From: Pseudolabrys sp.
Lineage (GTDB): Bacteria > Pseudomonadota > Alphaproteobacteria > Rhizobiales > Xanthobacteraceae
Reading direction: 5' to 3'
Assembly (NCBI GenBank): GCA_019635575.1
Contig: JAHBZF010000010.1
Span: 1-48,631, forward strand
DNA length: 48,631 nucleotides
This document shows positions 1 through 48,631 of the stretch, piece by piece. The notes beneath the pieces are model-generated. The model saw only the letters and a list, made by a program, of their open reading frames with translations, was not told the origin of the DNA and searched no databases. The position numbers and the translations under genes were made by a program. The stretch's first letter is position 1. Every line of letters begins with the position of its first letter.

Positions 1-329
1 ACCGACACCTTGTCCTTGGAAATCAGCTCGCGGGCCTTTTCGGCAAAGAGCGGCCAGTTCGACGCGGGATCGACCACCACCGCTTCGAGCTTCTTGCCGA
101 GCAAGCCGCCTTTCTTGTTCTGCTCGTCGATCAGCATCAGCATCACGTCTTTCAGCGTCGTCTCGCTGATCGCCATGGTGCCGGAAAGGGAGTGCAGGAT
201 ACCGACCTTGATCGTGTCCTGAGCGCTGGCGCCGGATATCGCCGACAGCGAGAGCGCGAGACCGGCGGTGGCGCCCATCAGGCGACGCGCCAAAGGCCTG
301 CTCGCGGCAGTCCGTATGAAGCTGAACAT
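1..329 (-). CDS. urtA: Urea ABC transporter substrate-binding protein UrtA, N-terminal part
   Basis: Periplasmic receptor for urea (or short amides) feeding the UrtBCDE ABC permease. The reading frame runs off the left edge, so only about 109 N-terminal residues are present. They show a positively charged signal peptide ending in SGASAQ, then the mature start [20 protein letters not shown] and the stretch [20 protein letters not shown], which is the characteristic UrtA beginning. The ATG at 329 is preceded by AGGGG with 6 bp spacing. It is preceded by a sigma-54 promoter element, which fits nitrogen control. The remaining urt genes would lie to the left of the window. Confidence 0.93.
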
Positions 330-400
330 GAAACACCCCTGCGTTGGCGGCGCAGAAACCCCACTGGAGTCACCCAGGGCCCGGCCGCAACGTCGGGTTC

Positions 401-415
401 GCAAGGCGCATGCCA
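401..415 (-). promoter_or_regulatory. Sigma-54 (-24/-12) promoter for urtA
   Basis: Read on the minus strand the bases are TGGCAT-GCGCC-TTGC. This fits the RpoN pattern TGGCAyG-N4-TTGC with the obligatory GG-N10-GC spacing. The predicted start site is near 389, giving a leader of about 60 nt before the urtA ATG at 329. NtrC-dependent sigma-54 transcription of urt operons under nitrogen limitation is established in other proteobacteria. I could not recognise clear NtrC sites further upstream in the 330-546 gap, which otherwise shows nothing. Confidence 0.65.
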
Positions 416-546
416 ATCGCGGGCGAGGCTCTAAACAACTGAAAAAGCTGGTGTTGTTCGGATGCGAGTCACGGAAGCCAATTCGAGGGCAACACCTTCG
501 CCTAAATTATCATCAAGCCAAGCGCGGCCGCCCAAAAAATCAGCAA

Positions 547-1068
547 TCAGGGTCCGGAGACCTCAAACAACGCATCCGCTGCCATCACCGCCTGATACCG
601 GCCGAGCGGATCGAGCGTCTTGTTCCAGGTGACGATCTGCGGCAGCCAGCGGCTCGCGACACGGTAGCGCAACGTCGCCCCGGTCTTGCGGTCCTCGATC
701 TCCACATCGAGCAGCAGACCATGCCCGGCTTTCTCGTCCAGAACCTTCAGCGTGCCTTGCCCCGGACTGGCCTGTGTCGCCACCATGATGCCGTCGGCAA
801 CGCAGGGACACGGCGCCGTTTCGCCGGAGCGATAGCGGACGATCACGCCGCGCGGCGATGCCTTCAACCGTTGCAGGGCATCGAGGCCGATCCGGATGCC
901 GATCGGAATCAGCGCACCGAAACCACCGTGCGCTCTGGTGCCGATCTCAATCCATTCCTGCGGTGTCGTGGTCTGTGCCCGTGCTCCTCCTGGCAGCACG
1001 AAGACACCCAGCATCAACAGAAAAGCCGGCAAATCCCGACCGACGCGAGCGAACGATGACAGCATCAT
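547..1068 (-). CDS. Exported FmdE-like domain protein
   Basis: Encodes 173 residues. Residues 1-32 form a signal peptide (hydrophobic PAFLLMLGVFVL, cleavage near ARAQ). The rest resembles the small FmdE domain (formylmethanofuran dehydrogenase subunit E family): a His-Gly-Gly-x-Gly start around residue 47, a helix with GIRIGLDAL, and a CPC-VADGIMVAT segment where FmdE proteins carry a metal or cofactor-binding Cys and a conserved turn. In this family the methanogenic function is usually absent and the role of isolated exported domains is unknown. It stands alone, with no clear operon partner. The start could be the ATG at 1068 or the next one at 1065. Family assignment is by pattern only. Confidence 0.5.
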   Translation of the reverse strand: MMLSSFARVGRDLPAFLLMLGVFVLPGGARAQTTTPQEWIEIGTRAHGGFGALIPIGIRIGLDALQRLKASPRGVIVRYRSGETAPCPCVADGIMVATQASPGQGTLKVLDEKAGHGLLLDVEIEDRKTGATLRYRVASRWLPQIVTWNKTLDPLGRYQAVMAADALFEVSGP

Positions 1069-1240
1069 TGGAGTCTTTCGCTTTGCCCGACCATCACCTC
1101 AATTGAACCAACGCTGATCCAGCCGCAACGTAAAGCATCATGTCCGGATTCACATCAACATGAGGCGATAAGGTCTGCCATCACGGTCTTCAATGCATTT
1201 TGATGAACCATGCTACCGGAATATTCCACCTTCGATCAGG

Positions 1241-1699
1241 CTATGGCTGCCCAATCGGTGGGCCCAACACGAGATTGTCGCAGGTCGCAGTCACAGCGGC
1301 CTGCCCGCTGACCCGTAGTTCGCCCTCGAACCGCACGATGTCGCCGCCGAGCGACGGCTTCGGCTCGATCGAGACGGCCCGCCAGACAATCTCGCCGGTC
1401 GCACCGGCCGGCACCGCACGGCGCAACTTCACCGCATAGCCGAGCCCAACCACGTTCGCCCGTGCGCAGACGAATTGCGCCAGCCGGCCCAGCATCAGCG
1501 AGGTGGTCTGCGTCGCGCTGGCGATCAGGCCGCCGAAGCGTGAACGCCGCGCCACTACCTCGTCGTGGTGCAAGGGGTTGGTGTCGCCCGCCAACGTCGC
1601 GAACTGCCGGATCCCCTCCGCATCGAAATGGACCGTAGCCCGCACCTCGTCGCCGACCGCGAACGGAACCGGCGACGATGCAACTGCTGCTGGCATCAT
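1241..1699 (-). CDS. MaoC-family (R)-specific enoyl-CoA hydratase-like protein
   Basis: A 152-residue single hot-dog-fold protein. The hydratase-2 signature is visible at about residues 38-58 (GDTNPLHHDEVVA, then RFGGLIASA), containing the catalytic Asp and His of MaoC dehydratases. Such enzymes add water to trans-2-enoyl-CoA or act on related thioesters. It is divergent from the benzoate-type CoA ligase across a 157-bp region with two abutting TTTAC-N6-GTAAA operators, so it is probably part of the same regulon. AAGGGGAA lies just upstream of the ATG. It is one of three MaoC-fold genes in this cluster; the substrate is not evident from sequence. Confidence 0.8.
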   Translation of the reverse strand: MMPAAVASSPVPFAVGDEVRATVHFDAEGIRQFATLAGDTNPLHHDEVVARRSRFGGLIASATQTTSLMLGRLAQFVCARANVVGLGYAVKLRRAVPAGATGEIVWRAVSIEPKPSLGGDIVRFEGELRVSGQAAVTATCDNLVLGPPIGQP

Positions 1700-1769
1700 T
1701 CTTTTCCCCTTGAGTCTGCTTTTGCCGCCTTGTGCCCGGCCGCCCCAGCTCAGGCAAACCGGATTTCGA

Positions 1770-1803
1770 TTTACAACAGAGTAAATTTTACAGTATTGTA
1801 AAA
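1770..1803. promoter_or_regulatory. Tandem TetR-type operators between maoC and the CoA ligase
   Basis: Two inverted repeats with the same layout lie end to end, 1 bp apart. TTTAC-AACAGA-GTAAA is at 1770-1785 and TTTAC-AGTATT-GTAAA at 1787-1802; the latter has arms extended to TTTTACA/TGTAAAA at 1786-1803. The same TTTAC-N6-GTAAA element occurs upstream of the feruloyl-type ligase (7495-7514) and of the maoC-thiolase operon (12963-12982). A weak plus-strand promoter TTTACA-N18-TATTGT (1770-1799) overlaps both sites. The TetR protein encoded at 3447-4148 is the obvious candidate to bind here. Confidence 0.75.
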
Positions 1804-1856
1804 ATAATCAAGAACCGAGGCCGGCTCGAACCGGCAATGATCGGGAGGATGCTTCG

Positions 1857-3437
1857 ATGCCAGCCGCGACCCAGCCACAAGCCCGGACCGGGCTCACGGG
1901 CAATGTCACCGACTATCTGTTCGAGCATTCCCTGCGTCAGGGCGAGCGGACCTATCTCATCACGCCGGAGCGCAACTGGAGCTTCCGCGCCATCGCTGAC
2001 CGCGCCGGGCAGATCGCCAACTATTTGAAAGCGCTCGGCGTGCGGCCGGGCGAACGCGTGCTGTTCAGCGTGCTCGATGGCGCCGATTTTCCCGCATTAT
2101 TTCTCGGTGCCATGCGCATGGGGGCGATCGCGCTGCCGATCAACAGCTACCTCAAGCCCGACGACTACGCCTACTACATCCGCGACAGTGCCTGCGTCGC
2201 GGTGATCGTCGATCATTCGCTGGCACCGGTCATCAAATCAATCCGCGCCGATCTGCCGGCACTCAGGCACGTCATCGCCACTGGCCAGCCGGTCGACGGT
2301 CTGCCGTTCCTCGACAACGAAATCGACTCCCTTTCCGCAAATTGCCCGGCGTATCCGACCGACCCGGATGATATGGCGTTCTGGCTCTACAGTTCCGGCT
2401 CGACCGGCAGCCCCAAGGGCGTCGTCCACACCGGCAATCACATCTACTGGGCCAGTGAATTGTTCGGCGCAGCCACCATGGGGATGACCGAAAACGACGT
2501 GATCCTGTCGCCACCAAAGATGTATTTCGCGTTCGGCCTCGGCGCGCAGGTCTATTTCCCGTTGCGCATGGGCGCACAGAACATCACCAACCCGAAACCG
2601 ATCTCGCCCGACATCGTCTGGGAGCAGTGGCTGGCGCACGAACCCACCATCGTCATCGGTGTGCCGACCCTGTTCGCGGCGCTGCTACGCATCGCCGAGG
2701 ACAGGATCGGTGCCGAACGGGTACGCACCGCTTGCCGGCGGCTGCGCTACTGCATCAGCGGCGGCGAGGTGCTGCCGGCGGCGTTGATGGAGCGCTGGCG
2801 CAAATTCGCCGACGTGCAGATTCTCGATGGCGTCGGCACCACCGAGATGACACACATGTTCATGCTCAACCGGCTCGATGCCGCCGTACCGGGGAGCTGC
2901 GGCCGGTTGGTCAACGGCTATCGTGCCGAATTGCTGGACGACGCCGGCCAGCGCGTGCCGACCGGCGAGATCGGCAACCTGCATGTCTACGGGCCGACGG
3001 CCGCCACGCAATACTGGAACAAGCCCGAGAAAACCGCCGAGGTCATGGGCAAGGGCGGCGTACTCACCGGCGACAAGATGTCGTGCGATGCTGACGGCAA
3101 CTACTTCCTGGTCGGCCGCTCCGACGACATGCTGCGCGTCGGCGGCATCTGGGTCTCACCGGCCGAGGTAGAGTCCGCGATCGCGCGCCACGACAGCGTG
3201 CTGGAATGCGCGGTGATCGGCTTCCCCGACGAGGAAGGCATGGTCAAACCGAAAGCCTATGTGGTGCTGCGCAACGCCGGCGGCGATGCCGCTGCGATGG
3301 CGGAGGCGCTGCGGACCCATGTGCGCGCCACCCTCGCGCATTTCAAATGTCCACGCTGGTTCGTGTTCGTCGAGGAATTACCGAAGACCAGCACCGGCAA
3401 GATCCAGCGCTTCCGGCTGCGCCAGCTCACCGACTAG
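1857..3437 (+). CDS. Benzoate-CoA ligase family protein
   Basis: Activates an aromatic acid to its CoA thioester with ATP. The 526 residues have the full ANL-superfamily layout: the P-loop YSSGSTGSPKG at 178-188, GTTE at about 328-331, the TGD ATP-ribose motif, and the catalytic lysine K515 in KTSTGKIQR. Length and the N-terminal pattern (NVTDYLFEHSLRQGERTYLI) fit the benzoate/4-hydroxybenzoate ligase group (BadA, BclA) better than long-chain acyl ligases. The ATG at 1857 has GGGAGG 8 bp upstream. It ends 9 bp before the convergent TetR gene. The exact aromatic acid cannot be read from sequence; benzoate, hydroxybenzoates or heteroaromatic acids remain possible. Confidence 0.88.
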   Translation: MPAATQPQARTGLTGNVTDYLFEHSLRQGERTYLITPERNWSFRAIADRAGQIANYLKALGVRPGERVLFSVLDGADFPALFLGAMRMGAIALPINSYLKPDDYAYYIRDSACVAVIVDHSLAPVIKSIRADLPALRHVIATGQPVDGLPFLDNEIDSLSANCPAYPTDPDDMAFWLYSSGSTGSPKGVVHTGNHIYWASELFGAATMGMTENDVILSPPKMYFAFGLGAQVYFPLRMGAQNITNPKPISPDIVWEQWLAHEPTIVIGVPTLFAALLRIAEDRIGAERVRTACRRLRYCISGGEVLPAALMERWRKFADVQILDGVGTTEMTHMFMLNRLDAAVPGSCGRLVNGYRAELLDDAGQRVPTGEIGNLHVYGPTAATQYWNKPEKTAEVMGKGGVLTGDKMSCDADGNYFLVGRSDDMLRVGGIWVSPAEVESAIARHDSVLECAVIGFPDEEGMVKPKAYVVLRNAGGDAAAMAEALRTHVRATLAHFKCPRWFVFVEELPKTSTGKIQRFRLRQLTD

Positions 3438-3446
3438 CGGAGCAGA

Positions 3447-4148
3447 TCACACTACTGGCGGCTTGCCGCGCGGTTTCTCCGCTACACGGGCCACACGCTT
3501 TGCCGGAGTCTTTGTCACCACAGTTTTGCGCCGCGCGCCGGGCGCGACCAGCCCATAGGCGATAAGCTGGAAATAGGTATCGATCAGTTCGCTGATCGGC
3601 GTCGATTTCTTCGGATCGTACCAGCGTGCCAGCCAGTTGCACATGCCGAGAATGCCGAACGCCACCATCTTCGGGTCGCCACAGCGGGTGAACTCGCCTT
3701 TCTCCTGCCCTTCTTCGATCAGCGTCGTCCACATCGTCTCGTAGCTGCGCCAGATCTTGTCCATCTCGCGGCGCACGTCGCGCGCATCGTCGAGATAGAC
3801 ATCGCGCAACGCGACAGTCATTTCCAGGCACTTGCGGTCGAACCGTTCGAGATGGTTCTCCACCGCCTGATACAGCTTGTCGTGGAAACTGGCCTTCGAA
3901 GCCAAGACCTTGCGCAAACCCTCGACCAGCGACTCGCTCTGCGGCCGGATGATGTGCAGCAGGATCTCGGCGCGATTGCCGAAATAATAATAGATCGCCT
4001 CGCGCTTCACGCCGGTTTCCTTGGCGATGTCGTCGAGCGAGGTGTTGGCGAAGCCCTGCCGGTCAAAAATCTCCAGCGCATTCTGGAGAATGGCCTCACG
4101 CCGCAGGGTGGATTTCTTGACTTTGGTGGTCTGGTCGCGCGTCGTCAT
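3447..4148 (-). CDS. TetR-family regulator, probable controller of the aryl-CoA regulon
   Basis: The 233 residues have an N-terminal TetR helix-turn-helix (about residues 17-63, with TSLDDIAKETGVKREAIYYYFGNRAEIL), followed by an all-helical ligand domain and a basic C-terminal tail. It is the last gene of the unit 7383 to 3447, behind the feruloyl-type ligase and the receptor gene. That unit is itself preceded by one of the four TTTAC-N6-GTAAA sites, which suggests autoregulation. Regulators of this kind for aromatic acids often respond to the aryl-CoA thioester, but the effector here is inference. A strong hairpin lies 17 bp upstream of its ATG. Confidence 0.88.
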   Translation of the reverse strand: MTTRDQTTKVKKSTLRREAILQNALEIFDRQGFANTSLDDIAKETGVKREAIYYYFGNRAEILLHIIRPQSESLVEGLRKVLASKASFHDKLYQAVENHLERFDRKCLEMTVALRDVYLDDARDVRREMDKIWRSYETMWTTLIEEGQEKGEFTRCGDPKMVAFGILGMCNWLARWYDPKKSTPISELIDTYFQLIAYGLVAPGARRKTVVTKTPAKRVARVAEKPRGKPPVV

Positions 4149-4165
4149 ATCCGGTCCATCGCGCT

Positions 4166-4191
4166 TCGCCCGCGCAAACAGGCGCGGGCGA
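4166..4191 (-). repeat. Intercistronic GC-rich stem-loop upstream of the TetR gene
   Basis: A perfect 10-bp inverted repeat, TCGCCCGCGC, is separated by AAACAG from GCGCGGGCGA. It lies between the receptor gene and the TetR gene of one transcription unit and has no following T-run. It is better explained as an mRNA-stabilising or partial attenuation element than as a full terminator. It could allow a high receptor level with a low regulator level from one transcript. Confidence 0.5.
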
Positions 4192-4251
4192 GCGGCGCAA
4201 GAACCCTAACCGATCGATCTCGCCCTGACCAGTTGGCAAGCGCTGTCGCGC

Positions 4252-5466
4252 TCAATTCGCCTTGACCAACGGGCAGCCGCCCTTGTCGAGCGGGCGGAAT
4301 GCCTGCTCGGCCGGCAGCGTGCTGACAAGCTTGTAATAGTCCCATGGCTCTTTCGATTCCGCCGGTGCCTTGACCTCGAACAGATGCATCGGGTGCATCT
4401 TGCGACCATCGACACGGATCGTGCCCTGCCCAAACAGCGGATCGTCAGTCTTCATCTCCTTCATCTTGGCGACGACCTTGTCGCCCGCCGTGTCACCATT
4501 CAGCGCCTTCACCGCCTTGAGATAATGCAGCACCGCGGCATAGACGCCGGCCTGCATCTCGTTCGGCATGTTCTTCTTCGGATGCAGTTTCTGGAAGCGC
4601 AGCGACCAGGCACGCGCCTCCGGCGACTGGTTCCAGTAGAACGGGCTGACCGCGAGCAACCCCTGCGCTGCCGGCAGGCCGAGCGCATGAGCGTTGTTGA
4701 TGATGAACACGAGGCCGGCGAGCTTCTGCCCGCTCTTGGTCAAACCGAACTCTGCCGCCTGCTTGATCGCATTGGTCGTGTCGCCGCCGGCATTGGCGAG
4801 CGCGACGATCTTCGCCTTGGAGCTTTGCGCTTGCAGCAGGAAGGAGGAGAAATCCGAAGTGTTGAGCGGATGCCGCACCGCGCCCGCTACCGTGCCGCCA
4901 TTGGCCTTCACCAGACCGGACGCCGCGCGTTCAAGGTCGTGACCGAACGCATAGTCGCTGGTCAGGAAGAACCAGCTATCGCCGCCGGAATTGATCACCG
5001 AACGCACGAGACTGTAGGCCAGCGCGTAATTGTCGAAGGTCCAGTGCACATTGTTCGGCGTGCATTTCGCGCCGGTCAGGTCGGTCGAGACACCACCGGA
5101 GATCAGGAACGTCTTGTTGGCGGCGCGGACGATCTCGCTCACCGCCAACGCGATGCCGGAATTCGGCACATCGGCGATGGCGTCGACGCCATCCACGTCC
5201 AGCCATTTGCGGGCCATGGTGGTGCCGACGTCGACCTTGTTGAGATGATCGCCACCGATGATCTCGACCGGCCGGCCGTTGATCGGCCCGAAGTCCTCCG
5301 CCGCCATCCGCGCGGCGACGACCGAGCCGACACCCTGGAAATCGGCATAGACGCCGGAGGCGTCATTGAGCACGCCGATCTTGATCGGCTTGTCGGCGGC
5401 GATGGCGCTGGTTGCACCACCGATGGCGACCGCGATAGCGGCCGCGCGCAGGATTCCGGACAGCAT
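4252..5466 (-). CDS. Periplasmic receptor of a Liv-type ABC transporter, aromatic-acid type (orphan)
   Basis: The 404 residues begin with a Sec signal peptide (about 1-23, ending SAIAA), followed by a type I periplasmic binding fold starting DKPIKIGVLNDASGVYADFQG. This subgroup includes receptors for p-coumarate and other lignin-derived acids in Rhodopseudomonas. No permease or ATPase gene is adjacent, so it must dock onto a transporter encoded elsewhere. It lies 42 bp downstream of the feruloyl-type CoA ligase and upstream of the TetR gene, so it is probably co-transcribed. AGGGGGAG precedes the ATG. Aromatic specificity is inferred from neighbours and family resemblance. Confidence 0.85.
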   Translation of the reverse strand: MLSGILRAAAIAVAIGGATSAIAADKPIKIGVLNDASGVYADFQGVGSVVAARMAAEDFGPINGRPVEIIGGDHLNKVDVGTTMARKWLDVDGVDAIADVPNSGIALAVSEIVRAANKTFLISGGVSTDLTGAKCTPNNVHWTFDNYALAYSLVRSVINSGGDSWFFLTSDYAFGHDLERAASGLVKANGGTVAGAVRHPLNTSDFSSFLLQAQSSKAKIVALANAGGDTTNAIKQAAEFGLTKSGQKLAGLVFIINNAHALGLPAAQGLLAVSPFYWNQSPEARAWSLRFQKLHPKKNMPNEMQAGVYAAVLHYLKAVKALNGDTAGDKVVAKMKEMKTDDPLFGQGTIRVDGRKMHPMHLFEVKAPAESKEPWDYYKLVSTLPAEQAFRPLDKGGCPLVKAN

Positions 5467-5508
5467 GGCAGACTCCCCCTTTTTGACGATGATGGCTTTG
5501 AAAACGGA

Positions 5509-7383
5509 TCAGGCCGAGGCGGCGACCGGCGGCGCGGCCTCGGCCGCGACCACCAGCACATCCGACGATGGCGTCGTGTCATAGAGCCGTTCGACCAACA
5601 CGGCGCGACGCTCCAGCACCGCGCGCTGGTTGATGTAGCCCTTGTCGGTGATCTCGTTGCCGTCGATCGACGGCGGCTCGGTCATCAGCAGCACACGGGC
5701 GATGCGGCGGCTGCTGCCGGCATTGGCGCGGTTGAACGCGGACAACGCCTCGCCGAGCTTCGCATGCAACGCCGGGTGCGCGACCAGTTCCTGCGGCGAC
5801 AGCGTCCCGCCGCACACACTCTGGCATCCGGCGACATTGGGAAACACCAGCAGGCCGACCTCGCTGCGGTTATGACCCGTCACCACCGCGTCCTGGATCA
5901 TCGGCGCAGCGGCGCTGATCGCCGACACCCGCAGATCGCCAACCGCGACCCAAGTGCCGCTTGACAGCTTGAAGTTCTCAGACACGCGGCCGTCAAACCG
6001 CAGACCGCGCGTCAACCGTGCCGGATCGACGAAGGTGACAGCATCGCCGAGCTTGAAATAGCCCTCATCGTCGAACGCATCCTGCGTGAGATCGGGCCGG
6101 CCGTAATAGCCGGGCGTGACGTTTTCGCCCTTCACCCGCATCTCCAGCTTGCCGCCGTCCGGCACCAGCTTGATGCTGGTGCCCGGCACCGGCAGGCCGA
6201 CGCCGCCGATATCCTGCGCATGCCAGTGACAGAAGCTCGCCACCGGCGCCGTCTCGGTCGAGCCGAGCGACGACAGGATCGGCAGCCGCGCGCCGCGATG
6301 TTTGACCGCGAGCGCGTCGAGCCGCGTCCACAGATGCGGCGGCAATGCTGCGCCGGCATAGAAAATCACGTCGAGATCGCCGAATACATGGCGAGCGAAG
6401 TCGTCGTCCGCCTCCAGCGCCGGGATCACCATGTCGAAGCCGCGCGGCACGTTGAACAGCAGCGTCGGCTTGACCGCGCGCAGATTGGCGAGCGTGATAT
6501 CGAGCTTGCCCGGCGCCGGCTTGCCGGCGTCGATATACATGGTGCCGCCGTTGCGCAGGATCTGGTTGAGATTGAAGTTGGTGCCAAAGGTGTGGTTCCA
6601 CGGCAGCCAGTCGACGATCACCGGCGGCCGCTCGGTGAGGAACGGCCACGCCTGATCGATCCCGGCCCCATTCGCGCCCATCATCCGCTGGGTGTTGATG
6701 ACGCCCTTCGGCATGCCGGTCGATCCCGAGGTCAGCAGGATTTTCGCGATGCTATCCGGACCGACGGTGCGATAGTGCTGCGCGACGCGATCGTCCGGCG
6801 TGCTCCCCAACAGATCGGCGAAGGTCAACGCATCGGGGAAATCGGCATCAGCCGCATCCGCCAGCAGCGTCACGCCATCGCGCGGCATTGCCGCCAGCGC
6901 CCGCGCGAATGGCTTTAGCGCGGACACATAGATCAGGCTCGGCTGGAATGCTTCGGCAATGTATTTCAGCTTTGCGAAGTTTTCCGACATCAGCGAATAG
7001 GCGGGCGAGATCGGCATGAATGGAATCCCGACCTGCATCGCGCCGAACTTCAACAGCGCCATGTTGATGGAATTGTCGGACAGCGCGGCGACCGGGCGCT
7101 CGGCGCTGTGGCCGCGCTCCAGCAGCGCCTGCGACACGCGGTCGACCAGCATCACCGCTTCGGCATAACGGAGGCGGCGCCAGTCTCCGGCCTGATCGCG
7201 CTCGGCGAGGAAGGTGCGATCCGGCGCTTCCTCCGCCCAGCGGCGCAAGTGATCACTCAGTTGTGCCGGATAAGCGGCGAGCGGCGCGGCGTTGCCGATG
7301 ACGATCTCGCCATTGGCGCGCCGCTCGATGGTCGGCGTCGGCTCGGCAAGACGGATCGGCGCAACGGACGGGTCCAACGGCAT
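5509..7383 (-). CDS. Feruloyl-CoA synthetase-type acid-CoA ligase
   Basis: An ATP-dependent aryl- or phenylpropenoyl-CoA ligase of 624 residues. The length and the opening ([22 protein letters not shown]) match the long feruloyl-CoA synthetase group rather than the 520-residue benzoate group. The adenylation P-loop [16 protein letters not shown] is near residues 200-215, followed by the typical proline/tryptophan segment [16 protein letters not shown] take the ATG at 7383 because GGGAGG stands 7 bp upstream; open reading continues further but lacks a ribosome site. It is first in the unit with the orphan receptor and TetR. Ferulate, p-coumarate or a related phenylpropenoate is the likely substrate; no crotonase-type feruloyl-CoA hydratase-lyase lies nearby. 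Confidence 0.82.
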
Positions 7384-7484
7384 GGGTCGCCTCCCGGAAC
7401 GGCGCGCCATCATCGCTGTCGATATCCGGCAGCATTCGTGGCGCATTTTTATTGTCGTTCCAGTCTCCAAACAGCAGCGTCTGG

Positions 7485-7514
7485 AGTCAAGATATTTTTA
7501 CGATATCGTAAAAA
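7485..7514 (-). promoter_or_regulatory. Operator and -35 element upstream of the feruloyl-type ligase
   Basis: A perfect 20-bp palindrome, TTTTTACGATATCGTAAAAA, occupies 7495-7514. On the minus strand it is followed after exactly 6 bp by TTGACT (7485-7490), a good -35. The operator-to--35 distance is the same as at 12953-12982, which argues that both arrangements are real. The -10 is poor here. A protein bound at this place, just upstream of -35, could repress by steric hindrance or act as an activator. Confidence 0.7.
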
Positions 7515-7589
7515 ATTGAGGAGCAAGCGGATGCCGCGTCAGGAACTGCTGCGGCGCATCAGGCAACGCGGCGGAAGCCGCATCAGAAA

Positions 7590-8609
7590 TCACGTCTTCG
7601 CCTGCACGAACCGGTCGGTACGGATATCCGCGTCCAGCACGCCGGCGTCCTGCAAGCGTGTCACCGCCGCGTCGATCATCGGCGGCGGCCCGCAGATATA
7701 AGCTTCCAGGCCGAACACATCGCCGAGATGATCAGCCATCACATCGGCGACCAAACCGCGCGATCCGGACCAGCCGGACTGCTCCGACTCGTCGGATAAC
7801 ACCGGCGTGAAGGTGAAATTGGCGTGCTGTTTCGCCCAGCCTTGCAACACGTCGAGACAGTAGAGTTCGTCCCGCGTGCGGGCACCATAGAGGAGATGGA
7901 TTGGCCGCTTGTCGCGCGCGGCAAACGCCCTGTCGAGCAGCGACATCATCGGCGCCAGCCCGGTCCCGCCGGCGACGCAGACCGCCGGCCGCCAGTCATT
8001 GCCGGAAAAACCGAAATGGCCGAACGGGCCGAGCAATTCCAGCATGCCGCCCGGCGACAGGCTCTGGACGAAATCGCCGATCTTGCCGCCGGGATAGACC
8101 CGCACATGAAAGGTAATCGTGTCAGTACCCGGCCGGTTCGCCGCCGAATAGGTACGGTTCGGTGCGACGCCCGGCACCACCCACTCGAAACATTGCCCGG
8201 CATGAAATTCCACCGGCCACGGCGTCTCGACGGTGACGCCGAAGATCGTCGGCGTCAGCCGTTCGACGTTCTGTACCAGCGTGTTGAATGTCGCCGGCCG
8301 GATCGAACTGGTTTCACTCTCCAGCAGTGGCAGATCCAGCACGATGTCGCTGCGCGGAAAACACATGCAGGTGAGGATATGGCCCTGCGCGCGATGCGTG
8401 TCCGTGAAAATCGCCGGATCGGCGCCGGGCAATTCCTGCACCTCGCCATGGACGAGCTTGGCGATGCACTCGCCGCACTCGCCGGAGCGGCAGTTGTACG
8501 GCACCGGCAAGCCGATCTGGATGCAGGCATCGAGCAACGTCTGGTCGGCGCGACAGGTGAGTTCGCTGCCGGACGGCTGAAGCCTCACCTTGCAACCGGG
8601 TGCCGCCAT
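7590..8609 (-). CDS. NAD(P)H:ferredoxin-type reductase with N-terminal 2Fe-2S domain
   Basis: An electron-transfer partner for an oxygenase. The 339 residues read, in order: a plant-type ferredoxin domain (C40, C45, C48 and C81), an FAD domain (RTYSAAN at about 152-158), and an NAD(P) domain (GGTGLAP at 214-220, CGPPPM near the C-terminus). This order is that of phenol/toluene monooxygenase and benzoate dioxygenase reductases. PaaE has the ferredoxin domain at the C-terminus. The gene is last in the 12883-to-7590 unit, 17 bp after the PaaA-like diiron gene, so the two probably form one oxygenase system. Confidence 0.9.
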   Translation of the reverse strand: MAAPGCKVRLQPSGSELTCRADQTLLDACIQIGLPVPYNCRSGECGECIAKLVHGEVQELPGADPAIFTDTHRAQGHILTCMCFPRSDIVLDLPLLESETSSIRPATFNTLVQNVERLTPTIFGVTVETPWPVEFHAGQCFEWVVPGVAPNRTYSAANRPGTDTITFHVRVYPGGKIGDFVQSLSPGGMLELLGPFGHFGFSGNDWRPAVCVAGGTGLAPMMSLLDRAFAARDKRPIHLLYGARTRDELYCLDVLQGWAKQHANFTFTPVLSDESEQSGWSGSRGLVADVMADHLGDVFGLEAYICGPPPMIDAAVTRLQDAGVLDADIRTDRFVQAKT

Positions 8610-8626
8610 GAGAAGCGAGCCTTCCG

Positions 8627-9394
8627 TCAGCCGGCGTAGATCGCGCGATCCGAAAGGTCGCCGCCGATCGACGCGATGAAGTCGTTGCAGCTCTCCGGCA
8701 GCGGCACGCCCCAGTCCTTGGTGATGAAGGCGCGCACCTGCTGGTAATAAGTGTCGCGCATGCCTTCATTGGTGTCGGACTTAAAGCCCCAATGGCGATA
8801 GCGCTCGTTGCTGCGCGACTTCTCGCCGCCAAACGAAGCGAGGCCGACCGGCAGCCATTTCATCACCGCCTGCGCTACCTCGGCCTTGCCATCCGGCGTC
8901 CGCAACAGGGCCTTCACGCCATCCATGCCGAGGCCGACATGGCCGTATTCCTCGTTCAGCGTGTCCTGACAGGCCTGCCGGAACGGCTCGTAGGGCGACT
9001 TGATGAAGTGGCGGAACTGGTGCGCGGCCGCGCGATCGACCAGCGCGAGGAACACCATCTGATCTGCCCAGCTATCGATCGGCACGTCGAAAGTCGAGAG
9101 ATGTGCCTTGTCCTTCACCACCTCTTCCCAGTCGAGGTTGAGATCTTCCAACAGTTTGCGGAAGCGCAGATGATGGCCGTATTCCTCCATCACCGTCTTT
9201 GCCATCCGCATCTTCAAGTCAGCGGTCGGAGCTTTCAGAATGCTGCGCTCGAACGAATCCGCGCCGAACTCCTCGCTCACCACATGGATGGCGATGATAT
9301 TGAGCTGCAGCTTCTTGAACTCTTCGTCCTGATCGAAGAATGCAGTCGGGGTGACATTGCCGAGGCCGGTCTGGTTGGGGTTGAGCTGGATCAT
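8627..9394 (-). CDS. PaaA/PaaC-family diiron oxygenase component
   Basis: A 255-residue ferritin-like protein of the phenylacetyl-CoA epoxidase catalytic-subunit family. All expected iron ligands are visible: Glu41/42 in SEEFGADSFE, E71-x-x-H74 (EEYGHH), D120 (LVDRAAAH) and E149-x-x-H152 (EEYGHVG). It is therefore a catalytic PaaA-like rather than structural PaaC-like subunit, although shorter than PaaA (about 310). No paaB, paaC or paaD genes accompany it, nor a BoxB-size protein. CGGAG precedes the ATG. With the adjacent reductase and two CoA ligases it probably oxygenates an aryl-CoA thioester; the substrate is unknown. Confidence 0.82.
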   Translation of the reverse strand: MIQLNPNQTGLGNVTPTAFFDQDEEFKKLQLNIIAIHVVSEEFGADSFERSILKAPTADLKMRMAKTVMEEYGHHLRFRKLLEDLNLDWEEVVKDKAHLSTFDVPIDSWADQMVFLALVDRAAAHQFRHFIKSPYEPFRQACQDTLNEEYGHVGLGMDGVKALLRTPDGKAEVAQAVMKWLPVGLASFGGEKSRSNERYRHWGFKSDTNEGMRDTYYQQVRAFITKDWGVPLPESCNDFIASIGGDLSDRAIYAG

Positions 9395-9412
9395 GGCGTG
9401 CTCCGGGCTGGA

Positions 9413-10888
9413 TTACTGATAGAAACTGCGCGGCTTCTCGGAGAGATCCGCGACGACATTCTTGACCTGGGTGAAGGCGTACATGGTCTCGAACGCGTCC
9501 TCGCGTCCGTAGCCGCTCGCCTTGGTGCCGCCGAACGCGGCGCCCGACGGAAACAGGTTGTAGCAGTTGATCCAGACGCGACCGGCCTGGATATCGCGCG
9601 CGGTGCGATGCGCACGGCCGAGGTTTTCGGTCCAGATGCCGGCGGCGAGACCGTAGTCGAGCAGGTTCGCGGTCTGCATCATCGCGTATTCGTCGGACCA
9701 GGTCTGGAACGTCAGCACCGGACCGAAGATTTCCTGGCTCGCGACCACCATGTCCGGCTCGGCATCGGCGAAAACCGTCGGCTGCATGAACAGGGCCTTC
9801 GGATAGTCCTTCACCGCAAGCCGGCCGCCGCCGGCGATCAGCTTCGCGCCCTCGCCCTTGCCGATCTCGATATAGCGCAACACCTCGTTGAGATGATCCT
9901 CGTACACCATGGTGCCCATGGTGGTGGCTTTGTCGAACGGATCGCCGATCCTGAGCTGCGGAATGAGATCGACGACTTTCTGTTGCAATTTCTTGGCGAC
10001 CGAATGATGCACCAGCACGCGCGAGCCGGCAGTGCAGACCTGTCCCTGGTTCATGAAGGCGCCGAGCATGATGCCCTGCGCCGCGCGGTCGAGATCGGCG
10101 TCGTCGAACACGATCTGCGCGTTCTTGCCGCCGAGTTCGAGGGTAAGCTGCTTGGTCGACGGCGCGGCAGCAGCCATCACCCTTTTTCCGGTCTCGACCG
10201 AGCCGGTAACGGAAATCTTGCGGATGTCCGGATGCGAGACGATGGCCGCGCCCGCGGTCTCGCCGTAACCGGTTAGTACATTGACGATGCCGGGCGGCAG
10301 GCACTCGGCGATCAGCTTGCACATTTCCAGTGTGGTGAGCGGCGTCGGCTCGGCCGGTTTGTAGATCACGGCGTTGCCGGTGGCGATCGCCGGCGCGATC
10401 TTGCCGAGGAACATGTTGAGGGGAAAATTCCACGCGCCGATGATGCCGATCACCCCGAGTGGCTCGCGGATGTCGTAGCTCATGATGTCGCCGCCGGGCG
10501 AAAACGTGCTTGCCTCCAGCGCACGGCAGACACCGGCATAATAGCGCAGCCGGTCGGCGGCGGTCATGACGTTGGCGTAGCTCTCGCGCCACGGCTTGCC
10601 GGTGTCGCTGGTTTCAAGCCAGGCGAAACGATCCGCATCCTTCACCAGCCGGTCAGCGAGCTTCAACATTGCCGCCGAGCGCTTGCGCGAACCTGCACGC
10701 GACCAGGCTGGCCACGCCGCCTTGGCAACGATCACTGCCTCGACCACGTCGCGCTCGCTGGCATCCGGCACCGTGCACAGCACCTCACCGGTAATCGGGC
10801 TGATGCAATCCATCGTCCGGTTCGAGGACGAGGCGCGCCATTCGTTACCGACGAACAGGTCGTAATGCTTCTGGATCGGATAGGACAT
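9413..10888 (-). CDS. NAD(P)-dependent aldehyde dehydrogenase
   Basis: The 491 residues have the complete ALDH catalytic set: N154 in GAWNFP, E251 in LELGGKN and nucleophile C285 in NQGQVCTAGS. Overall it resembles the betaine/aromatic aldehyde dehydrogenase branch. It oxidises an aldehyde to the acid. It lies between the thiolase and the PaaA-like gene in the same unit. An aromatic aldehyde released by side-chain cleavage, or a ring-opened semialdehyde, are the two substrates that fit the context. The chosen ATG at 10888 overlaps nothing important; an in-frame start at 10903 is possible and would overlap the thiolase end. Confidence 0.88.
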   Translation of the reverse strand: MSYPIQKHYDLFVGNEWRASSSNRTMDCISPITGEVLCTVPDASERDVVEAVIVAKAAWPAWSRAGSRKRSAAMLKLADRLVKDADRFAWLETSDTGKPWRESYANVMTAADRLRYYAGVCRALEASTFSPGGDIMSYDIREPLGVIGIIGAWNFPLNMFLGKIAPAIATGNAVIYKPAEPTPLTTLEMCKLIAECLPPGIVNVLTGYGETAGAAIVSHPDIRKISVTGSVETGKRVMAAAAPSTKQLTLELGGKNAQIVFDDADLDRAAQGIMLGAFMNQGQVCTAGSRVLVHHSVAKKLQQKVVDLIPQLRIGDPFDKATTMGTMVYEDHLNEVLRYIEIGKGEGAKLIAGGGRLAVKDYPKALFMQPTVFADAEPDMVVASQEIFGPVLTFQTWSDEYAMMQTANLLDYGLAAGIWTENLGRAHRTARDIQAGRVWINCYNLFPSGAAFGGTKASGYGREDAFETMYAFTQVKNVVADLSEKPRSFYQ

Positions 10889-10899
10889 GATGGCAGACC

Positions 10900-12069
10900 T
10901 CACACCGTCAACAGATGAACCGTGGCGAACGCGGAATCGCGACCGAGCAATCCGCCCGCCATCTGCGCGAGCCCGACCTTGGCGCCGGCGACTTGCGCCG
11001 CGCCGGCGCGGCCCGCGAGTTGCTCATGGATTTCGAGGATTTGCGCGACGCCGGTCGCGCCGACCGGGTGGCCGCGGCTGGTGAGCCCGCCGCTGACATT
11101 CACCGGGATGCGCCCGCCGAGACTGGTCGCGCCCTCCTCCACCAGCGCAATGGCGCCGCCGCGCGGACACAGCATCAGGTCCTCGATGTCGAACAGTTCC
11201 TGCGGCGCGCTCGGATCGTGCACTTCCGCGACCGACACATCGGACGGCGCGATGCCGGCCGCTTCGTACGCCGCTTGCGCCGCGCGATGCGTGGCATTCC
11301 CCTCGGCATCACCCTCCGGCACACCGGAGACAACACTCGACGCGGCGACGACACTTCCAGTTAAGCCGCGACGACGGGCAAAGTCTTCGCTCACGAGAAC
11401 GACGCAGGCCGCGCCGTCGACCATGCCGCCGCACATGGCGCGGGTAAGCGGCGCGATCACCACTTTGTCCGCCAGCACGCCCTCGACGGTGAGCGGCGCG
11501 CGCTCGGCGGCGCGTTCATTGAGCCCGGCATGGGCGCGGTTCTTGACCGCGACCCTGGCGAAATGCATCGGCGTCGCGCCGTAGCGCGCCATGTATGCGT
11601 TGGCGCGCTCCGCATTGACGTCCATGAACACCGAGCGCCCGTCGCTCTGCGGCGGATGGTCGGTGGCCGACGCCAGCGCCGCGAACGAGCGCGCCTTGTC
11701 GGAATGGGTCAGCTTCTCCGCGCCGAGCACCAAAACGCAGTCATATTGTCCATAGGCGATGGTGCTCCAGGCGAGATGCACCGCGTCGGAGCCGCTGGAG
11801 CAGGCATTCTTCACGGTGCGCATCGGGATGCGGGCGAGACCCGTGGGCGCCAGCAGCACCTGCGCCAGAATCGACTCCTGCCCGGCGAGCGCGCCACCGA
11901 ACGCATTGCCGACGAACGCCGCCTCGATATCACTCGCCGCAAGCCCAACCGCCGCGAGCGCATCGCGCACCACCGGCGTAGCGATCGCCGTCAGCGGCTG
12001 GTCGACGAAGCGACCGAACCGGCCGATCGCGCCGCCCGCGACAAGCACCCGCTGCGCCGGACGGCCCAT
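10900..12069 (-). CDS. SCP2-type thiolase-fold protein
   Basis: A thiolase superfamily member of 389 residues. The nucleophilic Cys is C90 (VKNACSSGSD). H284 (EVHDPSAPQE) and H334 (SRGHPVGATG) complete the SCP2-thiolase pattern. The C-terminal second cysteine of classical degradative thiolases is missing; the corresponding segment reads MAGGLLG. SCP2-type members perform retro-Claisen cleavage or, as Ltp2-like lyases in steroid breakdown, retro-aldol cleavage. It overlaps the upstream maoC stop by one base (TAATG), so they are translationally coupled. In this cluster it is expected to shorten a CoA-activated side chain or ring-fission product. Confidence 0.85.
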   Translation of the reverse strand: MGRPAQRVLVAGGAIGRFGRFVDQPLTAIATPVVRDALAAVGLAASDIEAAFVGNAFGGALAGQESILAQVLLAPTGLARIPMRTVKNACSSGSDAVHLAWSTIAYGQYDCVLVLGAEKLTHSDKARSFAALASATDHPPQSDGRSVFMDVNAERANAYMARYGATPMHFARVAVKNRAHAGLNERAAERAPLTVEGVLADKVVIAPLTRAMCGGMVDGAACVVLVSEDFARRRGLTGSVVAASSVVSGVPEGDAEGNATHRAAQAAYEAAGIAPSDVSVAEVHDPSAPQELFDIEDLMLCPRGGAIALVEEGATSLGGRIPVNVSGGLTSRGHPVGATGVAQILEIHEQLAGRAGAAQVAGAKVGLAQMAGGLLGRDSAFATVHLLTV

Positions 12070-12464
12070 TACCCGACCTCCAGCTCGGCGATGCCCCGCG
12101 CGGTCTCGGTGCCATCACTCTTGCGTGCACTGAGCGCACAGGCGAGCCGCGGCGTGGTTACTGTCACCTCGGCGCGCAAGGTCAGACTGTCCTCGGGATA
12201 AACCGGGGCGGTAAATGTCACATCGAGCACGCGCAGCGCGGCGGCGCCGGCTACATCGGACAACAGCCGCGCGAACTGCGCCGTGGTCATCGGCCCCTGC
12301 TGCAACACGGTCTTGAAGCCAGCTCTGGCGGCAAACGCGTCATCCACATGGATCGGATTGGGATCTTCCGTCGCCTGCGAGAACTGCGCGACACGCGCGC
12401 GCCCCGTCGGCGGCAGCGTCGTCTCGAACAGCACATCACCGGTCGCATAGGCGCGCTTGCTCAT
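12069..12464 (-). CDS. MaoC-family hydratase, catalytic half
   Basis: A 131-residue hot-dog-fold protein. The hydratase motif is TEDPNPIHVDDAFA with Asp and His, followed by GFKTVLQQGPMTTAQ. It follows the MaoC N-terminal-type protein by 17 bp and is coupled to the thiolase. The pair therefore looks like a split, heterodimeric (R)-enoyl-CoA hydratase of the kind seen in HadAB and ChsH1/H2-type systems. The probable job is hydration of an unsaturated acyl-CoA just before cleavage by the neighbouring thiolase-fold enzyme. Confidence 0.82.
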   Translation of the reverse strand: MSKRAYATGDVLFETTLPPTGRARVAQFSQATEDPNPIHVDDAFAARAGFKTVLQQGPMTTAQFARLLSDVAGAAALRVLDVTFTAPVYPEDSLTLRAEVTVTTPRLACALSARKSDGTETARGIAELEVG

Positions 12465-12481
12465 GGTCACACCGCTGCCGA

Positions 12482-12883
12482 TCAGGATTGCTTGACGAGG
12501 CGCGTCACCTCGCGCACCGCCAGCCGGTCGGTTCCGGCGAAACGATAATCGAACGTCACATCGGCGAACCAGACCGTGCCGCGCTTGCCGGTCTTCTCCA
12601 CCATCTTGTCGACGGTCACGGTGACGTCGAAGGCATCGTCGAAGGTCACCGGTGCGAACCATTCATAGCGCTGGCCGCCATGCAGCGCTTTCTCGCGCGG
12701 GATATCCAGGTCCGCGAACAGGTTCACGCCCAGCGTCTCGCCGCGCAGAAACACCAGATAGGTCGGCGGCGGCACCGCCGGCTCCGTATCGACGCCCAGC
12801 GCTGCCATGAATTCACGGGCCCGCGCGCGATCCGGCGTTAGCCGGTACGGCGGATAGACATGGCCCTGCATCGACATCTTCAT
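12482..12883 (-). CDS. MaoC N-terminal-type dehydratase, non-catalytic half
   Basis: The 133 residues resemble the N-terminal half of FAS1-type/MaoC double hot-dog dehydratases (MQGHVYPPYRLTPDRAREF, then PPTYLVF and LHGGQRYEWFAPV). The catalytic D-x-x-x-x-H motif is absent, consistent with a structural partner for the next gene. It is first in the six-gene unit reaching down to the reductase. ATG at 12883 or 12877 are both possible and neither has a strong ribosome site. The predicted transcript starts about 40 nt upstream. Confidence 0.75.
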   Translation of the reverse strand: MKMSMQGHVYPPYRLTPDRARAREFMAALGVDTEPAVPPPTYLVFLRGETLGVNLFADLDIPREKALHGGQRYEWFAPVTFDDAFDVTVTVDKMVEKTGKRGTVWFADVTFDYRFAGTDRLAVREVTRLVKQS

Positions 12884-12930
12884 CGGCAACGATCCGGGTT
12901 TGACGGCCGTCAGCGACGACCGCGCCCGCA

Positions 12931-12958
12931 AGTATAGGCGCGGCAAAAGCCGGGTCAA
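12931..12958 (-). promoter_or_regulatory. Sigma-70-like promoter of the maoC-thiolase-oxygenase operon
   Basis: On the minus strand TTGACC (12953-12958) is followed by a 16-bp spacer and TATACT (12931-12936), each a 5/6 match to consensus. The predicted start is near 12923, about 40 nt before the first gene. The operator at 12963-12982 lies directly upstream. Confidence 0.65.
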
Positions 12959-12962
12959 CAAT

Positions 12963-12982
12963 TTTTTACAGATATGTAAAAA
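12963..12982. promoter_or_regulatory. TTTAC-N6-GTAAA operator
   Basis: TTTTTACA-GATA-TGTAAAAA has perfect 8-bp arms and matches the sites at 1770-1803 and 7495-7514. It stands 6 bp upstream of the -35 on the minus strand, the same geometry as at 7485-7514. It is probably bound by the TetR protein encoded at 3447-4148. Confidence 0.75.
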
Positions 12983-12983
12983 T

Positions 12984-13410
12984 AATCGGCCGAGGCTGAG
13001 ACGATGCTGGCCGCGTCACGATCGGCCCGCATTCCGGCGGCACACGCTATTCGCATCGCCGGCGCCACACGGATGCCCCACGCCACATGCGCACGCTCGA
13101 ATGTCCGCTCTCAAGGGCTCGAAGCGCGGGTTTCCGCCGCCTCGCCCTTGTCGGCAAGTTCAGAATGAATTTTGAGAACGCAACGCCGATCATCGCTTCC
13201 GGTTGACGCAAGCATCACCCGGCGGGTCAGCATTCGGTGCGCCCGGCCAGTTCAACAACGATCTGCCGCCACGTTACCGTGACGGCAGATCTTGTCCTGA
13301 AAATTTTCAGATCATCGCCGTTCTGAATCCCAAGAGGCTCCCGTCCTCTTGAATCGATCTCTTCTCGATCGCTTGATGGCGATCCGCGAGAATGCGCCGA
13401 GCCAGCAACT
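12984..13410. other. Intergenic region with several inverted repeats, no gene seen
   Basis: A 427-bp stretch without a convincing coding frame. It holds three symmetrical elements. The first is at 13261-13290, with 13-bp arms (one mismatch) around a TTAC loop. The second is the perfect palindrome CTGAAAATTTTCAG at 13297-13310. The third is CAAGAGG/CCTCTTG with a 7-nt loop at 13331-13351. They lie just downstream of the semialdehyde dehydrogenase stop. None has a T-run on the minus strand, so they are not standard terminators. Confidence 0.6.
13261..13290. repeat. Long inverted repeat
   Basis: ATCTGCCG-C-CACG pairs with CGTG-A-CGGCAGAT around a 4-nt TTAC loop; 12 of 13 pairs match. It is followed 6 bp later by a separate 14-bp palindrome. 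It could be an mRNA 3'-end stem for the gene at 13411-14838 or a protein-binding site. Confidence 0.5.
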
Positions 13411-14838
13411 CTACATTTTCAGCGTCAGGAATTTGATGTTGAGGTACGCTTCCAGCGCCTCGGACCCACCCTCGCTGCCATAGCCGGAATCCTTGATACC
13501 CCCGAACGGGACTTCCGGAAGCGCCAATCCGTGATGATTGATCGACAACATGCCGGTTTCGATTCCCGCCGATAACCGGTTGATCCGGTCGAGCGAGCGG
13601 GTATAGGCATAAGCCGCCAGCCCGTAGGGAAGCCGGTTTGCTTCGCTCACCGCTTCGTCCTCGTCGGAGAAACGATTGATCGCGACGAGCGGCCCGAACG
13701 GTTCCTCGTTCATGATCTTGGCCGAGGTTGGAACATTGGCGAGAACCGTCGGCGCGTAGAAGAAGCCCTGGTTGCCGATCCGCCGGCCGCCGGTCATCAC
13801 CTCCGCGCCATTTTCCTTCGCGTTCTCGACGAACTCCTCCATCGCAGAAATACGCCGCGCGGCGACCAGCGGACCCATTTTCGTGTCCGGCTCCATCCCG
13901 TTGCCGACCTTGACGTCGCCGATCGCCTTCGAGAACCGGCCGGCGAATTCATCAAAAACGGAGTCCTGCACCAGCAACCGCGTGGGCGACACGCAAACCT
14001 GGCCAGCGCAGCGGATCTTGTTGGACATCAGAATCGACACCGCGCTGTCGATATCAGCATCATTGAAGATGATCGCCGGCGCATGCCCGCCCAGTTCCAT
14101 GGTGGCGCGCTTCATGTGCAATCCCGCCAGCGCCGCGAGCTTCTTGCCGACCGGCGTGGAGCCGGTGAACGAAATCTTCCGGATCACCGGCGACGGGATC
14201 AGGTATTCCGAGATATCCGACGGCACGCCCAGCACGTAGCTCAGCACGTCTCCCGGAACACCGGCGTCCAGGAATACGCGCACCAGTTCGCCGCAGGAGG
14301 CCGGCGTATCTTCCGGCCCCTTGAGAATGACGGAGCAACCCGTGCAGAGCGCGGCGGCCAGCTTCCGCACCGCCTGATTGATCGGAAAATTCCACGGCGT
14401 AAAACACGCGACCGGGCCGACCGGCTCCCGTGCCGAGATTTGCACGATCGTATCCGAGCGCGACGGAATGGTACGCCCATAAACACGCCGCCCCTCCTCC
14501 GCGAACCAGTCGATCACATCGGCACCGATCATGATCTCGGCGCGCGATTCACCCAGGATCTTTCCTTGTTCGAGGGTCATGATCGGCGCGATCGTGTCGG
14601 CGCGCTCGCGCAGGAGATTGGCCGCCTTGCGCAGGATCTTGGAGCGATCGACCACCGAAACGGCGCGCCAGACCTTGAAGCCGCGCTCGGCGGCGGCGAG
14701 CGCCTCATCCAGATCCTGTCGAGTTGCCACCGGATGCCGGCCGATTTCCGCGCCCGTCGCGGGGTTGAGGATGGGCATGCTTTCGCTGGTCGTGCGCCAG
14801 TTGCCGGCAATGTGAAGGCGAACCTCCGGATACATCAT
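13411..14838 (-). CDS. NAD(P)-dependent (succinate-)semialdehyde dehydrogenase family protein
   Basis: The 475 residues have the ALDH catalytic set N150 (TPWNFP), E248 (MELGGHAP) and C282 (AGQVCVSPTR). The PWNFP-INQ, MELGGHAPAIIF and PEVPFGGIKDSGYG segments are typical of the succinate-semialdehyde/glutarate-semialdehyde branch. It oxidises a short semialdehyde to a dicarboxylic acid. It lies 97 bp downstream of a GntR regulator on the same strand and may be co-transcribed. The nearby Fe-type alcohol dehydrogenase could supply the semialdehyde from a hydroxy acid. Confidence 0.85.
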   Translation of the reverse strand: MMYPEVRLHIAGNWRTTSESMPILNPATGAEIGRHPVATRQDLDEALAAAERGFKVWRAVSVVDRSKILRKAANLLRERADTIAPIMTLEQGKILGESRAEIMIGADVIDWFAEEGRRVYGRTIPSRSDTIVQISAREPVGPVACFTPWNFPINQAVRKLAAALCTGCSVILKGPEDTPASCGELVRVFLDAGVPGDVLSYVLGVPSDISEYLIPSPVIRKISFTGSTPVGKKLAALAGLHMKRATMELGGHAPAIIFNDADIDSAVSILMSNKIRCAGQVCVSPTRLLVQDSVFDEFAGRFSKAIGDVKVGNGMEPDTKMGPLVAARRISAMEEFVENAKENGAEVMTGGRRIGNQGFFYAPTVLANVPTSAKIMNEEPFGPLVAINRFSDEDEAVSEANRLPYGLAAYAYTRSLDRINRLSAGIETGMLSINHHGLALPEVPFGGIKDSGYGSEGGSEALEAYLNIKFLTLKM

Positions 14839-14935
14839 TATCTTCCCCGCATGTGAATGACATCAGACATAGCAACGACAGATCGGCCCGGCAGCGCGAG
14901 CTGTTCTGTTTCCGAGTAGAGCATCCGCCACGCGA

Positions 14936-15763
14936 TCAGTCATCCCGCTTTCCTCGAGCAGACGACGCGCGCTTGCTTCGGTTCGGCGTGTAATCGCCCG
15001 CAACCTCCGGCACCGCGTGGGCCGGCTCGGTGCTGCCGGGCGGATAGAGCGGCAGCCGCAGCGCATAGCGCATCCTGTCGGCGCGATGCACGCTGGTCCC
15101 GATGGCGACGATCGCGCCCGCGGCATCGGTGTACTGCATCGCGCGCGACAGTACCGACGAGCCAGGCATGACCGCCAGCAGCACCGCCTCGTCCGGCGAG
15201 GCCGGGCGCGCCTCGACCTCCCAATCGGCATGGGCGAGCGGTCCGGCGCGCCATAGCGCATTGATGATCGAGCCGGACGCATCCGCCTCGACGAATTGCG
15301 CCGCATCAGCGATCCGTTCCGGAATCCAGCGATCGTCGAGCGCTACCGGTCCGCCGGACACGAGCCGGGCGCGGCGAATATACAGCACGCCTGCACCCCG
15401 CTTGAGTTGCAGCCGTGCCGCCACTTCCGTGCTCGCCGGCCTGCGATCGAAGTGCAGCACCCGTGTCTCGACGTCGAGACCCATCGCGCGCCAGTTGCGG
15501 TCGACGTTCAGCGTCGGGCTCAACGCCTCGACCAGCCGCAGGCCGGTGACATAGCTGCCGCGCCCGCGTTCGCGCCGCAACAGCTTGCGTTTCACCAGAC
15601 CGTCGAGCGCGCGGCGCGCGGTCATCCGGCTGACGCCGAACCGCGCCGCCAGCGCGAGTTCCGAATGGAACGGCTGTTCCGGATGCGACCAGGCAATCGC
15701 CTCCGCCGCCAGCATCGCTTCGAGCTGGAGATAAGGCGGCGTATGGGAGGTGCGGTCGAGCAT
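14936..15763 (-). CDS. GntR-family (HutC/UTRA) regulator
   Basis: The 275 residues have an N-terminal winged helix (about residues 25-75, FHSELALAARFGVSRMTARRALDGLVKRKLL) and a C-terminal UTRA effector domain. It is divergent from the diiron-protein gene across 81 bp containing a probable operator overlapping a TATAAT box. It is clearly paralogous to the second GntR at 18523-19314: both share the LSPxxNxxxxW segment after the HTH and the SVHRADxMRY segment near the end. The start at 15763 gives the usual PPYLQLE opening. The ligand is unknown, presumably the compound handled by the neighbouring enzymes. Confidence 0.87.
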   Translation of the reverse strand: MLDRTSHTPPYLQLEAMLAAEAIAWSHPEQPFHSELALAARFGVSRMTARRALDGLVKRKLLRRERGRGSYVTGLRLVEALSPTLNVDRNWRAMGLDVETRVLHFDRRPASTEVAARLQLKRGAGVLYIRRARLVSGGPVALDDRWIPERIADAAQFVEADASGSIINALWRAGPLAHADWEVEARPASPDEAVLLAVMPGSSVLSRAMQYTDAAGAIVAIGTSVHRADRMRYALRLPLYPPGSTEPAHAVPEVAGDYTPNRSKRASSARGKRDD

Positions 15764-15770
15764 CGGGCTA

Positions 15771-15792
15771 CTTGTATAATACCTTAGACAAG
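15771..15792. promoter_or_regulatory. Probable GntR operator overlapping a -10 box
   Basis: CTTGT and ACAAG flank a 12-bp centre, and inside lies the smaller palindrome GTAT-A-ATAC (15774-15782). The plus-strand perfect -10 TATAAT (15775-15780) is embedded in it, upstream of the diiron-protein gene; no good -35 is seen. Binding of the divergent GntR protein here would block both directions. Confidence 0.55.
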
Positions 15793-15844
15793 GGCAGGAT
15801 AGAGCCACCTTGCCCTATCCGGCCGCAAAAAAGGGAGTGCGCAG

Positions 15845-16780
15845 ATGGACGCCTCGATGTTGGAAGAGACCATCCAGAACCCCAATCCGTATCCCGTCGT
15901 CGCCGAGCTGCAATATGACGACATCTGGCAGCTCTGTCTGCAGGCGCGCACCCTCGCCTGGGATCCGATGAAGGACATCGACTGGGATTCGCTCAAGCGC
16001 CACGCCGAAACATTGCCCGACGAGGTGCGCCAGGCCGGCGCCGAATGGTGGAGCCTGCGCGCCTGGATGGAGCATGGCGCAACCCCCTATGGCGCGGAAC
16101 GCTACCGCGAGGCGGTGTTCGAGCATCTGCCGTTCGAGGTGAAGCAGCACGTTGTCAATTTCATCGCCGAGGAATTGCGGCATCACGAGGCGAGCTTCCG
16201 CGTCGCGGCAGCGCTCGGCGAATATCAACCAACGCCGAAGAGCGACTATTTTCAGATGATCATCCCCAAATTCCACGATGAGGCGGATGAAAAGGCGATG
16301 CCGTTCTATGCCGGCATGGCGGTCAACACGCTGTTCGAGCAGCTCTCCGGCGAGTTGCTGACCGCGCGCTACAAGAATGCGCAGCACCCGGCGATCAAGG
16401 ATGCCTGCCGGCTGATCCTGCGCGACGAGGCGCGGCATATCCAGTTCGGCCGCATCCTGATGCGGCGCTTCTTTGAAACGCTGACAGCGGATCAGAAAGC
16501 CATGCTCGGCGCGAAATTCTCCAAGAAGCTGCGCGGCAGCCTGCTCACCGGTGTCTACGCCGTGGTCAATCTGCCGGAAGACGAACGCAAGCGCAGTGCC
16601 CGCGCCCGCCAGCTCGCCGCCGAATACGGACTCGGCGCGACATTCCCCGACGAGGAAGTCGCGGTGATCGCCCGCGCGCTCGCCGACATCCGTGCCGACG
16701 TCGCGCCCTATGAGGTGCCGATCCCGCTGGTGCCGGAGATCGAAGGCGACAAAGCCGCGCATCGGACGGCGGCGGAGTAA
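15845..16780 (+). CDS. Ferritin-like diiron oxygenase/oxidase of unknown substrate
   Basis: A 311-residue all-helical protein with the two ExxH signatures of diiron carboxylate enzymes: E110-x-x-H113 (AEELRHHEASF) and E195-x-x-H198 (RDEARHIQFGR). Further candidate ligands are Glu76 and Glu166/170. This resembles the AurF / R2-like ferritin superfamily rather than PaaA. Such proteins carry out N-oxygenation, hydroxylation or desaturation. AGGGAG lies 7 bp before the ATG. It is followed 4 bp later by a Rid-family gene and is divergent from a GntR regulator. I cannot assign a substrate; an amine or amino-aromatic compound would fit the partners. Confidence 0.72.
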   Translation: MDASMLEETIQNPNPYPVVAELQYDDIWQLCLQARTLAWDPMKDIDWDSLKRHAETLPDEVRQAGAEWWSLRAWMEHGATPYGAERYREAVFEHLPFEVKQHVVNFIAEELRHHEASFRVAAALGEYQPTPKSDYFQMIIPKFHDEADEKAMPFYAGMAVNTLFEQLSGELLTARYKNAQHPAIKDACRLILRDEARHIQFGRILMRRFFETLTADQKAMLGAKFSKKLRGSLLTGVYAVVNLPEDERKRSARARQLAAEYGLGATFPDEEVAVIARALADIRADVAPYEVPIPLVPEIEGDKAAHRTAAE

Positions 16781-16784
16781 CAGC

Positions 16785-17165
16785 ATGACCAACACACCCG
16801 TCAATCCGCCCGGCACGCCGGCCAGCCTCGCCTACAGCCAGGGTGTTCTGTCCGAGGGCAGCAAGGTCCTGCATATTTCCGGCCAGGTCGGTGTCGGGCC
16901 GGACGGCAAAGCCGGCAACGGCATCGCCGAGCAATGCCGCTTCGCCTGGGCCAATCTGGCGGCCGCGCTGAAGGCGGGCGGGATGGAGATCGGCGACCTC
17001 GTCAAGATCACCAGCTTCCTGACGAAAGCCGGCGACATCGCTGCCTATCGCGAGACACGCGGCGCCGCGCTCGGATCGCACAAACCGGCCAGCACGCTGA
17101 TCGTCGTCAGCGCGCTCGCCGATCCGGGCTGGCTCGTCGAGATCGAAGGCGTCGCAATCCGCTGA
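16785..17165 (+). CDS. Rid-family protein lacking the catalytic arginine
   Basis: A 126-residue YjgF/YER057c/UK114 fold (trimeric chorismate-mutase-like). Conserved features include SGQVGVGPDG and the C-terminal VEIEGVAI. The arginine of the usual P-A-R-x motif, essential for enamine/imine hydrolysis in RidA, is replaced: the segment at 101-104 reads PAST. It is therefore unlikely to be a classical 2-aminoacrylate deaminase and may be one of the Rid subfamilies with other roles. It follows the diiron gene by 4 bp, so the two are surely co-expressed. It ends 3 bp from the convergent alcohol dehydrogenase gene. Confidence 0.83.
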   Translation: MTNTPVNPPGTPASLAYSQGVLSEGSKVLHISGQVGVGPDGKAGNGIAEQCRFAWANLAAALKAGGMEIGDLVKITSFLTKAGDIAAYRETRGAALGSHKPASTLIVVSALADPGWLVEIEGVAIR

Positions 17166-17168
17166 TGC

Positions 17169-18308
17169 CTAGCCGTGCGGTGCGCGCATGCGCTCGAGCA
17201 TATCGCGCACGTCCTCAACGACTACCGCACGCGGATTGCAGCGAAGCTGGCCGCTACGCATCGCGCCAGCGGCGACGGCATCGAGCGCATCGGGTTTCAC
17301 CCATTCGTCCAGGCTACGGTCGAGGCCGAGTTGCGCGCGCAATCGGAACATGGCGGAAGACGCCGTGCCGCCACCGAACATCGCCCCGACTTCCTTCGCC
17401 TTGTCGGTCGCCGTTTCATTGAAAGCGGACACATGCGGCAAGGCGAGCGCGTTGGCGACGCCGTGCGGGACGTGATGCAGCGCGCCGAGCGATCCTGCGA
17501 TCGCATGCGCAAGGCCGAGATTGGCGGAGTTGAATGCCATCGCCGCCAGCATCGAGCCGATCAGGCAATCCTCGCGCGCTTGCAGATCGTCCGGCTTGCT
17601 GTAGGCGCGCGGCAAACCTGACGCCAGCAGGCGCATCGCCTCACGCGACAGCATATCGGTGACGGGATTGGCGAATTTCGACCAGAACGCCTCGACCGCA
17701 TGGGTCACCGCGTCGAGGCCGGAGGCCGCCGTCACACCGGCGGGCGCGGTGACACCGAGCACCGGATCGAGCAGCGCGACATGCGGAGTCATGTCCTGAT
17801 TGCGGAAGATCATCTTGTAGTTCGTGCCCGGAACCGAGACCACCGCGCTTTCGCTTACCTCGCTGCCGGTGCCGGCCGTGGTCGGTATCGCGACGAACAA
17901 GCTCGGATGCGGGACCATGGGCGCGCCCGCCGGGCCGGAAATCTTTTCCGCCGGACCGGGATTGCTCAGCAACATGCGCGCGACCTTGGCCGTATCCATG
18001 GCGCTGCCGCCCCCGACAACGACGATCAGATCGGGATCGGCCTTGGCGAGCGCGGCCCGCACGCTCTCCACCGCGTCGAGATCGGGTTCACCGGCCGGGA
18101 CCGCGATCATCGCCGGCGTATTGCCGCAGGCTTCCCTGAGTTCCGCCGCGATCGACTTCGCCGCCTCGGACCCGGCGAACCAGGGATCAAGCACCATCGC
18201 AGGCCGCTGGCAGCCGCGCTTGCGGGCATGCTCCGCCGCTCGCGACGCACAACCTGAACCCGCCGCGACTTCCCGCGCCGAATGGAGAAACAGCCAGGGC
18301 ATCGCCAT
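17169..18308 (-). CDS. Group III iron-containing alcohol dehydrogenase
   Basis: The 379 residues have the NAD-binding GGGSAMD at 99-105 and TTAGTGSE at 143-150. The metal ligands are D199, H203 (GLDAVTHAVEAF), H268 and H282 (HHVPHGV). This is the 1,3-propanediol / 4-hydroxybutyrate dehydrogenase family, cytoplasmic, interconverting an alcohol and an aldehyde. The ATG at 18308 shares its first base with the stop of the preceding 72-residue gene (TGATG). It is the last gene of the unit starting at the receptor at 25483. With the semialdehyde dehydrogenase nearby, a hydroxy acid to semialdehyde to diacid route is possible. Confidence 0.87.
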   Translation of the reverse strand: MAMPWLFLHSAREVAAGSGCASRAAEHARKRGCQRPAMVLDPWFAGSEAAKSIAAELREACGNTPAMIAVPAGEPDLDAVESVRAALAKADPDLIVVVGGGSAMDTAKVARMLLSNPGPAEKISGPAGAPMVPHPSLFVAIPTTAGTGSEVSESAVVSVPGTNYKMIFRNQDMTPHVALLDPVLGVTAPAGVTAASGLDAVTHAVEAFWSKFANPVTDMLSREAMRLLASGLPRAYSKPDDLQAREDCLIGSMLAAMAFNSANLGLAHAIAGSLGALHHVPHGVANALALPHVSAFNETATDKAKEVGAMFGGGTASSAMFRLRAQLGLDRSLDEWVKPDALDAVAAGAMRSGQLRCNPRAVVVEDVRDMLERMRAPHG

Positions 18309-18526
18309 CAGAATGTTCCCTTTTGCACATCGTGCTTCAATTCGAGGATCACCGGAAGCGGCCGGCAATCATCGAGCATCGATAGGAATGCCTTGCGGTC
18401 CGCGGCGTTGGTGCGGACCGTCTCGCGCGTCAGATGCGGCATGCCCTGATGATTGAGCGCGTCGATGACGATGTCGATCACCTGCTCGCGCATCTCGTCG
18501 CCATGGACTTCCGTGATCCTGCTCAT
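18308..18526 (-). CDS. Uncharacterised 72-residue protein in the transporter/GGT operon
   Basis: I do not recognise this protein. It is coupled on both sides: its ATG overlaps the GntR stop by ATGA, and its stop overlaps the alcohol dehydrogenase start by one base. That strongly supports it being translated. It is hydrophilic with no membrane segment. It opens with a charged helix (GDEMREQVIDIVIDALNHQG) and has a middle KAFLSMLDDCRPLPVILEL containing a single Cys. The size and position suggest an accessory or small subunit, but nothing visible assigns a function. Confidence 0.7.
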   Translation of the reverse strand: MSRITEVHGDEMREQVIDIVIDALNHQGMPHLTRETVRTNAADRKAFLSMLDDCRPLPVILELKHDVQKGTF

Positions 18527-19314
18527 CGTTGCTCCTTCAGATTCGGTGTCAGAACCCCGCCGATGTCGATCGCATCGCGCCGCAGCGGAATATGGATTGA
18601 ATAGCGCATCAGATCGGCGCGGTGCACCGATCGGCCCGCGAGCACGATCCGGCCAGCGGCATTGGCGTAGCGCAACGTGCGCACCACCACCGGCGCGCCG
18701 GCGCTCACGCCGAGGTGACGGATTTCGTCAGGCCCGGCCAGCGCCGCCTCGATTTCGAGGTTGCCGTCGGTCAATGGTTGCTGTTCCCACAATTGGTGCA
18801 GGAGCGAACCCTCCGCATGCGCCGGCGTCCAGTCGGCCACGACGTCGGCTGGCAGACAACGGTCGTCGATCGCGACACTAACTCCAGCCGCGCTGCGCAG
18901 ACGGCGGACCGAAAGCACGTCCACGCCCGGCTCGATGCGCAGCATGTCGGCCTCCCAGGCGCCAGCCGGGATCCGTTCGAATTTCAGCACGGAAATCTGC
19001 ATCGGCAAGCCGGCATCCTGCCACTGGCTGCGGATATTCATGCCGGGGCTGAGTTTCTCCTCGAGCCTGCGCGGCAGAACCCAGGTGCCGCTGCCGCGCG
19101 CACGGCGCAACAAGCCCTCGTGCACCAGGCCATCGACGGCCTGCCGCACCGTCGTCCGGCTAATTCCGAAGCGCGAGGCAATCTCGGCATCCGTGAGAAA
19201 ACGCGCATTGACGTCCCAGCCGGCAACCAGCGCCAGCAGGCGTTGCCGCAACTGGAAGAACAGCGGCATCGGACTGTCGCGATCCAGCAGGTCAGTTACG
19301 GCGCGGCGGGGCAT
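18523..19314 (-). CDS. GntR-family (HutC/UTRA) regulator, paralogue
   Basis: The 263 residues comprise a GntR winged helix (TDAEIASRFGISRTTVRQAVDGLVHEGLL) at about 35-75 and a UTRA domain ending SVHRADLMRYSIHIPL. It is a diverged copy of the regulator at 14936-15763. It lies inside the long unit 25483 to 17169, 10 bp after the Ntn-hydrolase gene, so it is transcribed together with the genes it probably controls. TGTCATGACA at 25506-25515 is its most likely operator. The ATG at 19314 gives the usual short arm before the HTH. Confidence 0.86.
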   Translation of the reverse strand: MPRRAVTDLLDRDSPMPLFFQLRQRLLALVAGWDVNARFLTDAEIASRFGISRTTVRQAVDGLVHEGLLRRARGSGTWVLPRRLEEKLSPGMNIRSQWQDAGLPMQISVLKFERIPAGAWEADMLRIEPGVDVLSVRRLRSAAGVSVAIDDRCLPADVVADWTPAHAEGSLLHQLWEQQPLTDGNLEIEAALAGPDEIRHLGVSAGAPVVVRTLRYANAAGRIVLAGRSVHRADLMRYSIHIPLRRDAIDIGGVLTPNLKEQR

Positions 19315-19324
19315 GAGCGGAGCC

Positions 19325-20914
19325 CTACAACGCCAGCGCCAGCGCGTTGCGCCGGTCGTCGGCGGTGGCACTGCTCACGCCATCCCGGACCGAGGCAAGC
19401 GACACCGACCCCATCAGCCAGTCGCGCGCCGGCCGCAACGCCAGCTGATGGCCGCGCGCCGCGAGATCGCCGAGGATCGCCGCCGGCATGTCGGCTTCCA
19501 CCTCGATCGTCTTGCCGCCGACGAATCCCCAGCGCGGCGCGAGCACCGCATCGAGCGAATCGTCCGGCCGCGCCATTAAAGAAGCAATCACCTGCAACGT
19601 CGTCTGCGTTTGCGCCTGCGCCGCGGGCGTGCCGAGTGCAAGGCGCAATCCGCCGGGCGCTTGCGCGACAATGCCGACCAGCGTGTGACGCGGCCGCTGT
19701 CGCGGCGCCGGCGCATTCGCGCCGTCGGTGAACGATCCGCCACGATCGTTCACGATCAATCCGGTCTCCCGACACAACGCCCGTGCGCCGAACGGACGAT
19801 AGAGCGAGTGGATCAACGTACACACACGGCCAGAACGGTCGACCGCGGCGACCTGCGTCGTCTCGCCGTAGTTGCGCGCCATCGGTGGGCCTTCGCTCGC
19901 GGCCGGGCCCAACGTCGCCCGGCCCGCCCGTGCGCGCGCGGGATCGAGCAAGCGCGCGATCACCGCATCCGCATCACCGGCATGGCCGAAATCAGCGAGG
20001 TCGGCATAAACGGCTTTGTAAGCCTCGATCATCGCATGCGTCTTCGCCGCCGCATTGATGCCGTTCGCCGGTTCGAGCAGCCAATCCGGGCCGGCGCGCA
20101 GCAGCGCGCCGAGCGTCGCCACCGACTGACTCATCTTGGCGTGCCCGAAGAAGCGCCAACCCGCGACATCCATTCGCAACGGCTGTTCGATCGTCGCACG
20201 ATAGGCGTCGAGATCGGCCGCCGTCAGCAAGGCGCCGGCGGCGCGCCAGGCCGGCAACGCCTCGCGCACCAGATCGTTCGGGTCTTCGCCAGCCGCGAGT
20301 CGCTTCAATGTCTTGGCCATGGCGGGCCAGCGCAGCGGCTTTCCTTCGGCCCAATGCCAGCTTGCCAGCAAATCGTCGCGAAATGCGCCGCCCGGCAAGG
20401 TCGCGAGTTTCCGCATCATCAGCGGATGCGCGAGGAACCCGTGCTCGGCAACCGCGATCGCCGGCGCCAGCAGATGCGCGAGCGGCAATTTCAGATGAGG
20501 CTTGAGCGCGGTCAGCGCCGTCGGCGCACCGGGTACGAGCGCCAGCGCCGCGCGGTTGTCACCGGCACCCGGATACTGCGCCGGCGACGGCCCCGCACCA
20601 GTCACCGAGGCGGCGCCGTCACCATCGCACCAGAGCGCGAACAAATCGCCGCCGAGGCCGCACATATCCGGCATCAGCACCCAGGTCATGAACGCGGCGG
20701 CGAGGCAGGCATCGAGCGCGCCGCCGCCATCCTCGATCATCCGCAATCCGGCGCTGGCGGCGAGCGGATGACCCGCGGCAACCGCACCACGCGGTCCGGA
20801 GGCTTGTCTGCCGGCTGCGACTCGAGATGTTTGACGGGTCGCGTTTTCTTCACGCGAACCGGTATCCACTTCGCTCGAAAACGCTCTAGCCACCGAGAAA
20901 CGCCTTTCTGACAT
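19325..20914 (-). CDS. Gamma-glutamyltransferase-family Ntn hydrolase
   Basis: The 529 residues show the autoprocessing site of the family: the new N-terminal nucleophile T352 in GETTQVAAVDRSG, preceded by the GGGALDACLAAAF and GLGGDLFALW segments of the large subunit. Two points are unusual. There is no signal peptide, although most bacterial GGTs are periplasmic. The REMAP-like arginine segment that binds the gamma-glutamyl carboxylate is not apparent; GPSPAQYPG stands there. It may thus be a cytoplasmic amidohydrolase of this superfamily, as HpxW is for oxamate, rather than a glutathione hydrolase. The start at 20914 overlaps the ATPase gene by 29 bp and could be later. Confidence 0.78.
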   Translation of the reverse strand: MSERRFSVARAFSSEVDTGSREENATRQTSRVAAGRQASGPRGAVAAGHPLAASAGLRMIEDGGGALDACLAAAFMTWVLMPDMCGLGGDLFALWCDGDGAASVTGAGPSPAQYPGAGDNRAALALVPGAPTALTALKPHLKLPLAHLLAPAIAVAEHGFLAHPLMMRKLATLPGGAFRDDLLASWHWAEGKPLRWPAMAKTLKRLAAGEDPNDLVREALPAWRAAGALLTAADLDAYRATIEQPLRMDVAGWRFFGHAKMSQSVATLGALLRAGPDWLLEPANGINAAAKTHAMIEAYKAVYADLADFGHAGDADAVIARLLDPARARAGRATLGPAASEGPPMARNYGETTQVAAVDRSGRVCTLIHSLYRPFGARALCRETGLIVNDRGGSFTDGANAPAPRQRPRHTLVGIVAQAPGGLRLALGTPAAQAQTQTTLQVIASLMARPDDSLDAVLAPRWGFVGGKTIEVEADMPAAILGDLAARGHQLALRPARDWLMGSVSLASVRDGVSSATADDRRNALALAL

Positions 20915-21593
20915 CGGCGCTGCGCGCCAGTTCACCCGCCGGCCCCGCGCCCACCACCTTGCCGGTTTGCAACACATAGGCGTGGTCGCAGACGGCAAGC
21001 GCCTTGGCGGCATTCTGTTCGGCCAGCAGGATTGCGGTGCCGGTCTGCTTGATCGCCGGGATACGGCCGATCACCTCGTCGGTGAGCACCGGCGACAGAC
21101 CGAGCGAAGGCTCATCGAGCAGCAGCAGTCGCGGCCGGCCCATCAGACTGCGGCCGATGGCCAGCATCTGTTGCTGACCGCCACTGAGTTGCCAGGCCAG
21201 ATGATCGGCCTTCTGCCGCAGCGCCGGAAACAGGGAGAACATCTCCTCGACCCGACGCTCGCGCTCGGCGCGGCCCTCCCAACAGGCCACCATCAGGTTC
21301 TCGCGCACCTGCAAGCCGGGGAATGTGCGCCGCCCCTCCGGGCAATAGCCGACACCGAGACGCGCGCGACGCTGCGGCGGCAATCCGGCAATCGACCGGC
21401 CGTCGAACCGCACATCGCCAGTCCGTGCGCGCATCAGACCGATGACGGTCTTGAGTAGCGTGCTCTTGCCCGCGCCGTTCGCGCCGAGCAGCGCGACCGC
21501 TTGCCCCGGCGCAACCTGCAGCGACACATCGCGCAGCGCCGTCACGCCGCCATAACGCACCTCGATCTGCTCGATGTCGAGGACCGGGTTCAT
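20886..21593 (-). CDS. Liv-type ABC transporter ATPase, LivF-like
   Basis: The 235 residues have Walker A GANGAGKST at 37-45, signature LSGGQ at 136-140 and Walker B LLLLDEP at 156-162. The VGYCPEGRRTFPGL segment is typical of LivF rather than LivG. The ATG overlaps the upstream fusion gene by ATGA. It pairs with the ATPase half of the fusion protein to power uptake of the substrate bound by the receptor at 24362-25483. Confidence 0.92.
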   Translation of the reverse strand: MNPVLDIEQIEVRYGGVTALRDVSLQVAPGQAVALLGANGAGKSTLLKTVIGLMRARTGDVRFDGRSIAGLPPQRRARLGVGYCPEGRRTFPGLQVRENLMVACWEGRAERERRVEEMFSLFPALRQKADHLAWQLSGGQQQMLAIGRSLMGRPRLLLLDEPSLGLSPVLTDEVIGRIPAIKQTGTAILLAEQNAAKALAVCDHAYVLQTGKVVGAGPAGELARSADVRKAFLGG

Positions 21594-23446
21594 GCCGGCA
21601 CCAATTCCGAGGCTGTGCCAAGATAGGCTTCCAGCACCCGCGCGTCGGACTTCACGTGCTGCGGCGTTCCCTCGGCGATCAGACGGCCGGCATCGAGGCA
21701 CGCCATGCGATCGACGAGCGGTGCGAGGAAACTCATATTGTGCTCGATCACCAGCAGGGCCGTCCCCTGCTTGAGCAGCGCCCGCAAACGCTGCGCGAGA
21801 TCGGACTGCTCCGTCTCGTTGAGACCCGCCGCCGGTTCGTCGAGCAGCATCAGCGTCGGCTGCACCGCAAGCGCCCGGGCGATCTCGACGCGCCGCCGCA
21901 CGCCGTAAGGCAGGCTGCCGGCAGGCCGCATCATGGCATCGGCCGCGCCCATCTGCTCGAGCAGGAACGCCGCCTCCTCACGCGCCCGCGTCTGGACCGG
22001 ATCGCGCAGACCGACACGCAACGCGGCACCCAAGCCGATGCGGTTGACGTCGCGCGCGATCGAGACATTGTCGAGCGCGGTCATATCCTCGACCAGCGCG
22101 ACCGTCTGGAATGTGCGGGCGACGCCGGCGCGAGCAATCCGATAAGAAGAACGGCCGGTGATGTCCTCGCCGCACAAAGCGATACGGCCGCTGTCCGGCA
22201 CGTAGAACCCGGACACGAGATTGACCAGCGTGGTCTTGCCGGACCCGTTGGGACCGATCAGGCCGAGCGCCTCACCGGCCATGACCCGCAAGCTCACATC
22301 ATCGACCGCGCGAACACCGCCGAAGCTGCAGCACAGCCGCGACACGTCGAGCACCGGCGCAGCCGCCGCCTCCGGTGTCTTCACTGCTACTCCGCGCACG
22401 GCCGATGGTTCAAGCGGTCGCGGTGATGGAGCCGGCGGCGGCGACGCCGGGAGAAGCCGCCCGGCCAGCAATTCGAGCGTGCCGAGCAGACCCGCCGGCG
22501 CAATCACCACCACCAGCAGCAGGATGCAGCCATAAGCCAGCAGATAATAATCTCGCAGGTCGCGGAACCATTCCGGCAGCAGAATGATCAGCAACGCGCC
22601 GAGCAACGCGCCGACCGGCCGCAGCCGCGAGCCGACCACGACGATGGTCAGACACGACACGATGATCGGGAACGACAGGACGTCCGGGCTGATGACCCGC
22701 AGCGCGTGGACATAAAGCGATCCGGCAAAGCCCGCATAAGCCGCGCTGAGCAGAAACGCGGTCAGGCGAAGCCGCGATGCGTCGAGCCCGATCGCGGCGG
22801 CAGCGGACGGCGCGGTGCGCACACAAGCCCACGCCTGCCCAAGCCGGCCACGGGCGATCTGCCACGCCAGCAGCGCGCCGAGCGCGACAAAACCCCAGAC
22901 GGTCGCGAGCAGCGGCCAGCCGGGCGGGATGGTCACCGAAAAAATCCGGATCGGCGGCACGCCACCAATTCCGTTGGCACCCCCCGTGAACGAAATCCAC
23001 TCGATCGCGATCAACAGCACCACCTGACTGATGATGAGCGTCGCCAGCGCGAAATAATGCGTCTCCAGCCGCAACACCGGCGCCGCGACGATCAGAGCGA
23101 GCAGCACCGGCAATCCAACAGAGATCGGCAAAGCCAGATCGAACGGCACACCGTAGTTGACCGCGAGGATGCCGGACGCATAGGCGCCCACACCCATGAA
23201 CGTGCCCTGACTCAATGCCAGCGCGCCCGCATGACCGAAGATGAATTGATAGCCGATCGCCAGCAGCGCATAGATGCCGGCGATCGACAGCACGCGCAGC
23301 GTATAGTTGCCCGCGGCCATCCCGCTCCAGACCAGATAAAGCGCAAGCAGAACGACGATGATGCCGTTCACGAGCATCGCCGGCGATGGCCGCTGGCGAA
23401 CCCGTACGGCGGATGGCGATAGCGTCGGTGTGGCGGGCATTGTCAT
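21590..23446 (-). CDS. Fused LivM permease - LivG ATPase
   Basis: The 618 residues join two normally separate subunits. Residues 1 to about 335 are a LivM-type permease with 8-10 hydrophobic segments (ALLAIGYQFIFGHAGALALSQG is the LivM signature loop). A proline/alanine-rich linker spans about 335-365. An ATPase follows with Walker A GPNGSGKTT at about 398-406, a LivG-like FQTVALVEDMTALDN and Walker B LMLLDEP. The reading frame is continuous through the linker. Gene junctions on both sides are ATGA overlaps. Such fusions are known in some proteobacterial Liv systems and fix the 1:1 stoichiometry of the two parts. Confidence 0.92.
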   Translation of the reverse strand: MTMPATPTLSPSAVRVRQRPSPAMLVNGIIVVLLALYLVWSGMAAGNYTLRVLSIAGIYALLAIGYQFIFGHAGALALSQGTFMGVGAYASGILAVNYGVPFDLALPISVGLPVLLALIVAAPVLRLETHYFALATLIISQVVLLIAIEWISFTGGANGIGGVPPIRIFSVTIPPGWPLLATVWGFVALGALLAWQIARGRLGQAWACVRTAPSAAAAIGLDASRLRLTAFLLSAAYAGFAGSLYVHALRVISPDVLSFPIIVSCLTIVVVGSRLRPVGALLGALLIILLPEWFRDLRDYYLLAYGCILLLVVVIAPAGLLGTLELLAGRLLPASPPPAPSPRPLEPSAVRGVAVKTPEAAAAPVLDVSRLCCSFGGVRAVDDVSLRVMAGEALGLIGPNGSGKTTLVNLVSGFYVPDSGRIALCGEDITGRSSYRIARAGVARTFQTVALVEDMTALDNVSIARDVNRIGLGAALRVGLRDPVQTRAREEAAFLLEQMGAADAMMRPAGSLPYGVRRRVEIARALAVQPTLMLLDEPAAGLNETEQSDLAQRLRALLKQGTALLVIEHNMSFLAPLVDRMACLDAGRLIAEGTPQHVKSDARVLEAYLGTASELVPA

Positions 23447-24354
23447 GGCCGCGCCCGCACCGCCTCGCCGAACAGGCCCTGCGGCCGCTGCCACAGGATC
23501 AGCAGGATCAGCACGTAAAGCACCACGGTGGACCAGACCTGCGTGAAGGCCTCGGCATAGGGTGCAAGCGCGGGGATCAGCGCCGGCAAAGCCGGAAACG
23601 CCACTTCAAAAGCGGCGATGATGAGCGCACCGATCACCGCGCCGGGAATGCTGCCCCAACCACCGAGCGTGACGGCGATATAGGCTTTCAGCATGTAGTT
23701 GGCGCCATCGGTCGGCGAGACGAAGAAGTTGCGCGACAGCAGCAGCCCGGCGGCGCCGGCGAGCGCCGCGCCGACGGCGAAGGTCGCCGCCACCATCAGA
23801 TTGACGGGAATGCCGATGCTGGCCGCAACGTCACGATCCTGCGCCGTCGCCCGCAGGCGGCGGCCGATCTGCGTGCGCGTGAACAGGAGATGCAACCCGA
23901 CGATCAGCGCGGCGGCAACGATGATCACCGCCGCCGATTGATAGGACACGACCAGACCGCCGATTTGCCAGTCCCCAGACGACACCAGCGACGGCGTCGC
24001 GCGCGGCTCCGGACCAAAGATCGCATTGGCGCCGTTGCTCATGATGATCCCGGCGGCGATGGTGGTGATGAACACCGTATCGGGCGGGCGCCTGCGGACC
24101 GGGAAATACGCGACGAACGCCAGCAGAAACCCGATGCCGATCATCACCACCAGCAGCGGCACGAGCAGAACGATGCCAGGCAAGCCGAGCAAACTGCCGA
24201 ACGCGAGCGCGCCGAACCCACCGACCATCACCAGATCACCCTGCGCGAAATTCACCGCGCTGGTGGCGTTGAGGATCAACACGAAGCCGAGCGCGACCAG
24301 AGCATAGGCCGCGCCGAGCGCGATCGCGTTGAACAGCAGTTGCAGCGACAGCAA
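23443..24354 (-). CDS. Liv-type ABC permease, LivH-like
   Basis: A 303-residue inner-membrane protein with the LivH signature near the N-terminus (AYALVALGFVLILNATSAVNFAQGDLVM). It has about 8 hydrophobic segments and the cytoplasmic EAA-like loop GRRLRATAQDRDVAASIGI. The start appears to be TTG at 24354, 7 bp after the receptor stop, with no strong ribosome site, suggesting re-initiation after the receptor gene. Confidence 0.9.
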   Translation of the reverse strand: MLSLQLLFNAIALGAAYALVALGFVLILNATSAVNFAQGDLVMVGGFGALAFGSLLGLPGIVLLVPLLVVMIGIGFLLAFVAYFPVRRRPPDTVFITTIAAGIIMSNGANAIFGPEPRATPSLVSSGDWQIGGLVVSYQSAAVIIVAAALIVGLHLLFTRTQIGRRLRATAQDRDVAASIGIPVNLMVAATFAVGAALAGAAGLLLSRNFFVSPTDGANYMLKAYIAVTLGGWGSIPGAVIGALIIAAFEVAFPALPALIPALAPYAEAFTQVWSTVVLYVLILLILWQRPQGLFGEAVRARP

Positions 24355-24361
24355 GGTGCGC

Positions 24362-25483
24362 TCAATTCACGTCGTAGTGCTTGGCGATCGTCGGCACCCG
24401 GCTCTTGCCATCGAAGCAAATGACGACGGCGGAATGGGCCATATCGCCCTTGCCATTGCTCTTGTAGGTCATCGCCAGCCCTTTAAAGGTTGTCGATGCA
24501 AGCGCCTTGGTCATCTTGTCCGGCGTATTGGCGCCGCCCGCAAGCGCCTGGAGCGCCATCATCGTCCCGTCATATTGGCCAAGCGCGAAGGCATCGGGAT
24601 CCTGATCGAACGCTTTTCTGTAATCGGCGACGAATTTCTGCATCTCCGGCGTTTCCGCCGAGATCGGGCTCGACCCGGTTTCGGCGCAGGACGTTGCGAG
24701 TTCGGCCGGTTCGAGCAGCGCAAGCGTGCTCGGTTGCGACAAGCCGGACCCGGCAATGATCGGCAGCTTCAGACCCATGGTCGACGCCGCCTTGAGCAGC
24801 AGCGCGGTCGGGCCGCCGTGCAGATGCACCAGCAGCGAATCCGCGCCGGCCGCCTGCGCTTTCGCCAGTACGGCAGTCATGTCCTTCTGCGAAACGTCGA
24901 GCGCATCCTGATAGACCGGAGTGATGTTGCGCTCCTTGAGCAGCTTGAGGATCTCCTCGCGACCGCTCTGGCCGTAAGCGGTGGTCTGGTAGATCAGCGC
25001 CGGCTTCGCGATCTTGCGCTCCTCAACCGCAAACCGCACTTGCGCGGTTTTGGTGACATGGTCGTCCGGGAAGAAGCGGAACACATAGGGATTGCCCTGC
25101 TGCGTGATCGCGGCGGTTCCGCTCATGGTCAGCATCGGCATTTTCGCCTGCAGCGCGACCGGCAACAAAGCGAGCATCTGCGTGCCGAGCATCGGCGCGA
25201 CCACGGCGACCGTGTTGCGGTCATCGATCGCGCGCTCGAACGCATTGACCGCGACTTCGGGGCTGGTGCCGGTGTCCGAGACGTCGTGCCGCACCTTCAG
25301 CCCGCCCGGCGCCTGAGTGAGCGCGAGCACGGCGCCATTCCGCTGGCTCTTGCCTTCGACGGCCAGAAAGCCGGTGATCGGAACGAGGACAGGGATACTC
25401 GGATCGGCTGCCAGTGCCGGCCCTGAAAGGGGCAACAGCGACGGCATCGCGAAAGCGAGGGACAAAAAGAGGGCCTTGCGCAT
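24362..25483 (-). CDS. Periplasmic receptor of the Liv-type ABC transporter
   Basis: The 373 residues have a Sec signal peptide at about 1-26 (LFLSLAFAMPSLLPLSGPALAA), then a type I periplasmic-binding fold (IPVLVPITGFLAVEGKSQRNGA). The ATG at 25483 has GGGGAG 6 bp upstream; a GTG one codon earlier is less likely. First gene of the unit that continues through LivH, LivMG, LivF, the Ntn hydrolase, GntR, the 72-residue protein and the Fe-alcohol dehydrogenase. The ligand is therefore probably the compound that the hydrolase and dehydrogenase process, perhaps an amide or amino-acid conjugate. Confidence 0.9.
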   Translation of the reverse strand: MRKALFLSLAFAMPSLLPLSGPALAADPSIPVLVPITGFLAVEGKSQRNGAVLALTQAPGGLKVRHDVSDTGTSPEVAVNAFERAIDDRNTVAVVAPMLGTQMLALLPVALQAKMPMLTMSGTAAITQQGNPYVFRFFPDDHVTKTAQVRFAVEERKIAKPALIYQTTAYGQSGREEILKLLKERNITPVYQDALDVSQKDMTAVLAKAQAAGADSLLVHLHGGPTALLLKAASTMGLKLPIIAGSGLSQPSTLALLEPAELATSCAETGSSPISAETPEMQKFVADYRKAFDQDPDAFALGQYDGTMMALQALAGGANTPDKMTKALASTTFKGLAMTYKSNGKGDMAHSAVVICFDGKSRVPTIAKHYDVN

Positions 25484-25505
25484 CACAAACTCCCCTTTGG
25501 ACCTA

Positions 25506-25543
25506 TGTCATGACAACGATACATTTAAAAACCCTCGCGTCAA
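25506..25543 (-). promoter_or_regulatory. Promoter with abutting palindromic operator
   Basis: On the minus strand TTGACG (25538-25543), a 16-bp spacer and TATCGT (25516-25521) form a promoter-like pair. The perfect palindrome TGTCATGACA (25506-25515) directly follows the -10 and would cover the start site, about 20 bp before the receptor ATG. GT-N4-AC cores of this type are typical GntR/HutC sites, so the GntR encoded in the same unit is the likely binder. Confidence 0.6.
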
Positions 25544-25839
25544 TCTCTTGGATTCGCCCAGATGCCGGATGTCACATTTCGCAAGGTCTTGGGGAAACAG
25601 CTACGGCCGAACTTTCAGAACGCGCGCTCGATGAGGCGCGACGAGGAAATAGATCGAAGACATGTAATCACCGCTGAATTCGAAGCGACAACCCGGCATA
25701 TCGTTTCAGCGTCAATCAGGATTGGCAGCAGCAGAAAACCGCGCGTCGCCGATCCGTTCGACGTTGGTGCGCGACTTCACGACGAGACGACGCGAAATGG
25801 CGCGGTAGCCTCGCGGAATTGGGGCTGCTGTTTGGGTCT
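25544..25839. other. Intergenic stretch between two ABC transporter units
   Basis: With the promoter above, the gap 25484-25839 spans 356 bp. I see no credible gene, RNA or terminator in it. Short open frames lack ribosome sites and recognisable protein character. Confidence 0.5.
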
Positions 25840-26640
25840 TCAGGATGCCGCTGCGTCCTGATGCCGCGCCTGCTTCTGGTAGAGGAATTGCAACAGGTGC
25901 TGCCGATAGACGCCGTATTGCGGATCGGCTGCGAGCGCGAGCCGATCGCGCGGCCGGGGTAAGTCATTCTGCAGCACTTCACCGATCGTAGCGGCAGGGC
26001 CATTCGTCATCATGACGATCCGGTCGCTCAGCAGGATCGCCTCGTCGATATCGTGCGTCACCATCACCACGGTCGAGCGTGTTGCTTCGACGATCCGCAC
26101 CAGTTCGTCCTGAAGATTGGCCCGGGTCAGCGCATCGAGCGCGCCGAACGGTTCGTCGAGCAGCAGCACGCGCGGCCGCGCCGCCAGCGCGCGGGCGATG
26201 CCGACGCGCTGCTTCATGCCGCCGGAAATCTCGTAGGGATATTTGTGCATCGCGTGGTCGAGATGGACAAGGCGGAGCGATTCCTCGGTCTTGTCCTTCA
26301 GCTCCGCCGCGCTCAGCGTGCGGAACACCTGACGCACCGCGAGAAGGACGTTCTCGTAACAGGTCATCCACGGCAGCAGCGCATGGCTCTGGAACACCAT
26401 GGCGCGGTCCGGACCGGGGCCGAGCACCGGCTTGTCTTCGCAGGCGATCTTGCCGGCGGTCGGCAACAGCAGACCGGCGATGAGATTGAGCAGCGTGCTC
26501 TTGCCGCATCCGGAATGGCCGATCAGGCAGACGAACTCGCTCTGCCTGACGTCGAGAGTAATGGAATCGAGCGCGAGGAATGACGATTTTCCCTTGATCG
26601 GGAACGCGATCGAAACGTTCTGGACGCTGAGATAGCTCAC
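25840..26640 (-). CDS. ABC transporter ATPase, nitrate/cyanate/sulfonate type
   Basis: The 266 residues have Walker A GHSGCGKST at 41-49, signature ISGGMKQRVGIARAL at 138-152 and Walker B VLLLDEPFGALD at 158-169. The FQSHALLPWMTCYENV segment is characteristic of the NrtD/CmpD/SsuB group. It starts at GTG 26640 with GGGAG upstream, 4 bp after the permease stop. Last gene of the receptor-permease-ATPase set transcribed from 28812. Confidence 0.9.
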   Translation of the reverse strand: MSYLSVQNVSIAFPIKGKSSFLALDSITLDVRQSEFVCLIGHSGCGKSTLLNLIAGLLLPTAGKIACEDKPVLGPGPDRAMVFQSHALLPWMTCYENVLLAVRQVFRTLSAAELKDKTEESLRLVHLDHAMHKYPYEISGGMKQRVGIARALAARPRVLLLDEPFGALDALTRANLQDELVRIVEATRSTVVMVTHDIDEAILLSDRIVMMTNGPAATIGEVLQNDLPRPRDRLALAADPQYGVYRQHLLQFLYQKQARHQDAAAS

Positions 26641-26644
26641 GCCG

Positions 26645-27487
26645 TCACTCCCGGAAACTCAGCTTGCGCCCGGCATAGGCGAGCGCGGAATCGAGCCCCA
26701 GCCCGATGATCCCGATCAGCACGATCGCCACGATCATGCTGGCGAGCTGCAGGTTGTTCCATTCGTTCCAGATGAAGTAACCGATACCGCTCTGCGCGCC
26801 GACCATTTCGGCGGCAACGATGACGAACCAGGCGATGCTGACGGAGATGCGCACGCCGGTCATGATCATCGGCACGCTGGCCGGGAAGATGATGCGGGTG
26901 ATGTGCTCGAATGTGCCAAGCCCGAACACGCGCGAGACGTTGACCCATTCCTGTCGGACATTGGCGGCCCCGACTGCCGTGTTGATCAGCATCGGCCAGA
27001 CCGCGCAGATAAAGATGATGAAAATCGCCGAGACGCTGCTGTCGCGGAAAATATAGAGCGCCAGCGGCATCCAGGCGAGCGGCGAGATCGGCCGCAACAC
27101 CTGAATGAAGGGATTGAGCGCCTCGTAAACGCCGGGAAACAACCCCAGCGCAAAGCCGAGCGGCACCGCAACGATCAAGGCCAGCATGAAGCCGAGCAGA
27201 ACGCGGCCTAGCGACTGCAGCAAGTGCCAGGCGATGCCGAGATTGTTGGGATTGCTATTGTCGAAAGCGTCGCGCAGCAACTCCAATCCGCGCAAAGCGA
27301 CCGCGCCCGGCGTCGGGATCGCGCCGGTCTGCTCGGCCGCGGCGCTTTGCCCGGCGAGTTTTGCATATTCCGGGTCGACGCCGCTGGCGACGCCACCGCC
27401 GCCAGCGGTCAACAGATGCCACACCGTCACGAACGCGATGAAGATCAGAACCGACGCAAGCCAGGGATGTCGAAGATGCCGTCCCAC
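26645..27487 (-). CDS. ABC permease, nitrate/cyanate type
   Basis: The 280 residues have an N-terminal membrane segment (WLASVLIFIAFVTVWHLL), a periplasmic stretch of about 50 residues and then a five- to six-helix BPD permease core. The EAA motif region is EWVNVSRVFGLGTFEHITRIIFPASVPMI. NrtB-type permeases have this form. The apparent start is GTG at 27487, 5 bp downstream of the receptor stop. The ligand is not fixed by the permease sequence. Confidence 0.9.
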   Translation of the reverse strand: MGRHLRHPWLASVLIFIAFVTVWHLLTAGGGGVASGVDPEYAKLAGQSAAAEQTGAIPTPGAVALRGLELLRDAFDNSNPNNLGIAWHLLQSLGRVLLGFMLALIVAVPLGFALGLFPGVYEALNPFIQVLRPISPLAWMPLALYIFRDSSVSAIFIIFICAVWPMLINTAVGAANVRQEWVNVSRVFGLGTFEHITRIIFPASVPMIMTGVRISVSIAWFVIVAAEMVGAQSGIGYFIWNEWNNLQLASMIVAIVLIGIIGLGLDSALAYAGRKLSFRE

Positions 27488-27492
27488 GCCTG

Positions 27493-28812
27493 TCAGGTCC
27501 GCCGTACCGATTTCAGATATTCCTCAGGCTTGCTGGAATCGAACTCCTTGCCGAGAATGGTTTCCTTGCGGAAATCCACGGCCGGAGGCTTTGTACCGAG
27601 TTCGGTCATGATCTTCGCCGCATCGGTGGCGAGCATCACCTGCTGCGCGAGCTTCTTGTAGTCGACGTCTTCCTTGAGCATGTTCCAGCGGCGCAATTGC
27701 ACCATCAACCACACCGCCGCGGAGTAGTGCGGGAACGGATCGTAGTCGACGCGGTCCGGCGCGGTCTTGATGGCGCCGAGACCGTCGGCATAACGGCCGG
27801 TGATCACCTGATCGACAACGACTTCAGGCGCATTGAGATACTGCGGCTGCGACAGCGCCTTCGCCATGGCGGGACGGTTCTTCTTGTCCGACACATGCAG
27901 GCTCGCCGCGATGATCGCGCGGTAGAACGCCATGAAGGTGTTGGGGTGCTGCTTGATCCAGCTTTCGGACGCCGTTACCGAACAGCACGGATGGCCCGGC
28001 CACAGGTCGCGCGAAATGGCGTGAATGAAGCCCGCGCCTTCATAGACGGCACGCTGGCCGCCCGGCTCGCCGCCGAAAAAGCCGTCGATACTGCCGACGC
28101 GCAGGCTCGACACATATTCGGTCGGCGGGACGATGCGATAGGTGACGTCCTTGTCCGGATCGACGCCATGGCTCGCCAGATAATTGCGCAACTGCATCGC
28201 CTGGTGGCATTGCTCGAACGGCACCGCAAAGGCAAAGCCCTTCCACTTCGATGGATCGCGGTTGTTCTTGTGCTTGTTGGCGAGCACCAGCGAATTGCCG
28301 TTCTGGTTGCAGATCGTCAGCACCTTGATCGACTGCGTCGTGCCGCCGAGGCCCGCCGTCATCGTCAAGGGCACAGGCATGACCTGCTGCGAGACATCAA
28401 GCTCGCCGTTGATCATCTTGTCGCGGATGATGTTGATGCCGGCGATCTTCTGCAGGCTGACGTCGAGGCCCTGCTTGCCGTATTCACCGAGCGTCTCGCC
28501 ATAGATCAGCGGCGCGGCGCAGGTGATCGGCAGAAAGCCGACGGCCAGCTTGGTTTTTTCCAGGGGCTTCTTCTCCTGCGCGATGGCCTTGAGCGCATCG
28601 AGCGGCAGGAGGGTCGACAATGCGCCAAGCACGGTGGCGGCGCCGACCGTCTTCAGCAAGGTACGCCGGAAGACCGGCTCGGGGAACAGTCCGTGCATCA
28701 GCGCCTGCTCGATGCCGTCGCTCACGCCTTGTTCCGGCGTATCGGCCGCGATATTGAGCCGATGCCCGCAACTGCAAACGTTGTCGAAGTATGAGTGCCG
28801 ATGCCGCGTCAT
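27493..28812 (-). CDS. Nitrate/cyanate-type receptor with Cys/His N-terminal extension and Tat-like signal
   Basis: The 439 residues form a NrtA/CmpA-family periplasmic receptor (KLAVGFLPITCAAPLIYGETLG; VLANKHKNNRDPSKWKGF). The start at 28812 is supported by GGGAGGGG 6 bp upstream. The signal region FRRTLLKTVGAATVLGALS, with twin arginines, lies only at about residues 49-70. It is preceded by a hydrophilic segment rich in metal-type residues (HRHSYFDNVCSCGHRLN). Family members normally start directly with the signal. Nitrate, nitrite or cyanate are established ligands of relatives; here the adjacent nitrilase makes a nitrile or another organic ligand thinkable. Confidence 0.85.
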   Translation of the reverse strand: MTRHRHSYFDNVCSCGHRLNIAADTPEQGVSDGIEQALMHGLFPEPVFRRTLLKTVGAATVLGALSTLLPLDALKAIAQEKKPLEKTKLAVGFLPITCAAPLIYGETLGEYGKQGLDVSLQKIAGINIIRDKMINGELDVSQQVMPVPLTMTAGLGGTTQSIKVLTICNQNGNSLVLANKHKNNRDPSKWKGFAFAVPFEQCHQAMQLRNYLASHGVDPDKDVTYRIVPPTEYVSSLRVGSIDGFFGGEPGGQRAVYEGAGFIHAISRDLWPGHPCCSVTASESWIKQHPNTFMAFYRAIIAASLHVSDKKNRPAMAKALSQPQYLNAPEVVVDQVITGRYADGLGAIKTAPDRVDYDPFPHYSAAVWLMVQLRRWNMLKEDVDYKKLAQQVMLATDAAKIMTELGTKPPAVDFRKETILGKEFDSSKPEEYLKSVRRT

Positions 28813-28843
28813 GACTGCCCCTCCCAAACGCTGTCTGTCGCAA

Positions 28844-28913
28844 CGCTAGGCTACCGCCGCCGCGGAGAACGGGCCTAGCGCACAAACTCGCAGGTCCGGT
28901 TGCAAGAATGCAA
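28844..28913. promoter_or_regulatory. Inverted repeats in the divergent LysR/ABC promoter region
   Basis: Two symmetrical elements lie in the gap between the receptor gene and the divergent LysR gene. CGCTAGGC/GCCTAGCG has a 21-bp spacer (28844-28851, 28873-28880). TTGCA-AGAA-TGCAA (28900-28913) fits the T-N11-A form of a LysR recognition site. They are plausible LysR binding sites, supported only by position and symmetry. Confidence 0.45.
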
Positions 28914-29007
28914 AGCCCTGGCGCAAAGTGCCACAGGTTTTCCGCCGCGCGACCGATCGGGCCTCAGCTTGCGCGACCCGGCGGCTCGCGGGCATGGTTA
29001 GGGCGCG

Positions 29008-29901
29008 ATGTTCAACTGGAACGATCTGGTCTTTTTTCTCGAACTGGCCCGGCAGGGACGGCTGATGCCGGCCGCGCGGCGGTTGCGAGTCGACCACACC
29101 ACCGTCAGCCGGCGTATCTCGGAGTTGGAGAAAGATCTCGCGGTCAAGCTGTTCGAGCGCAAGCCGGACGGGTTTGTGCTGACGGAGGACGGACATCGGC
29201 TGCTGTCCATCGCCGAGCGGATGGAAGTGCTCGGCCTGTCGGTCATGGAGACGATCAAATCGGCGCCAAGCGAGCCGTCCGGCAAGGTCCGGATCGCCAC
29301 GATGGAGGGGATCGCCGCCTACTACCTGACCGAGAAGCTGACCGAGTTCAACGCGCTGCATCCACAGATCGTGATCGAACTGGTCGCCGAGCGGCACCTC
29401 ATCAATCTCACCAAGCGTGAGGCGGATGTCTCGATCAGCTTCGTTCCTCCGGTCGGGCCGCGGCTCGACGTTCGCAAGGCGGGCGTGTTCAAGCTCGGCC
29501 TGTTCGCGTCAAGCACTTATCTCGCGCGACGCGATACCCCGCGCAGCGTCGCCGACCTGCAGGCGCATGATTTCGTCGACTATGTGGTCGATCTTGTCTC
29601 GATCCCGAAAGTCCATTGGCTGCTCGACGTGCTCGAGCCCGAGCATGTGGTGTTTCGCAGCTCGAGCATGGCGGCGCAGCAGAACGCCATCGCCGCCGGG
29701 CGCGGCATCGGGCTGCTGCCGTATTTTTCCGCTAAAAAAGAGCCGCGGCTGGTGCCGGTTCTGGCGCAGACGGTGGAAGTCCAGCGCGAGCTTTACATCT
29801 CGGTCCATGAGGACATCCAGTTCATGGGCCGTGTGCGTGCGCTGACCCGCTTCCTGTTCTCGATGTTCGAGCGCGACGCCGCCTATCTCAATACCCTGTA
29901 G
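29008..29901 (+). CDS. LysR-family regulator
   Basis: The 297 residues have a winged HTH at about 5-65 (FFLELARQGRLMPAARRLRVDHTTVSRRISELEKDL) and a periplasmic-binding-like effector domain from about 90. It is divergent from the nitrate/cyanate-type transporter and followed on the same strand by the molybdenum enzyme and the nitrilase. It is thus well placed to control both directions. The HTH and RKPDGFVLTEDGHRLL segments belong to a common alphaproteobacterial LysR group with no fixed ligand. Confidence 0.9.
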   Translation: MFNWNDLVFFLELARQGRLMPAARRLRVDHTTVSRRISELEKDLAVKLFERKPDGFVLTEDGHRLLSIAERMEVLGLSVMETIKSAPSEPSGKVRIATMEGIAAYYLTEKLTEFNALHPQIVIELVAERHLINLTKREADVSISFVPPVGPRLDVRKAGVFKLGLFASSTYLARRDTPRSVADLQAHDFVDYVVDLVSIPKVHWLLDVLEPEHVVFRSSSMAAQQNAIAAGRGIGLLPYFSAKKEPRLVPVLAQTVEVQRELYISVHEDIQFMGRVRALTRFLFSMFERDAAYLNTL

Positions 29902-30028
29902 GGCAACGATCGGCGACAAGGACTGGCGACAGATCAGCAGCATGGATTTTTGCAGCCCCCGTTGAGGGCATTTGCCTACGGGGTCAGCGCCCGCCGCGCT
30001 AGACTGCGGCAAACCTCAGGATAGCGCC

Positions 30029-31024
30029 GTGGCACCTGTCAGGCTCGACCCGCAAGGCTATTTCCGCCGTATCCCGCTCACGCCGGAGCGTCTGACGGAT
30101 CGCATCACCGCGACGCTGGATGCGATTGTCTTGTGCCATCTCGGCGTGCCGCGCCTTGAGCCACGGGAATGGTCGCTGACTATCGACGGCATGGTCGGCA
30201 AGCCGCGCACCTTGCGGTTCGACGACCTGCTGCGGTTCCCGAAAATCGAGGTTGCCAGCATTCATCAATGTGCCGGCAGCCCGCTGCAACCGTTCGAGCC
30301 GACGCGCCGCATCTGCAATGTGGTCTGGGGTGGTGCGCGGCTTGTCGATGTACTGGCGCCGAGCGAGCCAGATCCGGCCGCGACATTTTTGTGGTCGTAT
30401 GGGCTGGACGGCGGCACCTTCAGCGACATCGGCATCGATGCGTATCTCAAGGACTTGCCGCGCGAGCGGATCGCCGCCGACGCGTTGATCGCCTACGAGA
30501 TGAACGGCAAACCGCTGCCGGCCGAAAACGGGTTTCCGGCGCGGCTGGTGGTGCCAGGCTTCTACGGCACCAACAGTGTGAAATGGCTGACGCGTATGAC
30601 GTTCGCCGACCGCCGCGCGGACAGCCCGTTCACGACGCGCTGGTACAACGATCCCATACTGGATGAAAACGGCGCACCGACCGGCACGACCCGGCCGGTC
30701 TGGAGCATCGCCCCGGAATCGGTGATCGTTGCGCCCGCGCCGGATCGCACGCTTCCTGTGTCCGTCCCGGTCGAGATCTGGGGCTGGGCCTGGGCCGACG
30801 GCGGCGTCGAACGGGTGGAAATCGCTACATGCGGAAACGATTGGCAGCCGGTCGCATTGGAAGCGCCTGATGGCCGGCAATGGCAGCGTTTCTCGCTGAA
30901 TTGGACGCCCCCGACCTCGGGGCAATTCAATCTCGCCTCGCGCGCCACGGCCCGGAACGGCGCAACTCAGCCCGACGCAGGCCGACGCAACGCGATCTAC
31001 CGCGTGCCGATCACCGTAGCCTGA
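30029..31024 (+). CDS. Sulfite-oxidase-family molybdopterin enzyme
   Basis: The 331 residues have the oxidoreductase molybdopterin domain and a C-terminal Mo-co dimerisation domain. The molybdenum-ligating cysteine is C81 in SIHQCAGSP. VPGFYGTNSVKWLTRM is the family's signature for the pterin pocket, and the dimerisation domain begins at about PVSVPVEIWGWAW. There is no signal peptide and no haem domain, so a cytoplasmic enzyme using a separate electron acceptor is suggested. GTG at 30029 or TTG at 29972 may be the start; I chose GTG for its better fit to the family. Whether it oxidises sulfite or another substrate is open. It lies 104 bp upstream of the nitrilase. Confidence 0.83.
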   Translation: MAPVRLDPQGYFRRIPLTPERLTDRITATLDAIVLCHLGVPRLEPREWSLTIDGMVGKPRTLRFDDLLRFPKIEVASIHQCAGSPLQPFEPTRRICNVVWGGARLVDVLAPSEPDPAATFLWSYGLDGGTFSDIGIDAYLKDLPRERIAADALIAYEMNGKPLPAENGFPARLVVPGFYGTNSVKWLTRMTFADRRADSPFTTRWYNDPILDENGAPTGTTRPVWSIAPESVIVAPAPDRTLPVSVPVEIWGWAWADGGVERVEIATCGNDWQPVALEAPDGRQWQRFSLNWTPPTSGQFNLASRATARNGATQPDAGRRNAIYRVPITVA

Positions 31025-31127
31025 CGCGCAGGCTGCCCGGATTCATGCAAGGCGTGGTGCGAAGTTCTGGTGTTCGCAACATCGCGGCAATGACGAGAAT
31101 GGCGTCTATCACGGAAGGATCAGTGTC

Positions 31128-32198
31128 ATGCCGGTGACGTATCCGCGTTTCAAAGCAGCCGCCTGCCATGCGGCATCGGTGTTCCTCGACTCAGCGGCCA
31201 GCATCGAGAAAGCCTGCGATCTGATCGCCGAGGCCGCGCGTAACGGCGCGAGCTTGGTCGCGTTTCCGGAATCGTTCATCCCCGGTTTTCCGGTCTGGGC
31301 CGCGGTTCAGGCCCCGATCCTGTCGCATGATCTGTTTGCCATGCTGGCGTCCCAATCGATCCGGATCGACGGCCCCGAGATCGGCCGCATCCGCATGGCG
31401 GCGCGGCAGCACGGTGTCGTCGTCTCGCTCGGTATTTCCGAAGGCACGGACGCAAGCGTCGGCTGCCTCTGGAATTCGAACATCCTGATCGGTGCCGACG
31501 GCGCGATCCTCAATCATCACCGCAAGCTGGTCCCCACTTATTTCGAGAAGCTGGTCTGGGCGAATGGCGACGGCCGCGGCCTGCGCGTGGTCGAGTCCGA
31601 GATCGGCCGGCTGGGCATGCTGATCTGCGGCGAGAATACCAATCCGCTGGCCCGCTTCTCGCTGATGGCGCAAGGCGAGCAGGTTCATGTCTCGTCTTAT
31701 CCGCCGGTCTGGCCGACCCGACCGAGCAGCGACAATCGCGGTTATAATCTGCGGCGCGCCATCGAAATCCGCGCCGGCGGGCATGCGTTCGAAGCCAAGG
31801 TTTTCAACGTCGTAACGTCGGGTTGCCTCGATGTGTCGCTGCTCGACACGCTGTGCAAGCTCGGCCGCGAGGCGTGCGAAATCCTCGAGCGCGCACCGCG
31901 CGCGGCGTCGATGATTCTCGATCCGACCGGCGAGATCATCAGCAACGTCCTCTCCGAGGATGAAGGTATCGTCTATGCCGACATCGACGTGGCGCGTTGC
32001 GTCGAGCCGAAGCAATTCCACGACGTCGTCGGTTATTACAACCGGTTCGATATTTTCCATCTCGACGTGGACCGCACGCCACGCGAGCCCGCGCACTTCA
32101 CCGCCGATGCGCAACCCTACTCCGAACCGCTGCCGGACCGGGCCAGCCATCATGCCAGCAATGGCTCCGAGCCGCCGTCAATGGCGAATGACCGCTAG
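31128..32198 (+). CDS. Nitrilase (carbon-nitrogen hydrolase, branch 1)
   Basis: The 356 residues have the complete catalytic triad: E48 (AFPESFIPGFP), K133 (HHRKLVPTYFEK) and nucleophile C167 (LICGENTNPLARF). Length, the LVPTYFEKLVW segment and the CGEN-x-NPLARF motif place it among true nitrilases that turn nitriles into carboxylic acid plus ammonia, rather than amidases. The C-terminal tail of about 40 residues is variable in the family and governs filament formation. It probably sits in an operon with the molybdenum enzyme. Aliphatic, aryl-aceto or heteroaromatic nitriles are possible substrates. Confidence 0.9.
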   Translation: MPVTYPRFKAAACHAASVFLDSAASIEKACDLIAEAARNGASLVAFPESFIPGFPVWAAVQAPILSHDLFAMLASQSIRIDGPEIGRIRMAARQHGVVVSLGISEGTDASVGCLWNSNILIGADGAILNHHRKLVPTYFEKLVWANGDGRGLRVVESEIGRLGMLICGENTNPLARFSLMAQGEQVHVSSYPPVWPTRPSSDNRGYNLRRAIEIRAGGHAFEAKVFNVVTSGCLDVSLLDTLCKLGREACEILERAPRAASMILDPTGEIISNVLSEDEGIVYADIDVARCVEPKQFHDVVGYYNRFDIFHLDVDRTPREPAHFTADAQPYSEPLPDRASHHASNGSEPPSMANDR

Positions 32199-32680
32199 TT
32201 GTTTGACCCAACTCTTAGGCCGCGCTGCTATTTACATTTTCCGCGGCGATATGAGTTTTCTTCAAGCGAATTTATTTCTCTGAAACTCAACTCAGGCTCC
32301 GATCGAGATCGCACGCGCGCAAGCGCGATCACGAGATCCGAAAGACAGCCAAGATTCCAAAATGATCTGTGCAAAACGTGCGGGGACCAACTTACGTCGC
32401 ACCACGGCACCGCAGAGAATCTGTAGTTGCCAATGAAATCGGCGGACGACGCCGCAGGCGTCCGTCTGGCCCACGGCCACGCAGCAAATTGTCGCGCTAT
32501 ATCGGCACCACATTCGGGACCAATTTCGCAGCGGCTATGCCGACTATCGAGCCCAGCGCGACCCAGTACAGCAGATGTCTGCTCCATCCGCATTCCTTGA
32601 AATTCGAGACCAAGTTGCTAGGCTGACAGAGGCTTCGCCGTCACGCTTATATGCGCCGCCCCTTTGAGAAATCCGACTAC
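32199..32680. other. Intergenic region, nothing recognised
   Basis: A 482-bp gap, somewhat poorer in GC than its surroundings, between the nitrilase and the second LysR gene. I see only a small hairpin (GACGCC-GCA-GGCGTC near 32449-32463). Short open frames on both strands do not resemble proteins and lack ribosome sites. Confidence 0.5.
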
Positions 32681-33604
32681 ATGAGCGCGCGAATCCTCAC
32701 CACCATCAAGCGGCTCGACACGCATGCCCTTGCCTGTCTTTGCGCACTGACCGAAGAGGCGCATGTGTCGCGCGCGGCGCAGCGCATGGGTATCGGCCAG
32801 CCGGCGATGAGCGAGATGCTGGCGCGTCTGCGCAAGGCATTCAACGACCCGCTGCTGGTGCGCACCCGACAAGGCATGGCCGCGACCGCGCGCGCACTGG
32901 AAGCCGCCGAGAAAACCCGGCAGGCGCTGCAACTGATCAGCGATGCGCTCGCCGGCCATGACGGCGAGAAATCTGCCGGGTTCGAACTACGGATCGTCGC
33001 AGTGAATTCGCTCGCCTTCTCGTTACTACCACGGATCGTGCGCCAGCTCCGCAACGCGATCCCGAACATGCAGATCAGCATCCGGCCAGGTGACGTGCGG
33101 CGCACACGCGAGATGTTGGAAACCGACGAGTGCGACCTGGTGATCGGCTATCCGCCGGTCGTATCGGGCAGCCTCCACGTTTCGACACTTTATAAATACA
33201 AGCTGTGCTGCGTCGTCCGGCAGAACCATCCGGAGATTGTTAATTCAATCTCGCTCAAGCAATTCGTTTCATTTCCACATGTCGCGTTCGGCTCCGGCGT
33301 GCTGCCGGTGTCCACCATCGAAAGCGCGGTCGATAAGAAACTGAGGCAGCGACGCCTGGAGCGAGTCATCGCGGTGCGCGTTCCCGATCTGCTGATTTCG
33401 CCTGCCGTCGTGGCAGAAACCGATTGCATCGCTGTGCTACCGGAGCCGATCGCGCACCGGTTCAAGGACATGCTCAAGCTGACGATCCTGCCGCCGCCGA
33501 TTCCGCTGCCGGAGCCGAGAATGCTGATGATCTGGCACCAGCGATCGCACCGCGATTCCCGACACTCCTGGATACGCCGCGAAATCCGCCATCTGGTGAG
33601 CTAG
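32681..33604 (+). CDS. LysR-family regulator (NodD/LinR-like subgroup)
   Basis: The 307 residues have a winged HTH (LCALTEEAHVSRAAQRMGIGQPAMSEMLARLRKAFNDPLLVR) at about 20-60, with the long second part typical of NodD/LinR-type LysR proteins that sense aromatic ligands. The start at 32681 puts the HTH at the usual distance; an upstream ATG at 32651 is possible. It is followed by a terminator and then by the molybdenum hydroxylase operon on the same strand, its most likely target. The middle of the gene (33180-33280) is AT-richer than its neighbours, which might reflect different ancestry. Confidence 0.88.
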   Translation: MSARILTTIKRLDTHALACLCALTEEAHVSRAAQRMGIGQPAMSEMLARLRKAFNDPLLVRTRQGMAATARALEAAEKTRQALQLISDALAGHDGEKSAGFELRIVAVNSLAFSLLPRIVRQLRNAIPNMQISIRPGDVRRTREMLETDECDLVIGYPPVVSGSLHVSTLYKYKLCCVVRQNHPEIVNSISLKQFVSFPHVAFGSGVLPVSTIESAVDKKLRQRRLERVIAVRVPDLLISPAVVAETDCIAVLPEPIAHRFKDMLKLTILPPPIPLPEPRMLMIWHQRSHRDSRHSWIRREIRHLVS

Positions 33605-33684
33605 GCGCTTCCGCCGACGGCGGTAGCAGCTTACGCCGGCCGTTGCCGGCGCAGCTGGCCGCGCGTCTTTTCCCATAAGAATAT

Positions 33685-33707
33685 CCGATACTGACTATCG
33701 GCTTTTT
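33685..33707 (+). terminator. Rho-independent terminator after the LysR gene
   Basis: A 6-bp stem CCGATA/TATCGG with loop CTGAC is followed by C and TTTTT. It lies 80 bp after the LysR stop and 88 bp before the molybdenum hydroxylase gene. An outer pairing TCCCA (33671-33675) with TGGGA (33707-33711) surrounds it, so a larger alternative structure is possible. It separates regulator and operon transcripts. Confidence 0.7.
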
Positions 33708-33795
33708 GGGATAGCAGGAGACACCCCTGTTTGTGTCATGGTTCCTGGGCGCGGCCCTGGGGCCGGTCGCCGATCGGCAATGTGATTGAGAAAAG

Positions 33796-36213
33796 TTGGG
33801 GACCGTGGCGTACATCCGCGACGATAGCGGCACGAACAGCGAATTCGCCGTTGTCGGCCATCCGGTCGACCGGCTGGAAGATGCGCGCTTTCTGCACGGC
33901 AATGGCCGCTATCTCGCTGACATCCATCTGCCGGGCATGCGCGATGTCGCTTTTGTCCGCAGCCCGGTCGCGCATGGGCGCATCCTCAAGATCACACCAC
34001 CCGCCGGGATCGAGCACGCAGCCTGCTGGACTGCCGCCGAACTCGACCCGTTCGTGCGGCCGGTCACCGCGATTCTCGAGCGCGACAGCTTCAGGCGCGC
34101 GCCTTATCCGATCCTGGCGCAGCAGCGCGTGCGCTTTGCCGGCGAACTGGTCGCCGCGGTGATCGCGGATCATCGCGCGGCGGCGGAAGACCTCGCCGAA
34201 CAGGTCGAAGTCGAGATCGAACCCTTGCCGGCCCTAGCGGATCCGCTCGTCGCGCTGGAGTCCGATGCGGAGCGGCTGCATGCGCATTGGCCCGATAACT
34301 GCCACATGCGCTTCGGCCGGACCGTCGGCCCGTTCGACAAGGCCGTGGCCGAAGCGGAGGTGAGCATCACCCGGCACTACCGCATGGGCCGGGTTACCCC
34401 CTCACCGCTCGAAACTCGCGGCGTCATCGCCTGGTTCGATCGTCGCGCGAACCAACTTGTTGTTTATGTGTCGACGCAGCGGCCGCATCTGATCCGCAGC
34501 TTCCTCGCGCAACAGCTCGTCGGCCTCGACGAGCGGCGCATCCGCGTCATCGTGCCCGATGTCGGCGGCGCGTTTGGCGGCAAGACCAATCTCTATCCGG
34601 AAGAAGTAGCGCTCGCCGCCATGGCGATGCAGGTGCCTTATCCGCTGCGCTGGATCGAGGACCGCTACGAGCACCTGCTGTCGGCCTGTCACGCCCGAGA
34701 GCATGTGCAGACCGTCACCGCGCATGCGCGGCGTAACGGCGAGATCCTGGCGCTGGATGCGCGGATCGTCGTTGACGGCGGCGCTTATTCGATGTGCACC
34801 TCGACCGGCGCCATCGAAGCCAACATGGCCGTCAACGTCTTGCCTGGCCCATACCGGATCGGCGCCTACAAATTCGAGGCCATCAGCGCCTGCACCAACA
34901 AGACGCCGCTCGGCCCGTTCCGCGGCGTCGGCCGGCCCGGTGCCTGCTTCGCGATGGAACGCACCATCGACGAACTGGCGCACGAACTCGGCCTCGAGCC
35001 GCACGAACTGCGCCGGCGAAATCTGCTGCGCTCCGACGAGTTTCCATATCAGACCGTCACCGGTCTGCACTACGACAGCGGCAATTACCGCGCGATGATC
35101 GACACCGCGACCGCCTGCATCGCGCACGACCGTATCCGCAAAGAGCAAACAGCACAGGCGGAGACGCGGCGGCGCATCGGTGTCGGCTACGCTGCCTACG
35201 TGGAGCAGACCGCGCACGGCGCCAAGGAATTCATCGCCCGCGGCTCGACCGTGCTTTACGGTTTCGAGAGCGCGCGCGTCACGCTCGATCAAAGCGGCAC
35301 CTTGACGGTGGAAGCCGGCATCCTGTCGCAAGGGCAGGGTCTGGAAACAACGCTCGCCCAGATCGCCAGCGAAGTCACCACCCTGCCGCTCACGCACATC
35401 TCGATCCGCTGCGGCGACACCGCGTCGGCCCCTTACGGCATGGGCAGCGTCGCTTCGCGCTCCATCGTGATGGCGGGCGGCGCGACCTATCACGCCTGCA
35501 TGCAGTTGATGGCGCGCATCCGCACCATCGCCGCGGCAATCCTGAAATGCGCGGACGCCGATCTGGTCATCGAAGCCGGCACGGTGTCGGGCGGCGGATC
35601 GAGCCTGCCGTTCGCGAAGATCGCACACATCGCGTGGCAACAGGTGCATCTGCTGCCGGATGGCGTCGAGCCCGGTCTCGAATTCCTGCACAACTATCGG
35701 CCCGAGGTGCAGAGCGGCACCTTCTCCAGCGGCCTGCATGCCGCCAAGGTCGCCGTCGACATCGACACCGGCAAGATTGAGCTGCTCGACTATCTCGTGG
35801 TCGAGGATTGCGGCCGCGCCATCAACCCCAAGATCGTCGACGGCCAGGTGACCGGCGGCGTCGCGCAGGGCATCGGTCAGGCGCTGTTCGAGCATATCGT
35901 CTATGACGAGGCCGGCCAGCCGAAATCCGTGACGCTCGCCGACTATGTGCTGCCCGGCTTCGAGGAAGTGCCGGACATCCGCATCGAGCACATGGAAACG
36001 CTGTCGCCGTTCACGGTCTACGGCATGAAAGGCACCGGCGAAGGCGGCTGTATCGCGCCGCCAGCGGCGATCGCCAACGCGGTGACCGATGCGTTGCGGT
36101 CGTTGCAGGTGTCGGTCGCAGTGACGCCGATCACACCGGAAGCCGTCTGGTGCGCCATCGAGGACGCACGCGCCACCGGCAAGCTCACCTTCACGCGCGA
36201 GGCCGCACCGTGA
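33796..36213 (+). CDS. Molybdenum hydroxylase large (molybdopterin) subunit 1
   Basis: The 805 residues belong to the xanthine dehydrogenase/CoxL superfamily. The N-terminal aldehyde-oxidase a/b hammerhead (VGHPVDRLEDARFLHGNGRY) is followed by the two molybdopterin domains (VPDVGGAFGGKTNLYPEEVALA; GPFRGVGRPGACFAMERTID). The catalytic base is E749 in GMKGTGEGG. The CO dehydrogenase loop AYxCSFR is absent, so it is not form I CODH. It hydroxylates a carbon next to nitrogen or an aldehyde using water. TTG at 33796 and GTG at 33805 are competing starts. The stop overlaps the FAD-subunit GTG (GTGA). First gene of a six-gene operon to 40264. Confidence 0.88.
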   Translation: MGTVAYIRDDSGTNSEFAVVGHPVDRLEDARFLHGNGRYLADIHLPGMRDVAFVRSPVAHGRILKITPPAGIEHAACWTAAELDPFVRPVTAILERDSFRRAPYPILAQQRVRFAGELVAAVIADHRAAAEDLAEQVEVEIEPLPALADPLVALESDAERLHAHWPDNCHMRFGRTVGPFDKAVAEAEVSITRHYRMGRVTPSPLETRGVIAWFDRRANQLVVYVSTQRPHLIRSFLAQQLVGLDERRIRVIVPDVGGAFGGKTNLYPEEVALAAMAMQVPYPLRWIEDRYEHLLSACHAREHVQTVTAHARRNGEILALDARIVVDGGAYSMCTSTGAIEANMAVNVLPGPYRIGAYKFEAISACTNKTPLGPFRGVGRPGACFAMERTIDELAHELGLEPHELRRRNLLRSDEFPYQTVTGLHYDSGNYRAMIDTATACIAHDRIRKEQTAQAETRRRIGVGYAAYVEQTAHGAKEFIARGSTVLYGFESARVTLDQSGTLTVEAGILSQGQGLETTLAQIASEVTTLPLTHISIRCGDTASAPYGMGSVASRSIVMAGGATYHACMQLMARIRTIAAAILKCADADLVIEAGTVSGGGSSLPFAKIAHIAWQQVHLLPDGVEPGLEFLHNYRPEVQSGTFSSGLHAAKVAVDIDTGKIELLDYLVVEDCGRAINPKIVDGQVTGGVAQGIGQALFEHIVYDEAGQPKSVTLADYVLPGFEEVPDIRIEHMETLSPFTVYGMKGTGEGGCIAPPAAIANAVTDALRSLQVSVAVTPITPEAVWCAIEDARATGKLTFTREAAP

Positions 36214-37067
36214 AGCCCGCGCCATTCCAGTATCACGCCGCGCGGACCATCGAGGAAGCCGTCGATCTGCTTGGCCGCTTCGGCGACGACGCACGGCCGA
36301 TGGCCGGCGGGCAGAGCCTGAATCCGATGCTCAATTTCCGCGTGCTGCGTCCGGCTCATGTGGTCGATATCAGCCGGATCGAGCGACTGCGCGCCATCGA
36401 CGCCACCGCCGACCGGCTCTGGATCGGCGCAGCCGTCACCCATGCGCGGCTCGAAGACAGCGCGTTGCCCGGCGTCGCCGGCGCCCTCATCCGTCACGCC
36501 GCGGGCGGCATCGCCTATCGCTCGGTGCGCAACCGCGGAACGATCGGCGGCAGCGTTGCCCATGCGGATGCGGCCGCGGACTGGCCGCAAGCTCTGTGTG
36601 CGCTCGACGCCGTCGTGCATCTGGTCTCCGCCAGCGGCCGGCGCAACGTACCGATGCGGGATTTCGTCCACGGCGTGTTCGAGACGGCGCTCGCCCCTGG
36701 CGAACTGATCGAGGGGTTCGAGATCGCGGCTTTGCCGCCGGATGCACGTTGGGGCCTGAGCAAGCAGATATTCAACCATGGCGGCTTCGCGGCGGCGATC
36801 GCCGTCTGCGTGCTGACGGCGCAACGGCGCGCGCTCTGGCTCGGCGTCTGCGGGACGCGCCCCATGGATATGTCCGCCGCACTGTCGGATTTGCCCGCGA
36901 CTTGGTCCAGCGCAGCGCGCGATCGCGTGAAGCAGGCGGCGATCGCCGAAATCGAGCGGAGCGGCGAACCGGGCAGCACCGACCGCTACCGCCGGAATCT
37001 CCATGCCGTGAATGCGGCGCAAAGCGTCGAGCAAGCCATCGACGTGGAACGAGCGGCCAGATCATGA
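36210..37067 (+). CDS. Molybdenum hydroxylase FAD-binding medium subunit 1
   Basis: The 285 residues carry the PCMH-type FAD motifs AGGQSLNPMLNFR (about 33-45) and RNRGTIGGSVAHADAAADW (about 107-125), with the CoxM-type C-terminal domain. It passes electrons from the 2Fe-2S subunit to the acceptor. It starts at GTG overlapping the large-subunit stop and ends in an ATGA overlap with the small subunit, so the three are made in equal amounts. Confidence 0.9.
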   Translation: MKPAPFQYHAARTIEEAVDLLGRFGDDARPMAGGQSLNPMLNFRVLRPAHVVDISRIERLRAIDATADRLWIGAAVTHARLEDSALPGVAGALIRHAAGGIAYRSVRNRGTIGGSVAHADAAADWPQALCALDAVVHLVSASGRRNVPMRDFVHGVFETALAPGELIEGFEIAALPPDARWGLSKQIFNHGGFAAAIAVCVLTAQRRALWLGVCGTRPMDMSAALSDLPATWSSAARDRVKQAAIAEIERSGEPGSTDRYRRNLHAVNAAQSVEQAIDVERAARS

Positions 37068-37573
37068 CGCAGACCGACGACACCTCCGTCGCGATCACGC
37101 TGCGGGTAAACGGCCGCGACCGACATGCGCGTGTCGAGGCAAGAACCAGCCTGGCGGATTGCCTGCGCGAGACCCTTCTGCTCACCGGAACCCATGTGGG
37201 ATGCGAACAGGGCGTGTGCGGCGCCTGCACCGTGCTGGTCGACGACGTGCCGGTGCGCGCCTGCATCACCCTCGCCGCAGCGGTGAACGGCAGCGAGATC
37301 GTCACCGTCGAAGGACTCGCCGGGCCGCGGGTCGATGCGTTGCGCAAGGCATTCTCGGCAGAGCACGGGTTGCAATGCGGCTTCTGCACGCCGGGCATGC
37401 TGGTCGCCGCAACCGATCTGCTCAAGCGCAAGCCGCGCCTCTCACCAGACCAGATCAGACACGAGATGAGCGGCAATCTCTGCCGCTGCACAGGCTACGT
37501 CGGAATCGTCAAGGCCATCGCAAGCGCCGCCGAGCAATTGGCGGAATCCCCGGATCAGAGGCGAGGAGAATGA
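37064..37573 (+). CDS. Molybdenum hydroxylase 2Fe-2S small subunit 1
   Basis: The 169 residues bind two 2Fe-2S clusters. The plant-type site is C47, C52, C55, C67 (GCEQGVCGAC). The second is C105, C108, C140, C142 (CGFCTPG and CRCTGY). No twin-arginine signal is present, so the complex is cytoplasmic. It overlaps the FAD subunit by 4 bp and lies 2 bp before the receptor start. Confidence 0.93.
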   Translation: MTQTDDTSVAITLRVNGRDRHARVEARTSLADCLRETLLLTGTHVGCEQGVCGACTVLVDDVPVRACITLAAAVNGSEIVTVEGLAGPRVDALRKAFSAEHGLQCGFCTPGMLVAATDLLKRKPRLSPDQIRHEMSGNLCRCTGYVGIVKAIASAAEQLAESPDQRRGE

Positions 37574-37575
37574 CC

Positions 37576-38607
37576 ATGAAGCTCAACGAACCGCTCTGGA
37601 ATGACAGCAAGCTGATGCAGTCACGCGTCAGCCGCCGCCGCGTGCTCGGCGGCATGGCAGCAGCGGGCGCCCTCGCCCTCCCTGGCGGCGGCGCCTTCGC
37701 GCAGGCGGACTTTCCGACCAACACCGTGCGCATCATCAATCCGTTCGCGCCCGGCGGAAACACCGATATCGTCGCGCGGCTATTGGCAGCGCATCTGACC
37801 ACCGTCTGGGGCAAGCCGGTCGTGGTCGAAAACAAGGCCGGCGCGGGCGCGACGGTCGGCACCGATTACGTCGCCAAGTCCGCGCCGGACGGCCACACGC
37901 TGCTGATCGCGACGCTCGCTGCCACCGCGATCGCGCCGGGCGTCTACAAGAAACTGCCGTACAATCCGCTCAAGGATTTTGTTTCGATCTCCGGCCTGAC
38001 GATCGGCTACAGCGCCATCGGCATCAACCCGTCGCTGCCGGTGACCAATCTCAAAGAGCTGATCGCCTATGCAAAGGAGCATCCGGGCAAGGTGTTCTTC
38101 TCCTCGCCGGGGACCGGCGTATCGAGCCATCTCGCGATGGAGAACTTCGCCAGCGTCATGGGACTGAAGATGGTCCACGTTCCGTATCGCGGCAGCTCGC
38201 CCGCATTGACAGCAGTGATGACCGGCGAAGTGCAAATGACCTTCGACCCGGTATCGACCATGGCGCCGCTGATCAAAGACGGCAAGATTCGCGCGATCGC
38301 CGTTTCCGGTCCTAAGCGCGATCCGCAGCTTCCGGACGTGCCGACCTTCACCGAGCTTGGCTATCCGAACATCCAGTCCGCCGCCTGGACCGGCCTGATG
38401 GCGCCCGCCGGCACGCCCGCCCCGATCATCGAGAAGATCCAGCGCGATACCCAGGCCTTCCTGCACAGCACCGAATTCAAGACGAAGGTCGCGGCGATGG
38501 CCAACGAAGTGCTCGATCTGCCGACTACTCAGTTCGCGGACTTCGTTCGAAAGGAAACGGAATCCTGGGGCGAAATCGCCCGCCGGGTCGGCGCGAAGCT
38601 CGACTAA
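37576..38607 (+). CDS. TctC/Bug-type extracytoplasmic solute receptor, Tat-exported
   Basis: The 343 residues have a twin-arginine signal (SRRRVLGGMAAAGALAL at about 19-35, cleavage near AFAQA) and the Bug fold (VRIINPFAPGGNTDIVARLLA; HVPYRGSSPALTAVMTGEV). GAGGAG lies 7 bp before the ATG at 37576, which is preferred over the ATG at 37570. Bug receptors bind carboxylates, including nicotinate and other aromatic acids. No TctA/TctB membrane genes are present, so it may use a transporter elsewhere or act as a sensor. It sits between the hydroxylase and the RidA/monooxygenase genes, so its ligand is likely the pathway substrate. Confidence 0.9.
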   Translation: MKLNEPLWNDSKLMQSRVSRRRVLGGMAAAGALALPGGGAFAQADFPTNTVRIINPFAPGGNTDIVARLLAAHLTTVWGKPVVVENKAGAGATVGTDYVAKSAPDGHTLLIATLAATAIAPGVYKKLPYNPLKDFVSISGLTIGYSAIGINPSLPVTNLKELIAYAKEHPGKVFFSSPGTGVSSHLAMENFASVMGLKMVHVPYRGSSPALTAVMTGEVQMTFDPVSTMAPLIKDGKIRAIAVSGPKRDPQLPDVPTFTELGYPNIQSAAWTGLMAPAGTPAPIIEKIQRDTQAFLHSTEFKTKVAAMANEVLDLPTTQFADFVRKETESWGEIARRVGAKLD

Positions 38608-38709
38608 CGCTGGTCAAAGCCACTGGCTGCAAACGGCGCCTTGCGCCGGCGAGGATCTATTGCGCCGTGACGCCACCGTCCGGCAGGCATCAACAGGAAG
38701 GAAGACACC

Positions 38710-39087
38710 ATGACGCGCACCGTGATCAACGCCAAGAACGGACCGAAGGTGAAAGCGCCGCTGTCGCACGCGGTGCGCACCGGCAATCTGCTCTATGTGT
38801 CCGGCATGCCGCCCTATTTCGGCGACCGCGAATTCGTCAAGGACGACTTCGAGGCGCAGTTCCATCAGTCGATGAAGAACCTGATCGCGGTGCTCGAAGA
38901 GGCCGGCTCCTCGCTCGATAAAGTCGTCAAGGTGATGATGTATCTGCGGCGCGAGTCCGACTTCTGGCCGATGAACGAGCTGTACCGGCAATATTTCAAG
39001 GAGGGAAATTATCCCGCCCGCACCACCATCGTCTGCGGTCTCGGCGTGCCGGTCCTGCTCGAGATCGAATGCGTGGCCGAAATCTGA
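38710..39087 (+). CDS. RidA-family enamine/imine deaminase
   Basis: The 125 residues retain the active-site arginine R104 in YPARTTIV and the C-terminal glutamate in LLEIECVAEI, so it should hydrolyse enamines or imines, releasing ammonia. Aminomuconate deaminases of aromatic pathways belong to this family. It lies between the receptor and the flavin monooxygenase, 28 bp upstream of the latter. This suggests it processes the nitrogen-bearing ring-opening product. The ATG has GGAAGGA upstream. Confidence 0.88.
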   Translation: MTRTVINAKNGPKVKAPLSHAVRTGNLLYVSGMPPYFGDREFVKDDFEAQFHQSMKNLIAVLEEAGSSLDKVVKVMMYLRRESDFWPMNELYRQYFKEGNYPARTTIVCGLGVPVLLEIECVAEI

Positions 39088-39115
39088 CAGAACGATAGGG
39101 ACGGAGGACAAGCCG

Positions 39116-40264
39116 ATGAAGCGTCATGCCGAAATTGCCGGCGGCGGTATCGGGGGCCTGAGTTCGGCCATGATGCTGGCCAAGCAGGGCTGGACGGTAC
39201 GCGTCCACGAGCGTTCGCCGGAAATCCGCGAACTGGGCGCGGGCATCTACATCAAGAACAACGCCATCGAGGTGCTCGAAGAGTGCGGCGTGTTCGAGCG
39301 ACTCGCACCGCAGGGCGTGCGGCTGGAGCGCGCCCAGCATGTGGATCGCGATGGCAACCTGATGCAGGACCGCGCGCTGGTCGGCGCGTCGCGGGTCTAT
39401 GTGTTCGCCCGGCAGGTGCTGATCGACGCGTTGCGGGACGGCGCACGCGACGCCGGTGTCGAGATCGTCACGTCATCGACCGCCGTCGGCGCCGATCCGC
39501 GCGGTGAGCTGCATCTGGAAAATGGCCAGCGCCTGAAAGCCGATCTCGTCATCGCCGCGGACGGCGTGCGCTCGCGCGTGCGCGACTCGCTCGGCTTCGA
39601 CGCCGGCTATCGCGATCTGCCGACCATCATCAACCGCTACCTCATCCCCTCGCGCGAGTTGACGCCGGACGATGTGACGCGGGAACACTGGTCCGGGCGC
39701 TGGCGCATGGGCATCACGCCGTCCGGCAAGAACCAGACCTATATCTATCAGGTACATCCGCAGCGGGACGAGCAAGCCGGCCGGCTGCCGACCGACGTGG
39801 CGCTATGGTCCGCGGCATTCCCGCATCTGCGGCGCGCTTTCGAGATCATGGCCGAAACCGAAGTCAGCCAATACAACTACGGCGTCGTCCACTGCACGCA
39901 CTGGCAGAAGGGCCGCGTCGCGATCATCGGTGATGCCGCGCACGGGCTGCCGCCGACGCTTGGCCAGGGCGCGGGACTGACCCTGATGAATGCGCGCGCG
40001 CTCAACGCGGCGCTCGCCCGCAGCGCTTCCGTCGAGGAAGCCTTACCGCTGTGGGAGCAGACCGTCCGCTTCATCAGCGACAAGACGCAGCGCTGGTCGC
40101 TTCGCTACGACTTCTTCACGCGGCAATGGCCGACCGCGCTCTGGTTCCTGCGCCCGCCGATCATCTGGGCGTTCCGCACGGTGCCGGCACTGAACCGCCG
40201 CATGCGCATCGCCGACCAGGGTATGCGGCTGACGCCGCTGGGATTGCCGATCTCACACGGCTGA
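39116..40264 (+). CDS. FAD-dependent aromatic/pyridine monooxygenase, MHPCO-like
   Basis: A 382-residue group A flavin monooxygenase. The dinucleotide fold is AGGGIGGLSSAMMLAKQGW (8-26), the DG motif is at 149-150 and the GD motif is GDAAHGLPPTLGQGAG (272-287). The opening AEIAGGGIGGL...VHERSPEIRELGAGIYI closely follows 2-methyl-3-hydroxypyridine-5-carboxylate oxygenase (MHPCO), which hydroxylates and opens a pyridine ring. 6-hydroxynicotinate and salicylate hydroxylases are more distant. It is the last gene of the operon. A ring-hydroxylating or ring-opening step after the molybdenum hydroxylase is inferred from this order. Confidence 0.85.
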   Translation: MKRHAEIAGGGIGGLSSAMMLAKQGWTVRVHERSPEIRELGAGIYIKNNAIEVLEECGVFERLAPQGVRLERAQHVDRDGNLMQDRALVGASRVYVFARQVLIDALRDGARDAGVEIVTSSTAVGADPRGELHLENGQRLKADLVIAADGVRSRVRDSLGFDAGYRDLPTIINRYLIPSRELTPDDVTREHWSGRWRMGITPSGKNQTYIYQVHPQRDEQAGRLPTDVALWSAAFPHLRRAFEIMAETEVSQYNYGVVHCTHWQKGRVAIIGDAAHGLPPTLGQGAGLTLMNARALNAALARSASVEEALPLWEQTVRFISDKTQRWSLRYDFFTRQWPTALWFLRPPIIWAFRTVPALNRRMRIADQGMRLTPLGLPISHG

Positions 40265-40330
40265 GCAGACAAATGAGTACCGATGTTCGGCGAGCTATTT
40301 CGGGCTCGAGCAGCCTCAAATTGGCAACAC

Positions 40331-41083
40331 CTACCGCCGCGTATCGGCCAGAAGATTCTTGAGCCAGGTCGTCATCTCCGGTGCAGCAGCGGCAGGCCAC
40401 AGCACCTTGATGATGTCATCGGTGCGCCGGACCTCGACGTAGATGTCGGTCGGCAGCCGCAGCGATTGGATGCTTTCGCCCGCCTGCCCCTGTTGCGGCA
40501 ACAGGCGGGTCCACCATTTCGCCGCCGCCGCTTGCGCGCCTGCACCAGCACGCGGGGCGCTGGTTTCTGGCATGGCCGCACGCGGCGCCGACGTAGCGGC
40601 GGGCTTGGCGTGAACGGTAGCGACCATCGCATCGCCCGTCTGGCGCAGAACGGCGGCAAGATTGTCGCCGAACTCTTCCCACATCCGGTCGGCTTTGGTC
40701 TTCATCACGCTCAGGCCGAAGCTGCCGAGCCGCCCGAACACATCGGCCGTCGCCTTGACGCGTAATTCGGTCGCACCATCGGGCGTCGATGTGAGGAACA
40801 TTTCGCTGGTCTGCTTGACCGTGCTGGCGACCGTCGAATCCTCGCCAGTGCCTTCGCAGCGCAGATAATGCGGCGGTTTGGTCTCCAAGATCGTCGTCTT
40901 GATCTTGAAGTTCGCCGAGATGAACGAGATTTTGACCTTGATCGTCGACAGATATTCGGTGTCGCTGAGAACATCGACCGACTGCACGCCGGGGACGCAC
41001 CCGGCCATGATCTTCGGATCGAGCAGCACGCTCCAGACCCGATCGATCGGGGCGGCAATCACCATTGATTTTTCAATTTCCAC
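40331..41083 (-). CDS. CoxG-like SRPBCC-domain protein
   Basis: The 250 residues begin with a CoxG/START-like domain (VEIEKSMVIAAPIDRVWSVLLDPKIMAGCVPGV), then an alanine/proline-rich linker and a C-terminal tail that may touch the membrane only weakly. CoxG tethers CO dehydrogenase to the membrane, and relatives accompany many molybdenum hydroxylases. I chose GTG at 41083, which has GGAGAAG upstream and matches the family start; it overlaps the small-subunit gene by 11 bp. ATG at 41065 is the alternative. Fourth gene of the second hydroxylase operon. Confidence 0.82.
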   Translation of the reverse strand: MEIEKSMVIAAPIDRVWSVLLDPKIMAGCVPGVQSVDVLSDTEYLSTIKVKISFISANFKIKTTILETKPPHYLRCEGTGEDSTVASTVKQTSEMFLTSTPDGATELRVKATADVFGRLGSFGLSVMKTKADRMWEEFGDNLAAVLRQTGDAMVATVHAKPAATSAPRAAMPETSAPRAGAGAQAAAAKWWTRLLPQQGQAGESIQSLRLPTDIYVEVRRTDDIIKVLWPAAAAPEMTTWLKNLLADTRR

Positions 41084-41549
41084 GTAGCTTCTCCGCGGCC
41101 GCTTTGATGGATTCGACGATCCCGACATAGCCGGTGCACCGGCACAGGTTCCCGTTCAACCCGTGCCGGATTTCTTCCTCGGTCGGGTTCGGATTGTCGT
41201 TGAGCATCGCCACGGTGGTCATGATGAAACCCGGCGTGCAATAGCCGCATTGCAGCCCGCCATGATTGACGAAGGCTTCCTGCACCGGATGCAGGATGCC
41301 ATCGACCGCCAGACCTTCGATGGTCGTCACTTCATGTCCGTCGGCATGAACCGCGAGCGACAGGCACGACTTGATGACCTCGCCATCGATTAGAACCGAG
41401 CAGCAGCCGCAAACACCCGTTTCGCACCCTCGCTTGGTTCCGGTCAGGTACAGGTCATCACGCAGGAAATCCGACAGCATGCGACGCGCGGGAACCTCCG
41501 CGCGGTGCGTCTTGCCGTTGACGACGACTTCGATGGTTTTCTTGCTCAT
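41073..41549 (-). CDS. Molybdenum hydroxylase 2Fe-2S small subunit 2
   Basis: The 158 residues bind two 2Fe-2S clusters: C42, C47, C50, C62 (GCETGVCGCC) and C101, C104, C136, C138 (CGYCTPG and CRCTGY). The ATG overlaps the stop of the FAD subunit (ATGA). It is clearly different from the first small subunit at 37064-37573, so the two hydroxylases are not recent duplicates. Confidence 0.93.
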   Translation of the reverse strand: MSKKTIEVVVNGKTHRAEVPARRMLSDFLRDDLYLTGTKRGCETGVCGCCSVLIDGEVIKSCLSLAVHADGHEVTTIEGLAVDGILHPVQEAFVNHGGLQCGYCTPGFIMTTVAMLNDNPNPTEEEIRHGLNGNLCRCTGYVGIVESIKAAAEKLRGN

Positions 41550-42424
41550 GCGGCGCTCGTCGCGGCCGATCCGGCCGGATTGAAAAGATCCTCGATGGTG
41601 CGCCGACAGACCGTGCGGGCCATCTCGCGGCGAAAGCTGCCGTCACCGCGAATATCCGAAATCGGTTCGATCTCGCTCACACCCAGTTCCGCAACCTCGG
41701 CCGCAAGACGCGCGGTGACCGTCTTGCCCTTCATCAAATCCTCCGCCTTGCGCAGCCGGGTCGGCACCCGTGTCGATGCACCGATCACCATGCGGACGTC
41801 CGCGCAGACATCGCCTTGCTTGCGCAGGCTTATGGCGAAATTGACCAGTGGGCGATGCTCGGCCGCCGTACGCAGGAACCGCGCGTGATAGCCAGTGTCG
41901 AACGTGGATGGCGCGATCCTGATCTCCGAGACGATCTCGCCGGGCTCGAGCGCGGTGACAAAGTAGTCCGTGGCGAACTGGTCGACCTTCAAGATCCGCG
42001 TGCCGTGCGCGCTGCGCAGCACGACATCGGCATTCAATGCCAGCAGGCAACTGGGCGGATCGGTCGCGGGATCGCCATAGCAAAGATTGCCGCCGATCGT
42101 TCCCTGGTTGCGCACCTGCGGATTGGCCAGGCGTGACGCCATATCGGCCAGCATCGGCGCGTGCTGGCGCACCAGCGGCGAACGCGCCACCTCGGCATGC
42201 AGCGCGAGCGCACCGATGCGCAGACCTTCGGCCGGCGTATAGGTGATGCCGCGCAAATCGCGGATACGGCGGAGCGAGATGATGTGTGACGGCGTGACCA
42301 TGCGCTGGCGCAGCGCCAGCATCAGCGCGGTGCCGCCCGCCATCACGCTGCCATCCGGATGGGCGAGCATCATCTCGCTGGCTTCGGCAATGGATTCGGG
42401 TTCGAGATAATCGAAATCTTTCAT
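41546..42424 (-). CDS. Molybdenum hydroxylase FAD-binding medium subunit 2
   Basis: The 292 residues show MAGGTALMLALRQRM (about 27-41) and RNQGTIGGNLCYGDPATDP (about 107-125), the two FAD-binding loops, and a CoxM-type C-terminal domain. The ATG at 42424 follows the large-subunit stop by 13 bp and gives the normal family N-terminus (MKDFDYLEPESIAEA). Confidence 0.9.
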   Translation of the reverse strand: MKDFDYLEPESIAEASEMMLAHPDGSVMAGGTALMLALRQRMVTPSHIISLRRIRDLRGITYTPAEGLRIGALALHAEVARSPLVRQHAPMLADMASRLANPQVRNQGTIGGNLCYGDPATDPPSCLLALNADVVLRSAHGTRILKVDQFATDYFVTALEPGEIVSEIRIAPSTFDTGYHARFLRTAAEHRPLVNFAISLRKQGDVCADVRMVIGASTRVPTRLRKAEDLMKGKTVTARLAAEVAELGVSEIEPISDIRGDGSFRREMARTVCRRTIEDLFNPAGSAATSAA

Positions 42425-42437
42425 GGTTCTTGCCCGT

Positions 42438-44774
42438 CTACCGCGGTGCCTGACCGGGCGTGTCCTGCGCGGCCCGTTTGGCGCGCAATCCGGCAAGGAC
42501 CTTTTCCGGCGTGATCGGCAATGTCTTGATGCGCACGCCGATGGCATCATAGACAGCGTTGGCGATAGCGGCGGCGCCCGGCACGATCGCCGTTTCGCTC
42601 GCGCCCTTGGCACCAAAGGGCCCGTTCGGCTCCATCGATTCGACAATACCGGACTGGATATACGGCACGGAATCCGCAGTCGGCATCGTGTAGTCCGCAA
42701 AATTGCCGTTCAGCAGACGGCCCTCTTCGTAACGCATCTGCTCGTAGAGGGCCCAGCCGATGCCCATCACCGCCGCACCGCAAGTCTGCCCATGGACCGC
42801 AAGCGGATTGAGCGCCCTGCCGCAGTCGTCTGACACGAAGGTCTCCAGAACGCGGACCTGACCGGTTTCCGTGTCGACCTCGACTTCGGCCGCCTGCGCG
42901 GCGAAGGAATAGCCCGGCGCGACGTTGCCATATTGCTCCGGCGTCGCCATGGCGAGGAATGTCGGCGGATCGTAGGTCGCGGTGACCTGCAGTCCCTCCC
43001 CGCCCGCACGGTAAATATGCAACCGCGCGAGATCCCCGAAAGGAATTTTCTGGTTCGGCGCCGGCGATTTGGCAAACACCTCGCCGTTCGCCATGTCGAG
43101 GTCTTCCTTCGGCACACCGAGCTTTTCCGACGCCAGGGTAAGCAGGCGCTCGCGCACTTCCCGGGCGGCCTTGATCGCGGCATTGCCGGCGAGGATCGTG
43201 ACGCGCGAGGCGATCGAGCCGTGTCCGTAGGGCGACATGTCGGTATCGGTCGGCAGTACCGTCACGTGCGACAGCGGGATGTTGAGCTCATGGGCACAGC
43301 ATTGCGCCAGCATGGTGAAGGCGCCCTGCCCCATATCGCATTCGCCGGTCATCAGCGTCACCCGCCCGTCCGGCGCCATCTTGGCGATGACCGTCGAGCC
43401 GTCCCAATTGCCCATTTCGCGATTGCCGCTGACGTGGATCGCCGTGCCGAAGCCGATGCCGCGGCGCTTGGCGCCGGTATCCTTCGGACGCTTTTTCTTC
43501 TGGTCCCAGCCGATGCCATCGCTGACCTGGTCGAGACATTCCGACAGGCCACTGCTGCCGATCTGAAACCCATGAACGCTGGTGTCGCCGCTCCTGATCG
43601 CGTTGCGCTTCAGCATCTCGACAATATCGAGGCCGAGTTTCTCGGCCATCACGGCGATGTGCGAGTTGAGCGCGAATGCGGCCTGCGGCCCGCCGAAGCC
43701 GCGCAACGCGCCGTGCGGCGGATTGTTGGTATAGGCGAGCTTGCCGTTGAGCCGGACATTCTTGAGATAACGGTGCATGTTGTCGCTGCGCACCGTCGAT
43801 ACCTGCAGGACGTGACCGGCAAGCCCTTCATAAGCACCGCAATCCGCGACGATCTTCACGTCCTTGGCGATGATGATGCCGTCCTTGTCGACGCCCATCT
43901 TGATCCAGATCTTCTCGGGCGGACTGCTGCGGCAGCCCTGGAAATCATCCAGGCGGCTGTTGACGAATTTCACCGGACGATCGACGCGCGTCGCGAGCCA
44001 TGCGCAGATCAGGCTGTTGCACTCCTCGGCGGTCTTGCCGCCGAAGCCGCCGCCGACCGTCGCCTGAATGACCCGCACTTTCGAGACCGGCATTTCGACG
44101 GCATCGGCGATGCGCATGCGCTGGAGAAAGGCGGTCTGCGTCGACGTCAAGACATGCAAACGGCCGTCACTCGTCCGCCACGCCAGCGTCGCCATCGGCT
44201 CCATATAGCCGGCATATTGCGAATGGGTTTCGTAGGTATCCTCATGGACGAGTGCGGCTTGAGCAAACGCCGCATCCACGTCGCCACGGACCACATTATA
44301 TTCGCACGCAAGATTACCCGAGCCGTCGTGCACCTCGATTGTTCCGGCACGCAACGCCTCGCCGGTATCGAACACTTCGGGAAGCGGCTCATAATCGACG
44401 CGGATCAGATCGATCGCATCACGCGCCGTCTCTTCGTCCTCGGCCACCACCGCGACGACTTCCTCGCCAATGAACCGCACCTTGCCGGCCGCGAGAATAC
44501 GATGCTGCTTGTGATGGATGCCGGTCATCCGCGTCGGCGTGTCGTCGCCCGTCAGCACCGCGTGCACGCCGGGCAACGCACGCGCGTCCTCGGTATGAAC
44601 ACGGACGATGCGCGCATGCGCATGCGGACTGCGCAACACTTTCGCGTGCAGCATTCCCGCCATCTTCATGTCGGCGCTGTAGACCGCCTTGCCCAACACT
44701 TTCTCGATCGCATTGATCTGCGGCGTTTCGCGGCCAATCGTCGTGAGCGCGTTGCTGATCTCGGGTTTGTTCAT
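42438..44774 (-). CDS. Molybdenum hydroxylase large (molybdopterin) subunit 2
   Basis: The 778 residues have an N-terminal hammerhead domain (VLGKAVYSADMKMAGMLHAKVLRSPHAHARI), molybdopterin domains (VIQATVGGGFGGKTAEECNSLICAWLA; HGALRGFGGPQAAFALN) and the catalytic glutamate E727 in GAKGASET. The RGFGGPQ loop is like that of xanthine dehydrogenase and related N-heterocycle hydroxylases, and unlike the CODH active-site loop. It is probably part of a cytoplasmic heterotrimer with the following FAD and 2Fe-2S subunits. It is divergent from a Liv-type ABC operon across a shared control region, so uptake and hydroxylation are likely co-regulated. Confidence 0.88.
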   Translation of the reverse strand: MNKPEISNALTTIGRETPQINAIEKVLGKAVYSADMKMAGMLHAKVLRSPHAHARIVRVHTEDARALPGVHAVLTGDDTPTRMTGIHHKQHRILAAGKVRFIGEEVVAVVAEDEETARDAIDLIRVDYEPLPEVFDTGEALRAGTIEVHDGSGNLACEYNVVRGDVDAAFAQAALVHEDTYETHSQYAGYMEPMATLAWRTSDGRLHVLTSTQTAFLQRMRIADAVEMPVSKVRVIQATVGGGFGGKTAEECNSLICAWLATRVDRPVKFVNSRLDDFQGCRSSPPEKIWIKMGVDKDGIIIAKDVKIVADCGAYEGLAGHVLQVSTVRSDNMHRYLKNVRLNGKLAYTNNPPHGALRGFGGPQAAFALNSHIAVMAEKLGLDIVEMLKRNAIRSGDTSVHGFQIGSSGLSECLDQVSDGIGWDQKKKRPKDTGAKRRGIGFGTAIHVSGNREMGNWDGSTVIAKMAPDGRVTLMTGECDMGQGAFTMLAQCCAHELNIPLSHVTVLPTDTDMSPYGHGSIASRVTILAGNAAIKAAREVRERLLTLASEKLGVPKEDLDMANGEVFAKSPAPNQKIPFGDLARLHIYRAGGEGLQVTATYDPPTFLAMATPEQYGNVAPGYSFAAQAAEVEVDTETGQVRVLETFVSDDCGRALNPLAVHGQTCGAAVMGIGWALYEQMRYEEGRLLNGNFADYTMPTADSVPYIQSGIVESMEPNGPFGAKGASETAIVPGAAAIANAVYDAIGVRIKTLPITPEKVLAGLRAKRAAQDTPGQAPR

Positions 44775-45009
44775 GGCGCGATATTCTGCCGTTGCCGCGT
44801 CGCTCGTGAGGCTGCCGTCGGTACCGGCGGATGTGAAACCTGCATCAAGCTGTCACCCATCTTTGCAATAGTCATCACGGAATACAACGTTCGAATATGA
44901 GCGCGGCGATCCGGGACTCGCACCATTTGACGGAACACAACGAGCTTTGCGTCGCCCGCGCCATCCATCGGCACGCGCCGTCATTGCGCGAATGCTTCGA
45001 TCCCAACGC

Positions 45010-45038
45010 TTGACACGCTTTTTCAATGTGCGTCTTAT
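45010..45038 (+). promoter_or_regulatory. Sigma-70-like promoter facing the Liv-type operon
   Basis: A perfect -35 TTGACA (45010-45015) is followed by 17 bp and TCTTAT (45033-45038), a 4/6 match to -10. The operator array begins at the -10 and continues over the expected start site, a typical repression layout. The leader to the receptor ATG would be about 325 nt. Confidence 0.5.
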
Positions 45039-45075
45039 TCAAACACATATTTGAACCGCGTGTTCAAATATGAAC
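45038..45075. promoter_or_regulatory. Array of overlapping GTTCA/TGAAC operators
   Basis: Three nested symmetrical elements are present: TTCAAA-N6-TTTGAA (45038-45055), CATATTTGAAC-CGCGT-GTTCAAATATG with perfect 11-bp arms (45046-45072), and GTTCA-AATA-TGAAC (45062-45075). No regulator gene lies directly beside it in the window. The size of the half-sites would fit an IclR, MarR or TetR protein. Confidence 0.7.
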
Positions 45076-45368
45076 CACAAAGGATCCGCGTTGCCAGCAC
45101 CGGCAAACAACGTCCTTGCGAACCCGTCACGCACGGCTGTTGCGGACGGCGCTGGGCGTGCGCGCATGGCCACGAACGCAGACGCCGCCGATTATCCGGT
45201 TTTCATCAGGTCACGCACCGCCGCGCACGGCATCCAGGAAGTGCAACGGGAGCAACACAATACCGCTCTCGCTTCGGATGATCCGTCAGACACCGGCAAT
45301 AGACCGGTCCGGACGGCGACACGCCAGGGCCTTCAATTCAGGGGGAATTCAACATGGAGGAGCACACG

Positions 45369-46586
45369 ATGAACAGTTTTTCGCGCCGCACGGTCCTGAA
45401 AGGTGCCGCCGCTGTCACCTCGACGCTATCGATGCCGGGCATTCTGCGTGCGCAGGCCAACACGCTGAAAGTCGGCGTCATCCTACCGCTCTCCGGTATC
45501 CTGTCGTTCCCCGGCATCGCCACGCGCCGGGGCACCGAGCTCGCCATCAAGATGTTCGCCGACGACGGCGTGAAGCTCGATGTCGTATTTGCCGACACCG
45601 AATCGAAACCGGAAAACGGCCGCACCGCGGCGGAGCGTCTGATCCGCGACGGCGCCACTGTTCTCGTCGGCGCGTGGGATTCCGGCGCGACGATCTCGGC
45701 GGCGCAGGCGGCTGAAGCCGCGAAAGTGCCGCTCGTCGTCAATGTCGGCTCCGCCGCGCAGATCACCGAGCAAGGCTTCACCCAGATCTTCCGCAACTTC
45801 CCGCCCTCGAGCGAAATCGTCACCAAGGGCGTCGAGCTGTTCAAGAACCTGCCACGCAACAACGGGTTCAATCCGAAAACAGCGGTCGTGCTGCACGTCA
45901 ACGATACATTCGGGCAAGTCACCGGCGCGGCCGTCAAAGGCGCGTGGGAGAAGGCCGGCGTCGACATCAAGATCCTCGACACGATCAGCTACGACGCGCG
46001 CGCGCGCGATCTGTCGATCGAGGTTTCCAAAGCCAAGGCCACCGGCGCCGATCTGGTCTGCCCGATCACCCGCGTCAACGACGCGATCCTGATCGTGCGC
46101 GAGATGATCAAGCAGGACTACAACCCGATGGGCATCTATGGGCCGAGTTCGCCCGGTCCCTACGAAAAGGCTTTCACCGACGCCCTCGGCAAATACGGCG
46201 ACGACTACATGACGTCGGTGCCGTTTTACGATCCGACCCGCGCCATCACCAAGAAGGTGCTGGAACGCTGGTCCAAGGAGTTCAGCGGCCAACGGTTCGA
46301 GCTGAACGCCGGCTTCGGCTGGGAATCGATCCAGGTCGTAGCCGACGCGTTCAAGCGGGCGAAAGCGACTGGCGCGCCGGAGCTGCATGCGGCGCTGAAG
46401 CAAACCAACATTGCGGAACACCCGATGTTCGGCGGTCCGATCACGTTCGACACCAAGGGGCAGAACGTCAATATCGGCATCCCGCTGCTGCAGAACCAGG
46501 GCGGCAAGCCGCTTGTCGTCGCGCCGGATTCGATCGCGGAGGCGAAGGTCAAGCTGCCGATGACCAAGTGGGCCGACCGGACCTGA
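45369..46586 (+). CDS. Liv-type ABC receptor with Tat signal
   Basis: The 405 residues begin with a twin-arginine signal (FSRRTVLKGAAAVTSTLSMP; cleavage near LRAQA at about 30), then a type I periplasmic fold (LKVGVILPLSGILSFPGIATRRGTEL). GGAGGAG lies 6 bp before the ATG at 45369, which rules out the earlier ATG at 45354. It heads an operon with LivH, LivM and LivG. A Tat-exported receptor may fold before export. The ligand is probably the substrate of the divergent molybdenum hydroxylase, i.e. an aromatic or heteroaromatic acid. Confidence 0.9.
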   Translation: MNSFSRRTVLKGAAAVTSTLSMPGILRAQANTLKVGVILPLSGILSFPGIATRRGTELAIKMFADDGVKLDVVFADTESKPENGRTAAERLIRDGATVLVGAWDSGATISAAQAAEAAKVPLVVNVGSAAQITEQGFTQIFRNFPPSSEIVTKGVELFKNLPRNNGFNPKTAVVLHVNDTFGQVTGAAVKGAWEKAGVDIKILDTISYDARARDLSIEVSKAKATGADLVCPITRVNDAILIVREMIKQDYNPMGIYGPSSPGPYEKAFTDALGKYGDDYMTSVPFYDPTRAITKKVLERWSKEFSGQRFELNAGFGWESIQVVADAFKRAKATGAPELHAALKQTNIAEHPMFGGPITFDTKGQNVNIGIPLLQNQGGKPLVVAPDSIAEAKVKLPMTKWADRT

Positions 46587-46598
46587 GACAATAAAAAT

Positions 46599-46627
46599 CC
46601 GGCGCGCTGCGAACAGCGGTGCGCCGG
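46599..46627 (+). repeat. Intercistronic stem-loop between receptor and permease genes
   Basis: The outer arms CCGGCGC and GCGCCGG (7 bp) and inner GCTG/CAGC enclose a CGAA loop. No T-run follows. Stems at this place commonly protect the receptor message and lower downstream expression, giving an excess of receptor over permease. Confidence 0.6.
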
Positions 46628-46648
46628 CCTCGTGCGGAGGGGCGCAGG

Positions 46649-47524
46649 GTGGTCGAGCTTTACGCAAATGCCATCGTCAACGGCCTGCTGATCGGCGCGA
46701 TCTACGCGCTGGTCGCGACCGGGCTGAACATCATTTTTGGCGTGATGCGGGTGGTGAACTTCGCACACGGCGAAATGGTCGTGATCGGCATGTATATCGG
46801 ATATGCCTGCTGGCAATTCCTCGGCTTGCCGCCATGGATGTCGGTGCTGGTCGCCATGATTGCGATGTTTGCCGCCGGCTATGTGTTCCAGCGCGCGATC
46901 GGCAACGAATTCGTCGACCAGCCGCAACACGTTCAGTTCGTGCTCTATATCGGACTCGCGCTCGCCATTACCGGCCTGCACGCCATCATCTTCGGGCCTG
47001 ATCCGCGCGGCATCCAGAGCGCGGCGAGTTTCGCAACCTACCGTGTCGGTCCCCTGCGCATCGACGCGACGCGGCTGCACGCCGCCGCCGCGGCGCTGGT
47101 GATCGTGTTCGGGCTATGGGCCTGGCTGCGCTACAGCCTCACCGGCAAGGCGATGCACGCGGCAGCCGAGAATCTTACCGGCGGCAAGGCGATCGGCATT
47201 CGCATCACGCATATCTTCGCGCTGACGGCGGGCATCGGCATGGCCTGCGCCGGGACGGCCGGCGCGCTGATCGCTCCGCTTTATGACACCAACCCTTATC
47301 TGTCGTCGGAATTCACCCTCACCGCCTTCATCATCGTCATCGTCGGCGGGCTCGCGAGCCTTCCCGGCGCGCTGGTCGGCGGGTTGCTGATTGGCGTCTC
47401 GGAAGCGCTGGCGGCGGTGATGATTTCGCCGTCAGCCAAGAGCTTCGTCAGCTACTGTCTGCTGCTGATCGTCATTCTGGTGCGGCCGCAAGGACTGTTC
47501 TCGGCACGGAGGACGGGCCGATGA
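46649..47524 (+). CDS. Liv-type ABC permease, LivH-like
   Basis: A 291-residue inner-membrane protein with the LivH signature GAIYALVATGLNIIFGVMRVVNFAHGEMVV near the N-terminus. The later part has eight hydrophobic segments and the EAA-like loop GKAMHAAAENLTGGKAIGI. The start is GTG at 46649 with GGAGGGG 6 bp upstream. The stop overlaps the LivM ATG (ATGA). Confidence 0.92.
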   Translation: MVELYANAIVNGLLIGAIYALVATGLNIIFGVMRVVNFAHGEMVVIGMYIGYACWQFLGLPPWMSVLVAMIAMFAAGYVFQRAIGNEFVDQPQHVQFVLYIGLALAITGLHAIIFGPDPRGIQSAASFATYRVGPLRIDATRLHAAAAALVIVFGLWAWLRYSLTGKAMHAAAENLTGGKAIGIRITHIFALTAGIGMACAGTAGALIAPLYDTNPYLSSEFTLTAFIIVIVGGLASLPGALVGGLLIGVSEALAAVMISPSAKSFVSYCLLLIVILVRPQGLFSARRTGR

Positions 47525-48519
47525 CCGTTCAGACGCGTCAATGGACGGCGGCACTTCTGTTCATCGCTGTGCTGGCGCTGCTGCCGCTGGGCATCGACGA
47601 ATTTCAGGTCTCGGTGCTCGCCCATGTGTTCCTCGCCGCCGTCGTCGGCATCGCCTGGAACCTGATGATGGGCTACGCGGGGCAACTCTCGCTCGGCCAT
47701 GCCCTCTATTTCGGCGTCGGCGCTTACGTGGTGGCGATCCTGACGGACCGCTACGGGATATCGACCTGGATCGCGATGGTCCCGGCCGCGCTCATTCCGG
47801 CGACACTCGGCTTTGCGGTCGGCGCGCTCAGTTTCCGGTTCTCGGTGCGGGGCGTCTATTTCGCGCTGCTGACCATCGCCTTCGCGGAAATGGCGCGAAT
47901 CCTGTTCGAGCATTGGGAGTTTGTCGGCGACACCAGCGGCATTTTCCTGAAAGCCCTGCGGCCGGACAACAACCCGCTCGTTACGCTACGCGGCGACGGC
48001 CTGTTCTTCTATTACGCTTTGCTGATCCTGATGCTGTTGTGCTGGGCGCTGTCCGTGCTGCTGGTGCGCAGCCGCATCGGCTATTTCTGGCGGGCAATCC
48101 GCGAGGATGAGGACGCCTCGCGCGCCATGGGCGTCAAGACGTTCCGCTACAAGCTGCTCGCGGTCGCGATCAGCGCGGCCATCACCGGCGTCGCCGGCGG
48201 CTGGTTCGCGCTGGTGAACGGCAGCCTGTTTCCGGAATCGGTGCTCGGCATGCGTGTCAGCATCGATCTGATCGTCGCGCCGATCGTCGGCGGCCTTGGC
48301 ACTCTGTTCGGGCCGATCCTCGGTGCGCTGCTGATCATCCCCATTAACGAATTCACCCGCGGCCTGGCGCAGACCTTCAGCATCAACGGCCTGAACCTGT
48401 TGTTTTACGGCCTGCTGCTCATGGTGGTGATCAAGATCGCGCCGCAGGGTTGCTGGCCGATGGTGGCGCGCTGGCTCGGACTTTCCGACTCCGCACGACG
48501 CCGGAGAAATAAGCCATGA
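47521..48519 (+). CDS. Liv-type ABC permease, LivM-like
   Basis: A 332-residue inner-membrane protein with the LivM signature VGIAWNLMMGYAGQLSLGHALYFGVGAY and the EAA-like loop GYFWRAIREDEDASRAMGV. Unlike the LivM at 21590-23446 it is not fused to an ATPase; it ends after the last membrane segment with a short basic tail. ATGA overlaps occur with both neighbours. Confidence 0.92.
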   Translation: MTVQTRQWTAALLFIAVLALLPLGIDEFQVSVLAHVFLAAVVGIAWNLMMGYAGQLSLGHALYFGVGAYVVAILTDRYGISTWIAMVPAALIPATLGFAVGALSFRFSVRGVYFALLTIAFAEMARILFEHWEFVGDTSGIFLKALRPDNNPLVTLRGDGLFFYYALLILMLLCWALSVLLVRSRIGYFWRAIREDEDASRAMGVKTFRYKLLAVAISAAITGVAGGWFALVNGSLFPESVLGMRVSIDLIVAPIVGGLGTLFGPILGALLIIPINEFTRGLAQTFSINGLNLLFYGLLLMVVIKIAPQGCWPMVARWLGLSDSARRRRNKP

Positions 48520-48631
48520 ACATCCTCGAGGTCCGCAACCTCACGCGCCGGTTTTCCGGCCTGGTGGCCGTCGGCGATGTCAGCTTCGATGTTGCGGCCG
48601 GCTCCATCACCGCCTTGATCGGTCCGAATGG
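48516..48631 (+). CDS. Liv-type ABC ATPase, LivG-like, N-terminal part
   Basis: The first 38 residues are present. MNILEVRNLTRRFSGLVAVG and the beginning of Walker A, ALIGPNG, show an ABC ATPase; the FSGLVAV segment is LivG-like. The ATG overlaps the LivM stop. The gene runs off the right edge, and a livF is expected next. Confidence 0.9.
   Translation, partial: MNILEVRNLTRRFSGLVAVGDVSFDVAAGSITALIGPN

Follow-up and report, generated by a model that had tools for sequence, protein, structure and literature searches.

A six-gene operon on the minus strand of a Pseudolabrys sp. contig (JAHBZF010000010.1), together with its neighbors, appears to encode an as yet undescribed aerobic route for the degradation of aromatic acids. 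It lies within the 48,631-nucleotide stretch of DNA analyzed here (the window); beside a PaaA-like diiron protein and a reductase, it encodes a MaoC hydratase in two parts, an SCP2-type thiolase, and an aldehyde dehydrogenase. We tentatively read the cluster as a dedicated aerobic pathway for aromatic acids that acts on CoA esters, is probably under TetR control, and follows the logic of the paa and box pathways with other parts. The genes almost certainly form one regulated pathway, the oxygenase very probably works with its own reductase, and the substrate is likely to be a CoA ester; epoxidation with hydrolytic opening, preferred here over hydroxylation, is plausible and held tentatively. 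To our knowledge, paa and box are the only textbook aerobic pathways that epoxidize an aromatic CoA ester. An earlier sequence-only reading of the same DNA is partly supported: what it observed in the sequence is confirmed, and its proposal of an undescribed pathway rests on the finding of no paper that describes this system in the open-access literature searched, which is weak evidence of absence.

Gene content and operator sites

The six reading frames have exactly the positions and order given in that reading (ORF check), and the split MaoC hydratase, SCP2 thiolase, and aldehyde dehydrogenase that it named are confirmed by Pfam scores (Table 1). MaoN scores 31.6 bits against FAS1_DH_region (PF13452; cut-off 22), and the best Foldseek matches of its AlphaFold2 model (pLDDT 86.7) are subunits of HadBD, HadAB, ChsH1-ChsH2, and itaconyl-CoA hydratase. 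HadAB and ChsH1-ChsH2, which act on acyl-ACP or steroid CoA, also combine one catalytic with one motif-less hotdog subunit, whereas the split hydratase here is tied to an oxygenase. The catalytic half, MaoC, scores 63 bits against MaoC_dehydratas (PF01575) and matches the structure of an (R)-specific enoyl-CoA hydratase (1iq6); its D34 and H39 are invariant in nine of nine sequences. This D-x4-H dyad, which is all that MaoC shares with the PaaZ hydratase, has the same spacing as PaaZ D561/H566 (PMC6739347), a likeness that counts for the proposed pathway. The thiolase, whose start codon overlaps the MaoC stop by one base, scores 120.9 bits against Thiolase_C_1 and 74.2 bits against Thiolase_N, matches the SCP2-type structure 6hsj (E 4.4e-52), and has its predicted nucleophilic cysteine, C90, in the motif NACSSG. 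The aldehyde dehydrogenase reaches no NCBIfam cut-off among the 25 of 45 entries listed.

Table 1. Features of the cluster and its surroundings, in window coordinates.
Feature	Position	Strand	Basis
Main operon, six genes	7590-12883	-	
MaoN, motif-less hotdog half of split MaoC hydratase, 133 aa	12482..12883	-	PF13452
MaoC, catalytic half with D34 and H39 in motif EDPNPIH, 131 aa	12069..12464	-	PF01575
SCP2-type thiolase with C90, H284, H334	10900..12069	-	Pfam, structure match, residues
Aldehyde dehydrogenase with its catalytic Cys and Glu	9413..10888	-	PF00171, 530 bits
PaaA-like diiron oxygenase subunit, 255 aa	8627..9394	-	PF05138, ligands, AlphaFold2 model
NAD(P)H reductase, BenC/MmoC type	7590..8609	-	[2Fe-2S] at N-terminus, then FAD, NAD
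Acyl-CoA synthetase, PRK12582 family	5509..7383	-	NF009232, 794.8 bits (cut-off 777)
Periplasmic solute-binding protein of ABC importer	4252..5466	-	PF13458, 346.6 bits; 3i09
TetR-family regulator	3447..4148	-	TetR_N and TetR_C_24
ligB, aryl-CoA ligase, benzoate-CoA ligase family	1857..3437	+	TIGR02262, 519.6 bits (cut-off 375.25)
MaoC-domain protein, tentative member	1241..1699	-	PF01575, 44.5 bits; divergent from ligB, common operator region
Operator palindrome TTTTACAGATATGTAAAA	12964..12981		80 bases upstream of main operon
Operator palindrome TTTTACGATATCGTAAAA	7496..7513		Upstream of the synthetase, solute-binding protein and TetR genes
Operator palindrome TTTTACAGTATTGTAAAA (1786-1803) and shorter match (1770-1785)	1770..1803		Upstream of ligB

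The exact pattern TTTTACN6GTAAAA occurs at three sites in the window against 0.00 expected (100 shuffles): one precedes the operon, and each aryl-CoA ligase has one in its upstream region. Because the palindrome stands at these three sites and at no others in its own assembly (83.6% complete) or in G015, a relative's genome rated 100% complete, it indicates a dedicated regulon; a control pattern has no match in either. That the operon and both ligase genes have this operator in common bears out the earlier assignment of the ligases to the operon's regulon. Judging by the neighborhood, the palindrome probably belongs to the TetR regulator, whose gene has stayed beside the core genes at 7 of the 12 named clade-1 loci (clade 1 being the oxygenase's own clade). 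A 16-base operator core is found upstream of MaoN in all 11 clade-1 loci that hold this gene, and also at the crotonase and Fcs genes of L062 and L063. Further operator matches as markers of extra genes in other clade-1 genomes were dropped, as the totals of a looser 16-base pattern (3, 1, 1, 2) were no better than those of its reversed control (1, 2, 2, 3).

The ligB product has as its closest structures anthranilate-CoA ligase (4wv3) and benzoate-CoA ligase (2v7b), which supports the proposed pathway; counted against it is genome G244, in which there is no ligB copy above 42% identity. The MaoC-domain neighbor of ligB is also present in L061. The PRK12582-family synthetase, which we take to be feruloyl-CoA-synthetase-like (Fcs-like), occurs only in the window, L061, L062, and L063 among the 13 clade-1 loci, and has no solved relative at E 1e-25, hence gives no substrate hint. 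The solute-binding protein was of no help as to the substrate, its nearest solved protein being named a branched-chain amino-acid binder.

The diiron protein, its reductase, and the missing partners

The oxygenase is a member of the PaaA_PaaC superfamily (PF05138, 49.1 bits; cut-off 28.5) that does not reach the PaaA equivalog cut-off (TIGR02156, 67.3 bits; cut-off 280), against which genuine PaaA of two members of this genus scores 532 bits. The earlier description of a PaaA-like protein with all iron ligands holds: E41, E71, H74, D120, E149, and H152 align with E. coli PaaA E42, E72, H75, D126, E155, and H158 (ligand list from PMC4498308), and these six predicted ligands do not vary in either of two alignments (21 and 17 sequences). 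The AlphaFold2 model (pLDDT 85.5) matches the PaaA fold (TM 0.79), F102 occupies the alignment position of PaaA F108, the residue that orients the acyl group (PMC4498308), and K96 adjoins the place of K103; all of these count for the proposed pathway. Counted against the proposed pathway are the replacement of the PaaA lysine-bridge residue K68 by T67 in the alignment, and the missing C-terminal segment (255 vs. about 311 aa), which in PaaA includes L286, a residue of the CoA door (PMC4498308). Among the 30 of 180 plasmid matches listed there is no close relative; the best identity is 28.8%, and the annotated ones are PaaA or phenylacetate proteins.

In the reductase, Pfam confirms the domain order that had been noted as unlike PaaE, with Fer2 at residues 9-85, FAD at 133-199, and NAD at 212-315; PaaE has its FAD/NAD part first and the 2Fe-2S domain last (PMC4498308). 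The [2Fe-2S] cysteines are C40, C45, C48, and either C81 or C83, and the BenC and MmoC models align end-to-end at 193 and 188 bits (cut-offs 430 and 500).

The sequence-only reading also held that the paa and box parts are missing. The cluster encodes no PaaB, PaaC, or PaaD, the scanned window genes include no BoxB or BoxC, and a PF05138 search of six host genomes (including the window's own, G000, 83.6% complete) found no PaaA or PaaC. However, the window's own genome has a BoxB on contig C163 (TIGR03225, 914 bits; cut-off 499), so the absence of BoxB holds for the cluster only. The PF05138 members of the six genomes are the oxygenase itself, BoxB in G000 and G015, and one divergent protein in G338 that fits neither the PaaA nor the PaaC cut-off. 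The BoxB of the window's own genome is a route for plain benzoate, which was counted for the proposed pathway. No PaaG- or BoxC-type crotonase was found among the scanned window genes, which weighs against the proposed pathway, and a PaaZ-type fusion is not present, the aldehyde dehydrogenase and MaoC being separate genes.

"Neither paa nor box" is thus right for the parts, and perhaps not for the logic. PaaZ unites aldehyde dehydrogenase and MaoC activities in one fused protein (PMC4498308, PMC6739347) and a thiolase follows it in paa, such that the three enzymes here equal PaaZ and PaaJ in kind (PMC4498308) and a paa-like logic is possible. The cluster has in common with paa the diiron fold and ligand set, a CoA ligase upstream, and hydratase, aldehyde dehydrogenase, and thiolase functions downstream; it differs in lacking PaaB, PaaC, and PaaD, in its reductase domain order, unfused PaaZ activities, and benzoate-type ligase, and in the distance of its oxygenase from the PaaA model (67 bits against 280). 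With box it shares a benzoate-type CoA ligase, a diiron oxygenase with separate reductase, and a separate aldehyde dehydrogenase, but BoxB is longer (about 480 aa) and distant (TM 0.63, first at rank 22 of the structure matches), sits apart from the cluster in the same genome, and is accompanied in that pathway by BoxC, of crotonase fold (PMC4498308), where a split MaoC is found here. The Sulfolobus protein SSO1313 (4mud), whose structure contains a single chain in four copies, is likewise a short PaaA-like protein, though only 19-20% identical; no paper naming it was found in the open-access literature searched.

Related loci and phylogeny

The gene order recurs in loci whose oxygenases are 62-84% identical, so the cluster is not a product of chance. 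On this GC-rich DNA, conclusions rest on homology-anchored frames. In 10 of the 13 clade-1 loci the entire MaoN-MaoC-oxygenase-reductase core can be seen, and contig ends truncate the remaining three; MaoN and MaoC are present in 11, the last two again being cut. Thiolase and aldehyde dehydrogenase occur in 8 of 13 and are not part of the invariant core. The reductase directly adjoins the oxygenase in 12 clade-1 loci (the thirteenth contig ends 51 bases past the gene). In clade 2 (22 genomes; oxygenase 29-36% identical to the window's), a reductase of the same type lies near the oxygenase in 22 of 22 loci with one SDR gene between. The link of the PaaA-like gene to this reductase type is conserved in both groups. 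Clade-2 clusters differ in carrying the SDR (15 of 15 loci examined) and a gentisate dioxygenase (13 of 15), to which none of the 13 clade-1 loci holds a match, and in lacking MaoN and MaoC (0 of 15) as well as thiolase and aldehyde dehydrogenase of the clade-1 kind. The neighboring gentisate dioxygenase indicates hydroxylation rather than epoxidation for a relative, and was counted against the proposed pathway.

A tree of 13 clade-1, 19 of 23 clade-2, 8 of 13 PaaA, and four PaaC sequences with L078 (BoxB left out) separates clade 1 (support 98/98) from PaaA (100/98), in agreement with the phylogeny check set by the sequence-only reading: the oxygenase falls outside PaaA, in a clade of its own for which no characterized member was found. 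This tree does not settle how clade 1, clade 2, and PaaA branch relative to one another at depth; PaaC and L078 have long branches, and with PaaC included, clade 2 no longer comes out as a single group.

Proposed pathway and alternatives

In the pathway we propose, an aromatic acid, probably a substituted benzoate, would enter the cell and be activated by ligB; in the window's group, the Fcs-like ligase would activate a related acid. The small diiron protein, on its best reading a PaaC-independent relative of PaaA, would epoxidize the aryl-CoA ring with electrons from the NAD(P)H/FAD/[2Fe-2S] reductase. The split MaoC would then add water to Cbeta of the oxepin or epoxide and open the ring, as does the hydratase half of PaaZ, after which the aldehyde dehydrogenase may oxidize the semialdehyde (like the other PaaZ half, or BoxD) and the thiolase may complete beta-oxidation. 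In two relatives (L062, L063), an extra thiolase, SDR, and crotonase could take part in this last step, and their presence was counted for the pathway. A close aldehyde dehydrogenase copy (E 1e-150) occurs only in G015 and G164 among five clade-1 genomes searched, so the last two steps are not universal, a point against the pathway. What the analysis shows are the genes and their conservation, the common palindrome, the ligands and motifs, and six genomes in which no PaaA or PaaC was found; the identity of the substrate, epoxidation in place of hydroxylation, the role of MaoC, and binding of the palindrome by TetR are what we infer.

We consider less likely an account in which the Fcs-like ligase, MaoC, SCP2 retro-aldolase/thiolase, and aldehyde dehydrogenase would shorten a cinnamate-type acid to benzoate, ligB would reactivate it, the diiron pair would hydroxylate it, and a hydrolase would free hydroxybenzoate for a central pathway elsewhere. 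This account has a role for every gene, and is favored by an alpha/beta-hydrolase after the reductase in L062 and L071 and by the gentisate dioxygenase of clade 2. However, L065, L067, L068, and L069 keep MaoC with the oxygenase at loci that hold neither thiolase nor aldehyde dehydrogenase, from which MaoC most likely acts next to the oxygenase; L066, L070, L071, and L072 keep MaoC, thiolase, and aldehyde dehydrogenase with no Fcs in the visible flanks; the SCP2 enzyme retains the thiolase cysteine C90; and no DUF35-type partner was found among the scanned window genes.

Action on a non-aromatic unsaturated or alicyclic acyl-CoA, with MaoC, thiolase, and aldehyde dehydrogenase as an ordinary beta-oxidation set, is improbable: split MaoC pairs like ChsH1-ChsH2 do serve bulky steroid CoA esters, and the thiolase matches include SCP2-type models that bear the name lipid-transfer protein, but ligB scores above the benzoate-CoA ligase cut-off, is closest to anthranilate and benzoate ligases, and has the common palindrome. 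A degraded or misread paa/box operon can be practically discounted: nearly all named relatives are metagenome-assembled genomes, yet the frames are intact, the order is kept in distant hosts (conserved synteny that already contradicts this idea), the oxygenase has its own clade, and G015 holds a near-identical cluster copy.

Stated most broadly, the proposed pathway would join paa and box as a third aerobic pathway of aryl-CoA epoxidation, with a two-component PaaC-independent epoxidase, a BenC/MmoC-type reductase, a HadAB-like split MaoC as ring-opener, a substituted benzoyl-CoA as substrate, and one operator; together with clade 2, it would make the PaaA fold a general modular aryl-CoA oxygenase. 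This broader claim is possible, and somewhat less likely than the pathway itself. Owing to the three-site palindrome, the list of pathway genes is unusually clear, and the proposal is therefore directly testable. If true, an oxygenase that needs no PaaB or PaaC and recurs in two neighborhoods, with MaoC or with gentisate dioxygenase, would alter the "phenylacetate degradation" annotation of PF05138, and would offer biochemistry a small, two-gene aryl-CoA oxygenase.

The oxygenase, its reductase, and their family

The window oxygenase passes the PF05138 cut-off in a profile search (49.1 bits) and falls below that of the PaaA model (67.3 bits, 280 required), and its nearest solved relative is PaaA, both by sequence and by fold (TM 0.79 at 24-25% identity; predicted model, pLDDT 85.5). 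The sequence-only reading had described a PaaA-like protein with the full set of iron ligands, and the alignment bears this out: all six ligands of E. coli PaaA (as listed in the available text of PMC4498308) are found, and they are invariant over the aligned clade-1 (the window's own family), clade-2 (a related family), and PaaA sequences. In pairwise alignment F102 takes the position of PaaA F108, a residue whose role is to orient the acyl group (PMC4498308, available text); the lysine-bridge residue K68 of PaaA is T67 here, and the C-terminal part of PaaA is missing. According to the same text, PaaA is not soluble by itself and rests on PaaC, and in PaaE the FAD/NAD part precedes the 2Fe-2S part; the Pfam domains of the window reductase run in the order 2Fe-2S, FAD, NAD, as had been claimed.

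At 1e-20, 27 of the 385 genomes of the class match the oxygenase, five of them with 66-100% identity (clade 1, counting the own genome) and 22 with 29-36% (clade 2); it occurs in 3/43 genomes of its own genus and in 2/6 of the genus of G164, another clade-1 host. A phylum sample yielded matches in 7/398 genomes at 1e-12, namely the own genome, two genomes with a protein of clade-2 type, and four whose match (28-30%) is PaaA, judged by neighbour genes. Two peptide patterns of clade 1, scanned against genomes, hit 12 loci, of which 11 are titled Alphaproteobacteria (including Rhizobiales bacterium 64-17, a Pseudolabrys, and sponge and marine bins) and one, from groundwater, Proteobacteria bacterium. 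With the window these make 13 clade-1 loci; some belong to genomes already counted in the samples above, so the loci represent fewer than 13 independent lineages. The PF05138 phylogeny proposed earlier, a 45-sequence tree whose deep order is unsure, sets clade 1 (98/98) apart from PaaA (100/98); clade 2 is not recovered as a single group.

Gene neighbourhood and operator palindrome

Six genes with little space between them occupy 7590-12883 on the minus strand, and downstream lie an acyl-CoA synthetase of PRK12582 type (the Fcs-like gene), a periplasmic binding protein, and a TetR regulator.

Genes and palindrome sites of the window cluster
Feature	Position	Strand	Remark
MaoN	12482-12883	-	first in transcription order
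MaoC	12069-12464	-	second
SCP2-type thiolase	10900-12069	-	third
Aldehyde dehydrogenase (ALDH)	9413-10888	-	fourth
PaaA-like protein	8627-9394	-	fifth; 255 residues
Reductase	7590-8609	-	sixth, last
ligB, benzoate-family CoA ligase	1857-3437	+	converges on synthetase, binding protein, and TetR genes
Palindrome			80 bases upstream of MaoN
Palindrome			upstream of Fcs-like gene
Palindrome			upstream of ligB

Another MaoC-domain protein (1241-1699) is divergent from ligB and shares its operator region. The unrelated-looking stretch 13411-28827 holds a second aldehyde dehydrogenase, GntR/UTRA regulators, an iron alcohol dehydrogenase, gamma-glutamyltranspeptidase, and ABC importer genes.

Conserved synteny had been put forward as a check, and oxygenase and reductase are neighbours in all but one of the 13 clade-1 loci (12/13; L065 ends after the oxygenase). 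MaoN and MaoC are present in 11/13, the remaining L062 and L064 being cut by contig ends, and the whole four-gene core (MaoN, MaoC, oxygenase, reductase) is in view in ten. Thiolase and ALDH occur in 8/13; the count for ligB (at 49% at least) is also 8/13. L065, L067, L068, and L069 lack thiolase and ALDH, and there the MaoC pair immediately precedes the oxygenase; genome searches found no close ALDH (E 1e-150) in the clade-1 genomes G338, G244, and G416, the last of which retains ligB on a different contig. L062 and L063 have an extra thiolase, dehydrogenase (SDR), and crotonase, and L062 and L071 an extra alpha/beta-hydrolase. After ligB, sponge-type and related hosts encode one or two ~350-residue proteins (L042:12303-13358 and its neighbour; L066, L067, L070; L110:4540-6688), related, in the one member scanned, to epoxyqueuosine reductase and reductive dehalogenases; a dehalogenating or epoxide-reducing step could be part of the pathway.

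The palindrome TTTTACN6GTAAAA occurs at exactly three sites in the window (0.00 expected, 100 shuffles), the only ones in the own assembly (83.6% complete) and in clade-1 genome G015 (rated 100%), and the reversed control pattern occurs in neither. A 16-base core lies upstream of MaoN in all 11 clade-1 loci holding that gene; L062 and L063 also have it at their Fcs-like and crotonase genes, and L063 has a further copy at ligB. The core is absent from L064, where MaoN is not visible, and from all 15 clade-2 loci. Four further clade-1 genomes have one such site per cluster, with genome totals of 3, 1, 1, and 2 against 1, 2, 2, and 3 for the reversed control, so this looser pattern is uninformative outside the cluster. 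From the neighbourhood, we infer that the TetR regulator binds the palindrome.

Proposed reaction and its alternatives

MaoN, one hotdog half, lacks the D-x4-H motif, and its predicted structure is closest to Had and ChsH subunits. The MaoC dyad is invariant (9/9), with the spacing of PaaZ D561/H566 (PMC6739347, available text). The window hydratase and ALDH match the two PaaZ activities, which thiolysis follows in the paa pathway (PMC4498308, available text). Because oxygenase, reductase, and MaoC are the part kept together, the oxygenase product is most likely the substrate of MaoC. By analogy, MaoC would add water at Cbeta of an aryl-CoA 2,3-oxepin and so open the ring; that no ring-cleaving dioxygenase was found among the scanned window genes is consistent with this. 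Against this proposed course count the non-universal ALDH and thiolase, the lack of a PaaG-kind isomerase in the window cluster, and the missing C-terminal part.

Clade 2 suggests hydroxylation instead of epoxidation. In the 15 of its 22 loci that were examined (L046-L060, e.g., L056:4673-11026), the PaaA-like protein and a BenC/MmoC-type reductase are clustered with an SDR (15/15), gentisate 1,2-dioxygenase (13/15; the one member scanned scores 521 bits on TIGR02272, cut-off 442), and in some cases an NDP-forming CoA ligase (7/15) or thioesterase (5/15). We found no description of this second module, which suggests a route from aryl-CoA to gentisate. MaoN, MaoC, thiolase, and ALDH of the window kind occur in 0/15 of these loci, and the gentisate dioxygenase has no match among the 13 clade-1 loci. 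For the window cluster, we consider a reading as side-chain shortening plus ring hydroxylation rather unlikely. A non-aromatic substrate for the oxygenase is more doubtful still.

Novelty and role in the host

The component parts are known families, and no description of the gene combination, the PaaC-independent oxygenase pair, or the palindrome-defined pathway was found in the open-access literature searched; we rate the cluster as a variant of the aerobic aryl-CoA oxygenation pathways. A PF05138 search of six clade-1 genomes found no PaaC, unlike in G010 of the same genus, where PaaA, PaaB, and PaaC are adjacent and each above its cut-off. Its matches were the oxygenase, BoxB in the own genome and G015, and a single G338 protein that scores 38.7 bits against the PaaA model and does not match PaaC; the latter, at L078:1438-2211, is a third, highly divergent PF05138 protein outside PaaA, PaaC, clade 1, and clade 2. 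The own-genome BoxB (914 bits, cut-off 499) lies close to the end of contig C163 (L112:8627-10072), and its G015 counterpart (L079:1186-2637) was identified as the same protein by sequence. Given BoxB in both genomes, the host probably degrades benzoate by the box pathway, and the window cluster probably serves something else.
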